A stretch of DNA of 64,000 nucleotides from Campylorhamphus procurvoides (taxonomy: Eukaryota; Chordata; Aves; Passeriformes; Dendrocolaptidae): assembly GCA_013396655.1 (NCBI GenBank), contig WBMV01005958.1:186001-250000 (forward strand), in the 5' to 3' direction. A program made the position numbers and the translations under genes. Shown piece by piece: positions 1-64,000 of this stretch (position 1 is its first letter; every line of letters begins with the position of its first letter). The notes below the pieces were generated by a model. The model saw nothing but the letters and a program-made list of their open reading frames with translations, searched no databases and was not told the DNA's origin.

Positions 1-44
1 TCATGTGTGTTTTTTTTTTTTTAAATTTTCTTTTTTCTTGATAG

Positions 45-152
45 GAGAGACTCGTATCTCTAGTATTTGGACTTTTAAAACAAAGGAAGCTAAATTTTTA
101 TGAAATATATGGAGATGAAATGATTAATACCGCAAAGAACATAATTAAGCAG
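45..152 (+). CDS. VPS54: VPS54 exon a (first in window)
   Basis: Thirty-six codons in phase 0, from acceptor ...TTGATAG to CAG/gtaagg. The translation starts [15 protein letters not shown] and ends NIIKQ, matching the middle of VPS54. The preceding T-rich stretch (10-40) is its polypyrimidine tract. Upstream exons are outside the window. Confidence 0.92.
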
Positions 153-3100
153 GTAAGGCAAACAGTTCTAATGTATCTGACAAGCTTGCCTCAACCCCTT
201 ACAGATTATTTTTTGAGTCATTAAGGACAGCTCTGTAGTATTTTGGTGGCTGATGGTCTCTCATTTAGAGCAGCTGAGCTTGCAGACACTCGGGGCTTCC
301 TGAAGCACAGAGAGGTCTGTTTGCAGGCAAGACCTTTTGGAAGGTGTAGGTAGCATAAGCACAACAAACCAGTTTTCTCTCTGTAATTACAATAGTTCTG
401 AACTTTCCTTGCTCTGAATACGTGGCTCTCTTGAATAGTATAATTGTGTAATAACAGTATATTTCATAAAATACTCCGCAACAAAACCAACACCCCGAAA
501 CCACACCAAAAAGCCTGCCCTCCAACCCTCTGAAAAGGAAAACCCCCAAGTTCTTGGTGTAAACACAGCAGAGAATCAAAGAACATGCCAGTCAAATTCC
601 CAGCAAAGGCTACAGAAAACATTGCTTGCCTTAGTGTTAACACACTTAGTGTAGGCACATGATTAAAAAGTTGGAAAACATCCTTGCCTTTTGCTGAGAG
701 AGCAAGGTGAAGTAATGAAGAAGGTAGGAAAAAAGTACTTACCTTTAAAAAAAGTCATTAATGTGGTGGTTTGCCATTTCGGATAGTGTTATTGTTCAAG
801 GCTAAAATCTTTGTAACTAAAACCAACCTTCAAAATAAGTTCACATTTCTTCTTTGGGGGAAAGTGTATGGACTAGTTTTGGATAGTGACATGATGGTTT
901 TTGTTTGCAAACAGAAACATAGACTGATTTTTGAGTGTGTGTTTGGTACTGTTAATTTTATTCATCTTGTTTGTCTGCACACCTGTGTAAGAATATTGTG
1001 CAAGAGGTGGGTTTTTTCCCTAAAAATGCATGATTTATTTCAAGAGTTATGCTCTGGTGTGCTATGGGCTCCCTCTTATATCTCAAAGGCTGAGAGATAA
1101 GTGCTGAGTTTGCCGTCTCCTGTACTCATTAGTATAGTCTGTTATGTTGTGATATGCTGGGAGCCTAGTTTTAAAAAGTTTGGATTTATATTTTTAATAT
1201 TGTTAATTGAAGGGGTTTGGCTCAAATTTGCTCTCCCAGTCCCCTTCATATTGCAGACCCATTCTGCTGGGGATATTTGTGTTTTTGTTGAATTTTTCAG
1301 GTGTCACCTCTGCTCAATAATAGGCAAAGTTTAATCAACTTCAGCGTAAATTTCTGTTGAATAAGGAAAGTAAGACAGGATTGGAGTATTTCTGTGTGGT
1401 TTGTGCAACACTTTCCTGTTGTGGCCTGTTGTATCAACTCTTAAGGATACTTTTCCTTAATAAAGGAAACTTTGCTTGCCACACCTCCAATGTGCTTCCT
1501 CTTCAAATGCATTGCTGGACTGTTCTGGTCAGTGCTTTTTAGTAGCTGTTTATTGCCAGGCAGGTGAAAGGACAGAGGTTTGTAAGCACTGAACACACAA
1601 TTCACACACGGGGCAGGGTGTGTTCTTGAAGAACAACGCGCCTGTTCTTCTGCAGAAGCCTCTGAACTGACCACTGTTAGACAGAACACAGGTAAAGTCT
1701 ATGTGGCATTAGATGGCAACCCTCAGTCACCAGTGAAATGGCTGTCAAGCCATGTGTTTGGAATGAAAATTGATTGTTCTGGGGACCTGAAGAATCTGGC
1801 CAGTTTTGTGGGTTACACTTGCTTTTGGGGGGTTTCTTTTGGGTTTTTTTTTTTGCTTGTCTGTAGAGAAACAAGTTGTTAAAGTGATATATTTATATCT
1901 TCCCTTAATTATTTGACTTCTCCTTGTTTAACTTGAGGCTTATTATATATTTTATGAAACTCAGCAGCAGTTAGAAAGAAGCTAAGATCTTGTTTTGTTT
2001 TTTTCCCCTTAAAATTTGGCAGTGTGTGGTTAATACGGTGTCGCAGATAGAAGAAATAGATACAGAAGTGGTTGTTAAGTAAGTATGCAGACAGATTTAT
2101 TTTTTTAATTATTTTTTGGTGATGGGTGGGGATAGGATGTTTTTTAGCACAGATGAATTTGCTGTTCTTATTTCTGCTTAAATTTCCCTGTAATTAAGGA
2201 TTATCCTTCTCTTTCATCTTAAGCCTCTGCTTCTGTCTGCCTCGGTGAGGATACTTTTTTCCCCTTCTCATTCAGATTCTAATGTTACCTTAAATTTACC
2301 TTTAAAATAAATACTAAAATTCTGTGAGTCTCACTGAATGAAGCATATCTCTCTTGAATATATATCCACTTGTAAACATTCCTTGTTGTCATAATCTGGG
2401 ATTTTCTATTAAGACATACCAGTAGTTTCAGTTCTTTCTGCATGACTGAGGAGTTGTCCAGAGGGGAGATCAGACAACTTCATCCCTAGAAATGGCCCTT
2501 CAGGAACCTCACAAAGCCCAGCAAAGGCAAATGCAGTAGCAGAGGTGGAGCTGGAGCCAGGCTCCTCTTGGGGGTGTGCAGGGGAAGGACAAGGGGCAGT
2601 GGGTGCAAGATGAAAGATAAGAAAGCCCAGTTAAATCTTAGGAAAAACCTGTTCCCTCTAAGGATGCTCAAACACTAGAACAGGGGCCCAGAGAAGCTGT
2701 GGGATCTCTGTTCTGGGACGTGGTCAAGCTTTAACTGGGCAGGGCCCAGAGCAACCCAGCCTAGCTGGACCTGCCTTGAGCAGGGCTTGGCCAAGGCAGC
2801 TCCAGAGGCCCCCTGGGCTCCAGAGGCCCCTGCCAGCTTCTGTTTTTTCTATGGCTTTATGATTCCCTTGACTCAGCAAAGTGTTACCCCAAGGTAATAA
2901 AAATAGTCTAGCTGATAAAGCAAAGTGAGTGGCAGAATCTGCATAGGCTTCATATCCAGATTGGGAAAAGGCTGGGCATGGGGTTGTTTTTAAACATTGG
3001 ATATTTGGTCACCGTTCTCCAATGTTTACTATTCTGCTGTTATGTCCTAACTGTGTGTTGCAGGGTTTAACTTTTATTCTCTCAATGACTTTTCTGCCCT

Positions 3101-6100
3101 TTGCCACAAACAGCTGACTTCTACTTTAATAGCAGAAGTAGTCTCATTGCAGTGCCACAAAATGGGCTTAATAACACTGTTTTTGTAACACTTACCCAAT
3201 GTTTTCTTTTGTAATGTTTTTTTCTCCCATGTAATACGTGAAAATGTTGTTAACCCCCCTCCCTAGTTTGTAACACGTATTTATCCCATGGAAAAGAGCA
3301 TTATGCCCAGGAAAAAAGCTAAATAGTAAATGTGAAGCTGTCATTTTTAATAGTGTTATCTAATTTTATATCCCTCCTTCCCCATTCCACTTATGTTGTG
3401 CTGATCATGACTGTTGTTCAGGTAATGTCTGTTGTTCTGCCACATAAAAGTCTACGTAGTTTTCCCTACATTTAGTATTCTGTTTAAAGTATGTGGGGTT
3501 TTTTCTTTATGTGCCAGTAGGCATCATGGCCAGCAAAAGGTTGTTGGTTGCTGAATATTGCTCTTTTTTTAGGCTTGCAGACCAGATGAGGATGATGAAT
3601 TTTCCTCAGTGGTTTGATTTACTGAAGGATATTTTTTCTAAATTCACGATCTTCCTCAAGAGAATAAAGGTAAGACATTCATTTACGAGGAGCTTTGCCT
3701 AGTTCAGGCATGAAAGGGAATGAAGTTACTTTCCATTAGAAGTCTCAAGACGTTGGTTTTGTTTATAAAGCTCAAATTTCTGATTGAAGGAAGGAGATGT
3801 GAATATTGACATCCAGGGCAAAAATGATTCAAGTGCTAACAAAGAGAGCAGAGGCAAAGAGATAATTATGTCTATTTTAGGCTGCTAGGTATTAGGACAG
3901 AACTTTTGTATGTGCTAGATTGGTGAAAGAAACCTCATTCTCAGAAATATCTGATATTGGTTGCCATTGGATAAATGGATCTGCCTCCAAATACAAATTA
4001 CACAATAGAAAATAAAGCCAGGATTTAGTTTAATTTTGTGGGTAAAGAAAAACTCTTCCTAGCATGAGCTTGTGGCACAGGACTTTGGTTTTGTTTTTAA
4101 TAAAAGTTGTGTCTCATTCTAGGCAACATTAAACACTATCCGTAGCGTGGTTTTCTTGGTTCTAGACAAGAACCAAAAAACCAGAGACCTGGAGGACACC
4201 TTACAAAAGAACTCTGCTAAGGAGAGCTCGGTGGACCCCGAAGTGGCTTATCTGACTCACGAGGGCATGTTCATCAGCGACGCGTTTGGCGAAGGGGAGC
4301 TCCCCCCTGCAGCAGCTGACACTACCTCTCAAAGGAACACCTCCCCAAACAGCGAGCCCTGCAGCAGCGACTCGGTCTCTGAACCTGAGGGCACCACTGA
4401 TTCCTCATCCAGCAAGGAGCAGACATCCTCTTCCGTTACTCCAGGAGGAGTAGAGATGATGTAAGTGAACTGCCCATCTCCGCTTTGCAGCGTGGCAGGG
4501 TGAAGGTGTGAGGTGCAGGTGGCTGTTTCTAATGGCACAGCACAGGAATGTGCTTTTTAGGGAAATGAAGTGTAGTGGCCGTAGAGGCTGCCATCAGTGC
4601 ACTGCTCCCAGCTCACCTTTGTTTCGTTTACTTGTCCGGTTTTCACCTCTGTGTGTACAGGGACTGATTTATGTCACAGAAAAGAGCCCCTTCTCCATAG
4701 GTCCTTCTGGGGAAGCCACTTGTGTAGAGAGCAGGAGAGATGCGGGTCTATCCTTCGTGAAAGAGAGATTGTCATGCCTTTAGCAGGCAGAGTCATCTCT
4801 GTTCCCTGTCCGTGTTCCCTATGGCTATTTCTTCTGGGTTTGGGGTTTTTTTTAAAGCTGTTTTCATGGAATGCACCTTGATAAATTCTAGAGAAAAATC
4901 TCCTGTTTGTCATTAACCATTTGACTTGCATAAATAAATAAATCCATCTCACTGCTATATAGGCAGTGCTGCCCTGGGGTGCTGCAGACTCCAGAGTTGT
5001 AACCTTTTGGCATCCTTTTATGCATCCCTGATAGGGAAAGAGAAATGAAAGGTGAAGAGGAGTCCCGGGCTACAGGGAAGAGCAGGGAAAGAGAAGGGGA
5101 TTGGATCCCAACTAGTCTAGAGCACTTTGCCAAGTGTACTAAAAATATAGCACCCAGCTATAGCTCTTGAGGAGCAAAGCTGTTTCTGAGGCTGGTTGCA
5201 TAACTTCATTCCAAAATGAAGTTGCTTCGTCCCTCTTCTGGGTTTCATTGCACCTTTGTTCTGTGTTTGGAGCAGGCTAATAAAATTACACAGAACAAAG
5301 TTAGCCAAGTTGCTGCTCTGTAGCGTTCTGAGTTTTCTCTCTGCTCTCATACTGTCAGTCCCTTGAGCTGGACCAGAAGATTGTGATCTTAACTAATGAC
5401 ATTCTTAACTAATGACATGAGCCATGAACAGCAGAGCTGAGCTACCTGCTGACCTCAAAACAGTAGACATGTCATGTGAGGTTTTTTAGAAAGCACCAGT
5501 TGAAGAGCCTGGAGTCTAAAGAGCTCATAGAATGGCAGCCTATAGATTAAGCTTGGGGGGTGTGCCAAGTATCTATTTTAGGCCTTACACTTTCATCAGA
5601 GGAAAAAGGCTGGTTTTTTATCTGTCATACGCTTTGTCATGCTTGAGTGTTACAGGAGCTGGGTAAATTTTAGCTCAGTAAATGTTAATTGCACTTATTG
5701 TATTAGTAATGACTGTATCTTCTCTTAGACCATTAATTGCAATTAGAATGTGGGTTCAAAGAAAGAGAAAAGGATGTGCAGTTATGCATTTCCTTGCTAC
5801 AGGGACTGACATGACTTTGACAATAGCTTAGAAGATCCCATGTCTACAAAGTAACTTTGATGATTAACTGACTGTCTGCATTTGACAGTTACTGCAAGGC
5901 TCTTTCCTCCTTCAACCAGTGTGCAGAAATAGTATGTTTATTCTGTAAACTGATGCTCAACCAGCTGGTTGTGTCATTTGTAGGATCAGTGACGACATGA
6001 AGCTGACTGACCTGGAACTGGTCAGGCTGGCAAACAATATTCAAGAGTTACTTTATAATGCCTCTGATATCTGCCACGATCGTTCAGTCAAGTTCCTCAT

Positions 6101-9100
6101 GGCAAGAGCAAAGGTAAGGAGTGTGGATCAGACTGCTGGTAGTGTCTCATGCTTCATGGGAATTTGCTCCCAGGTTACTGGTATAATGAGTGTTCTGAAT
6201 TGGCATTCACAATGGGAGTACAGTATCTGTTCCTGCTGCCACAGGCACTGGGTGTTAATGCTCAGAGCACACCAGTGTTAACTTACCATATCATTGTAAG
6301 GCAATGTGGGTTTCTGCTGCCTTTCTCTTTTTCCTTTTGATGTTCTGAGTTGCTGTCTTAGATACTTCATGCAGAGAATGCATATCTATGACAAGGTAGC
6401 TGCTTGCACTGTGATCTACCTTGCCTGTCCCATGTAGGGTTAATAACGTGTCTCTTAAAATACTAGTAACCCTCAGACATGCTGACTAGTTACTTCTTTA
6501 CATCTCTGATTTTTTGTGGTGCTTTGTCTCCTTACAATGGTTGTCTTTACATGTAGGATGGCTTCCTAGAGAAGCTGAATTCCAACGAGTTTGTGACTCT
6601 TTCTCGCCTGATGGAAGGCTTTATCTTGGATACGGAGCAGATCTGTGGCAGGAAGAGTATGTCCTTGCGAGGAGCCCTTCAGAGTCAAGCCAACAGATTT
6701 GTGAATAGATTTCATGAGGAGAGGAAGACAAAACTAAGGTATTTCTGGGTAGAAGATCATTGTGTTCTTCCGTGAATGATTTTATTAATCATATGCCAGC
6801 CAAACACAATCTTCTGTTGCCTAGAACACTTGTAAGCCTGTTAAGAGGAGAGGGTGGAAAAACCTGTATTAAACCCCAGTTATTACGCAGTGATTTAGAC
6901 TCTTACTGTTTTCATAACTTAATTTCTTCAAACTGGATTGTTCTAGTTACCTAAATAAGGACAGTAATGGCTACTGAAAGTACACCAGACTGACATTGAA
7001 GGGCAGCATAACTCCTTCTCAGAAGTGTAAGAATAATTCACTTTCAACTCTTTTCACAAAAAAGGAAAAGAAAACCAAACTCAAACCACTTGGGGAACAG
7101 CATTCCCAGTAACATACATCAAGTCTATTTGCTCTCATCCATCAAAAGCTGTTAAAATTTGAGTATTTACACATTGCTTCATTGGCAGTGATCTCATAAA
7201 GACCTTTATTGCCTAGTGTAGTTTTTTTGGTCCCTATGACAGATTGAATGAACACACTGTGAGATTTTTAGACCAACACAGTGTTCTGTTTTGCTGCTGC
7301 CCGCTGTTGGGGCACCCCCTTCTGATGAAGATGACTAACATAACATTTTGGGCCAGTGGCCTTTTAAAAATTGTTGTAGTTTTGATTCCACAGCATTGCA
7401 GGCAGGGGAAGCATCAAGACAAGGCATTTCTTTCTCAGCCTCCTCTCTTTTGTGTTTATAACCAGCCTGCTTTTGGACAATGAGCGCTGGAAGCAAGCTG
7501 AAGTTCCTGCCGAGTTTCAGGACCTTGTTGATTCGGTGTCAGATGGCAGAATTTCTCTCCCTGAAAAAAAACCATCAGGTGTGTAACTTGCAGTCCTACC
7601 ATGAAATGAATTTATCATCAGCCAGTTCTGCTATTGAATGCTGATGGACATATTCTGATGTCACTCTTGGTCTGTGTTTGCTCACTGTCTTCTGGTGTTC
7701 GGGGGAGATCAGAAGGAAGTTGGTATCTTTTTTTTTTATTTATTCTTTTCTGTTACTGATGTTGAAACTTCTTGTGCTGAGGTTGAAAGATGATTTATTT
7801 ATTTACTGAAAACACCCAGAAGTGTTAGCACAGGGAGTGAACTACCTTTTCATGCAAGTGTTCCCAGTGTAGAGGCTTACAGTCTTTGCACAAATTCAAT
7901 CATTTCTCAGAACATGCCACTGAAGAATTGCCAGGGACTGAGGAGCACGTGCATGTGCTCAGCCCTCCTTGTGTGAAACAAGGCTTGCTTCTTCCCACTG
8001 CTTCATTTGCCAGTTCCAGTGAAAGGCAGCATGCCATGTGGCTGCTCATGGAAGGGAAAACTCATGTTCATTCAATTATTTACCTTGCCACAGAAACCTC
8101 ATTTGACCTCAGAGAAGACACTTTTTCTTCTCGTGCCCCATTTCCCCACGTGCACAGTGGGAATACTTAATGTGTTCTTACCTCGTGGGGAAACTCGTCC
8201 AACATTTCAGTGAGGGATGTGTGTGAATATCTAGAAGAGGAAGGAAACTTACAGAGAGAGGGGGGAAAATGGCCATAGGTTAGAAGGAAAAAAATACAGT
8301 GGTATCATGGTGGGGAAGCCCTGACCTCCCAAATGGAATATAGCAGATACAGAGAGCGGATTAGGCAATAATCACTCCAGTTATGGAACACAACCCCAAA
8401 ATATGTTCCTCAACTGTTGCTCTCAAAATAACCTCTTGCAGCTTCCTTCAGGCAGATAATTTAGCATGAACAACTGCATCAAGAAGAGCTTCTATGAAGC
8501 CTGAAGAAGTGATTTGAAGCTAAAATATTAATATACACAGCAAATCACTTGAGAATGTATAGTAGAAAACCTAGTGACTTTTTCCATTCTTCTTCTGTTT
8601 CTAACCTGTTGGGTTTGGAGTTTTTAAGACCATAATGACTGTGGGACTTTGTTGGATTTTTGACCTAAAATCACAGCATATGATAATGTAACTTTATGGG
8701 TTGTAATAGGTATGATGGGTGATCAACTACCTAGTAAATACTGTAAAACAGAGCAGCACTTCAAAGATTGAATGTGGGTTTTTTCAAACCTTAACAAGTG
8801 AACATTGCATTTTTATAAGTAGCATTTTTGCCCTTGTTTTTGGTTCAACTCATTCCCTTTCCTGTCTTTTTAAAATGTCTAGCTACTGAAGAAAGAAAGG
8901 CAGCTGAATTCCTTATTGTTGAAGGACAAAAATATGCAACAGTTGGGTAAGATGCACTCTTTTCTCTTACTAGTGTGTTAGTTGGCAAGAACTTTTCAGT
9001 AGAACTGTGATGAATGCTAACAGCTTTAGTGATCTTATTTAACTTTAAAATCCCTCTCCTTTCACAGACCAATTTCCCTTTACTTCCCAAACAGTTAAAA

Positions 9101-12100
9101 AACTCTTCTCTACATTGAAATGCTACTCTTTCTCTGAGTGATTAGCTTGAAATTTATCATTTTATTTGAATTTTTTTTTCCCTTTATTTCATGAAAACAC
9201 ATAGTCGTGAAAATACATGTTTTTCTTCACAGCACATTTATTTCTTGCAATCTAGGTTCTCTCTGGCAAAAATTGTGGACTCCTGTAACAGTTTGGGAGG
9301 AAAGGGACTTTTAAAAGTCATTTAGTCCACCCTCCATGTAATAAGCAGGGACATCCTCCACTAGATAGACCAGGTTGCTCAGAGCCCTGTCCAACCTGAC
9401 CTTGAGTGTTCCCAGGGATGGGGCACCTGCTGCCTTTCTGGGCAGCCTCTGCCAGTGTTTCACCACCCTCACTGTAAAAAAATTCCTTCCTTATATCTAG
9501 TCTGTATCTACCCTCCTTTGCTTTTAAACTATTGCTCCTTGACCTTTCACCACAGGACCAACTAAAAAGTTTGTCCTCACCTGTCCTATGAGTGTTCTGT
9601 AAGTACTAAAAGGCCGCAGAAAGGTCTCCTTGGAGCCCTCTATTCTCCAGGCTGAACAGCACCAAAATGCATGAGTCCCCTTCTGAAAACTGCTTATCTT
9701 ATTCAGAATAAGATATGGGCCATCTCAGAAGCTGCATACACTATGTCTTGGCACCCTGGTTGCTTTGAATTGGAAAGTAGTTTCTTAGAGCTGGTTATAT
9801 CAAAGACATCTTAAAATATACTACACTCACATACTTCTTTCATTTAAAAGCATGCTGTGTTTCTAAAGAGTGTGAAGCTTCAGCATTAAATATGCACGAG
9901 AGGGAGTAAAACCTGGAAGATCTCGCTCTCCAGAGTCCTAACATCAATTTACCCACACTTAAAAGTTGTGATGTACAGAATATCTTGGACCAGCTGTCAT
10001 TTTATGAGTTGCTTCATGATGATGCGTCATTGTTCGTTAGAAACAGAGGCTGATGGCTGGGAACTTCTGTGCCAGCCAAGTGATATCACTGCAGAAGAGA
10101 GCGTTTCAGGTTGAGTAGGAGCATTGCTTTAAAGGAGAACATTTACTTAATATATGATGTGTTTGATAATCCATCTGTGCTCATTTGAAACTTGTTATAT
10201 TTAGCTCTGTGAAGCAATTGTGGTGCGAGTTATTTGTTTCAGTTCTACACACCTCTACACAGCTATATTGTGTTTAATCAAATAAAAGGCATTCATCAGA
10301 AATGCCTAGATGTTCACAAAACATTCTCCAGGTGTGTATTTTCAGTTGACTTTTCATCACCCTTCTGTACTCTACTGCCTAAAGGAAGAAAGAGATTTAG
10401 CTCTTTGAAATATTAGCATATCTACTCTAAACATTTGACCTTGCCTCAGTTTTCCTGCCTTCTGTGTATTTGAACTCAAAAGGAGCATGCCTGCTCTATG
10501 TGGAGCCTTCATAATTCCGCCCAGTAGCTCCCAAATTCTCCAGTGCCTGCTGACTTCAGGAGAAGTTACAGGTGTTGAGCATCTTTGAATATTTGGTGCT
10601 ATTTCTTCGCTGCTGCCTTCTCTCTTTTATTTATTACGTATTATTTCAGCATTTATTACATATTTTTCAGAGATTTTTCTCTCATATAAAGTACTTTTTT
10701 CCACGTACCACCTTTTGGAATGAGTATTCATTGTAACAATCTTTATATATATCTTTTATATTTTACTTCTCCTTCACCTCAGTTAGTGGGTTTATTCAAT
10801 GCTATAATCTCTAGCATTGGGTAGCTTTCTGTCAACATGACTGACCTGTGTTTGAGTTTTCAACATCTTTTGTGCCCTGAGATGACATTTGGCTGTTTCC
10901 TCTCTTGCAGGACAGTATTGCTTCTAATAAGAATAATCCTTGAGTACTGCCAGTGTGTGGATAACATTCCTTCCATCACCACTGACATGCTGACCCGCCT
11001 GTCTGATTTACTGAAGGTATGACTCTAGATGTGCCACCTGGGCTAAGCAGGGGCAGTCAGGGTGGGCAAATGTCTTACTCTCTAATGCTCACGTGTTTTT
11101 ATGGTTTCATATAAATTGTCTAGAAATCATTGTGTTTGCTACTGTGCTATAAGGAAGCCCTTTATGCCAAAAGCATTAAAGATGCAATCTGTTGTGTGAA
11201 TTATCCTTGGGAGGGCTGTCTTTCCTCTTGTTCACCTTCAATATTGGAAATCTCATGTAGTAGTGTTTTAAATAGCTGCCTGTCCTTCAGGCTGGGTGTA
11301 GGATTAGTTCTGCTGCAGAAAAAGTGATTTGATCCCAGATGCCACAGAAATATATCTGTACTGAGGAAGGAAACAAGCCCCTTGGTTTTTACAAATCAGT
11401 AGAGCTGTAGTCAGTAGAAGCATGAAAAATAGTATGGGATGGAGCTTCTGTTGTAAAATGTAAAGATGATAACACACCAGGACCTCTTTCTCATTTATTT
11501 CTCACTAGAGAAGAGGAAGGCTGGTAAAGCCCAGATACTGCAAGGTAATATTTGTAAACAATAATAAAAGGAACACATTAATGCACCTTTTAAAACTGTT
11601 GGGTGTGTATATATATATACACACATACATATATCTATCTGTAAAGGCTCCAAAGCCTAGCAGTTAATTTATGCCAAGGTTTTCACTTGTGTCTTTGCCC
11701 ACAAAGGTTATATCAGGTATTAGAGTTCTGAACGTGAGCATAATCAATAAAAGATACAGATTTTGCTCTCCAGAAGTATATTTTGCATAAGGTAGGTGAC
11801 AGGGAAGGGGAAACACCTTCTAGGAGATGGACCTTGAAATAATTTTCCTGTTGGTAGTTCCTATTTGAATAAAGATGCAGGAACACTCCTCCCTGCAGTC
11901 ATCATTGATTCATCCACAAACCTCCCCCTTTAAAAACACTATCCCAGGCAGATCAGTCTGACTGGGCCTGCCCCTCTTCACCTTCTCCAGCTGCTGCTTT
12001 ACTCAGGAATTGTCACCTTCTGAATTAGGTGGAATGGCAGCAGATGCCTCAAATTTGGCAAGACTTGCATCTCTGTCACTTCTCCCTCCTTACCTTATTT

Positions 12101-15100
12101 TGTTGTAGCTCTTTCATTTGTGTTTTATTTCTTGGTATTCATGTGCAGTTTAGTTACTATATTTCCTACCTGTCACATGGTGCTGTCAGTTGGAGAAATG
12201 TCAAGAACAACTAGCAGAAACAAAAGCTTGTTTATTACACTTTGAACAAAATAGAGCCACTTGAGGTGTCCTGACAGGTCGCTACACTGTTTGTTTGACA
12301 ACAGTCAGAGCTACCAAACTTTGAGGGTAGCAAGAGCTAGACTTTTTTGTGACAGAAAATGGAAAGCATTCCCAGGTGACGAAATTCCAGGGCAGTTTTG
12401 AACTATGGCTGCAACCTTAGTGAAATGACACTGGTGTATGGGCAAAATCATAGAATCATTTATATTGGAAAAGACCTCTAAGATCAGTTGAGTCCAGTCA
12501 TTAAATGAACATTGTGAGGTCCACCACTAAACCATGTCCTCAAGTGCCACATCTACAAATCTAAATACCTTCAGGGATGGTGACTCCACCGCTGTCCTGG
12601 GCAGGCTGTTCCAGTGCTGGACAACTCTTAGAGTACAGAGATTTTCGCTAATATCCAAACTAAACCTTCCCTGGCACAACTTGAGGCCGTTTCCTCTTGT
12701 CACTTGTTGCTTGGGAGAAGAGACTGACCCCCACCTGGCTACATCTTCCTTTCAGAGTGTCATAGAGAGTGATAAGGTCTCCCCTGAGCCTCCTTTTCTA
12801 CAGGCTGAGCCCCACCTTCAGCTCCCTCAGCTGCTCCTCATTCAACTTGTGCTCCCAGGCCCTTCCCCAGCTCTGTTGCCCTCCCCTGGATTCACACCAG
12901 CATCTCAACCTCTTTCTTGTTGTGAGGGGCCCAAACTGAACACACAGTTGTAATTACTGGATTGTTTAGATGGTGCAGACAAGAGAAGGCTCCTGGCCAT
13001 GTGCTGGGCACAGAAATACTTTCCTCCCAGCAGGCACAAGGAGGGGGTGTTGCTCTTTTGCTGTTTGAGACCTGCTGCTTCCTCACTGCTCTCTCTGCAA
13101 CAGGTCACCTGGGAACAGAATCATACCCACAAAAGGCAGGGGGGAGAATGTGTGTCCATCATCCTTTATAGACCAAGTTTTTAATGGTCTGCCTCACAGT
13201 TAACACTAACCTGAGATAAATATCTCAGAGGAGCTTAGGCTATGTGAGATACAGCTATCTTTGGCTTCGTGGTTCTACTTCTAAAGTCCAGAGACATAAG
13301 AAAAGGTCTTGCTTTTCTGCGGAAGGTGAAGTGAGTGTCAGACAGTTCATGCCCTGACCTCTGTCTGAGAGCAGTGTAGGTTATGCCTCCCTCAGGGGTC
13401 AGGGGTCACATGTAGCTCTGGTTCAGCTGTAGTGTGAGGTCTGGATTGCTTTTCTGGCCCTGGATACGCCCCTCTGGCAGCCCAGAGTTGGAAGTATGTG
13501 GTTCAAAGTATGTCCTCTGTGGGCTTGTGTTTTGTGACTGATTGCAGGCAATAGCCAGAAAAATTATTTCTTCTTTTTACCCAAGGAGTACTGAAATTTT
13601 TGGGTTTGTTCCTGCCTTATCATGAAGCAAGACCTGTGAAGCAGGATTGTGTCCCCCAAAAAAAGGAGGTCTATATGAGGGAAATCCTTTGTGTTGCAGA
13701 CACAAGCTGCAGGGCAGCCTTGTCACAATTTCTTCTCAATCTTCAGGTGTATGAGAAAGGGTCAGCTCTCTAAGTTTTGCCTTCCAGTTTCCATCCTAGA
13801 GTCAACAGACAGTTCTGTTCAAACATGAGCCCTGGGACTTCTGCTCTCCATTCCGTGCAGGAACTGGGGACAGCAGCAATGGCTCTTGTACTGCATCACC
13901 TGGGCCAGTCTGGAATCTCTGGTGTCTGAAGCTGGGTGATGAAGCAGAATTCCAGTGTAAGACACAAGATGCTGACAGCAACTGTCTTACTGTCCAGAGA
14001 CATTGCTGCCCTATCAGAGTGTTTCCACTCTGATACTACACATCTACTGAAGAGAACTAGCAAGATCCTTACCCTTTGCCCCATCCAAGGTCCTGGGTTG
14101 TTTTATAGATTTCTGGTATGAGACTGTTCTTATGTACAGCTTTCAAAGGAAGGCTGAACATGGCTGGTCTGCAGCAAGTCTGTCTTGCTGCTTTTCTTTG
14201 ATTCTGAGAGAAACCTCACCTAAAGGTCTCATAGAGAAGCAGAAATTAGTCCTTGAATTGAAATTGCTGAGTATCTAGCTGTGTTTTTAATAGCAGTATT
14301 TCTGCTTCCCATTGCTGAAGCAGAAATAAAGCACTCCCTTGAGTGCTTTAGCATAAGCTGAGTCAAAAAACACTGGGCCAGTGATGACTGAATGTGGTTA
14401 AAAATGTCCTTTTGTCTTACTAGTTAATAGTCATGGAATCCTCTGGACTAAGGAATATGTGAAACTCTTAAACTGGTCTTCATGATATTTTGTTAATCTT
14501 GCAAAATGCTATTGGTAGTATTCCTAAACTGTGGTTATGTATAGTTGATAAAGAGTCAGCATGTATTTTGTCTTTTTTCTTTGTCACAGTATTTCAACTC
14601 TAGAAGTTGCCAACTAGTGCTTGGAGCTGGTGCATTACAAGTTGTTGGTTTGAAAACAATCACTACAAAAAACCTAGGTATGGATTTCTATATTTAAAAT
14701 GTCAAAGCTTGTTCTCCTGCATGTTAAAAAAAACAGAAATGTAAAAAGCCCTAAACGTTTATGATGTTATGTTTGAGTTTTGGTGCCATGCAGGGACACA
14801 GAGGCTTGCCCAGTTCCATGTTGCAGAAGAGTCTTGACATTCTACTCTAGACCTGCAGTTTTAAAGTATCTCCTGAAATTAAGAGCATTTGATTAATGGG
14901 TTGAAACAGGTGTCTTAACTTATAGTTCCCATATTTTAGGGTTTCCTGATTACCAGCCTGTATTTCCCTTTAGGAAAGGGAACAGCTTGAGGAGGACTTG
15001 AGAGGCTGCACCCCAAGGGGCTGTGAGCTGTAGCTGGGTCAGGGTTTTGCTGCAGAACACTCGGCCAGTGTGGTGACCATGGTACCACTGTGTGTCTTCC

Positions 15101-18100
15101 ACTGGCTCAGGCCTTTTGGAGCCAGGAGAAGCTCAGTTTTGGGGATCCAGCTGGCCCTGCAGCAGGAGCAGGTTCAGGGCAGGTCAGTGCTGGCAGGGCA
15201 GGGTGTTTCTGTACACCACTGCAGCAGAAAGATTGATACCTTGAGAATGTGGGTTCTGAGGTTGGGTGGCTGATGAGTCAGGTCTTTTGAGATCTCTTCA
15301 ATGTCTGCGTGTGCTGAGGGCTCAAAATGTCAAGTAGACGCTTCAAGCCTCTTGGAAAATTAATTCCTTATCCCATATCTTCCCAGAGCTGGGTGTGAAT
15401 AGCCAGCTATCAGTCTGGCATCTTCACTGGGTGGGGTTTCCCAGTGGAAACAAACACATTTAAAACAGACTAACAAAAAATTGATAAATTGTGTCAAGAT
15501 CTGTTATTTATGTTAAAGGAGATACAGTCCATATGAACTTGCTCTTCCTGTGGAATAATGACATTATTTTTCTTTCTGGATTTACAGCCCTTTCTTCACG
15601 TTGCCTACAGCTCATCGTACACTACATTCCTATTATCAGGGCTCATTTTGAAGCTCGACTGCAGCCAAAGCAGTTTAGCATGCTCAGGCATTTTGACCAC
15701 ATCACAAAGGTAATTCTTGTGGCATTTCCTAATTAAACACAAAGTTCTGCTTTTCAACTGTGCTCTGAAGAGCATGAATGCCATTAGAGAATGAAACCTG
15801 CTTTCTTCCGTTACAGGATTATCACGACCACATAGCTGAAATTTCAGCAAAGCTCGTTGCCATAATGGATAGCTTATTTGACAAACTATTATCCAAGGTA
15901 ATGATTTATGGAAATAATTATACGCTCTCTAAGTTGCAACTGGAGGTCTCATTGTATGCAGTCTAGATGTTTCAAATGGAGTCTTAAACTTTTCTAATCA
16001 GGACTTGTTTGAACTTTTATAAACTGTATAAACAGACAGCTCTGTGCTGTTCTCATGCATGTGTTTTATGTTAACATTTGCCACCTGGGCATCAGTTGCC
16101 TTCACTGCCACAAGAAGTCAATTTTCCATTGACTCCTTCAGCAGGAACAGAAGTGCTTTGGCTGGCACAGAAGCTCAGGTGTTCAGGGGCTGGAGTGCTC
16201 TCCTACCACTGGCAGCTCTTGTCTGCAGCCAGGCTCAGCAAGTCCTGCTTCCTGCTCTTTCCAATGGTGCCTCTTTGGAAGTGGGGAGGGTGGTGTTTCC
16301 CACGGCTGAGGAAACAGCAGAAAAATGCTGAGGGGGAAGAGTGTTTGGAGGGGAAGGACCAGCCTGTCTATTGGACTGCAGGCCCGGGGACTGGAGGTGT
16401 GTGCTCAGCAGTTCCTGCTCTGGAGCAGCATTAGTAGCTGTTCTGTGAAGTGCTCTTGGTGTATTTTGGTTTTTGAACACTCCTCAGGGGCTCAGTCTGG
16501 TCCTGGGCTGGATCTACTCACTGTGACTCACCTTAGGGTGGAACACACTGAGAGACCTCCCCAAGGTGGGACCTCCTGGGCCCACAGATCTGATAGATAA
16601 AGTACATGAGCTCTTAAAGTTCAGTGTTGTGGTTTGGATCTTATTGACTTTGAGGGGGGGAAAAAAGCTGTTTCATGAGAGAAATAAATGAATTCTTTAG
16701 TGGCAGATTGGATTGGTTGGCCTGGGCCAGCATGTTCTTTTGAGGGGCTCATGAGAAGCAGGGGAGGCCAGGTGGGGGTCAGGCTGGTGAGAGCTGTGGT
16801 GAGGCAGCTGGAACAGGCAGCATTTCTGTCTTCCTTGCTGTTTCTGTTATTGTTACTTTATGTTGTGCTTTTTCATTTCATCTATTCCTTTGGTCTATCA
16901 AATAGTGTTACCTAAACTTAGGGGGCAAGAAAAAAGGGCCAAAAGCATTTAAATTTGGTATCCTTGCCCTCTTTTAAAAATGTATTTATGCTCTTTTCTA
17001 AAGATGAAAATGGACTGCTACGTTTTTTGGGTGGGGTTATCCCCCATAAAAAAAAGCAATTCTGTGAAGTAACCTGGCTTTTTGGCCACTTTACTCCATA
17101 TCTTATAAGAATAAAAGACAAATGCAAGATTTTACATCATTGATACTGAACAAATAGCTCGCAACAACTTCATGTTCTTGATGTCAGTTGGTCAGAGCCC
17201 ATCCCTTATTGTCCTTCCATCTTTACAGCCCATTCTCCCCTTGGGAAGTGGCACAAGATACAAGCTGAGAATATTTCTGTCCTTTAGAGCTCTTAAGGCT
17301 TGAGTGGCAGTGCTTGGCCTACATGAATGCAACCCACAATGTCCAGGAGCAAAGGAGACCATGTGTTGATTTGCCTCCATTCCTACCACACCCCATCATT
17401 GGCTCATCTTATCCTGAAATAAGGAAATCTGAAGGCTGTGCAATACATAAACCCAGGAAATTTTCAAATGGGGATGTCAGTACAACCATGTCCACGTGTT
17501 CTTGGGGTTATATGTTTTTCTGAGGGCCCAAATATTTCAGTGTCCTGTGGTCACCTGCTCCAAGGTGTGTAAACCTGAACGATGGGAGCTGTCCTCACCC
17601 AGTGGCACCGTGACAAAGAGGTTCAGCAACACTTCCCAGCAGCTGTTATCCTTGGCAGGGAGATAAAACAGCAACAGGGGGTATTGAACAGTGGAAATAA
17701 TATAATTAAGGAATGGAAAAGGTTTGTTCGTTTCCATGAATTAAGTGTTCATGGAACAAATCCAGTGCAAATTCTGAGCTTCTCTTGGAACTTCATGTCT
17801 TGTGACTGCTGGGACAGAAGAGCAGCAAATTTTTTGTTTGATTCTTCGTGGTGTTGCACTCTGTTGACCTCAGCTGGAGATAAAAATGGCCAGCACCTTG
17901 CAGGGCTGGAGCTTGGGTTACTTCCTGGGGCTGTTGCTTTTCCCCACGGCAATGAAGTTTGGCCTGGCTGTAGTCATGCAAGAGCCATCGCTGCAGCCTG
18001 CCAGTTCCCTCTGGCTTTACAAACATGCTGGGAAGTTGGAAATAATTTCTTAACTTCCCTGTCTTGAGGCATGATCATGCATGCTGGGTGGTTGCCCCTG

Positions 18101-21100
18101 GAACAGTGTAAGCACTATTTTTCTGCTACTTCTCCTGTCAAAATCAGGTCATTGGTTTGGCTTTCCCGCAAAGATTTTCTCAAAACTCCCCATTTTGGGG
18201 TTTTTTTTCTCTCATGCTCAGCAAGTTTTGTTCTCTTTCGGTATTCAGGCAAGCATCTCCTCCAGTCTGTTTGTAAATGATGTAGTTGTAACAATTCAGT
18301 TTTCCCCTGAATTATGCAAGACTGCATGGGGAAGTGTCACCTTCCCAAAGGTGACTTCTCAGTGTGCCACTCAGGCCTTTGCTCCACCTGGAACTTCAGA
18401 GCTGATTTCATTGCTCATGGGAGAGGTTTTCTGTGTTTCTGCAATCCTCTTTAGATCTTCCCTATCTAGAGTGGGGACATAAGAATTTTGTTCCCTTCGT
18501 AGCAAATCTCTTGCCATCTGGTGTTTTCCAGTGTGTTGTTTCTTGGATTTCAGGCACTGGGAGAAGGGTTGTTTTTTACTTTGCTTACCAAAGTATTTCT
18601 GCAATGCTTTTATGGGATTTTTTTGTATGGTGGGGGTGTTGGTGATTTTTTTTCCTGTGGCCAATGTTGAGTTTTCAGGACTTTCCATTTCTTGATGGTT
18701 TCCTCTCCTTGATTCTTCAGAAATTTGGATGTATGTGATCCTAGAGAAGTAGTTTTCTCTCATGAAGTTCTCAAAGGGCATATTTCTCAGAGGTAGAATT
18801 GCACTGGGGTGGCTGTCACAGGGATTATTCTCTCTGGATCTGTAATGCGTGGCTGGATCAGATCATGCCCAGTGACCATTTTAGTTTGTGATGTGCTAAA
18901 TGAACTTTGATTCCTGACATCATTAGCAAAGCAGAGCTTCAGGTGGCTGTTAGGAACTCTCTGTAAACCATTTTAAAGTGGTAGAAAGGAGTAACTTGTG
19001 TGTTTATTTCCAGTATGAAGTGAAAGCTCCTGTTCCTTCAGCATGCTTCAGGAATATCTGCAAGCAAATGGCAAAGATGCATGAAGCTATATATGATCTC
19101 CTTCCTGAGGAGCAAACTCAGGTGAATGTTATTTTTGAGCCTCATCTAACACCTCACTTGCAAATGCACATGAACTCAGTAACAAGAGAGGCTTTTTATC
19201 TGGGGAGAGGGGAATTCTTTTTTGAGTCTTTGTGAAACCCACACAGTAAAGGGCTTGGCAGCAGTCATGCAGGCAGCTTGGGCTGAACTGAAGGAAGTGT
19301 TTGGTTGTGTAGGGAGGATGATGAGGCACTCAAAAGGAACATATTTCAGTATTTTGAGCTGCCTTTTAATGTCTAGGGAGGGCAATCTCCAGTTCAGGAA
19401 TTAGTGCTGAAATTCTGCACAAATGGCAACACTTTGGGGCTCAAGTACAGCGTTTTTAGAGGATTATCCTGGAATGCTGCTCAAAATCAGTGGCTTCCAA
19501 AGGTCCCTAAATCTACTATGCACCTGAATTGTACCAACTGTGCTTTTCCAGTATTTTGCTGCAGTTACTGCTACTGCAGAGTTGCCCATCTTAAGAACAG
19601 GAAGGACTGATCCAGTCATTGAATACACCAAGTTGTCATTTCACTTCCACATTAGATTAAATGGTCCCTTCAAACTGATTTTCACTTTTTCTTGGAAAAA
19701 AGACTTCCAGTGGTTCTAGTACAAGAAAGAGATTTGTTGTCTTCTAGCCTTCACACCAGTTGCTAGATGCTTCAAACAGATAAGAAGAGTTCATGCTCCA
19801 AAGAATGTGCCACACAGAATTAGTAAGGGAGGTGTATTTTCTGACCTGTGTTAAATTGTATGTGGCCAGAAAGATGAGGAGGCCGAAGCGCTGGCAAAAG
19901 GGTAAAATCACACGGGTTGCAAAAACAAAACCAAAAGTGAGTGATTGAAGGTGCTGGCAGTGTATTTCCTCTCTGGAGGCAGTGATGAAGCACGGGGACA
20001 GATCCTTACTCTGGTGCTGTGTTTTCTTGCAGATGTTGTTCTTACGAATTAACGCAAGCTACAAACTCCACCTGAAGAGGCAGCTGGCCCACCTCAACGT
20101 GGTCAATGATGGAGGACCTCTGAATGGGTATGGTGGGGCACTCTTTTTTTACTGCTTAAATAATCAGGCATTGTCTTCTGCAAGAAAGCTGTCACTGCAG
20201 GACGCCCAGTTTGGAGCTTTCTTTTAGTAAAGTGCATGACTTGTGCTGTTCCACAGTAACTAGGAATGCAATCCACCTGGGAACAGATCAGGAGTTGGGC
20301 ATTGAGTGGAACCTGCTATAGGTCTCCTCAGGTCATGGATTGCTTTCTCTCCCTTTGTGTGACAGCAGCAGCTACAGTTTAGTTCACATGAGTTACGTGA
20401 TTCCTGAAGCAGTTTTGAAATGTGGATGGTGACTCATGGCACTGGCAAAGTGAAAATAGGAAAAAGCAGCATTTCATCTGTGCAGTGGGCAGCTGCTCTG
20501 CAGAAATGGGGTTTGCAGCAGAACTAGATCTGAAATAGAGATTGTGCTCACAGAGCTTTTCCCCTTTCCTGCCCCAGCCCAACCCCTCATCCCCAAACAG
20601 GTCAGTGGTGCCTCTGCTGAGAGGGTGCCTGGCTGTGCTTGAAGTCCCCACCTTCCAGGAAAGGCTACAGCCTCTTGCAGGCTGAATCCTGTTGTCAGTT
20701 GGATTGTCCCCTGAATTGGTGGGGTTTGTAATAATTCTTAATGACCTCGGGGAGGTGATGTGGTATTTGCAGTGTAGTAGGAGTGAAATTCAGTCACCCT
20801 GCCCACATACAGGAAAAGATTGTCTTAGGTTGAAGAGGTCAGAGAAGAAAATTAATGTTTCAAAGGTTGCTGGAGTGACAGTTTTGTTCCTGTCCAGTTT
20901 ATCCTTGCTTGTCCTGCCTATGTGTATTCCTCCCTGTACCCTGTGAAAGGGTTTATCTGAAATGGTTTTCTGTACTCAGGGCGTATTCACAAGGTGACAT
21001 CCCCTTGCCTTTGGTACTTAATAAAGATAATTGTAAGCTGAGGTCCCCAGGTCAGAGTAAAGCTGCTGCAGCCCCACTGAAGTGAGAGCACCTGGAGTGT

Positions 21101-22170
21101 GTTTGGAATGTTTCACACTTGGATTTCCAGTCCCAAACACTGCGCTGTGCCATCTTCATCCTGCGCTGTTGGCTTTGTTTGATACTTGTGGTTGGGTGGC
21201 CTCTTTTTGGGTCCCTTTTTGACAGGCACAGGTTGGGCCAGTGTTCTGGTGACATACCAGGGTGTATTTCTCAGCTGGGCCAGGTGTGTTTCTGTGGTGG
21301 CAGCAGGTCCTTCAGGCACAGCTCTCTGGGGCTGTTGGAGAACGTCCAGCACTGGTTGTCTCTCACTGCTCTTCCAGCAGTCTTCATTGACCGGTTTTTT
21401 AACATGCTTTTCTGATCCTCATTCTCTTTAAACTCCTTGTTTCCGTAATAATAGTAAAAATCCAGTTCTCTGACTCCTGGCTCATTTTTTTACTCTGAAG
21501 ATACAACTTCTGTTCCTACATCTTGCTAACTAGAAGCATCATGATGCCTGCCGTGTTTCAACAATCTCTGAGGGATTTTAATTCTGTATAAACTGTCAGA
21601 AACAACGTAGCTGTTCTGCTGTTCTGTTGCTTTTGACATTAACCTTAAATCAGGCAATCGTTACACTCTAGAATACAGAAGTTAATGTTGCAATAATTAA
21701 TATTCCTAGTTGCAGTGGAAATGGGGGTTTAAATCTAGATAAGCCTGGGATTACAGCAAGAGAATAGAAGTTTTAAATGCCTAATTCCAGCTGAGTTTTC
21801 TGAACTCATGGTTTGATCTCCCTTCCCTAGAACTAGTTTCACACCCAGCAGTAATCCTGTTAGATGGTCACTGCTGTAAAATAAACCACATCCATAGCAT
21901 TGAGTTTTGAACTGACACTTAAAATATCTAATTCAGGCATAGGATTTGAACATGGATTGTAGCAATGTGTGCCAAAGTCCTAAACAAACCCTGGCTATTT
22001 GTCTGAGCACTCCAGGTGGATGTGATGGGGTCAGATTCTAATCTTGTCATGTGTTTCACTGCAGGCTGGTTACTTCAGATGTAGCTTTTTACACTGGAAA
22101 CCTTCAAGCTCTGAAAGGCCTTAACAACTTAGACCTAAACATGGCTGAAATCTGGGAGCAGAAGAGGTGA
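45..22170 (+). CDS. VPS54: VPS54, GARP complex subunit (3' part, 15 exons)
   Basis: VPS54 is a subunit of the Golgi-associated retrograde protein (GARP) complex, with VPS51, VPS52 and VPS53. GARP tethers endosome-derived vesicles at the trans-Golgi network. Coding exons join in frame at 45-152, 2023-2078, 3573-3669, 4123-4460, 5984-6113, 6557-6738, 7466-7578, 8883-8946, 10911-11016, 14590-14677, 15588-15709, 15817-15897, 19014-19121, 20033-20127 and 22065-22170. They total 1794 nt, giving 597 residues and a TGA stop. Human VPS54 is about 977 residues, so roughly the first 380, including the N-terminal assembly region, lie before the window. Recognised by extended similarity to vertebrate VPS54, including the [13 protein letters not shown] segment, the [20 protein letters not shown] segment across exons 11-12 and the C-terminal [10 protein letters not shown]. 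No frameshift or premature stop was seen. Its 3' end faces UGP2. Confidence 0.96.
153..2022 (+). other. VPS54 intron, nothing recognised
   Basis: GT-AG intron of about 1.9 kb. I see no RNA gene, exon or clear repeat. Its last ~130 bases are also present, diverged and inverted, near 51.76-51.88 kb as part of the VPS54 duplicon. Confidence 0.6.
2023..2078 (+). CDS. VPS54: VPS54 exon b (parent of the inverted copy)
   Basis: A 56-bp exon, acceptor TTTGGCAG and donor AA/gtaagt, encoding [18 protein letters not shown] plus two bases of a Lys codon completed by the next exon. A diverged, inverted copy of this exon with intact borders lies at 51700-51755. Confidence 0.95.
2533..2848 (+). mobile_element. 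CR1-like LINE 3' fragment (+)
   Basis: Resembles a degraded avian CR1 3' region: GAGCCAGGCTCCTCTTGG, then GGACAAGGGGCAGTGGG, then CTCAAACACTAGAACAGGGG, CCCAGAGAAGCTGTGGGATC and finally CTTGAGCAGGGCTTGG with CCAGAGGCCCC. No intact tail is seen. The same element lies inverted inside the downstream duplicon, so it was probably in place before the duplication. Confidence 0.65.
3573..3669 (+). CDS. VPS54: VPS54 exon c
   Basis: A 97-bp exon between TTTTTTTAG and AAG/gtaaga. It completes the Lys codon and encodes [20 protein letters not shown] onward to FLKRIK, a strongly conserved helical segment of VPS54. It ends in phase 0. Confidence 0.95.
4123..4460 (+). CDS. VPS54: VPS54 exon d (largest; disordered Ser-rich insert)
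   Basis: A 338-bp exon from CATTCTAG to ATGAT/gtaagt. The first part ([18 protein letters not shown]) continues the helical rod and is followed by [16 protein letters not shown]. The second half (about 4310-4450) is rich in Ser, Thr, Glu and Pro with no hydrophobic periodicity, so it is likely a flexible linker before the C-terminal rod. Such a linker usually varies among species. Confidence 0.95.
4461..5983 (+). other. VPS54 intron, nothing recognised
   Basis: GT-AG intron. A short direct repeat of about 16 bp occurs near 5387-5420 (two adjacent TTAACTAATGACAT units). No exon-like ORF or identifiable repeat was seen. Confidence 0.55.
5984..6113 (+). CDS. VPS54: VPS54 exon e
   Basis: A 130-bp exon, acceptor TTTGTAG, donor AAG/gtaagg. 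It completes a Met codon and encodes [20 protein letters not shown] through to KFLMARAK, part of the helical-rod region typical of tethering-complex subunits. It ends in phase 0. Confidence 0.95.
6557..6738 (+). CDS. VPS54: VPS54 exon f
   Basis: A 182-bp exon, acceptor ATGTAG, donor CTAAG/gtattt. It encodes [20 protein letters not shown] through FHEERKTKL plus two bases. The donor is weaker than its neighbours (gtattt rather than gtaagt), but the frame continues into 7466. Confidence 0.95.
7466..7578 (+). CDS. VPS54: VPS54 exon g
   Basis: A 113-bp exon, acceptor TATAACCAG, donor TCAG/gtgtgt. It encodes [20 protein letters not shown] onward to EKKPS, leaving one base of the next codon. Confidence 0.95.
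7579..8882 (+). other. VPS54 intron, nothing recognised
   Basis: GT-AG intron of about 1.3 kb with T-rich stretches near 7729-7745. No repeat family, RNA gene or exon could be identified. Confidence 0.55.
8883..8946 (+). CDS. VPS54: VPS54 exon h
   Basis: A 64-bp exon, acceptor AATGTCTAG, donor TTGG/gtaaga. It encodes [20 protein letters not shown] and joins in phase 2 to 10911. The LIVEGQ segment marks entry into the C-terminal conserved domain. Confidence 0.94.
9291..9669 (-). mobile_element. CR1 LINE 3' fragment (-)
   Basis: Reverse-oriented CR1 consensus pieces follow each other in order: AGCAGGGACATCCTCCACTAG, ACCAGGTTGCTCAGAGCCC, CAACCTGACCTTGAGTGTT, TTTCACCACCCTCACTGTAA, AAGGCCGCAGAAAGGTCTCC and TCTCCAGGCTGAACAGC. 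It is 5'-truncated like most CR1 copies and diverged, with an indel-rich middle. It lies within the VPS54 intron 8947-10910. Confidence 0.9.
10911..11016 (+). CDS. VPS54: VPS54 exon i
   Basis: A 106-bp exon, acceptor TCTCTTGCAG, donor AAG/gtatga. It encodes [20 protein letters not shown] through LTRLSDLLK and ends in phase 0. It is part of the conserved C-terminal VPS54 domain. Confidence 0.95.
11603..11624. repeat. Perfect GT/TA/CA palindrome
   Basis: A 22-bp self-complementary sequence: GTGTGTATAT followed by its mirror complement. It is most likely a small dinucleotide microsatellite junction inside a VPS54 intron. Confidence 0.85.
12447..12952 (-). mobile_element. CR1 LINE 3' fragment (-)
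   Basis: Begins at the CR1 3' tail in reverse (ATCATAGAATCATTTATATT) and runs through GAAAAGACCTCTAAGATCA, GGTCCACCACTAAACCATGT, GGGCAGGCTGTTCCAGTGCT, TTGAGGCCGTTTCCTCTTGT, AAGGTCTCCCCTGAGCCTCC and TCAGCTGCTCCTCATTC. At about 0.5 kb it is the best preserved minus-strand CR1 here. A 139-residue chance ORF on the + strand overlaps it. Confidence 0.93.
14297..14350. repeat. Two adjacent perfect stem-loops in VPS54 intron
   Basis: Stem 1 pairs TATTTCTGCTTC (14297-14308) with GAAGCAGAAATA (14317-14328), 12 bp with an 8-nt loop. Stem 2 pairs TAAAGCACTC (14327-14336) with GAGTGCTTTA (14341-14350), 10 bp with a 4-nt loop. Flanking GTGTTTTT (14281-14288) could pair with AAAAACAC (14366-14373), closing a three-way junction. 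The function is unknown. The arms are shorter than a typical microRNA precursor. Confidence 0.75.
14590..14677 (+). CDS. VPS54: VPS54 exon j
   Basis: An 88-bp exon, acceptor TTGTCACAG, donor CCTAG/gtatgg. It encodes [20 protein letters not shown] through TTKNL plus one base. It is part of the C-terminal conserved VPS54 domain. Confidence 0.95.
15588..15709 (+). CDS. VPS54: VPS54 exon k
   Basis: A 122-bp exon, acceptor GATTTACAG, donor AAG/gtaatt. It encodes [20 protein letters not shown] through LRHFDHITK and ends in phase 0. Only a 107-bp intron separates it from the next exon. Confidence 0.96.
15817..15897 (+). CDS. VPS54: VPS54 exon l
   Basis: Twenty-seven codons, acceptor CGTTACAG, donor AAG/gtaatg. 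It encodes [20 protein letters not shown] then FDKLLSK, one of the most conserved VPS54 segments. Phase 0 at both ends. Confidence 0.96.
15898..19013 (+). other. VPS54 intron, no supported feature
   Basis: A GT-AG intron of about 3.1 kb. Several open frames of 118-161 codons occur on both strands (for example 16078-16434, 17582-18067, and 18371-18781 antisense). None resembles a known family or has conserved signals. An 8-bp inverted repeat lies near 18336-18354. Confidence 0.5.
19014..19121 (+). CDS. VPS54: VPS54 exon m
   Basis: Thirty-six codons, acceptor TTATTTCCAG, donor CAG/gtgaat. It encodes [20 protein letters not shown] through LLPEEQTQ. Phase 0 at both ends. Confidence 0.96.
20033..20127 (+). 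CDS. VPS54: VPS54 exon n
   Basis: A 95-bp exon, acceptor TTTTCTTGCAG, donor AATGG/gtatgg. It encodes [20 protein letters not shown] through GGPLN plus two bases. It belongs to the C-terminal helical bundle of the CATCHR type found in tethering subunits. Confidence 0.96.
20128..22064 (+). other. VPS54 last intron, nothing recognised
   Basis: A GT-AG intron of about 1.9 kb. No repeat family, RNA gene or conserved exon was recognised. Open frames of up to 98 codons look like chance. Confidence 0.5.
22065..22170 (+). CDS. VPS54: VPS54 terminal coding exon
   Basis: Acceptor TTCACTGCAG. It completes Gly and encodes [20 protein letters not shown] then [14 protein letters not shown] and TGA (22168-22170). 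The Leu codon at 22135-22137 aligns with the residue mutated in the wobbler mouse (Leu967 in the full-length protein) and is unchanged here. Confidence 0.97.
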
Positions 22171-22644
22171 TAATCCACTGGGAGCAGTCACTTGGCTCTG
22201 ACAACAGACTGACTTTCTTCTAAGCAGCATGACGACGGTGAGGTGAATGCTTGAGCCCCAACTGCAGGAAAGGGCACGACTGATAGTTGGGGGAGCTAGA
22301 GGGAGCTGCAGGGAGAGATCCTTCCAGTGTCCTTCAGCAAGAAACAAGTGATCAGCTGTCTGTGCAATGTTTTTTCATTCTCTGGAAACAGACTCAGGTT
22401 TCTTTGGACCAAATCCAAAAGAACACATAGCTGTAACACAGCTGTAGTTGTCTAGAATGCTCTGTATATCTTTATATTAAAAAGATGCTTTGCATTTCTT
22501 CTAGTGCAATGAAATTCACATGGTGTCCCACCTTATTTAATGATGGTACAATATAAAAATCTTGCAGTTGGAACTCTGTAGAAAATGTTTTTCTCTATGA
22601 AACTATGCTGTTCTAAAATTTATTTTTTTACAGAACTTTATATA

Positions 22645-22650
22645 AATAAA
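22645..22650 (+). terminator. VPS54: VPS54 poly(A) signal
   Basis: AATAAA about 475 bases after the stop, followed by a TGTCTTTTGATTG U/GU-rich stretch. This is the best candidate for the main VPS54 3' end. Further AATAAA copies at 23276-23281 and 23355-23360 could serve longer transcripts. Confidence 0.7.
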
Positions 22651-22670
22651 TGTCTTTTGATTGCTCACAT

Positions 22671-23889
22671 ATAGGATTCAGCTTTGTTAGGGAGCAGTCC
22701 TGTTTGAGGGGGATTTCTCACAGCTGAGCTCCAACCTGCCATCTGAAGGCAAGATTTTCTAACAAATTTCCAGCTCCCCCAGGCCATTACCTGTGGGATA
22801 GAGGAGTGACCTGACCAGCAGCAGCAGTGACAGGTTAACAGTGGGGGCTTCTGGGGGAATGGGAAGGTAGCAGGAAAGGTGGTGTGGGGATGGTCCCCCT
22901 CAGCTGCCCAGCCCTGGACTGGCATGGCCCCAGGCAGTGGGAAGGGGCTGGGACACAAGAAAACAGGGCAGGAAGAAAAGAATTTTGAATTTTTTAGGCT
23001 GCTTATAGAAGGTTGCACCATAAAGGAAGGCGCAACTGGAATAAATTTATTTCAGAGTTTTAAGACTACCTTTTAAAGACTGGAGGCTGCCAGTGCTAAG
23101 TAAAAGTGCCTGTGTATCTCACCTCACCCCTCTTTACCTGACCCCAGTCTGAGTGCCTAACCCTGTGATGATCATGGATGATGGAATGGTCTGCTGCAGT
23201 GTGTGTGTGCCTGTGGCTCCCTCAGCCAGGCGTGCTTACCTGTCAGCATAACAGATGTCATTAATTGTCAGTCAAAATAAAGCTCTAAAATCACAGTTGT
23301 TTTTAAAGACCAACTTCTTTAATGATACATACCAGTGTTATACTAAGCTTATAAAATAAAGTTGTCTGCATGTAAATACAAGAGAAACATTAAGAAATCA
23401 ATAGTGATCAGGACAGGGATTTCGATTCCTGTACAAATTTAGAAATGACTCAAGAAGATAAATTAACATACATGGCTGTGACAATATGAACATAGGTGTA
23501 GTCAACGTGATCCATTTATTGAAAAGAGAGGGCAGATCAAGGATTAAGATATTAACAGGAGATCCAGTCTTAAATGGGATGTGAAAAAGCAAACACCACA
23601 TGTGGATACTGAGGCAATTTTCTCAAGTATTGGATTCTTTGGGCAAGTTTGGAACACGGATGATTCCCACTCTCAGGATACGGAAATGGAGGTATTGACA
23701 GCCTTCCCCCAGTACCTTGACATACAACTGGGATAGGATATCCCACTGTAGTTTGGGGGGTTGAAGAGGGCTACAGCTTGTGAGCACATGAAATACAGGG
23801 TTTCAAGAGCCTGTTTAGCAGTAGTGAAACTTTTGGTTTTCAACTGTGCCTTCCTAAAACGTCACAGGAGTTGCCAACCATGTTGTCCC
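22671..23889. other. Convergent intergenic spacer VPS54/UGP2
   Basis: Tail-to-tail spacer of about 1.2 kb between the likely VPS54 and UGP2 cleavage sites. It contains extra poly(A) hexamers on both strands: + at 23276 and 23355; - read as TTTATT at 23046-23051 and 23515-23520. The two 3' UTRs may therefore approach or overlap. No gene was seen. Confidence 0.6.
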
Positions 23890-23908
23890 ACATGTATTCC
23901 TTCACAGC

Positions 23909-23914
23909 TTTATT
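23909..23914 (-). terminator. UGP2: UGP2 poly(A) signal
   Basis: TTTATT on the + strand (AATAAA on the - strand), about 360 bases past the UGP2 stop codon. It would give a 3' UTR of roughly 0.4 kb. TTTATT at 23515-23520 is a possible distal site. Confidence 0.6.
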
Positions 23915-24271
23915 TCTGCAGTTACAAGCAATTCAAAACTACTGCATGTTCGAGGCAAGCCTCTTAACTTCTTATCAAAGAAGATCTGTCCATCTTCCCG
24001 CAAGACAAACAGTATTGCACTTCAAGGTTATATTAACTGAGTTACAGAATCTCTTTAAGGACTGAAGCATTACTTATGCACATCCATGGCGCTATGTGGC
24101 TGCTTAAAGATAAGCAAGAGAAATTAATTTTAAATTAATACTGCAGGGTACTGTGAAGATGACAAAGCATAGGCCCTCTGTGTACTTAGATTTCTAATGC
24201 TTAAAAGGTTCTTCCATGATGAGGCTGGTTTAGCACAGCAGCCTCAGACCTGACCATGCCCTCTCATGGAC

Positions 24272-24379
24272 TCAGTGGTCCAGGATCCGCAGGTTGCCAG
24301 ACACGATTTTGTTCTCTAGTAGAGCTCCAGCTGGGATGTCAATCCTGTCCCCGTGGTTTGCAATGATGATAACTGTTCC
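24272..24379 (-). CDS. UGP2: UGP2 last coding exon (residues 474-508)
   Basis: Acceptor AAACCCAG, then [20 protein letters not shown] and the C-terminus [13 protein letters not shown] with TGA. This is part of the C-terminal left-handed beta-helix involved in oligomer assembly of animal UGP2 (octamer in the human enzyme). Confidence 0.97.
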
Positions 24380-27300
24380 CTGGGTTTGCAGGAAAGAAAA
24401 CAACTTGGTACCTGTTGACTTGGAAGGAGTGAGCAGGTTGTCCAGAGGACCAGGCAGCTGTAACACAGCTGGATGCATTTAGCTGTATTGTTTCTGTATA
24501 GACTTCAGCGGTTTTCCCCCAGAAAAAAGGTTTTAAACAAGCACTGTTGGAAACACTGTAATTACCAGCAGACTAGATACTACCAGCCTACAAGCACAAC
24601 TGTAGCTTCTTTGAAGATACATGCTTGCTGTAACAGCTCTTGTCATGCTCTGAGGTGAAACAGTGTTACCCCATCGGTCTGTGTGTCACTGCCCAGCCCC
24701 AGTTACAGCTGTACAGCAAACCTGGGCACAGAGGGGCAGCCCTGAGCCCCAGAGCTGAGCCCATGCCAGGGGCTGCAGCAGCACCTGGCACCCATCTGTG
24801 TCAGCTGCTGAACTGCCCTGGAGCAGGGCGGGTTCTGCTGGGATTGGCAAAATCCTAAGGAAGAATTTGAGAGAGAAACTAATTCGCTCAGCTCCAGCAT
24901 TTACTAATAAATCAAGAACCCCAAACTGATGAGAAGGGGCCTGAAAAGGGGTGGTAAGGCCAGCCTGGGAGGTGAGGTGGGACATGACTTGTTGAGCCAA
25001 AGGACAGAGCTGGCAGCAGTGTCTGAACAGAGAGAGGAGGTCTGTGGTGCTCTGAAGGCTCATAGATAAACTTCCTCTCTCCTGGGCCTGTACAGAGCAG
25101 CAGCTCCAGCAGTAACACCCTGCACTCCTTCACAAGGGTCCCTGTGCAGCCTTGGCCTCTGCAATCCTTGGGGAAGTACCTAATTCCCAGGAATGCTCCT
25201 ATGGACTGTGTGGGTAGGCACTGAAGAGGCAGGACCAGTTACCCGGGAGCAGAGATCAGTCATGTCTAGTGCAGGAGCATCCCCACTACACACTCACCTT
25301 TAATGAAACATTCTTCCCAAATGTAACATCACCTGAAACCGTGAGATGATCCAGTTCCAGCATATCTGGAATACTTTCAAACCTCCGTAGGTAATCTTGA
25401 ACCTTTTGGAAAGAGGAAAGCATAGAGACAGTTTTAAATCCATCTGTGGATTAAGGCAAGGATGGGAGTCTTCTGAATACTCCTTTCAGGAACTTCCCCA
25501 TAATCTACATCTGAATCAATGTAAGAGCTGCTACTCTGTAATTGTAATTTCTTTCAGAGATAAGCGTGAAGAACAGTAGGGGCAGCTTCCTACCAGCATT
25601 GGAGAACAGACCCAGCCCAGCTCACCTTCCATTTCCTCAGCTGAGGGGGTGCAAGAGCACCCAACAGCAGTGGGAGGCTGCACATATGCTAAGTACTTTG
25701 TATTCTAGCAGTTCTTTACAAAGAGCAAAAGGGAATGCCCAGGCGGGTAGACAAAGTAAACCTTGCTTTTAACTTATTTAGTGCTTTGAGCTGTATTTTT
25801 ATTCAAAGAGATAAAGACCAAGGATAATTATAGGAGTTTACCTTTGTGAAAGAACTTCCCAGTTTGACAAGAGGCACTGTTGGGAATTCACGCTTCTCGC
25901 TCATCGTTAGAGACCCAGCATTAAGGCTGTACAAATTGGACATCACAAGCAGGAGATCTGATGTGGTCTTAACAGGCAGAAAGCGACTACGAGGTACGTT
26001 TATCCCCAGAGAGTTCTCAAAACTCTTGATAGCAGCACCAACTGCAGTCTCCAGCTGGATAACATTCAAGCCTCCATCCAGAGTCTGGAAGAGAAAACTC
26101 TCATGAACACAACAAGCAGGTTCGGGCTCTCAAACTAGAGCCAAACACCAGCCAGAGCGCTGCCTTCAGCCACAGAGCAGTTCCTGAAGGCAGCAGTGCC
26201 TGTAAGTTACTCAGAAACACACAGTTCCTTTGAGTCTCTTTGCTTTAAACCCTTCCTTGCTGATTACCTTAGGGTTAACAATGATCTCCATGTCAATGGC
26301 GTTCTTTTCTTGCAGCCTTTTAATTGCAGACAGAGCAATCCACAAATTGTTGGTATTGAATATTTTGAATTTTGACACAGACTTGAATTCATCCACGTGT
26401 GCTTTTGGGACCTGAGCTATCTCCACAAGCCTCAGCTTATTTTCGTATTGTGTAAGCGTGCCACCCTGCAAGGGGCAAATAAGAAGTTTTTTAAGTCCCG
26501 TTCATGAGAAGCCACAGAAATCCTCCCCTCAACCCAAACAGATGCCCTGGTTTGTTGGCATTTAAAGCTGAACCTCAGAGTGAGGTTCAACTGAACACAT
26601 TTCTTGTTTTCAGTAACCAGCTACCAGGTTACTAATTATAGAGTATGTTTAAAGTACAGTTAGAACTGCCCAACGATCATATTTCAGCACTCCAAGACAG
26701 TTAATTCCTTTAATGAAAGTTGCTGGTAATCTTTTGCAAGTGCTGCTGTTGTCAAAAACCACCTTCAGCAGTTCGCTAGATGACAGAGCAAAAGCTAAAT
26801 TATTAAATCTAAGTACTTCAGTAACCTGAACTGCATTCTTACAGTGCATTTCTGTGCTTTTACAGGACCAAGTCAGAGCTTTCTTCATATGCAATGAACA
26901 CGGAAAATCTCATATCCACATTCTCACATGTGGAAGAACAGAGGCAAAGCACAGTTTTACAGGACAAATTACTTCAGGCTACAAGTATTTGATACATGTC
27001 ATAAGCCTCTGACACATGGTACAGCTGGACTTTGTACAAAGTCAAGGGTTTAGGGCAGCAACACCACACGGAGTCGTGCAATGCACACCTTGGCAGGTTG
27101 GGAAGTGGCTTGGGCAGTTTTCAGTCAGTGGATGTAACTGCTGCACCCCAGCCCTCAGTGCTCTGTTTTTACCACCCTCAAGCTTTTGCTCCTGTGGAAG
27201 TGCCAGTCTGCAGAAGGTACAGAGGTTTGTGACCTGCTCCCTGCAGAAATCACTCATGTTTTCAGTCAAGCCCAGGCTGTCCTTGTCTGCTGCTGCCCAG

Positions 27301-30300
27301 AACATGGATCAAATTTGTTCCATGAATTAGAACTTCATAAACTTGCTGATTTTGTGCATCTCGGATTAGATCAGAGCTGATGTGTTAAATGGTGCCTAAA
27401 ACAGCTATAAGAAGATTGGATGTATGTCTGCATTCAGAGGAGGTGAAAGGCTGGAGTTTGTCACCAACATGCCAGGCACAGACAGACTCACACCCATCTC
27501 CCTTTACCTTCACATCTGCCCGGGTTTTGTTTGTGACTTCCATGACAAATTCACAGCGTTTTCCATTGGGTGGGTTCATAAGATGGTTAAGAATGTAAAG
27601 GTCCACAGTGGCACCCAAATTATCTATATTGGACACAAATATATATTCCTTCCCCTCTGCGATGAGGTTGTCCAGCAGACCAGAGTTATAGAAACTGGCG
27701 TAGATGTCGCCATGGCCTGGAGGGTACCAGCACTCTGTGTTCTCTCCTGAGTAAGAGACATCCTTGGCTATTGGCAGCAGAGTTTCCTTGTTAATTCTAG
27801 GATACCTGCAAGACAATGGTGAGAACTTAACAAAATCCAATGCCAGACTAGCATAAAGAAAAAACACCACAGTGAAGGTGCAGCAACCTGGTCTTTTCCA
27901 TAGAGCTTTTGAAGGCGTGCCCTGAGAAGTTACTGAATGCAAACATTCTACTCAAGGATTTAAAGCCACAGATCTCAGACCATGCTGAAAACCAACTATC
28001 CTCTGACAGGCTCAGAGCATGCCAAACACACCCCCGACCCTGCAATCACATGGACTGGAGCTTGTTCTGTAAAAGGAGCCATGGTCTGTCTCCCTCCAGA
28101 GGCCAGGGACATTGAAAGCAAATTCAGGAATCAAGTAGCCAACATCTAGTATACTATTATTGCTACATTTCTTAGAAACTGGGTCTCACACCCCTCCGCT
28201 CCCTAATTTTGATACATTGCCCTTGACTGCCTAATACCCTAATGTTTCAATCCCTCAAAAAGGACCAGCATAGACTGAACATGGGTACAGGAGACACTGT
28301 TGCTACCCCAGCACCTCAAACTAGAATCCACCCCATCTGAAATATGGAGAAACACAAGCCAGTTTTTCCTTTTACCCCAAGTGGGGAAGTTTTTTGATAC
28401 CTGCTTTGATTAAAAGTATATATCTTCACACGGCTGTGACTGTATTTCTGCAGGATTTTCTTTGTGTCGTCATCAGTGTTGAAGGAATTCATGAGAACCA
28501 GAGGAACATCGGTGTTGTAGGATTTGTTTAAATGCTGAGATGAGAAATAAATGGTAAATTCAGCATGTATTATTAGCTTTAACTCCTGAAACCTAAGATT
28601 TTAGGAGAAAGAAATTAGATAAAACAGCCTGGAAATAATAAAGGCATGAGAGAAGAGATGCACTTATGCTGACAGAAGGGGCAATAAATAGGGTAAAGGA
28701 AAATAAATCCTTGTTAGTAGTGAAGATAAGGCCCAAACTAATGTATCTTTAATTAAACTTTGTTTTTAAATCTGCATCAAAATTTGTAATTTGAAAAGCA
28801 CAACACCGCAAAATGATTATTTCAAGCTTTAGGTAATGTTGATTATGAAAGGCTTATTCCCCATTAAATTGTTACAGCTGTCAAGGTGACATTTCCAAAC
28901 TGTCTCTGCCCTCTGAGCCCTCTTGACAGGCTGTGAGATGGACAGTAGCATTGAGAGTACATAATAAATGAAATGCCACCATGTTAATTATTTGGGAATC
29001 TATAGAATGGAGCTGAAATACACAAGAGCAATTCCATGTGCACAGCAAAGGCAAAAAATCAGACATCACGACAATGTTTCACCAAAACCAGAGTGTGCAG
29101 GAAAAAGAAAAAAAAAAAAAAAAACATTTCAGTGAGTTTCAAGCTTTGTCTATCAGCGTGGCCTCATCTGTTGGAGGGTGTTTGGGATCACTACCCTTGG
29201 GTGGAGTTGGGGACTTCCACAATGACCCTTTGGAGAAAGGGTTGCATCAGTTGGATTTAAGCCTGCTATAGAACCATCTAACATAAATGGGAGAGTGACT
29301 CCAGACAAACACCACGTGGAGGCAAAAATTGTTGGCACTCCAGCAACTATGGAATAGGCACACCCAATTTCCTACTTTAATGACTATCCTCATTATCTGC
29401 TCTATGAGCAATATTCAGCACTAAAAACATAAGCTGAAATGTCCTCTCCCAACACCAGCAGCTGTTATTTCCTTTTACTCCTCTTTCTTCAGAGGAAAAT
29501 GCCAGCAATCACTTCCAGCATGAGAGTTTAAATTCAACTAGGAACTTGGAGCTGCTCTGAAAAGCTTTGTTCTAGTGCACATAAAACCTTTTTTTAAAAA
29601 AGATCAACTTGCAGCTGGAGGAGTCGGAAACAAGCCCAGGAGTTATTTACCCAGGCCCGACCAGCTCTATAATGTGACTGCTTGTGTTTTCTGGACACAA
29701 TTCCCACTGTCCAGGCTGGCGTGCCCAGGCTGGATCACATTTGTGCTAACATGTGTGGAGGGATGCGGCTCAGTCTGTGATTGCTCCATCCCCTTCATGT
29801 CTACTCTTGCCAAAGGAATTCTCTACTTCACCCCAGCACTGTGACCAGACCTCGTTTCCCTCTCCTCTTCCTTTTGGCAAGCCTCCACTGTGATCCCTCT
29901 TAAAAGGTCATGCAGGAGGCAGCTTAGTGTGTCTTGCTTCCTCCAACGCAGAAGGAAAAGCTCATCAAACATTACCTCAATCTGCTGAACTGTCAGATCC
30001 AGGAAGGTGTTCTCGTTTCGCACCCCGATAAGACTTTTAGGGCCTTTACAGCCCATGCTGGTGCCCAGGCCCCCATTGAGTTTCACAACCACCAGCTTGT
30101 TCAAGACAGAAGCAATGTTATCAGGCAGGCCTCTGGCCTTGATCTTCTCATAAGGCTGGATCTGGAGAAAACAAAAGAAAGAAACATCTGCAGTCAGGTA
30201 TTTGGAAGGAAATTGTTTTCCCCTAAAACTTTCAGAACTTAAAATCTGGTGATAAAACCCACATTTATTGCTATGCTTTATGACACTGAAGAACAACTGC

Positions 30301-33300
30301 AAAGGGAGTCTATAACAGTCTGATTTGTAATGGTACAAATAACCTGATTTGTTGCTACAACAAGCTCTTTCCTTGAGAGGTTCTATGGACTTTGTGACAC
30401 CAGTGACATCATCTCATTCAGATGAGAAGATACCTCTTGTCTGCTCTTCCACGTTCAGAGAACTGAGTCAATGGTAAAGATGGGTAAGGAAGAAGTAACA
30501 ACCCTCTTCTAGTGCTGCAGAAGGAGAGGGGGTTTCCTTGGGTTCCATCTCACTCACTGCTCCAGTAAGATGACCATCCTCTCCCCTTCAGTCAGGTCAC
30601 AACTTAAGAACCCAGGCCCTGCATGCAGAGCATACAACTTTCCTTCTCTGAGCAACTTAAACTCATAGATTTTTTTGATACTTTGCTCTGAGATTGTCAA
30701 AGGCAAATTTCTTGGCAAAAGGTTGGTTCTTTGACTATGTCTAAAGGGACTTTTATACCAACTACTAGTCTGATATATTAATTCATCTCTCCCAACTTCA
30801 TGATACAAAGTGGAAGAAAGTTCCTAGTTCTTATCCTGCTGTTTTCAGGATGTGCTCATCCAGCCGACAATAAAACTTACAGAGAGCCTTCTACCTTGCT
30901 GACAGCTATTTCCTACTGGTTTAAAAACAGAGCCTGTGCTACCTTTGGGGCTAGTGGTGGAGACAAAAACACAGGCTTGTAATGACAGTGTATCTCCCAT
31001 TAGACACTGCTTGTTCCCTAATCCAAAGCGCCTCAGTCAGAGAAATAACAGTAACAACGCCGTGGTAAGAATCATGCCAGAACTGTTAGAGCAGAATCAA
31101 TACAATTATCCTTTAGCCTGCCCTTCTAGAGATTTTCTTTTGAAGAAAAGCCTTGGTGTTTCAGTGCTGTGTTTACTCTAGCTGCAAGAAAATTATCTTA
31201 GTTCTGATAAGGGGCGTGCAAGATCCACAGCTGATTTCCAAATCCAAATACATACAGAGTAGTTTTGGGAACTGTGTTTGCTTTGGGCAATTCAGGCTGG
31301 GGTTTCAATGGAAATTCACATTGCACTGGAACAAGAGTCATATTTCTTACTGGGATGTGTGGGTGTAGAGAGGAGAGTTTGTGCAATTCCAGCATTCCAG
31401 CACACCACAGGCAGCAGATTAGAGCAGAACCCTCACATTAGGGAAATTCTGCCTTATGGGATCTGAAAAGCTTATAGGAGATATTTAAAGATAAGATGAC
31501 TCCACGTGGAGTTGTCGTGGCTCAGACAGAAAGCAGTAACACAAACATTGCCATTTCACAGAGGACATATGCAGGAACTTCATTGCAAGGTTCCAAGGAC
31601 CTCCCAGGAACAGAAGCGCACAAAAAGCAGAATCTTGATGTGCTTTGTTGACAACAGAGATTGTGTTCAGGTTGGGCAGACACCTTGACAAACAGCTGTT
31701 CTTCTCATTAACAAAGAGGTGATAAACACTGAGTTTAATGTCTTGGAGGTACATCAGGAAGCTTAATGAACAATTCACTACCAGCAGGACCTACGGAGAT
31801 TTACACTCAGATTTGCTGCTTCCCATCCACTCCAAGGTCAGTAACACTCCATATTACATTGTAAATGGATTAGAAACATTTCAGCTTGAGCTTTAGCTGG
31901 GTGGGACGTGAGTCACATCCATGATGTTCAGACACTGTCTGAACATCCAAAAGAGTTATCTCAACTTTTACGTCTCACTGTGTTCCTCCTGCATCACTCA
32001 CAAAGAGCAGAAAGCCTGACACTCAGTTCAGGGTTAGACTGTCTCAAAAATCCCTCACTTTTGCTGAAGTGCCAACTACCCTTTCATGCTTTCACTATCA
32101 TGCCTGATACCAGTTTATGCAGAAAGCTCAGAGGAAAAATCCTGAAGAAGTTAACAGTTCCACCCAGGCATCCATCAAGGACTCAGTTCACTGGATGTTG
32201 CATCAGTTACAACACAAAATTTATGACTCAGTCTCACTAAATGTTTCAGTTTCTTCTGGCACAGGCATTGGAAACGACAACTTGGCAGTGAAGCCCTGGA
32301 TCTTGAAGGGTCTTTAATTCAGAGAATAACAAATGTCAAAAACTCAAGTTCCAGCAGGAATGTTGCAGCATCAGGACTGCTGGATGCCAGTGCTATCAGG
32401 TAGCAGTTCCACTCATGTGTAGGCACTAATATGCAGAACTACCTCATCATCTACAAGCATACACACAAGTGTAAAAAGTGCTCCACAGTAATAAAAGTCC
32501 ATTCTTGCTCTAAGGGTTTGCAGCTAGTCAAGTAAGTGCTGATGGTGAATTCTTCAGGAAAAAACAGGGGCAGAAATGACACGGCTTACAGAAATAACAT
32601 GGCTGCAGTGTTACGCACTTGAGACGTGTCTCACAGCCATGGTTTGGGAGTGTTCTAAGATGACATATGCAGCTTCCTTTGTTTTGCAACCAATGCCACA
32701 AAAGAGATTTTTCGGAACAGTTTGCATGAGGCAGCATTGGAACTTTGACTAACAGTTCTCAGAATCGTACTCCTACTGCAAGGAGGCTTGCAAGAGTTTG
32801 TCAGAGACAGACAAAATGAGCATCAGGGCTGTCATCGTGGGTGGATCGGAAAGGAACACACCCCTATTAGTTAATATGTACTCACACTACCAGGAAATAT
32901 TTACTCAGTACCAAGGGACACCTCCAGGAACACCACCAAGTGAAGAGGTGTCTGCCCTTGTGAGACCCCACCTGCAGTGCTGCACCCAGGTCTGGAGTCC
33001 TCAGCACAGGAAATACGTGGACCTGTTACAGCAGGTGCAGAGCAGAGCCACAAAGATGATCATGAGATAGAACATCTCTCCTGTGAAGACAGGATGAGAG
33101 AGCTGAGATTGGTCAGCCTGGAGAAGGGAAGGCCTTGGGGAGACCTCATTGCAGCCCTCCAGTACCCAGAGGGGGCTTATAGAGGAAGAGTAACTTTTTA
33201 CCCAGGTTGATAGGGAGGGATAGGACAAGGGGGAATGGTTTCAAACTACAAGAGGAGAGATTTATATTAGATCTTAGAAAGAAATTCTTTACTCTGAGGG

Positions 33301-36300
33301 TGGTGAAACAGAAGAACAGGTCTCACAGAGAAGCTGTGGCTGCCACANTACGTGGACCTGTTACAGCAGGTGCAGAGCAGAGCCACAAAGATGATCATGA
33401 GATAGAACATCTCTCCTGTGAAGACAGGATGAGAGAGCTGAGATTGGTCAGCCTGGAGAAGGGAAGGCCTTGGGGAGACCTCATTGCAGCCCTCCAGTAC
33501 CCAGAGGGGGCTTATAGAGGAAGAGTAACTTTTTACCCAGGTTGATAGGGAGGGATAGGACAAGGGGGAATGGTTTCAAACTACAAGAGGAGAGATTTAT
33601 ATTAGATCTTAGAAAGAAATTCTTTACTCTGAGGGTGGTGAAACAGAAGAACAGGTCTCACAGAGAAGCTGTGGCTGCCACATCCCCAGATGTGTTCAAG
33701 GCCAGGTTGGTTGGGGCTTGGAGCAACCTGGTCTAGTGGAAGGTGTCCCTGCCCATTGCAAGGGGTTGGAACAAGATGATCTTTAAGGTTCCCTCCAAAC
33801 CAGTCTATGACTCTATGAACCTTTAAAACCCCTTTTCAGAGTTGAAGATTAGAAAGATGTTTTGGTTTTGAGTAAGGGTACAACATTCACTCTTTTACTT
33901 CATGATACAGTTCACTGAGATGACAACCTGAGCTGCAAACAGGAATCCAACCACTGGGGAAGAAACAAATGGCTCTAATAGACAAGTTCCTTTCACACTC
34001 ACATTGCTTCGGATGCTCCCTTTACATCCCAGATGAGGTTTTGCATTGCTGTTCTGAGGTTAACTTGATCATTGCAGTTCTCTCTGAGGCCTCCCAGCAG
34101 GACTTTGCTATTGCTTCCAATACAAACAAACAGATCGCTGTAATCTACATCGAGGGGATTAAGTTACACTTGCCATGTCCACATTCTTTACCTCCTCTCC
34201 CTGTTAACTGGCACTCTCAGTGTACTTTCTTCTCTGGAGACTGTAACAGTAATGGGTCCTAACTATGCGAGCTATCACTGTAAGCCTTTGGGCATATGAA
34301 AGCAAAGCATCTGGAAGGGAAAAACAAGTCAGAGGTTTACCAATATAGTGTGAAATGGGTTCAATCATCTGTTACCATCATCAGTATTAGTTGTTACACT
34401 GAAAACATGGAGGTCAGGGAGAAATCTCCCATTGCAGAGGAAAACAGAGGAATATTACAAAGCAAAAATTTCTGTTTCACTTTAGTGACAGGAGCCTTTA
34501 GTTGTCAGTACATGCTTCAGGAAAAAGCAGAAAGCTACATTCAAAGAACAAATACAACAGGTAACACAATAGATGACCTACAGAAGTCTTATTAGAAATT
34601 CTACTCCTGCATAGCACAGTCCCTTGGCATCACGAAAAGCCTGAAACACCTTTCCCATGTAAAAGACAAAGCCTATAAATCAAATAAACTACTCATGAAC
34701 TTTTTTAAGCTGCTAAATAAACAAAAAAGCAACAATTTCACACTTTGCACATTTTTAGGTGCCTCTGCTGACAGATACACATGTTTGTCTGTATGGATAT
34801 ATACACACATATGTACCTAAACAGATTATTTTTGCTCTACTAAGTACCAGTTGAAGATTATAATCCCCAGAATTCTCATCAGCCAAGCAATTCTCCAAAA
34901 CAATCACAGGCAAATACATTCCCACTGGGGAGAGTAAGCTGGCACTTTCTAGGGCATGGTCCTTTTAGTGTGAGATTCTCCAAGCACCCCAACACCTCAT
35001 AAGAAAAGGTCATCCCTACAGGCAACTATAAATCACTTGCAAAATTACCAACAAACAAGTCTTGTGTATACCAACCTTTCTGTTGTTCTAACAAGACCAG
35101 GAGGAGAACATGCTGTGAGGTTTTACAGCTAGGAAAAGAGAACTCAACTGGAACTGAACAGAAGCACTCAGATAAGACATGCATATATTCACAGATGGAT
35201 ACTTGTCCCAAAGAACTCAGCACTGCGACCCCTCAAAAATTTCCCCTTTATCTCTTCTAAAAGCTCATACTGTACTAGCTAGATTAATAATTCTGGTCTT
35301 CAAGAAATCAACTTTTATCTAACAATTCCACAAGTCATACTCCTCTGCAAAGAATAATCTGGGAGAATGTCACTTAAAAAGGATTTCACATAAGACACAT
35401 TTCGCTTTCCACAGGATGTTCCTGACATGACTGACATATGAAAAAGGAGAGGGTAGATACAAGCAGGGTTCAAGGAGGGTCAGGAGATGGAGCTTTTATG
35501 GTTAGCAAAAGAAGAGAAAAGAAAAAATATTNCAGAGCCACAAAGATGATCATGAGATAGAACATCTCTCCTGTGAAGACAGGATGAGAGAGCTGAGATT
35601 GGTCAGCCTGGAGAAGGGAAGGCCTTGGGGAGACCTCATTGCAGCCCTCCAGTACCCAGAGGGGGCTTATAGAGGAAGAGTAACTTTTTACCCAGGTTGA
35701 TAGGGAGGGATGGGACAAGGGGGAATGGTTTCAAACTACAAGAGGAGAGATTTATATTAGATCTTAGAAAGAAATTCTTTACTCTGAGGGTGGTGAAACA
35801 GAAGAACAGGTCTCACAGAGAAGCTGTGGCTGCCACATCCCCAGATGTGTTCAAGGCCAGGTTGGTTGGGGCTTGGAGCAACCTGGTCTAGTGGAAGGTG
35901 TCCCTGCCCATTGCAAGGGGTTGGAACAAGATGATCTTTAAGGTTCCCTCCAAACCAGTCTATGACTCTATGAACCTTTAAAACCCCTTTTCAGAGTTGA
36001 AGATTAGAAAGATGTTTTGGTTTTGAGTAAGGGTACAACATTCACTCTTTTACTTCATGATACAGTTCACTGAGATGACAACCTGAGCTGCAAACAGGAA
36101 TCCAACCACTGGGGAAGAAACAAATGGCTCTAATAGACAAGTTCCTTTCACACTCACATTGCTTCGGATGCTCCCTTTACATCCCAGATGAGGTTTTGCA
36201 TTGCTGTTCTGAGGTTAACTTGATCATTGCAGTTCTCTCTGAGGCCTCCCAGCAGGACTTTGCTATTGCTTCCAATACAAACAAACAGATCGCTGTAATC

Positions 36301-39300
36301 TACATCGAGGGGATTAAGTTACACTTGCCATGTCCACATTCTTTACCTCCTCTCCCTGTTAACTGGCACTCTCAGTGTACTTTCTTCTCTGGAGACTGTA
36401 ACAGTAATGGGTCCTAACTATGCGAGCTATCACTGTAAGCCTTTGGGCATATGAAAGCAAAGCATCTGGAAGGGAAAAACAAGTCAGAGGTTTACCAATA
36501 TAGTGTGAAATGGGTTCAATCATCTGTTACCATCATCAGTATTAGTTGTTACACTGAAAACATGGAGGTCAGGGAGAAATCTCCCATTGCAGAGGAAAAC
36601 AGAGGAATATTACAAAGCAAAAATTTCTGTTTCACTTTAGTGACAGGAGCCTTTAGTTGTCAGTACATGCTTCAGGAAAAAGCAGAAAGCTACATTCAAA
36701 GAACAAATACAACAGGTAACACAATAGATGACCTACAGAAGTCTTATTAGAAATTCTACTCCTGCATAGCACAGTCCCTTGGCATCACGAAAAGCCTGAA
36801 ACACCTTTCCCATGTAAAAGACAAAGCCTATAAATCAAATAAACTACTCATGAACTTTTTTAAGCTGCTAAATAAACAAAAAAGCAACAATTTCACACTT
36901 TGCACATTTTTAGGTGCCTCTGCTGACAGATACACATGTTTGTCTGTATGGATATATACACACATATGTACCTAAACAGATTATTTTTGCTCTACTAAGT
37001 ACCAGTTGAAGATTATAATCCCCAGAATTCTCATCAGCCAAGCAATTCTCCAAAACAATCACAGGCAAATACATTCCCACTGGGGAGAGTAAGCTGGCAC
37101 TTTCTAGGGCATGGTCCTTTTAGTGTGAGATTCTCCAAGCACCCCAACACCTCATAAGAAAAGGTCATCCCTACAGGCAACTATAAATCACTTGCAAAAT
37201 TACCAACAAACAAGTCTTGTGTATACCAACCTTTCTGTTGTTCTAACAAGACCAGGAGGAGAACATGCTGTGAGGTTTTACAGCTAGGAAAAGAGAACTC
37301 AACTGGAACTGAACAGAAGCACTCAGATAAGACATGCATATATTCACAGATGGATACTTGTCCCAAAGAACTCAGCACTGCGACCCCTCAAAAATTTCCC
37401 CTTTATCTCTTCTAAAAGCTCATACTGTACTAGCTAGATTAATAATTCTGGTCTTCAAGAAATCAACTTTTATCTAACAATTCCACAAGTCATACTCCTC
37501 TGCAAAGAATAATCTGGGAGAATGTCACTTAAAAAGGATTTCACATAAGACACATTTCGCTTTCCACAGGATGTTCCTGACATGACTGACATATGAAAAA
37601 GGAGAGGGTAGATACAAGCAGGGTTCAAGGAGGGTCAGGAGATGGAGCTTTTATGGTTAGCAAAAGAAGAGAAAAGAAAAAATATTCAAGAAATTTAATT
37701 CTGCTCTCAATTTTTGTGAGCGCTTAAACCCATCTCCAGCCAGATCAGAAAGTCCAAGTACCACCCTGAAGAAAGAGATATTTACTATGAAGTGAAGAAG
37801 GCATGGAAGGAGGTTTGTTTGCAGACATTTTACCCCAGCTTTCTTCTGAATGCATGCATTTCATCTGACCAGAAGTGACCCCAGTTTGCAGAATTCTTAT
37901 CATGTCAAAAGTTGCTGCATAGCACAGGGACACATTTGAGAATAAGCAGTACAGGCCATAAGGAAGAAGACAGATACTCTTTCTAATCCCGCCCTTCTCC
38001 ATTCAGCCTTCTGTGACCTTAAGTTAGACCTCTGTCTTAGTTCTTTTTTAACAGCTTGTCATGCCTGAGAATATCCCATCAGTCTATTTCAGTGCCTTGC
38101 CATAACCCTCCTGTTTGACATTTGCTCCCAGTGTCCTACTCCATCACTCTAAGTCCTTTAGAGAACTTGTAAGTTTTTCCACTGAAGGTGTGCAAGACTT
38201 GGAAAACAAACAATAGCTCTTCCTCTCCACAAAGCAGCCCATTCACTTGCATCAAATTCCTGTAATTTAATCCCAGTCTTTATCTTGACACAGGGAACAG
38301 TTTATTCCTTTCATTGTTGTAACTACCTTTTTACATATTTAAAAGACCTATTGCCCCCCAGAGTTTCAGCCCCCTTACACTGAAAGAAATACCTTTTTCT
38401 TCAGCCTTCCTTCTAAGCCATCTTATCTAGAACTCTAATTTCCCACCTTGGCCTCTTCATTGAGGGTGGACTTTTCTCCCCAAAGCAACACTTCATTCAG
38501 TGTTACAGTACAGAAAAGAGAGACATCACATGTTTTTGAAGTTAAAAGAAAACACTCAACCTTGGAAAAACCCTAGACTAGCTCTAAAACAGCATCATTC
38601 TTCCACGCTTTATAGAGCAGCACTGCATCTGTTCTGGAAGTAACTGGACAGCCTGCCTTTCAGTTGGAAACAGAGCCTCAATTGAATCACACAGAGAGCC
38701 TCAGAGAAACCACAAACCTGTGAGGACACAGAAGTCCTGCAATATGCCAAGATCACTACACTGGCAAAAGCGAGAATTTGTAGCACAACTACACCATTAG
38801 TTACACAGGAGTCAAAGGACAGCCTGGGGCCACAGATGAATCAATAAAATTAAGTTAGCTTTAATAGGAAGTATTTATTTCAGTACTAACAAGTGCTGAA
38901 AAAATATATAGTGCTTTTTCAGCAGCAGCTCAAATTACAGGTTATTAGTTACAACAACATGGGCGACACTGGAAAATTACACTCCAAACCCCCCCACAGT
39001 CAGCTCCTCATTTCAGATCCCTTTCTTTTACTGAGCTGCTGCAGGTTACAGAAGTTGCTAAATGAGTTCTATTACCCAGCCCACTCACCATATGTCCCTT
39101 TCAAATTACTTAGCATAATGGATCTCTGGAAACAGTCTCATCTGAGACGTGCAGCCTTCTTTTATGGGCAGGAGGGAAATAGGAACAACAAGGGTCCTGC
39201 CTACTTCCTCTCTAACACAAGTTCCAGTTTACTCCAGAGAAGGTACCAAGTGGTAAAGTGGCATCTGTCCTATTTTGCTCCCCTGCTCAAAGAACAGCTA

Positions 39301-42300
39301 ACAAAATAACACCAAAGAACTTGACGCATATGGTAAGCAGGACCTGATGTTCAGGAACACCTACAACATATGTCAACAAATAATTATTTCTCAGTTAGAA
39401 CCCAAAGTGTTGTCCTACATGATTTTACAGAACCATGGCAGAAAGATCCCCTCGATGGGTGAACACATCATTTGCCTTAAGCAGCAATTATCAGTTTTAT
39501 GTGCCTTACAGACTGTCACTTCATTGCAACTTACAGAATCTTCTGGAGGTCTCTGGATCTTCCCCCAGTCCACAGATGGTCCCTTTTCTTGTAGGAATCT
39601 ATGAAATAGCTTCTTAAATCCTTCCAGGTCTTTTTTGGTGTGCTACAAAAGAGAAAAGCATGACTTAATTATTTAATGCACACCTATTCAAACACAGAAG
39701 CATTTCTACAAATTGATGTACAATCTATTCAAAAGAGTAATTTCATCAGCACTTAAGTAGACATGCTAAAATTCAGGTTAAATTCTAGAAGGCACCAAAA
39801 GCTCACTTTCACTAAAACTCAAGGTACAAAACCAACGTGAATACCTACACAAGTCTTTTGTCAAAATTATAACCACTACAATTTGTCCCAATCTTTAAGA
39901 TAACAACTTTACCCTCCAATACTGTAATCCATTGAAGATTATATAGAACCTTTAATAACTAAAGACGATTAAACACTTAACTCAGTCACCCAGTTTATAA
40001 GGAACTGAAAGTCTCCTACTGACATTCTATCCAGGCTACTCTTCCACACAGGACCAGAGCACACCCTAAAAATAAGGATATGGTAGTCTGTGATTTATCT
40101 CCTTGTCTAAGATCTGCCTCAATGTCCTGCATCCAATTTCTCATGCTGAGCTGCATCCACGTCACGCTCCTTACCTCTATCTCATTGGAGTGCGCAGTCG
40201 CAAGGATCTTATCAAGTTCCACTTTCATTGAATACTCCAGCTCTTGTCGAATGACTTCCTGAAACTGTGAAGAGCCAGCTTGAGACATTGCTTTGCTGAA
40301 ATCTTGAATAAAAATAAAAAACACGGGTTAAAAGAAAAAAAAATAGTTTATTTAGACTACAAATAGCCATAGATTTTCTTTTAAAAAACCTGATAGACTT
40401 GTGTAATCCAGTCTCATTTTATCACTGTGCTAGCACTCCAGGAATCTAAAGTTTTTGTTCTTAGTTACTTGTGGAACAGACCGTAAATTGGGCCTAAAGA
40501 ATAACGGCCCACCTTTCAAAACTCAAAAGAACCCCAAAAGACCAACGAGCCATCTCAAGAAGTGTCCAAAAATCCGCAGCAGCGTCCTTTTCTGCTGGAG
40601 AATTCACATCCTGCTGACAGTAGCAAGGAATTCACATCCTTTAGCAAGTAAAAGTGTGAAAAAGAATTTTCCTAGTGAAAAGCTATGTAGAACATTTTGA
40701 TTGAGGGTATCCTGTTCACCTAAGCAAATAAAAACATGTGCTTTCATTATTTCTACAGCGCATTCTCACACGATCTTCTGTTTGTCCCAGTAAATATTCC
40801 CTCACTTTATCGTGTGAGTATTTTCACACTACACCATGCATTGCAGTTACTAAGCAACCTAGAAAATTGGGCTGTCTATCACTTCAGCATTTGTTTTACT
40901 TTTGAAAGTGATAAGCTCCATGAACGTGAAAAGGAGTAAATACACAAATGTTCTATAAAGTCCACCCTGCAGAAAGAACCGGCAGAGAACATGACTCTAT
41001 TTTTCAACAGAAAGCGTTTGAAGCCAGTGTGTTCTCAAAAGACATTCTGAGTATGTTCTCTAAAGACCTCAGTTAATTTAATTTCTGCCAAATCCCTTGA
41101 GTAATGACTTCCCAGTAACACAGAGAGTGATGTATTGCCAAATATAGCTGGATTTTAGAAACACCCTGAATACTAGTGCAAAAAGGGACAGAAGGGAACT
41201 TTGCAAGTGAACAGAGCGATGCTGACAGAAAATGTTGTTAGAAGAGGAACCTGCATTTAAAGTCTACTTACTGAGAACACATATTAAAAGGCTCTTCTAT
41301 TGAGAATGCCCGAGAACAGCAGAGACGGCTCATTTTAATGCAATTTTTTATTTTATTTTCTTTTTTAAAGCAAAGTATTCCACAGCCTCAGCCTCAGTGA
41401 CAGTATGTAATCCTTGCTTTGAAGCCCACAGAAGCCATTTTCCTGACTGCACTGTTTTGCAGGTAGGGGAGGGAGGGGAAAAAAAAAAAAAAGAGACAGA
41501 CAAGTGCTGCAGTGCACATACTGTGTGTGGTGCAACACAGGAAAACACCAGCTCAAGATGAACAGTGCAGTGAACAATAGGTTCTTTTTTTAATCAAATG
41601 CTTCATTTAGTAGTAAAAGCAGGTAAGAGTTGAAAGCCTGTTAAGCGTATCTTTCCGGGTCAAATACATAAAAACACGGACAGCTCTTCATCAGGAAGCA
41701 CTTTTGCCCACAGAAAAAGAAGGAGGTCTCTACCAGCTTAATACTTTCACACCAAACTGCTACAAGCACTGCCTTTTCATTGACACATTTTGGGTTGATG
41801 CAAACCGAAACAACTGCTAGGGGATCTTTGCACGTTTGTAATCCCCCCTGCAACATGTTACAATACACCACTAGTGTAACAGCAACACAGTGGCCATTTC
41901 TCACACTTCATCAGCCTGTAAAGCACCCGGACCTCCCAATGGGATGCAGTGCACCTCAGAAGGAACTCTGCACACCCCAAGTGTTCAGCAGGGACCGCCA
42001 GTCGTGCTGTTAAACACACTGGGGCTGCGGGAGGCAGAGCCAGCCAGCAACTTCCCAGGGCTGCCAAGGATGTAGGAAAAGCTTATTCGCTTTATATTAG
42101 CCAAAAGACTCACATTTAAAACCATTTAGAGACCAAAGAGCGCCACAAACAAACCAAAATAAAAAGGTGTCCTAAAAGGAAATGCATAACGTCCTCATTG
42201 AGGAGTCTTTTTTTTTTTCTGTAATATTATAAATTCTCCATGAACTGAATGAGCAAATGCCAAACACATTTAATCACCAACATCCTCGCAGAGAAGCGAA

Positions 42301-45300
42301 GCAAACCTGTTGCTTTTTCCAATAGCAAGCATCAGGCACACAGAGAGGCAGTGGATGGGATGGCTCATACCTAAACCCAGCCTACCAAAGCTGCCAGTGT
42401 TGGGGCCTGCACCTTTTACTGGCATATTGAGGTATATCAGAGGATATTTAGGCTTTACACTGACCATTCAACAACTACTGCAACCCCTCCGTCTCATCCA
42501 GATTCAATGTGTCAGGGCACGGTTGCTTGGGGAGAGCATTTGTTAGTGCTGCAAGTCCAGTAATTATTATTTTGGGGGTAGAGAGAGAAAGGACGTGGCT
42601 GGAGTCCATAAAACATGTGCTTGCCTGGTGCAGGAAAAGTATCTATTCTGCATACAGGAATTTGAATACTGTAACTAAGCAGCCAAGAGAAACAGCAACT
42701 AAAAGTGTTTCAGCTGTTAACATGCCATTGCGAGGCAGAGGCTTTGAGCATTTATCTTAAGAGACTTCCACTAGGAGGTGGGCTGGACAGGGGGATTGAC
42801 AGGACTCCCTAAAGCCTCCCCAAAACAAGGTCACACAGCAGCAGCACTGGTACACATGCTCTAGCCAAACTCACTACTAGCTGTTCCACTGCCTCTCAGA
42901 GTTTTTAGGAAGAAGCTGATATTTATTCATCCCAGTGAAAGACAACTGCAGTCCTTTAACATGAGCTGCAGCTGAATTTAAAAGCCTGGGTGAAGATTGA
43001 TTTCCCTTTTCACCCTAGCAGCAACAAGGAAGTGGAAAGGCCAGTGCAACTACATATCTGAAAGCAGTTCTTTCCTACAGGCAACTAAAATTTCCTAAGG
43101 CCATAACAAAAAGTAGCTGTTGTGCCTCTAAAAATCAGATGGGAGGCAGGGGTGCTGGATAGTTTCAGGAAGAGATTAGCAGAGATATATGCAGCCATAA
43201 AATCTCAAATTATGGTGAAAAAGAAATGCCTCTTCCAAACTATTTCACAACCAATGCCTCAGATTTCAGCTTAAGCCCATTTTTAAGGGAGCAATATTCT
43301 TGAACACTCATCAGAAGTATGAAGAGGGTGGGACGGGGTAGTGGAAGACTCTTGGGGGACCTGCCCACACAGGAAATGAGCACAGACCGGAAGAGCATGA
43401 CTAAATAGTTGAGACTTCAGAAAATACTGGGCTTTGCAAAAATGACCACCCTGGATATCTTATTTTAATGCCTTCAGTAGAAAGTGCTTCCTCCAAAGTA
43501 GCAGAGACAGGACAGCTCTTAATCAAGTTCATGATGGTGTTTGGTGCGTGGAGAATTTCACTCCAACCCTCCTGCCCCCACTGTTATTTCTAGCACGCTT
43601 TTGTGCTCTGCTCTGACTGCTAACCTGGCCCCTGCCCTCACAGCACAAGCTACAGCACATGGCAGAGTACCGGCAGGTTTATGATGCATAATTTTATAAC
43701 TGACAGATAAAACCCCAAAACATGATATATCAGATCAAGCTAATAAAAAGGAGGACTTTGTACACTCTCAGAAACAAAATAAAGGACAGACGTCCTCAGG
43801 AAAACTGCACAAGAACAGAAGAGCAGTTCTCAAGTTAGGGGCTTGCATGTATTTCCTTTCTGCCCTCCCTCCTCTTATCCTACATTAAAAGCACAGAACA
43901 CATTAAGCCTGGATTAATGAACAAAATTAATTAAACAGAAGAGAACTTTGGTAGTCATTATACAAGGATCCAGCACAGGAGGGAGTTGTGGGACAAGTCA
44001 AGCAAGAAGTTCTCTCCCTTATGAAAAAATGAGGAATCTCTTGGGCTGAGGATTATGAATTGGGATTACTTTTGCAATCCAAGTAAGTACAAAGAAAGAC
44101 CTAGAGCAGAAAGTTATTTAGGTGTCCTTGGAGCCAGACTACTGCACAAAAATCAAGAAAAGGGTGGCCAGTGAGTTACAACACACAGCTAAACTTTAAA
44201 TGTTCTATCCTTGAACTCTGTGCTGAGGGTAGAGAGTAAATGCTTCAACTTCCAACAACTCCGCTTAAAGTTCAAGGCAATCTTTATCTCTGGCAAGGAT
44301 AAAACCCTCTTTAAATATCCACACTATAATGCGCAATGGTAATAAATACTACTTTGCTTTTCAGACCCGAACGCAGCCTCTCAGCCTTTACATACATTTT
44401 TGTTTTCCGACTACTAGAGGCAAAATTTGCCAGCACGTGTTGGACTGAAGCATACGTGAAGTGAAAGTTATATGCTCTGACTCTCCTCGACAGATGAGCA
44501 CTTAAGCCTGAGCTAACTCAGAAATTTGCAGCCCTGGAAAGCTGTTCTTGCCAGCTGCACACACCAAGAGTTTAGGTGTTACGGTCAGACACAGCTGGAT
44601 TTCTCAGTCTAGCAGCTGATCCTCATGCTAAAAATATCACTTGACATTGGCAACATGTTTTAGTACTGTTGGCCTGACAAATGAGTATCTAAATAGTGGA
44701 TAATTTTTTAAAGCTTTTAGGATTGTCAAATTTCTCATAATATTTTAAGAAAAACCAATTACGATCTTTACACAGGTTTCTACAGTTGTCAGTTTCATAA
44801 ATAACATCACTTGTCTGTAAGATGGCTACCTTCAGCACTACCCTGAGATAAGCAAATTCCCCCCAGAAAGAACAATTAGGAATGTATTTTCATAATGTGT
44901 TTCACAAGGGCTTATCCTGATAACTTTCAGGGTGGCCGGTTGAGCAATGTGCTGAAACACTTCCCTCCTTCGGCTCTCTGCCTTTAGTGCCCAGGTACCA
45001 CAACAGGGCATTTGCAGACAGGTGATGCATTTACAGTCCCGGACATCCACTGTGTGAGGGACAGGGATTTCCCAAAGCCTTCCATGGCCCTGCAACATCC
45101 AAGTTCGTACAGCAAAAGACCTCCTCGTGTTCCTTCTGCAGGCAGCACTACATTTGTTGACAGGCCTGCACAGATTTATATTAAGGAACCCCTACAGCCA
45201 CAGATTTCATTACAAAAAGCACCACCGGGAATATCGGAAAGGAGGGAAAGAAAACTGCAACGGCAATGCACCAAAGTAATTTTTCTTCCCGAAATGACCT

Positions 45301-45738
45301 CTTGTGGGCTTGGTTCCTCGTTTCACAGCAAATCCAAAACTCAGACCACGTACACACACAAGCGCTCACAACATGCGGACAGGGAAGGGAGAGCGCCGGA
45401 GCTCTGCCGGGAGCAGAAAACGCCAACAAAAAACAAAACAAAACAAAAAAAAAAAGGAAAAAAAAAAGGAAAAAAATGGGGAAAAAAAGGGTAGGGGTGG
45501 GGGGAGAAAAAAGGGAAGACATTCGACCTCGACATTCTTCCTCCCGCAACTTCAGCGGGCGGCTGAGCCGAGGTCGGTGCTGCGGGATCGCTGCGGGACG
45601 GCGGGGGCGCCGGGCCGGGTGCGGGGCAGCCCCGCACACACCGCCCGCACCTCGGCGGGGACAGGGCAGCAGGAGCGGGGCGGCCGGGGGGCAAAGCACG
45701 CCACGGCCCGCCGGCTTACCTTTCACGAGAGCCGACAT
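24272..45738 (-). CDS. UGP2: UGP2, UTP-glucose-1-phosphate uridylyltransferase (complete)
   Basis: UGP2 catalyses UTP + glucose-1-phosphate to UDP-glucose + PPi in the cytosol, supplying glycogen synthesis, UDP-glucuronate and glycoconjugates. Exons in transcript order: 45738-45720, 40302-40175, 39642-39535, 30161-29976, 28534-28401, 27805-27508, 26465-26268, 26084-25842, 25402-25298, 24379-24272. They total 1527 nt, giving 508 residues plus TGA, the length of the human long isoform. Visible signatures: the nucleotide loop [16 protein letters not shown] at residues 113-128 with Lys127, Gly222-His223, Asn251-Ile-Asp253, and Lys396 in FLPVKTTSD, all at known substrate-binding positions. The start ATG (45736-45738) sits in a CpG-rich 5' region. 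No frameshift was seen. Two assembly duplications lie in the third coding intron and do not touch exons. Confidence 0.98.
25298..25402 (-). CDS. UGP2: UGP2 exon 9 (residues 439-473)
   Basis: Thirty-five codons, phase 0 at both ends, donor AAG/gtgagt. It encodes [20 protein letters not shown] then [15 protein letters not shown], the start of the C-terminal beta-helix. Confidence 0.97.
25842..26084 (-). CDS. UGP2: UGP2 exon 8 (residues 358-438)
   Basis: Eighty-one codons, acceptor TCTTCCAG, donor AAG/gtaaac. It encodes [20 protein letters not shown], then [15 protein letters not shown] with the active-site lysine at residue 396, then [16 protein letters not shown]. Confidence 0.97.
26268..26465 (-). 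CDS. UGP2: UGP2 exon 7 (residues 292-357)
   Basis: Sixty-six codons, acceptor CCCTTGCAG, donor AAG/gtaatc. It encodes [20 protein letters not shown], then [13 protein letters not shown], ending EIIVNPK. Human UGP2 has Ala where Pro356 appears here, so this Pro is a lineage difference to confirm. Only 183 bp of intron separates it from exon 8. Confidence 0.97.
27508..27805 (-). CDS. UGP2: UGP2 exon 6 (residues 192-291)
   Basis: A 298-bp exon, acceptor GTCTTGCAG, donor AAG/gtaaag. It carries [15 protein letters not shown] (Gly222, His223) and [11 protein letters not shown] (Asn251, Asp253), the core UTP- and sugar-binding segments. It ends NKTRADVK. Confidence 0.97.
28401..28534 (-). CDS. UGP2: UGP2 exon 5 (residues 148-192)
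   Basis: A 134-bp exon, acceptor CATCTCAG, donor GCAG/gtatca. It encodes [20 protein letters not shown] through KIYTFNQS, with the Arg codon split across the junction to exon 6. It is part of the Rossmann-like catalytic domain. Confidence 0.97.
28535..29975 (-). other. UGP2 intron, nothing recognised
   Basis: GT-AG intron of about 1.4 kb. A near-pure A tract of about 18 bases near 29107-29124 (long GA/A-rich run) is the only low-complexity element. It is not obviously attached to a retroelement. Confidence 0.5.
29976..30161 (-). CDS. UGP2: UGP2 exon 4 (residues 86-147), nucleotide loop
   Basis: Sixty-two codons, acceptor TTTTCTCCAG, donor GAG/gtaatg. It encodes [20 protein letters not shown], then [17 protein letters not shown]. 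This Gly-rich loop, with Lys127, contacts the UTP phosphates and pyrophosphate leaving group. The exon ends LTVQQIE. Confidence 0.98.
30162..32938 (-). other. UGP2 large intron, 3' part, nothing recognised
   Basis: No repeat family, exon or RNA gene was recognised here. The rest of this intron (to 39534) contains a CR1, two assembly duplications and an older CR1/L3-like relic. Confidence 0.5.
32939..33818 (+). mobile_element. CR1 LINE 3' fragment (+), internally duplicated by assembly
   Basis: Young-looking CR1 3' region: GTGAGACCCCACCTGCAGTG, TACGTGGACCTGTTACAGCA, GAGCCACAAAGATGATCATGA, CAGCCTGGAGAAGGGAAGGC, AGCTGTGGCTGCCACATCCC, CAAGGCCAGGTTGGTTGGGG and the tail TCTATGACTCTATGA. The block 33014-33347 is repeated at 33349-33682 with an N between, so the real element is probably about 335 bp shorter. 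It is antisense to UGP2. Confidence 0.93.
33014..33682 (+). repeat. 334-bp tandem duplication with single-N junction
   Basis: 33014-33347 and 33349-33682 appear identical and are separated by one N at 33348. Both lie inside one CR1. A lone N at an exact repeat junction is the mark of overlapping contig ends that were abutted but not merged. Confidence 0.9.
33378..37686 (+). repeat. 2154-bp tandem duplication with single-N junction
   Basis: 33378-35531 and 35533-37686 match base for base at an offset of 2155 over everything I compared. One difference was found, A at 33557 versus G at 35712, with N at 35532. Each copy carries a CR1 tail and the same downstream intron sequence, and no UGP2 exon is included. 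Most likely a false duplication from unmerged haplotypes or contig ends. Confidence 0.92.
35533..35973 (+). mobile_element. Second copy of CR1 tail (within duplication)
   Basis: Same CR1 3' end as at 33378-33818, from CAGAGCCACAAAGATGATCA to the TCTATGACTCTATGA tail. It begins abruptly at the N. It exists because of the 2.15-kb duplication and is not an independent insertion. Confidence 0.9.
38300..38520 (-). mobile_element. Old CR1/L3-like LINE relic (-)
   Basis: Weak but ordered similarity to the reverse complement of old CR1/L3 3' regions: ACATATTTAAAAGACCTATTG, TTTCTTCAGCCTTCCTTC, TCTAGAACTCTAATTT and an AACACTTCATTCAGTGTTACAGTA-like end. It is too diverged to place confidently and could be another old LINE. 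Confidence 0.4.
39535..39642 (-). CDS. UGP2: UGP2 exon 3 (residues 50-85)
   Basis: Thirty-six codons, acceptor CTTTTGTAG, donor TCT/gtaagt, phase 0 at both ends. It encodes [20 protein letters not shown] then [16 protein letters not shown], the helical N-terminal region before the catalytic core. Confidence 0.97.
40175..40302 (-). CDS. UGP2: UGP2 exon 2 (residues 7-49), internal start Met12
   Basis: A 128-bp exon, acceptor TTTATTCAAG, donor GAG/gtaagg. It joins the single base left by exon 1 to give [20 protein letters not shown] onward to HSNEIE. Met12 is the start used by the short isoform in mammals and is kept here, so a short 497-residue product is possible if an alternative 5' exon exists. 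Confidence 0.96.
40303..45719 (-). other. UGP2 first coding intron, mostly featureless
   Basis: A GT-AG intron of about 5.4 kb. Apart from A-rich runs near 41478-41492 and the purine-rich tract at 45424-45515, no repeat family, alternative exon or RNA gene was recognised. An alternative first exon for the short isoform could be here but has no visible mark. Confidence 0.5.
45424..45515 (+). repeat. Purine tract with G-quadruplex motif
   Basis: An A-rich then A/G-only tract. It ends with GGGG (45478-45481), GGG (45489-45491), GGGG (45494-45497) and GGGGGG (45499-45504) separated by loops of 7, 2 and 1, a canonical G4 pattern on the + strand (template strand for UGP2), about 235 bases inside intron 1. 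Confidence 0.75.
45720..45738 (-). CDS. UGP2: UGP2 first coding exon (residues 1-6)
   Basis: ATG at 45738-45736 begins MSALVK plus one base, with donor G/gtaagc at 45719. This exon was chosen because its phase joins exactly to 40302 and gives [14 protein letters not shown], parallel to the human long isoform N-terminus. The split codon gives Asp7. Confidence 0.9.
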
Positions 45739-45980
45739 TTTCGCCCTTTAATGGGTAAAGCCGCGGGACAAGCACGGGGGGCAGCCCCGTCTGGGGGGCG
45801 CCGAGGCGGGCTGCGGCGGGGACCCCGGCCTCGCTGGGAGCTCCTGCCCTCCCTCCCTCGGTCCGTCCGGCCCTCGGTGCCGCTGCCCTGCGCCCCGCGG
45901 TCCCTCCCGGCCCGGCGGGCGGGCGGCGAGCCCCGAGCGATTTAAATTTCATCAATGGGAGAGGCGGACCTGCCGCGCCC

Positions 45981-46231
45981 NNNNNNNNNNNNNNNNNNNN
46001 NNNNNNNNNNNNNNNNNNNNNNNNNNNNNNNNNNNNNNNNNNNNNNNNNNNNNNNNNNNNNNNNNNNNNNNNNNNNNNNNNNNNNNNNNNNNNNNNNNNN
46101 NNNNNNNNNNNNNNNNNNNNNNNNNNNNNNNNNNNNNNNNNNNNNNNNNNNNNNNNNNNNNNNNNNNNNNNNNNNNNNNNNNNNNNNNNNNNNNNNNNNN
46201 NNNNNNNNNNNNNNNNNNNNNNNNNNNNNNN
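45981..46231. other. Assembly gap (251 N)
   Basis: Run of Ns in the UGP2 promoter, entered from GC-rich unique sequence and left inside a 52-bp tandem repeat. The gap was probably caused by GC content plus the repeat, and its true length is unknown. Confidence 0.99.
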
Positions 46232-46376
46232 GGACACCCGGTGTGTGAGGGGGGTGTTCGGTGTGTGAAGGGGACGATGGGGAGGACACCCGGTGTGTGA
46301 GGGGGGTGTTCGGTGTGTGAAGGGGACGATGGGGAGGACACCCGGTGTGTGAGGGGAGTGTTCGGTGTTGATGTTG
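46232..46376 (+). repeat. 52-bp minisatellite next to UGP2 promoter
   Basis: Units begin at 46232, 46284 and 46336 with GGACACCCGGTGTGTGAGGG and have an exact 52-bp spacing. The third copy is partial and has one G-to-A change (GAGGGGAGTG). Within a unit, GGTGTGTGA occurs twice, so the unit itself looks like an older half-unit duplication. The array continues into the N gap. Confidence 0.95.
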
Positions 46377-46497
46377 AACCCGCAGCGAAGGAGGGTCAGG
46401 GGTGACCCGGTGGCTCCGCACGGCCATCCCCCCACACACCCCACCCCACACAGACGGCGGCCTCTCCCCACGGGAGGTGCAGGTTGGGCATCCAGAG

Positions 46498-46600
46498 TGA
46501 TGTCTCCACGGAAAAGGTGGTTTAACAGTGGGATGGGCTGCCCAGGGAGCGGGGGGAGCCGCTGTGCCCATAGGTCTTTAAGGAAAGAATGGGTTTTCCT
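46498..46600 (+). mobile_element. CR1-like fragment (+)
   Basis: ACAGTGGGATGGGCTGCCCAGG, then GTCTTTAAGGAAAGAATGG, in the order of a CR1 3' region. Short and diverged. Confidence 0.55.
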
Positions 46601-48289
46601 GGGCTTTTCACTTCATGCTGCCTCGTTGACATCGGGGAAGATGCTCCTCTGTCTGCCCCAGAACCACCAGAGGGATAAAAGGTCCTGGGTTTGCTCCAGG
46701 ACTTCAGCGAAGTCCTGGTCCTTTCCTCCAGACATGGGTGGACGCTTGATGTTACCTCCAGTGCAAGAGCAGCCCTACTCCCGCCCTTGCACGGTTAATT
46801 AAAATGCTCAAGTTTAACACTGTTGCTCCATTCCTGCAGCTCGGCTCTGCTGTGATCCCAAATCCAACACCTGCCGGCCAAGAGCACAACCGAGATCTTC
46901 TCCAGATAGGACCAGAGCTGCTTTTGTACAGCTGTCCTGGGTAATTACAGGATAATTACAGGCATAACTTATAGGGTAACGAAGAGGGATAAGTTTTTAT
47001 CTGCCAGCAATAAAACTAATTCCAGTGACCTGTCATACTGCGGTGGAACCAGGAGAAAACCCTCCCTCCTTCACGGAGTTTTATGGAAGTAAGGGAATAA
47101 TCAAGACTGAGCACTGATTTGACTGAGTTTCAGTCAAATCACTGCGTTGCTTAGGATAGAGGTAACCAAAACCAGCCAGTTTTGGTAAAACTCTTGAGTA
47201 CCCAGCATTGTGGCAGCATCTTTTTAGGAAAATAAAGGAAATAAAGCCGTTGGGCTGATAAGGTCAGTCCACCCACAAGCAGCTCCTCCTGATTCCTTTG
47301 GCAGACATCAGCTGGAGGATGGATAGAGGAGAGATTGTCCCTGGCCTTATTAAAAAAACAAACCACTCCATTGCCCAAGAGCTAGATTGAAATGAGGGAG
47401 AGGTTTGCAGCCTCCTGATGCTGCTACTCCTGAAACACCAGCTAGGGATACTCAGCCCATCCATGTGCTCCAACACTTTGGATTAAGTAGACATAGAAAT
47501 GACAAAAACAGATCCAAAGGGTCCCAATGAAAAATAAGCTTTTACTCCCCACTCCCCACGCCTGATGTCACCGTCTCACCCAGGGAGTTCACCATCTTAC
47601 AGGAACATGGTGCTTAACAACTTAATCAAGGCACCAAACTCAAACCGCCGCCTGGTTTTATGGCTCAAAAATAAACTGCCTCATAAATATGCCTCATAAA
47701 TAAAATAAATAAAATTAGAGTGGTTTCCTTTGGTTTCATCACCCAAGAAGCTTACAGCAGTGCAAAATGCTGCCAGAAGAACTAGTCCTGTCCTCCCCTT
47801 ACTCTAGCCGTTCTCCCCACCCCTTTTTTGGCTCAGCACTGGAGGTTTTTGGCTGGGACAGTCATCTTTTGGATGGGCTCATTTCTGGCTTGCATGTGGA
47901 TGGTGGCAAGGGGAGGTGAAAAAGTCCTTCTGGATACCCAACATCATCCTTTCAACACACTCTCATATATTTCTTTCTTAGCATTCTTTATTAAGTTTCT
48001 CACTGAGGACATTTGTTTTCCCTCTCTCCTCTGTCCATTTTTCATCTGCTTCGTTAATTGCCAATTAACTGACTTGTTTGAGTTGAGTAGGGTCAGCAGA
48101 TAATAGAAATCTGGGTATTTGTGGGGGAAAAGACACAATGCAAATGCCAAAGAAATATGGCCAGGAGGCACTTGGAAAGCCAAGATGTGAACATTTTAGT
48201 TTTCTGACTAAGGAATAATAGAAAAAAACTTTTTTGGTGTTGTCCAGATAATAGAAATAGTAGCACAGGTGCTTTATGGCCATTTCTCC
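46601..48289. other. UGP2 upstream region, no gene seen
   Basis: About 1.7 kb with no recognisable coding exon or RNA gene. It contains the inverted repeat at 47111-47145 and scattered TAAAATAAATAA runs near 47690-47715. Confidence 0.5.
47111..47145. repeat. Strong 15-bp hairpin
   Basis: GCACTGATTTGACTG (47111-47125) pairs with CAGTCAAATCACTGC (47131-47145) across a 5-nt loop, with a single C/C mismatch: 14 of 15 pairs. It is longer than chance alone readily gives in this context. It could be a foldback element remnant. Function unknown. Confidence 0.8.
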
Positions 48290-48800
48290 ATTAGTTATAT
48301 ATATTTAATAATTATATATACTACAATTACAGATGTATGTATAATATACATATGATGTCTACACATAATACATATAAATAATATATAATATTGTAGTAAT
48401 ATGTATATATGATTTCTATATATTATGTATATTATACACGTATGACATATTTTCTATATTATATAAATATTTACGACTTCATCTACAATATAAATATACA
48501 TTTAGAAATCCAAGAATTTATATTATATAATCCCAGGAGGTGCATCTGGGCATCCAGCAAAGCAGGCATACTACACATATGGATCCCCAAGGACGCGTCT
48601 GTATATATATGTGTGTGTCTGTGTATATATAAAAACATATGCATCTACTGTATAAATATATGTTAATATATAATTGCATATTCTGCATATCATATATTCG
48701 TATATATTATATATATATTTATATGATAGATACATATGCATACACAATCTGTAAACCCCATATATTATATAATTATAGATTGTAATTTTTCTTTTTTAAA
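48290..48800. repeat. AT-rich microsatellite block
   Basis: About 0.5 kb dominated by TATA/ATAT runs with interspersed GTGTGTGTCT. An unusually AT-rich island only 2 kb from the CpG-rich promoter. Low complexity; open frames within it have no meaning. Confidence 0.9.
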
Positions 48801-50975
48801 TCCCATTTTTGGCAGAAAAAGACAGTGAGTGCCTGGGAAACAATAAAAATCAACCTCTCAGTCGCCTTGGGTGGGGCACACAGGGCACCTGAGCTCCACC
48901 AGCTCCTGTTTGTCCAGCTCCTGCAATAGCTGCCTGACACATTCCCGGTTGCTCCGGAGCTTTGTTTTCGTCAACCAACACCCATTTGCGCTATTTGCCA
49001 AACAAACGGGGGCTCATCAGCGAGTGCCATCGGTCCCACTCCCGTTTTCCCTTTCAGCTGCCTCTGCGGGCTGGGGAGCAGCCGAGTTCAAACAATCTGG
49101 GCTTGGGCATCAGCCTGGGAGGAGATAGAGCATTAATGAATTTAATAACACCAAACAGATCAAAGCTTTCAAATTCCATCATAAAATAATATCCCTGAGG
49201 CACCAATCTGTGATACTACAGGACTCCAACATGAGGTGAAGAAACCTGTGGCTGCAGTCTTCTGAAATTTTTCCCAAGTGTTTAAAAAGGTATGAAAATC
49301 CGCATTTTATTTTATTTATTTTTATTTTATTCCATTCCGGCTTTGAACCAGGAGGAGCTGAACAACAGCTGTGGGAGCAGGGAACGGGGCAGGGAGAACC
49401 CTGTTTTTTAAAATAAAATGAAATAAAGTATTATTTTTAATTCAATGCCTTTCTCTCTCTCTTTTCCATGTTTAATGCATGGATACACAGCATACTTTTG
49501 GGGCAACAGCTCAAAGCCACTGAGTCAGAAATAAGCCTGGTTGCACCTAAAAATCTCTTGTTAACAACCTCAGTGGGGACTGTCTGGATGTTTCGGGTGC
49601 TCCAGAGCTGCAGGATTCTTGAATGGTAAGATAAGATAAGATGATAAGATTTTGTAAGGTAGCCAACACGGAACACAACAGGGACGGCAAGGGCAGGGTC
49701 TCCTGGTACGAGGGGCTTCAGTGCTGGTGGGAATGGCTGGATCTGTTCAGGCATCACAAGGGAATGGGGGTTGTTTTGTCCACAAATAGGCTGGACAAAA
49801 GCTCTGAAATAACTCAGCATCTATTTTTAACTCCCTTCTTGCAGGAATTTCGCAGCGCCTGGCGCCTGGTGGCACACTGGCATGCACACGGCATGCATGG
49901 CACTCCCAGTGCGAGTCTGGGGGCAGGATAATGTCATTTGGAATAACGAAGCCCCCTCTGGTCTGGAGATGCTGAAGGTGTTGGTCAGTAAAGGGTTTCT
50001 ATACGTCCTGTCCTGTCAGCTGCTACTCTGCATGCTGTAAGTCTTCCTACTGATTTTTCATAGGAAACAAAACCCAGGACAAGCCCTTACGGCAAACGAC
50101 AGATGAGTCTTGTCCTTCCCACCACCCGGTTGTCACCCTTTCACATTTGCCCCTGGGCCTGTTCCCACTGCTATAATTAACGGCAAATCAGGTGTCAGCT
50201 TGCTCTGTTGGACATGGCCGTAGAAATTCTTGGCACGGCGCTCTTCCTTTCGAGGCTGGAAGCCAAGCGCTGGAGACACGGCAGAAAAACAGCTCATTAT
50301 GCCTGCAGTGGGGTGAGAGCCTTCCGCTTCTCCCCTGTGCGCTCAGGGCTGGATCCAGGACCGAGTTCAGACAAAGTGACCACAGTTGGACATCTGTGCT
50401 CACCTTGCAGAGTGGGAGAGTGTCACAGTACTATGCCAGGCTCATCTGGCTCCCACTGTCTGCACCCATGGTCTGGCAGGTCCCCTGCAGCCAAGAGGAT
50501 GGAGGTGGACCTTGGAATGCTGGCAATGGGGGGCCTGACGTGGGTCTGGGAGTCTGGAAAGGATGGAGCTGGGTCACTGGGTGATGAGCCTCCCTTGCTC
50601 CCCCACCGAGGCTGACCAGCCATGCTAACATCAAAACTTCCTAGCCTGGAGGATTTAGGGACTAGCAGAGCTGGTGACTTCTCCTGTGGGTCTGGTGAAA
50701 CATCTCAGGAGAGGTTTGGTGACTGACTGTCAGCTGGAGGTGAGGGGAGAGAGATGGTTACCAGGTCACTCCACTTGGCCAGGCAGAGCATGAAGAGGTG
50801 TTTGACCAGCCAGTAGTTAGGCCTTAAATATTGGACACACAGAAAGAAAGGACATGCACTGGGGCATGGTGAACCTGAAAATGAAAAGAAACAATCACGG
50901 AGTTTAAGAACAAGACTAAAGGAGTTATTATGATTTCTCTGGTTTCTCCACCAGTAGATCACCAGTTTTTCCTAA
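48801..50975. other. Intergenic, no gene seen
   Basis: No exon of a known gene was recognised. A small (AGATA)-type run at 49629-49648 contains three WGATAR motifs. The overlapping open frames at 50192-50615 on both strands have no recognisable content. Confidence 0.5.
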
Positions 50976-50984
50976 TCTGCAGAA

Positions 50985-51260
50985 AAACAGAGGCCAGCAA
51001 GGACCACTGGAGGTCCCTCCTCCAACTCCTCAGGGCAAAGGTTTTCATCTCCCAAACGGAGATCCCACAGCCTCTCTAGGCTCCACTGTTGGAACACCCT
51101 CACGGAAAACATATTTTTACCTTTTATCCAACTGGCACTTCTCATCTTCCACCTTGTGCTCATTTCCTGCCCTTGTCCTTCCCCTGCACACCTCCAAGAG
51201 GAGCCTGGCTCCAGCTCCACCTCTGCTACTGCATTTGCCTTTGCTGGGCTTTGTGAGGGT
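50985..51260 (-). mobile_element. CR1-like LINE fragment (-), shared by the duplicon
   Basis: Reverse of the element at 2533-2848: CCAAGAGGAGCCTGGCTCC, CTTGTCCTTCCCCTGCACAC and GGAGATCCCACAGCCTCTCT. It is present at the equivalent place in both duplicon copies, so it was inserted before the duplication. Confidence 0.6.
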
Positions 51261-51699
51261 CCTGAGGGACCATTTCTAGGGATGAAGTTGTCTGGTCTCC
51301 CCTCTGCATAACTCCTGTTCTCAGTCATGTGGAAGGAACTGAAACTGACATGTCTTAATACAAAATCCCAGATTATGACAACAGGGAGTGCCTTCAGGCA
51401 GTTAAGAGACACATGCTTAAGTACAGTAGGTTATGCTTCATGCAACGAGGCACACAGAATTTTAGTATTTACTTTAAAGATAAGTTTAATTCAAGGTAAC
51501 ATTAGAATCCAAATGAGAAGGGAAATACATAATATCCTCATGGAGTTAAGCAGTAGCAGAGGCTTAAGCTGAAAGAGAAGGTTAATCCTTAGTTGTAGGG
51601 TAATTTAACCACAAATTAGAACAGTGAATTTATCTATGCTAAAAATGTCCATCTTCTATCCCCACCCATCACAAAAAAGTAATTTGGCTGTATACTTAC

Positions 51700-51755
51700 T
51701 TAACAACTACCTCTATATCTATTTCTTGCATCTGCAATTCTGTATTAAAAATGCG
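51700..51755 (-). pseudogene. Copy of the 56-bp VPS54 exon
   Basis: Same length as the parent exon (2023-2078), with AG acceptor (51757-51756) and gtaagt donor (51699 downward) preserved. Frame is open: RIFNTELQMQEIDIEVVV plus two bases. Fourteen of 56 bases differ and 8 of 18 full codons change amino acid (only 3 silent), which suggests neutral drift rather than constraint. Confidence 0.88.
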
Positions 51756-51828
51756 CTATCAAATTTAAAGTGGAAAAAAACAGAACAAAAATAAAATCTG
51801 AGCTTTCTTCTCACTGCTGAGTTTCTTA

Positions 51829-51845
51829 ACACACACACACACACA
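51829..51845. repeat. (AC)n microsatellite
   Basis: A run of about 8 AC units near the outer edge of the VPS54 duplicon. It is not present in the parent copy, where TTATTATATATTTTA stands at the matching place. Confidence 0.8.
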
Positions 51846-51880
51846 TTAATCCCTCAGTTAAATAAAGAAAAGAAATACAC

Positions 51881-53556
51881 AAGGAAGACCCACTTGCATC
51901 ATTTAATGCTGTGGTTGTCCAGCAGCCCTGCCCTCCAGGGCATACCAGGGACTGTGCCTGGGCTTCTGCAGCAGGCCCAGCTTTGCACAACTCGCTTCCT
52001 GCCAATGTCCCCTGGAGCGAGGTGACCTTTTTTTTCCAATTCAGTGCATTTTTGATTTTTTTTTTCTTGCACAGTTACTCAACCAAGTGGTTTCTGAGAA
52101 AAATGAAGCCCATCCTCACAAGCCTGTGTGCAGCAGCACAGTGGAATCTGTCCCAGAGAAGGAATGGTGTTTTTAGCCAACTCCTAGCCCTGCAATGCTG
52201 CAAAACCAAGCAGAAGACCAAACACACTGTCCAAGTGACCCTTTTTTGCCCCCTGAAATGCATAAAATTAATCCATTTCCCTTTTATTTCTTGCAATGGC
52301 TGTGCCCCTTACTGGTAGACCACCAGCCTCCTTCCCAGGCATCTGCAGGGTTATATACACCACTACTGGAGTAAGGAGCAAAATGCCACCTTTTCTCAAG
52401 CACGTAAAACTTCTCAAGGCCACCAGATCTTTCCTGGGCCCCTGTGGTTTGACTGGCAGAAGTGTATCCTTGGATGGCAGTGCTGCCAAGCACCCTGGGG
52501 ATGGAGCAGCCCCAAGGGAGAGCGGTGGACTCCAGGTTTTCACCTGTGCCATGTCCTCAGTGCTGCCTTTGAGGGGAGCCAGCAGAAAAAAAACTGGACC
52601 CACTGCTTTGTTTTGTGCTAGCAGGCTGCAATTTGGGGTGACAGGATGGGGAAGATCCTACAGAAAGGCACGACTGAAGCTGCTGCACCCCAAAACTTCA
52701 TTGGCAACGTGAGGCTTCCCAAGAGCCTCTCCACAGCTGCTTCTCATAGACATGACACGTGGTGTAAATACCGCCTGCGTGAGGTCACACTGCAGTAACT
52801 TCACACAGGAGGAATGAGGTGTCCTCGTGTGTTTTTGGCAGGCTCTTGCTGGACCAAATTCAGAATGGCCTCAGGCCTGGGGCCATGGTTCAGTGAGGTT
52901 ATCCTGCCCCTGGGGAAATCTGCAAGGAACCTGTGGGACATTTTGACCCCCTGATGTCCTTCAGGTACTTATATTTAAGGAGATTTGGGAGGAAGGTAAG
53001 AAACCCCAGCAACTAACACATCTCAAGTTATAGAGTAGTTATCATTGACTTGCTGCCTTCGTTTTGTTTTACTTTTAGACCTGCTCATTTTGGGCACACT
53101 CTCTGAAAATATAGTCTATAATAGGAAGGAAAAGATCATGTATTTATTGCTCCAAAGGAGCATGTTTCTCATCTCTTTCATGTCGCTTTCTAGCCAAGTC
53201 ATCCACTGCCAGGGCAAGCTCCCTGGAGCCCTTTGGAAATGCTCTCGAGGATTTTTGTGGAAGGACAGTGAGTTCCCACATACCTGCCATGCTTTTTTAC
53301 TCCTTCTTCAGCGGAAATGGGTGCGTTTTCATCCTTTTAGTTCTTGTCTGCTCCACACTGGACTTCCCAGCTCCATCTCTGGTGAAACGATCCTTCTTCA
53401 CAGATTCTCCTGCTTAGTAAATCCTTTTATGTAAGACCATGTTTGCTTCCCTTCCATAGTAAGGGAGAGATGAAAGAATTCAGCTGGAACCCCTGCTAAA
53501 GGAGACAAGCCAAAACATCAGAAAACAATTTATTTTTAGCAGCCACACTATACATT
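51881..53556. other. Intergenic, no gene seen
   Basis: No recognisable exon, RNA gene or repeat family. The VPS54 similarity does not continue here, so the neighbouring VPS54 exon at 45-152 was not co-duplicated. Confidence 0.5.
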
Positions 53557-53636
53557 GGTGTCCCTGCCCAGTGTCGGTGGAGTTGGAAATTTAAGGTCCC
53601 TTCCAACCCATCCCAAATCACTCTGTGATTCTATGA
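53557..53636 (+). mobile_element. CR1 3' tail fragment (+)
   Basis: GGTGTCCCTGCCCAGTGTC, AAGGTCCCTTCCAACCCATC and the tail CTGTGATTCTATGA. Only about 80 bp of the CR1 3' end is left. Confidence 0.85.
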
Positions 53637-55221
53637 CATTGCCACCATAATGCTGTTTTGGTGGTAAAGTCAGGATCTCAGATGTGTTTGGATGACACAT
53701 CACAGCTGTTCAGGCTTTGCCTGTGGCAGCACAAATCCTCTCAGAGCACTATTTCCTGCCATCTTTGCCACCCAAGCTTGGGGTGGAGAGAGTTAAAATT
53801 TTCCCCACAGTAGTGTTCTTTGAATGTTGGATGATAAATCTGTTGGATAATGGATCTGTTAATTTTAATACATGTTTAATGTTTTGTCCATTTTCAAGGA
53901 GATGCTTACCAGGGTACCACCCATACCTTTGTTGAGGTCCTGAAGGATTCCTGAGGGCAATCATGGTCCATCCTGGTGGCCCAGGCGGTGACAGTGGAGA
54001 AAACATCTGGAGGGGAGCAAACAAGCAGCCTCATGCCACAGAGTGAGTCTCTTCTCCAAACCAAAGCCATACAGGAGGACTCCAGCAAAAATAAAAGTGA
54101 GCCATGGGTGAACCTCAAAACCTCTCGAGAGGACAGGGTGGCACCTCCCCAGAGAAGGAATTTTTCATTTCTTCATCAGAAATAGTGACTCCAAGGCTTG
54201 TGAGTCCCTCCCATGCTGCTCTGGACGCTGGGCAGCAGGGGAGGGGATGACATCTGTGCCCTGGTTGTCAAGCAGCATCATGTCCTGGGAGGGCATCGGG
54301 GGTGCTGGAGGAGGCTCAGAAGGGAGTGGTGCAATACTTTTCCCATTAATCATTTACCACCCAGAGATGTTTTCTGCAGCAGAAGCAAATGGTCCTAGTG
54401 CACACATTTGGGTTTTCCACAGCACTCCAGAGTGATTTGCTGCCCAGCATAGTGTGTGCATAAGAGGCACTCGAGCCCATCCGGGCACAGATTAAGCCTG
54501 TGCTACAGCTTGTGTCCTCCTTGATGTGGGAAGCTGGTCTCAGGCTGATCTTACTCATCTGGCTGCAGCAGACCTCTGGCAGCCTACAGAAAGCCATCCA
54601 CACCTCCACCACCCAAATTCAGGAGCGGGTGTCCATGAGGAAGTCCTTGTGGAGGTTGTATGTGCAGGGATAGCTAAATCTCAAAGTCCTGGCTAAGCTT
54701 CTTATGCAGAAGCAAAAGTGTGCATTGACTTCAGCCATGGAGTGAAATATCACAAACATAAAGCCAGATCTTTCTGTTCTGGGCGCATTTTCATTGAGGG
54801 GACATCCAAATGTTTTGAATTCAGATCAAGTTTCTACTAGAGTAAGCATGCAACGAGCCCCAAAATAACCCTGGTAAAGGGAAGCACAGTGAATGATTCC
54901 TAAGGATCATTGCTCAAAAAGAGAGGGCAGGATAGGAAACCAGGTCTCTGAATGTGTGACTTCTGGACAAGATGAGTCCAGTGAGCAGTCTGAGTGAGCA
55001 GCCTCCTGCCAGGCAGCAGAGAGAGCCACAGCGGCTGAAGGACAGGAGGCCTGGGGTGTCTCCACTGCCTTGGACTATGCTTATTACCAGCACCATATAA
55101 TGTCATATGCTCCAAGAGTTGGTTTCTGTCCCATCAACAACTGGGACAGAAAGTGCTGAAAGGCAACAGCACTTCCCATTCTGCAATTCAGTCCTGATCA
55201 TGTTCCACCAAAAATATTTAA
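53637..55221. other. Intergenic, no gene seen
   Basis: No coding exon or repeat family was recognised. Longest open frames are 91 codons or fewer with no family resemblance. Confidence 0.5.
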
Positions 55222-55278
55222 TGGTTGGACTCAATGACCTTGGAGGTATTTTCCAATCCATGATTCTGTGATTCTATG
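55222..55278 (+). mobile_element. CR1 3' tail fragment (+)
   Basis: GGTTGGACTCAATGACCTTG, TATTTTCCAATCCATGATTC, then TGTGATTCTATG, the final part of a CR1 3' UTR. Confidence 0.85.
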
Positions 55279-58200
55279 CATAGGTGGGTGCTCCAAAGGC
55301 AGGCTTTTCACCTCACCTAAACCACACCTGACTTATCCAAGAACACTTTCCCTTCCCCCCCCCCAGTTTCATTAAGCCATGGGGTGAAACACCAGTAAGT
55401 TTAGTCTTCTGCCACATGGTTTTACCGGAGAAATCCAGGAACAGCCAGAAATGTTTTACGAGCTTATCAAAGGCAATAAATGTTCTCTGCGTGAGTGAAG
55501 AGGCTTTTGAAGGAGTTTGGCTGCACTGATGGAGAACTAGCTCTGCAACACAGGCAGGGTCCCCGAGCTTTATCCGTAGCTGTGGGAAACGACCTCAAAA
55601 GCCGCCAAGTTCAGGCTGTGGAGAGACTGCGACGGGACGGCCGCATCACAGGGTAGAGAGGAGCCAGGTTCTCACTGAATACAAATTGCAAGGAGAAGCC
55701 AAATCCTGCAGCTTTCAGTAAAAAAAGCTTGGGAAATGATTCGCTGGGGAGGGCATGCCACGGGGTTTGTGGCGTTGCCAGTTGGAAGCCTCAAACAAGG
55801 AAAGCAACAAGTTGATTTACTGTGATGGAGAATGTGCTGGGCCACATTCCTGTGTGTAGCAGTGAGGGGACGATGCTGTTGGCTTTGTCAGCCACAGAGA
55901 TTTGACCAAGTGCTGGGCCAGGCAGTGGCTGAAAGTGCTCTGTAAGGGTTATATGTAAAATATGACCAAGCTAGCCTGACCTTTGCCATCTCTTGTCCAT
56001 GCTCCACCACAATGAGCTTTAGGACAGGGGTTGCCATCCTGTCCCTTTGGGGAATTAGGGACTGAAAAGTTTTTTTAAAAAAAATTAATTTTTTTTCATT
56101 TAAGGAGAAATAGGCTGAAATACTTAAGATCAGAAAGTCTCATGGCCACACGAGAGGTTAAACTGGCAGGTACTGCTGCCCCAGGGGACGTGCTATTTTT
56201 GCTTGGTGCTGTTCCTGCTGAGCCTGGAGTTCAAGGGACTAATCCCTCATCCCAGCAGCTCCTTGGCTGGTGGCAACTCTGCCCAGCCCAGCACAGGTGC
56301 CAGTTGTCCTCCCTGCCCTCTGTCCCACTGTCTGGCCTGAGGTGGCTGCATGACCAACCCTGCCCCCAGCTGGGGAACCATCACCCTGCTTTGTCACAGC
56401 CACTGGTTCCCTGTCCAGAGGGGGCTCTGACCACCTGGGAATGCAGTGGGGTGCTGCAGTCCCCCAACCTGCAAGAATCCACATGCCAGACCCTTTGGAG
56501 CACATCCTGGAGGGGGAGAGGTCCAAAAAGCTGGCATGGCAAGGCAAGAGCTGGTTAGGGCAGCCTGTAGGGCTGCTGGAGCACCGCTCTGTGTTCCTGC
56601 TTGTTCGGGATCCTTCTTTTCGGGGTCTCCCATGAGGAATGCAGTTATTACAGCAAGTATTTATGGGCAGAGAGTGCATGCAGCCCTTCCAACCCCTTGC
56701 AGGCCTGCACAGCCCTACATGCTCTACATGGTGCTGCAGGACCAAGGCTGCAACGCCTGCACTGCAGGGCTTGGTGCAGCAGCATCCTTGCTGCTACAGA
56801 CATTTTCTTACCTGCCCAGCAGCAGAAAACCTCGCAACAGGCATTAAAATACTGACTTCTCAAGTGACACCTCCAGGATTGTGCTGTACTTTTTCAGCTT
56901 CTCAAGTCTCTGCCAGCATCACCATCACCATGTGTTGGTTGCAACCCCGTGGGACAGTAGATTTCTTCTGAATAATTGGGAAGTGGGGACACAAAGGCAC
57001 ACAGCTGGGAACACGACAGCTTGTCAGGAAATAAGCATAGAATTCTTTCCTGGAGATGGAAGTTTGATGAGATCAGCTGATGAATTCAGCTGAATGCACA
57101 GAGCAACTTTTGCATTTTTTAGAGGCCTGGAAGACTGGAAGCTCCCATAAACTTTAATGAGATTCTTCTGCAAAACCATTAGTAGAAGCTGTTGAAAAGC
57201 AAATTGTAGCCATTTATGGGGACCCAAGAAACTCCAGCAGCTATTCACTCAACAAGAGCTGGCGAAGCACCCTCCCTTTCAAATGTCATACCATGTCAAG
57301 AACTCCTTTCTTTCTCTTGTCAGGCTCCAATTAATTTTGACAAGGATGGACATATTTTTTTTTTCCCAAGCCGCTTCTCTGTGGACCAGTCTGGAGCTGG
57401 ATTCAGCTGGACAGATCACAGACTGGGCACTGGACACCACGATTTCCCAGGGGAAACCATGGTCCTTAGCAAACCAAGACCTCACCTGATGGATCTGAAA
57501 GGATGATGTAAGAGATGGCCTTCAGGAAGCCCAATTGCTGGGCAATTGGATCTTTTAAAGCTGATTTAGAGAGACTCTAAGTGGGTATGACTTTTGAACA
57601 TATCAAATGGCTTTTTAATCCCTTCAATGAAACCTGGGGAGAGCGTAAATTTCTTAGGGGCTCGACTCTCCTGTTAAAGAAAGGCACAATACCTCTCAGC
57701 CTTTCCCAGATAAGAGAGCAAGTCTAGCATGTCACCCTTCACCTTCAAGCTTTGTCTACAGGGCTGAGTCATTACTGCAGCTAATTAGAGACTTCAAGCT
57801 GATTAGGAGAATTGTAGTAAGTGGAGTTACAAAATCTCTGGGCCTGATACGCCTTAATACAAAAGCCACTTTACACTGACCCAGCCTTAAAATACCCTAG
57901 GATGATGCAAAGTGCTCTTAAAGCAAATGGGATGAGTCCATCTGCATTTGGAGGGACTGGCACATGTCACAGACCCCCATCATCTGAGGCTGATGGGGCT
58001 CTCAGGGGATCCATCTGCCCCCCAGGTGAGATGAAAGCATCTTTCTAGTCAAAGAGAGTCAGGTCTTTCTCAACAAATAAAACCAAAACAAAGTACATTC
58101 AGGCAACTACCTGAAGAGCTGACTGTTATCAATCCAATTAAAGCATAATAAACATGTTGCTGAGTCCACTTGCAGGTGCCTCTAGGGGTGTCTTAACAAG

Positions 58201-58899
58201 CCAGGAAAACTCCCCTCTGGGTCAGTTCTGCCTAATTTCCGTCACTGGATACTCCTCAAACTTTAGGCACATTTTAAATGGAATACAAACCTGAAAAGAA
58301 AAGCTCAACTTTTTCATATTAGTTATACAAAGAAAGGAAAGCATCTTCCTATATTGTTTTAAAATAAATCAGCAGATTGTCCACAGAACAACTTTTGAAC
58401 CAAAATTTCCAGGGATGCACAATGCTTTTGTGGCCTGGAGGGGGACCATTTGGGTTACAAGGTGCCAGTGCTTGCCCCTAACAGGGAAGAACCACCCTCC
58501 CCAAAGATGAGAGGATCCTGCCAGTCCCAGCTGTCCGAGAGCTGCTTCATCCTCACCCATCAGGTCCTCCCACAAGCTGCCAGTGGTGTGTCCCAAAGTG
58601 GAGGACAACACACACGTGGCCATAATCTTTGCAGAGAAAGGAAGTTGGAAGGGAAGCCTTATCTCTGGGCTAAGCACAGCTCCAAAAATATGACAGCAGT
58701 CATGAGACCCGCGACCCTCGTCACCCGATGTAAGGTTACTGCCCTGGTGACATTTGGATTACACCATCATCTATCACAACTTTGAGTCAGCAAATAAGTG
58801 CAGCCAATGGTTCAGGTTTCCCTGCCAGTAAAATAACGCAGGAAAAGCGGTTTGCAAGCAAACATGCACCATCCAAACCCAACAGCTCCCCCAGCCTGT
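55279..58899. other. Intergenic, no gene seen
   Basis: A moderately GC-rich stretch at 56140-56860 has several overlapping open frames on both strands (up to 168 codons, 56239-56745 antisense), which is expected from GC-rich, stop-poor sequence. None matches a known family. Confidence 0.5.
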
Positions 58900-58920
58900 G
58901 GGGCAGGGAGGGAGGGAGGG
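58900..58920 (+). repeat. G-quadruplex motif (GGGA repeat)
   Basis: GGGG, CA, GGG, A, GGG, A, GGG, A, GGG: five G-runs with loops of 1-2 bases, a canonical G4 pattern. No neighbouring gene is visible to connect it to. Confidence 0.75.
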
Positions 58921-61900
58921 AGCTGGGGAGTCTGAGCATGGGGGAGTGACACCTCTATTCACCCCAGACACCACGAGGCCCTGGGTACCATCATCGGGGT
59001 GTGCACAGGAGAACACACTGTGAAGCCAAAACACTGAGTTCCCTCCCACTCACTTCCCAGGGCACATCAGCCCTCTCATGTGCAAAGGCAGAGCTGCAGC
59101 TCAAAAGTAACCTGTGATACGTAAAGGAACATGAAAATCCAGCTAAACCAGTATGCCCAGCTGGCAGTATCGGGGAGAACAGCTTGACCCTGGCTGGTGG
59201 AAACTGGGACTCCATCTCCTTCATGCCCTTCCCAGCACCAGCGCTTCAGGCAAGAGGAAACCTCTGTGGTCACCTTACCTCAGTGGCAAATCAGAAATGT
59301 TAGGAAGGACTGTTCTCCTGCAGTGGGAGGTTTTGCTGGGGAACAGGTACAAGCAGTGGGATAACATGGTATCAGCCCCATACTGGTGAGTTAATGGAGG
59401 GCATGGGACCAGCATCGGTCCTTCCATTGACCAAACTAGGGCTTGTATTGCTGCCATGGCTCTTTGAGGAAAAATTCTGGGTAATAGGATGAAAAACTGA
59501 GAAACAACATGTTTCTGCATGGGGGAAGAGATTTTTATCTGTAAGAAAATACATGCATGCATGTGTACAAGCATTTTCTAATTTAAATAGAAATACATCT
59601 TTACATTGCTTGGTGATCTCGTATTGGAACACATAAAAAGATGGAAAGATTTATTCATGTCCTGAAACCTTCCTGTTACCCTCACCTGTCTAAATACCTG
59701 ATCCAGAAGAAACGGGGATGCAGGAGGCAGAGAGGCACAGTATAGAAATGGGCTGTCACAGTTGGAGCTCAGAACAGTTTTGGATCATCTCCTGATCACA
59801 GCTAATGTTAAAAAAAAGCATGACAGACCTTCCTGCAATCATTTTGGCGGCAGATGGTTTCCTACTTGCCCTCACTCATCCCTCACTTTTCTTTCTAGGA
59901 CTTCTGTCTGCAGATATTTCCCACTCTTAACCTGATTTTTCCCAACCACTGTCTTCTGCCATGATGTTTCCCCAGGTATCTCCATCCTTTTCAGGTGCAT
60001 TGCCTCCTTCTCTGTTTCCTCTGAACCAGCTGGAAGGACAAGAGTGCTGGACTTATTCCTTGCCCCAGGTACAAGAGGATCATTTTGGACCATGAGAAGC
60101 TCAGGGAGCACTTCCACGTGTGCTGTAGCTTTGCTAGGAAGGCTAAGCCTAATATCTGCTCCTCTGCTGTATGAAGACCAGTGTGCTTGTCTGCCAACAT
60201 CAGCCCTCTTGTATCAGTGTGTGGGCTGTGATTTGTGTGTTTGCCACAGCTGCAGTCCACTGGGAAGTTCAATGGGTTTGGGAAGAGCATGTTTTTGTTG
60301 TCCTTGTGCTGGCTGGTTACATGGCACAGAGGAGAGAAGCTGCACCAGCCTCTTCAGCATGGCAGCTGCAAGGTCAGAGAAATACCAGAGCTGAAAAGTT
60401 GCCATGTAGATTCAAATCCATGCTTTTTCCATACATGAGGTGCTCAGAGTCTGATTTCGGGTTTCTTCTAAAATAGGGAGCCAGGTGTTTATTTCTGATC
60501 CAGCTCCTCTGAAGCTCAGGAGGGTTTAGATGGTTTGGAGCCTTCACACCAAACCACAACCAGAGACAGCCAACATTGTGTGAGTTAGCAAGCAGAGAAC
60601 ATGGAAACAGAATTTACAATATCAGGACTGTATCTGCCACTGTTGTAAATCCTTCAGTTCTGCTGTGATTCTGTCAGCAGCACAGGGTAGGGATCACTCA
60701 TGACCTCAGCACAGCCCTTCAAAGCATCCCAGCCCACAGCTTGACCTTCCTCCAAGGCAGGTTGGATGTGGTAGGGAATTAAGTGAGTGAATGTGTTTAC
60801 AACCTGCTCTTTGTCAGTCAGCCGCCCAGTACCAAAAAATCATCTCAAATGCATGTTCCCAGCTTGGACAGGGTGACTGTGGAGCTGTGTCTAGCAAAAG
60901 CCTGAAGAGAAGGAGCTACAGAAGTATTCCATAGCTCCACATTTCCCACGGTGAGGAGATATGGGCTGCCAGGTCCCTTACCATGAAAATGTGTTTTGCA
61001 GGAGGAACTGCTCCATCAACCCAGTCTGAACCCAAAATCCCAGAAGGAAAAAGTTCCAAACCTCTACCCTGGACTCACAGTCTGCTTTTACACCAGCATA
61101 TACTAACTGATACTGCATAGGTGGCCAGGGATATTCCCAAATGCAGGTCCTTTATCACATCTGTGGTTATGTTGTTAACCACAGCCAAAACAGTTTTGGC
61201 CAAGCCAACCACCCCTGTCCCAAACCGTTCCCCAGCAGCTCTTCTAGCTGTGTGATGGGCAAAGGAGTGGCTCAGCAGAGTGGGCATCTGGCACACAGAG
61301 GAGGTCCCTGGTGCCTATGGTGGAGACACTTAAAGAGAAAGACAGACCCAACCAGGACTGCCATATGGAGAAACATGCTTTGAAAATACTCATCTGCAAG
61401 TGCCAAGGTGGAGAAGAAGCAAAGGAAGAAAAGAGGCATTTTTCTCTCTGGCTCAACTGTACATTTGCATTTACTCCCACAAGTGCACCAGCACCTGGCT
61501 GAGCCGCCATGGAGGAGCCAGCATGAAGGAAAACCAAGCAAAATTTTCCCCTAAAAAACCCCTGTGTGTAGCAGAGCTGCCACTGTGAATGCACATAAAT
61601 ATCTGTAAACCAGCATGGGAAAAATATCCATGGTTGCCAGGCAAATTAATGTTCCAGCATAAACAGCAAATATAAATTAGCTCCGGGTGCACACATGGGA
61701 ACACAGCCTTTGTGGTGGCATGGGATGCTTAAGAGCTAAGTGCTGGATGAGGCAGTAATGTCTGTTGTTAGAAAAACTGGGCTAGGGAGGAGGGGTGCTG
61801 GCTAGGGAGGAGTTTTGGCAGTGCATCATTCCCATTAAATCTTTCCCATTTGTGTTTCGGGTGGAGCTCTAGCTAGCTGAGCTTCTCTGTACCTTTTAAC

Positions 61901-62886
61901 AAGCATGTAATAAGGTAATGGCTTGTAATTCCTCATGAACGGCTTTCCAGGCGAATCCAGCACTCCCATTTTGCTCTCCTGAAGCAAGCCCCGGCTGTGT
62001 CTCCTGTGGGGTTTTGAGGCCAAGCTGGTCCCATGATGAGAGGGTTAAAAGGCACCAGAAATAGCAGGGGCTGTTGAAAAGGCAGCTCTGTGCTGGGAAG
62101 CCTGCAGACGGACCTCAGGAAGGGAGGGAAAGTTGCATTACAATCCTGGCATTGATAGCCCCACAGGCTGAGTGCACTTTTCATCGCTCACTGCTGCGGA
62201 GAGAGACAGAGAAGGGTTACTGAGCCATTCCACATCCCAGTCTCACCGGCTCCAGTGATGTTGGTCTTCTTGTACCCCTTCAGGTGGGGAGGAGAAGACA
62301 ATTCTGCCTTTTTCCCCTTTAAAATACATCCTTGTTGGACTCAGCAGCACGCTAGGACTTCAGTGGAATATTTGCAGTGCCTGTGAGTTGTTCTGTGGTT
62401 AAATAATAAACACAGCAGTAAAATGCCCGTACATTTTCCTAGTTCAGGAGACAGAGCACCCATTGTCATAAGTCCTCAAGAAGAGGTATTATTATATGCG
62501 GTCCCTGTCTTCCTTTTTTATTGGGTTGTCTGTTCTCCAAATGCTTTACTGGGAGCAGATGCCAAAAATGTGTCATTAATTCTTACCATATATTGTTCTT
62601 TAGATATTCAGCAGTTGCTGTCAATGAAATGAGAAGTGCTATTGAGTTAAGGAGATTTCACTTCCTAATCCTCTGAAGAAAGGTATAAGCAAGCAACTTT
62701 ACTCATATGAGCAACACTTGGACTGAACCTGGAAAAGTGGATCCTTGCTAATTCATTCTGTGCATAAGCATTTGCCATCTAAGTGTTAAATGGCATAATG
62801 CAATGAAAAAGTTTGAACACCAAGAGGAATTTAGGTTTTAAAATGCTGCAGTGTTTAAAATTCTTCATTGCCTCTCTGAATTGTAT
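58921..62886. other. Intergenic, no gene seen
   Basis: About 4 kb with no recognisable exon, repeat family or RNA gene. In mammals MDH1 is the next gene upstream of UGP2, and no MDH1 exon was found here. Confidence 0.5.
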
Positions 62887-62950
62887 AATCATAGAAAGAG
62901 AGAATATCTTGAGTTGGAAGGAATCACATGGATGATTGAGTCCTATGCTT
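62887..62950 (-). mobile_element. CR1 3' tail fragment (-)
   Basis: AATCATAGAAAGAGAGAATAT, TTGAGTTGGAAGGAATCACA, TGGATGATTGAGTCCTATG: the reverse of a CR1 3' terminus. Confidence 0.85.
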
Positions 62951-64000
62951 CCTACCAGTAATTCTACCAGGAATTTTTCATGTCAAATACAATTTTTTTT
63001 TTCAAGACTGGTTTTTAAATCCAGACTATAATGAGACCCACTGTGAAATTTACCACTTCCATGGGAAATCAGGGGACTAAACATGTCTGGCTTTAGAAGC
63101 ACCCACAGAAAACTCCAAGGAACACCAACCAAAATCTGCTTCACACAGGCACACTTCCAGCTGGTATTAAAGAACTGTGTTCTGCTACCGAGGAGCAGCA
63201 ATTCCTGCCAAGGTAAATAAACCCCTCTGAGGTGTCCTGGGTCCCAGTTCAATGACAGCACATGTGATTAACTCTGCAGAGACAGGATTTGGCCCTCCAC
63301 TCCCATCACATGAAAAACGACTTTCGTATGATAAACCTGTTGATGCCAAATCCAGACAGAGGGTGACTTGTGTTTAATTTTCCCAGTATAACTCAGGAAA
63401 CTCCTATCCACGAGGCTCCACATGACTTTTTTCATTAAGCTGTACAGCATGTACCAAGCCCCCTGTCTTTGAGGTGATATTTCAAACCCCCGTAGAGAAG
63501 GGACAGTTGTCGGGGCTGTGCTTAAAATAGTTCCTTGTTTGTTGGCGTGACTTTTACTTGGCTCCCAAGAAATGTTGCACTGAGCCCTGCCACCTCTCCC
63601 AAACTGAGACCTGACCAGATGGAGGCACATCCTGCTGGTTGTTCTCTTCCAACCTGCCCTGGTTTGCATCCGGTTTGGTTGGTGATCACCTCTGAGCCCC
63701 TTTCCATCACACAGGAATCACCTAGGCTGAATGCAGGAGTCACAGATGGGTTGGCACAGCCCTTTCACCTGCCAGAGGGAAAACCTAAAGCCTGGTACCA
63801 CCTAAGGAAAAGTGCAGTGGTTCTCTGGGAAAGTCAGGAGCAGTAATTTGAGGTCCTAAAGGTGGCATTTGCTTCTGCCTATGCAGTTCAATGACTTTTG
63901 GAGGACTGCAAGGGCTCATAAGGAGCCCCAGAGTCTGATGTCCCATAGCACATCCATCACCAGCCCTGGCGGTGAACTCAGCCCCAGCTATAAATAGGGC
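62951..64000. other. Right edge, no gene seen
   Basis: No exon was recognised. The last bases contain TATAAATA (63989-63996) preceded by a GC-rich stretch, which resembles a TATA box, but the sequence ends before anything can confirm it. Confidence 0.4.

Follow-up and report, generated by a model that had tools for sequence, protein, structure and literature searches.

Does the DNA beyond UGP2 in this bird genome hold a true copy of part of the VPS54 gene and, if so, by what route did the copy arrive there? A sequence-only reading had placed an inverted, diverged copy of a VPS54 intron-exon-intron segment at 50980-51880 of the window, which is the whole 64-kb stretch of DNA that was analysed (C1615:186001-250000). 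The analysis answers the first question plainly: a piece of VPS54 was copied long ago, flipped and placed past UGP2, and it has since decayed into a real, fairly ordinary genomic fossil. The second question has a preferred answer and two competitors, both of which involve a CR1 element at one edge of the copy.

The duplicated pair and its gene setting

The pair consists of the following segments.

1879..2852, + strand: source, VPS54 intron-exon-intron; solid alignment at 1952-2718, weaker similarity at 1879-1951 and 2719-2852
50980..51906, - strand: inverted decayed copy; solid alignment at 51050-51829

A BLASTN comparison of 1500-3300 with 50400-52500 yields one plus/minus alignment with 620/806 identities (77%, 598 bits, E 3e-174), where 1952-2718 of the window, in VPS54, pairs with the reverse complement of 51829-51050 over 806 columns, and the coordinates first proposed for the copy are accurate. 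In a comparison of the window with itself, the pair is the top match, excluding trivial matches and rows that apparently stem from contig overlaps. The similarity runs in the same order across both introns, the 56-bp exon and the CR1-like element, as had been read from the letters. In particular, identity is 73% in the 5′ intron (1952-2022), 75% in the exon (2023-2078), 82% in the 3′ intron (2079-2447), 95% in the block 2448-2594 and 74% in the CR1 body (2595-2718); a similarity confined to CR1 is rejected, since the introns and the exon align too.

Weaker similarity extends leftwards to about 1879/51906 by local alignment, and on the right the CR1 profile described below continues to 2871 (source) and 50967 (copy). 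The 5′ edge of homology thus falls within unique VPS54 intron, and the 3′ edge is the CR1 3′ end in source and copy alike. Past the 5′ edge there is no convincing likeness: simple shuffles scored as high in 9 of 200 cases, and dinucleotide shuffles in 340 of 500. A gap-rich alignment past the 3′ edge was not counted as homology: although 1 of 200 simple shuffles scored as high, 19 of 500 dinucleotide shuffles did, as did 124 of 300 unrelated window pairs.

Further, a whole-genome search of the 1.02-Gb assembly with 1952-2450 found two places among the matches listed, the source and the copy, and a search with 50400-52500 found the same two plus two matches confined to the CR1 part, again among the matches listed. 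The search scores the best candidates only and skips very common words, making its repeat counts lower bounds. A dispersed repeat is rejected, because the non-CR1 part matches only source and copy among the matches listed. An exact-pattern search for bird DNA gave 0 hits in viral_contigs and 0 in genome_contigs.

The genes around the pair were located as follows.

2023 to ~22167, + strand: VPS54 exon matches, by protein similarity
24275..40306, - strand: UGP2 coding exons, between both copies, by protein similarity, with the UDPGP domain on two exon pieces
45251..46631, no strand: CpG-rich stretch around an assembly gap at 45981-46231 (251 bases)
C1615:321847-373983, + strand: WDPCP Frtz-domain exons

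In Pfam, both UGP2 pieces match UDPGP, and of the three pieces from VPS54 one matches the Vps54 family and two match none. The claim that the copy lies on the opposite strand with UGP2 in between is borne out. Its position on the far side of UGP2 also stands, and the distance, given earlier as about 49 kb, comes to about 48 kb in this assembly, measured from 2718 to 51050. Both orientation and spacing depend on how the scaffold was joined over the Ns at 33348, 35532 and 45981-46231. The true spacing is perhaps 2-3 kb less, given contig overlaps at 33-38 kb. Around the single N at 33348, 33014-33347 equals 33349-33682 (100%), and around the single N at 35532, 33378-35536 equals 35533-37691 (99.86%); these repeats at 33014-37691, in a UGP2 intron, look like unmerged contig overlaps and not a true tandem duplication. 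The CpG-rich stretch is probably a head-to-head promoter of UGP2 (-) and WDPCP (+). The first WDPCP Frtz-domain exon begins about 72 kb past the end of the window, which puts the copy between the probable common promoter of UGP2 and WDPCP and the detected WDPCP exons, possibly in a first intron of WDPCP if the human arrangement applies.

The decayed exon and the near-identical tract

The exon and its counterpart in the copy are:

2023..2078, + strand: VPS54 56-bp exon, CVVNTVSQIEEIDTEVVVK, with acceptor CAG and donor GTAAGT
51700..51755, - strand: dead exon copy, RIFNTELQMQEIDIEVVVK, with flanking AG and GT retained and no stop

The last codon of the VPS54 exon is completed by the next base, and the next exon match (LADQMRMMNF...) begins near 3565. 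In the copy, 14 of the 56 bases are changed and 8 of 19 residues are replaced. Across 1952-2718 minus 2448-2594, source and copy retain 78.4% identity over 597 aligned bases (K2P 0.26). The avian neutral rate is near 2e-9 per site per year, and from these two values the age of the copy may be guessed to be of the order of 65 million years. The copy appears to have drifted as if neutral and shows no sign of function, and presumably has none.

One part of the pair departs from this level of decay.

2459..2596, + strand: near-identical tract, 5 mismatches in 138 aligned bases

The 5/138 mismatches in the tract compare with the 78.4% identity outside 2448-2594, and the tract score of 13.76 exceeds all of 5000 column permutations of 1952-2718, the maximum of which (13.01) is close. 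At about 2596, inside CR1, the similarity drops sharply to ~66-74% identity, depending on the alignment. The whole tract recurs at no further locus of the 28 listed for 2425-2880: the remaining CR1s align just with its right end, and one locus matches 36 bases upstream, 2500-2535, at 94%. This 36-bp match suggests that CR1-like sequence in the source may start by ~2500. The tract looks like CR1 coding sequence for the most part, joined to the CR1 3′ part; the junction may be an internal CR1 deletion common to both copies, a reading drawn from the general structure of CR1 and the one 36-base match.

The simplest explanation is that the tract was probably re-homogenised later by gene conversion between the inverted copies. 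The same disparity between tract and surroundings would also be left by purifying selection at both places, acting on an exapted CR1 piece. Neither an unusually stable RNA fold in the tract (z -0.3 in the source, +1.1 in the copy and -0.9 on the other strand of the source) nor an Rfam family at gathering score within the window was found, which counts lightly against selection, and we regard it as the less likely cause by some way.

The CR1 element at the 3′ edge

To describe the edge, a CR1 profile of 311 positions was built from 32 relatives, with source and copy left out. It identifies:

2560..2871, + strand: CR1 3′ portion in the source, sense to VPS54, profile 2-297 of 311
50967..51205, - strand: CR1 3′ portion of the copy, which lacks the middle of the profile

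The copy's element is made up of two rows, 51205-51058 (profile 2-152) and 51035-50967 (222-290, where the 3′ end is reached). In the 64-kb window, 8 distinct CR1 elements, source and copy included, reach at least profile position 285, where rows at 33-36 kb count as one element (contig overlaps), the copy's two rows count as one, and 2 of the 8 ends are weak (E 0.003 and 0.006). The chance of an edge falling within 15 bp of a CR1 3′ end is ~0.4%, or ~0.8% for either edge, the latter a likely underestimate, as other CR1 subfamilies may be missed. By eye, the terminal 8-bp microsatellite is present as about two degenerate units in the source and at most one in the copy, whose 3′ tail has decayed; neither a target-site duplication at the copy's edges nor a poly(A) tail at its edge is apparent by eye. 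One of the nearest relatives of the VPS54 CR1, L005 (C1615:674777-674977), lies ~0.49 Mb away on the same scaffold.

From the presence of introns, the sequence-only reading had concluded that the copy is a genomic duplication and not a retrocopy. Introns are indeed there and a DNA-level origin is preferred, but introns alone are no proof, because the homology ends at a CR1 3′ end, the CR1 is sense to VPS54, and unspliced RNA ending at such a 3′ end is a possible CR1 template. CR1 reverse transcriptase recognises CR1 3′ ends and not poly(A) tails. In a CR1-mediated 5′ transduction, an unspliced VPS54 transcript whose 3′ end coincided with that of the sense CR1 in the intron would have been reverse-transcribed at the new site by CR1 reverse transcriptase, a process consistent with the shared 3′ boundary, with the orientation of the CR1, and with a 5′ edge in unique intron, as 5′ truncation would leave. 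PMC5729268 describes tails derived from CR1 that carry a hairpin, to which CR1 reverse transcriptase putatively binds, and the 8-bp repeat AUUCURUG; CR1 is proposed to mobilise passerine SINE RNAs with such tails. PMC3136929 counts 78 retrocopies in chicken and relates their low number to CR1 as the predominant LINE in that genome. Yet random insertion into a genome of 1.02 Gb would very rarely land less than 50 kb from the source, an argument from odds in a single case; there is no visible target-site duplication, the copy's 3′ tail is too decayed for the microsatellite to be read, and only one such copy is found among the genome matches listed. An origin by 5′ transduction is accordingly improbable, as is the view that the copy is an intron-retaining retrocopy made by CR1 reverse transcriptase from unspliced pre-mRNA. 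If it were true, birds could harbour hidden intron-containing retrocopies that end at CR1 ends and escape screens based on intron loss.

The sharp drop in similarity at ~2596 also fits ectopic recombination or gene conversion between inverted CR1s, where the copy's CR1 3′ part would be an older resident CR1. A break at the resident element would invade the VPS54 CR1, copy leftwards through intron and exon, and rejoin, accounting for the CR1-end boundary and the proximity together. This route is viable only if the CR1 3′ part of the copy was inserted separately, a point on which the relationships of the source CR1 (V) and the copy CR1 (C) to other CR1 loci (L005, L033 and L035) bear; L006 was omitted from trees and counts, as it is one locus with L033. 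Past the tract, in the CR1 body, two small trees pair V with C at a FastTree support of 0.933 (25 relatives) and an ultrafast bootstrap of 90 (32 relatives), V is the nearest row to C (33 rows), and the two share 7 rare states, the top value among 351 pairs, tied with one other pair, all of which argues for common descent and against a resident CR1. On the other side, the V-C divergence in the CR1 body is 34% (118 columns), not below that of V-L035 (31%) or V-L005 (32%); in three scoring schemes L033 outscores V as a match to C; and the V-C grouping has a support of 0 in a longer alignment of 259 columns, the tail of which is doubtful. An apparent best genome-wide match of V to the copy's CR1 3′ part was rejected, the query having included ~17 tract bases. 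When the tract was removed, the genome search scored L033 and the copy itself (2 candidates), and V was absent among the matches listed. As far as these sequences go, common descent of the last 120-250 bp of source and copy is not firm, and recombination between the CR1s is unlikely, though a better candidate than 5′ transduction.

Origin of the copy and comparison with known systems

Overall, the copy is probably the product of a one-off, old, local inverted duplication of a VPS54 piece at the DNA level. Such a local event is preferred because the copies are only ~48 kb apart, a proximity expected for local copying and, by arithmetic, of ~1-in-10,000 probability for random insertion into 1.02 Gb. 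Further support comes from the collinear 77% alignment through introns and exon, the two places listed genome-wide, and flanks with no convincing likeness. Against plain local copying, the CR1 edge has to be a matter of chance (~0.8%), whereas the CR1 routes explain it without coincidence. Each of the three routes fits part of the evidence; the local DNA-level event is favoured, possibly with help from CR1.

In the favoured mechanism, ~0.95 kb of VPS54 (intron, 56-bp exon, and intron with the sense CR1) would have been copied in inverted orientation to a site ~4-5 kb beyond the CpG-rich, probable promoter region of UGP2, in the interval from UGP2 to the WDPCP exons. Repair of a break or stalled fork with nearby sequence as template would be the likely route, where CR1-CR1 homology at one edge perhaps aided the copying. 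The copy would then have drifted as if neutral, and the 138-bp tract would later have been gene-converted.

On its own, the VPS54 copy changes little. It is a clean single-copy fossil that could serve as a rare genomic marker if it is common to other birds, and its boundary at a CR1 end makes it possible to test concretely if unspliced host RNA is moved by CR1. With its near-identical tract, the inverted pair that brackets UGP2 is also a modest case in which to study gene conversion acting over a distance on inverted copies. Judging from titles and the openings of abstracts, none of the papers listed on these genes, on CR1 and retrocopies or on interlocus gene conversion reports this VPS54 duplication.

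Three known systems invite comparison. Processed retrocopies likewise leave a dead exon copy at a new place; the VPS54 copy differs in keeping parts of both flanking introns and in having no poly(A) tail by eye. LINE trans-mobilisation or 5′ transduction, for which the CR1-tailed SINEs TguSINE1 and PittSINE (PMC5729268) give an avian example of CR1 moving other RNA, similarly yield non-CR1 sequence upstream of a CR1 3′ boundary, whereas the VPS54 copy is single, lies ~48 kb from its source, and has no visible target-site duplication or clear tail. Small intrachromosomal inverted duplications, a kind of low-copy duplicated DNA with fragments of genes in it, resemble it in being unique, collinear, intron-containing, short-range and inverted, with a decayed exon copy; from these, the VPS54 copy is set apart by its edge at a CR1 3′ end and by one tract that is far more alike than the rest.
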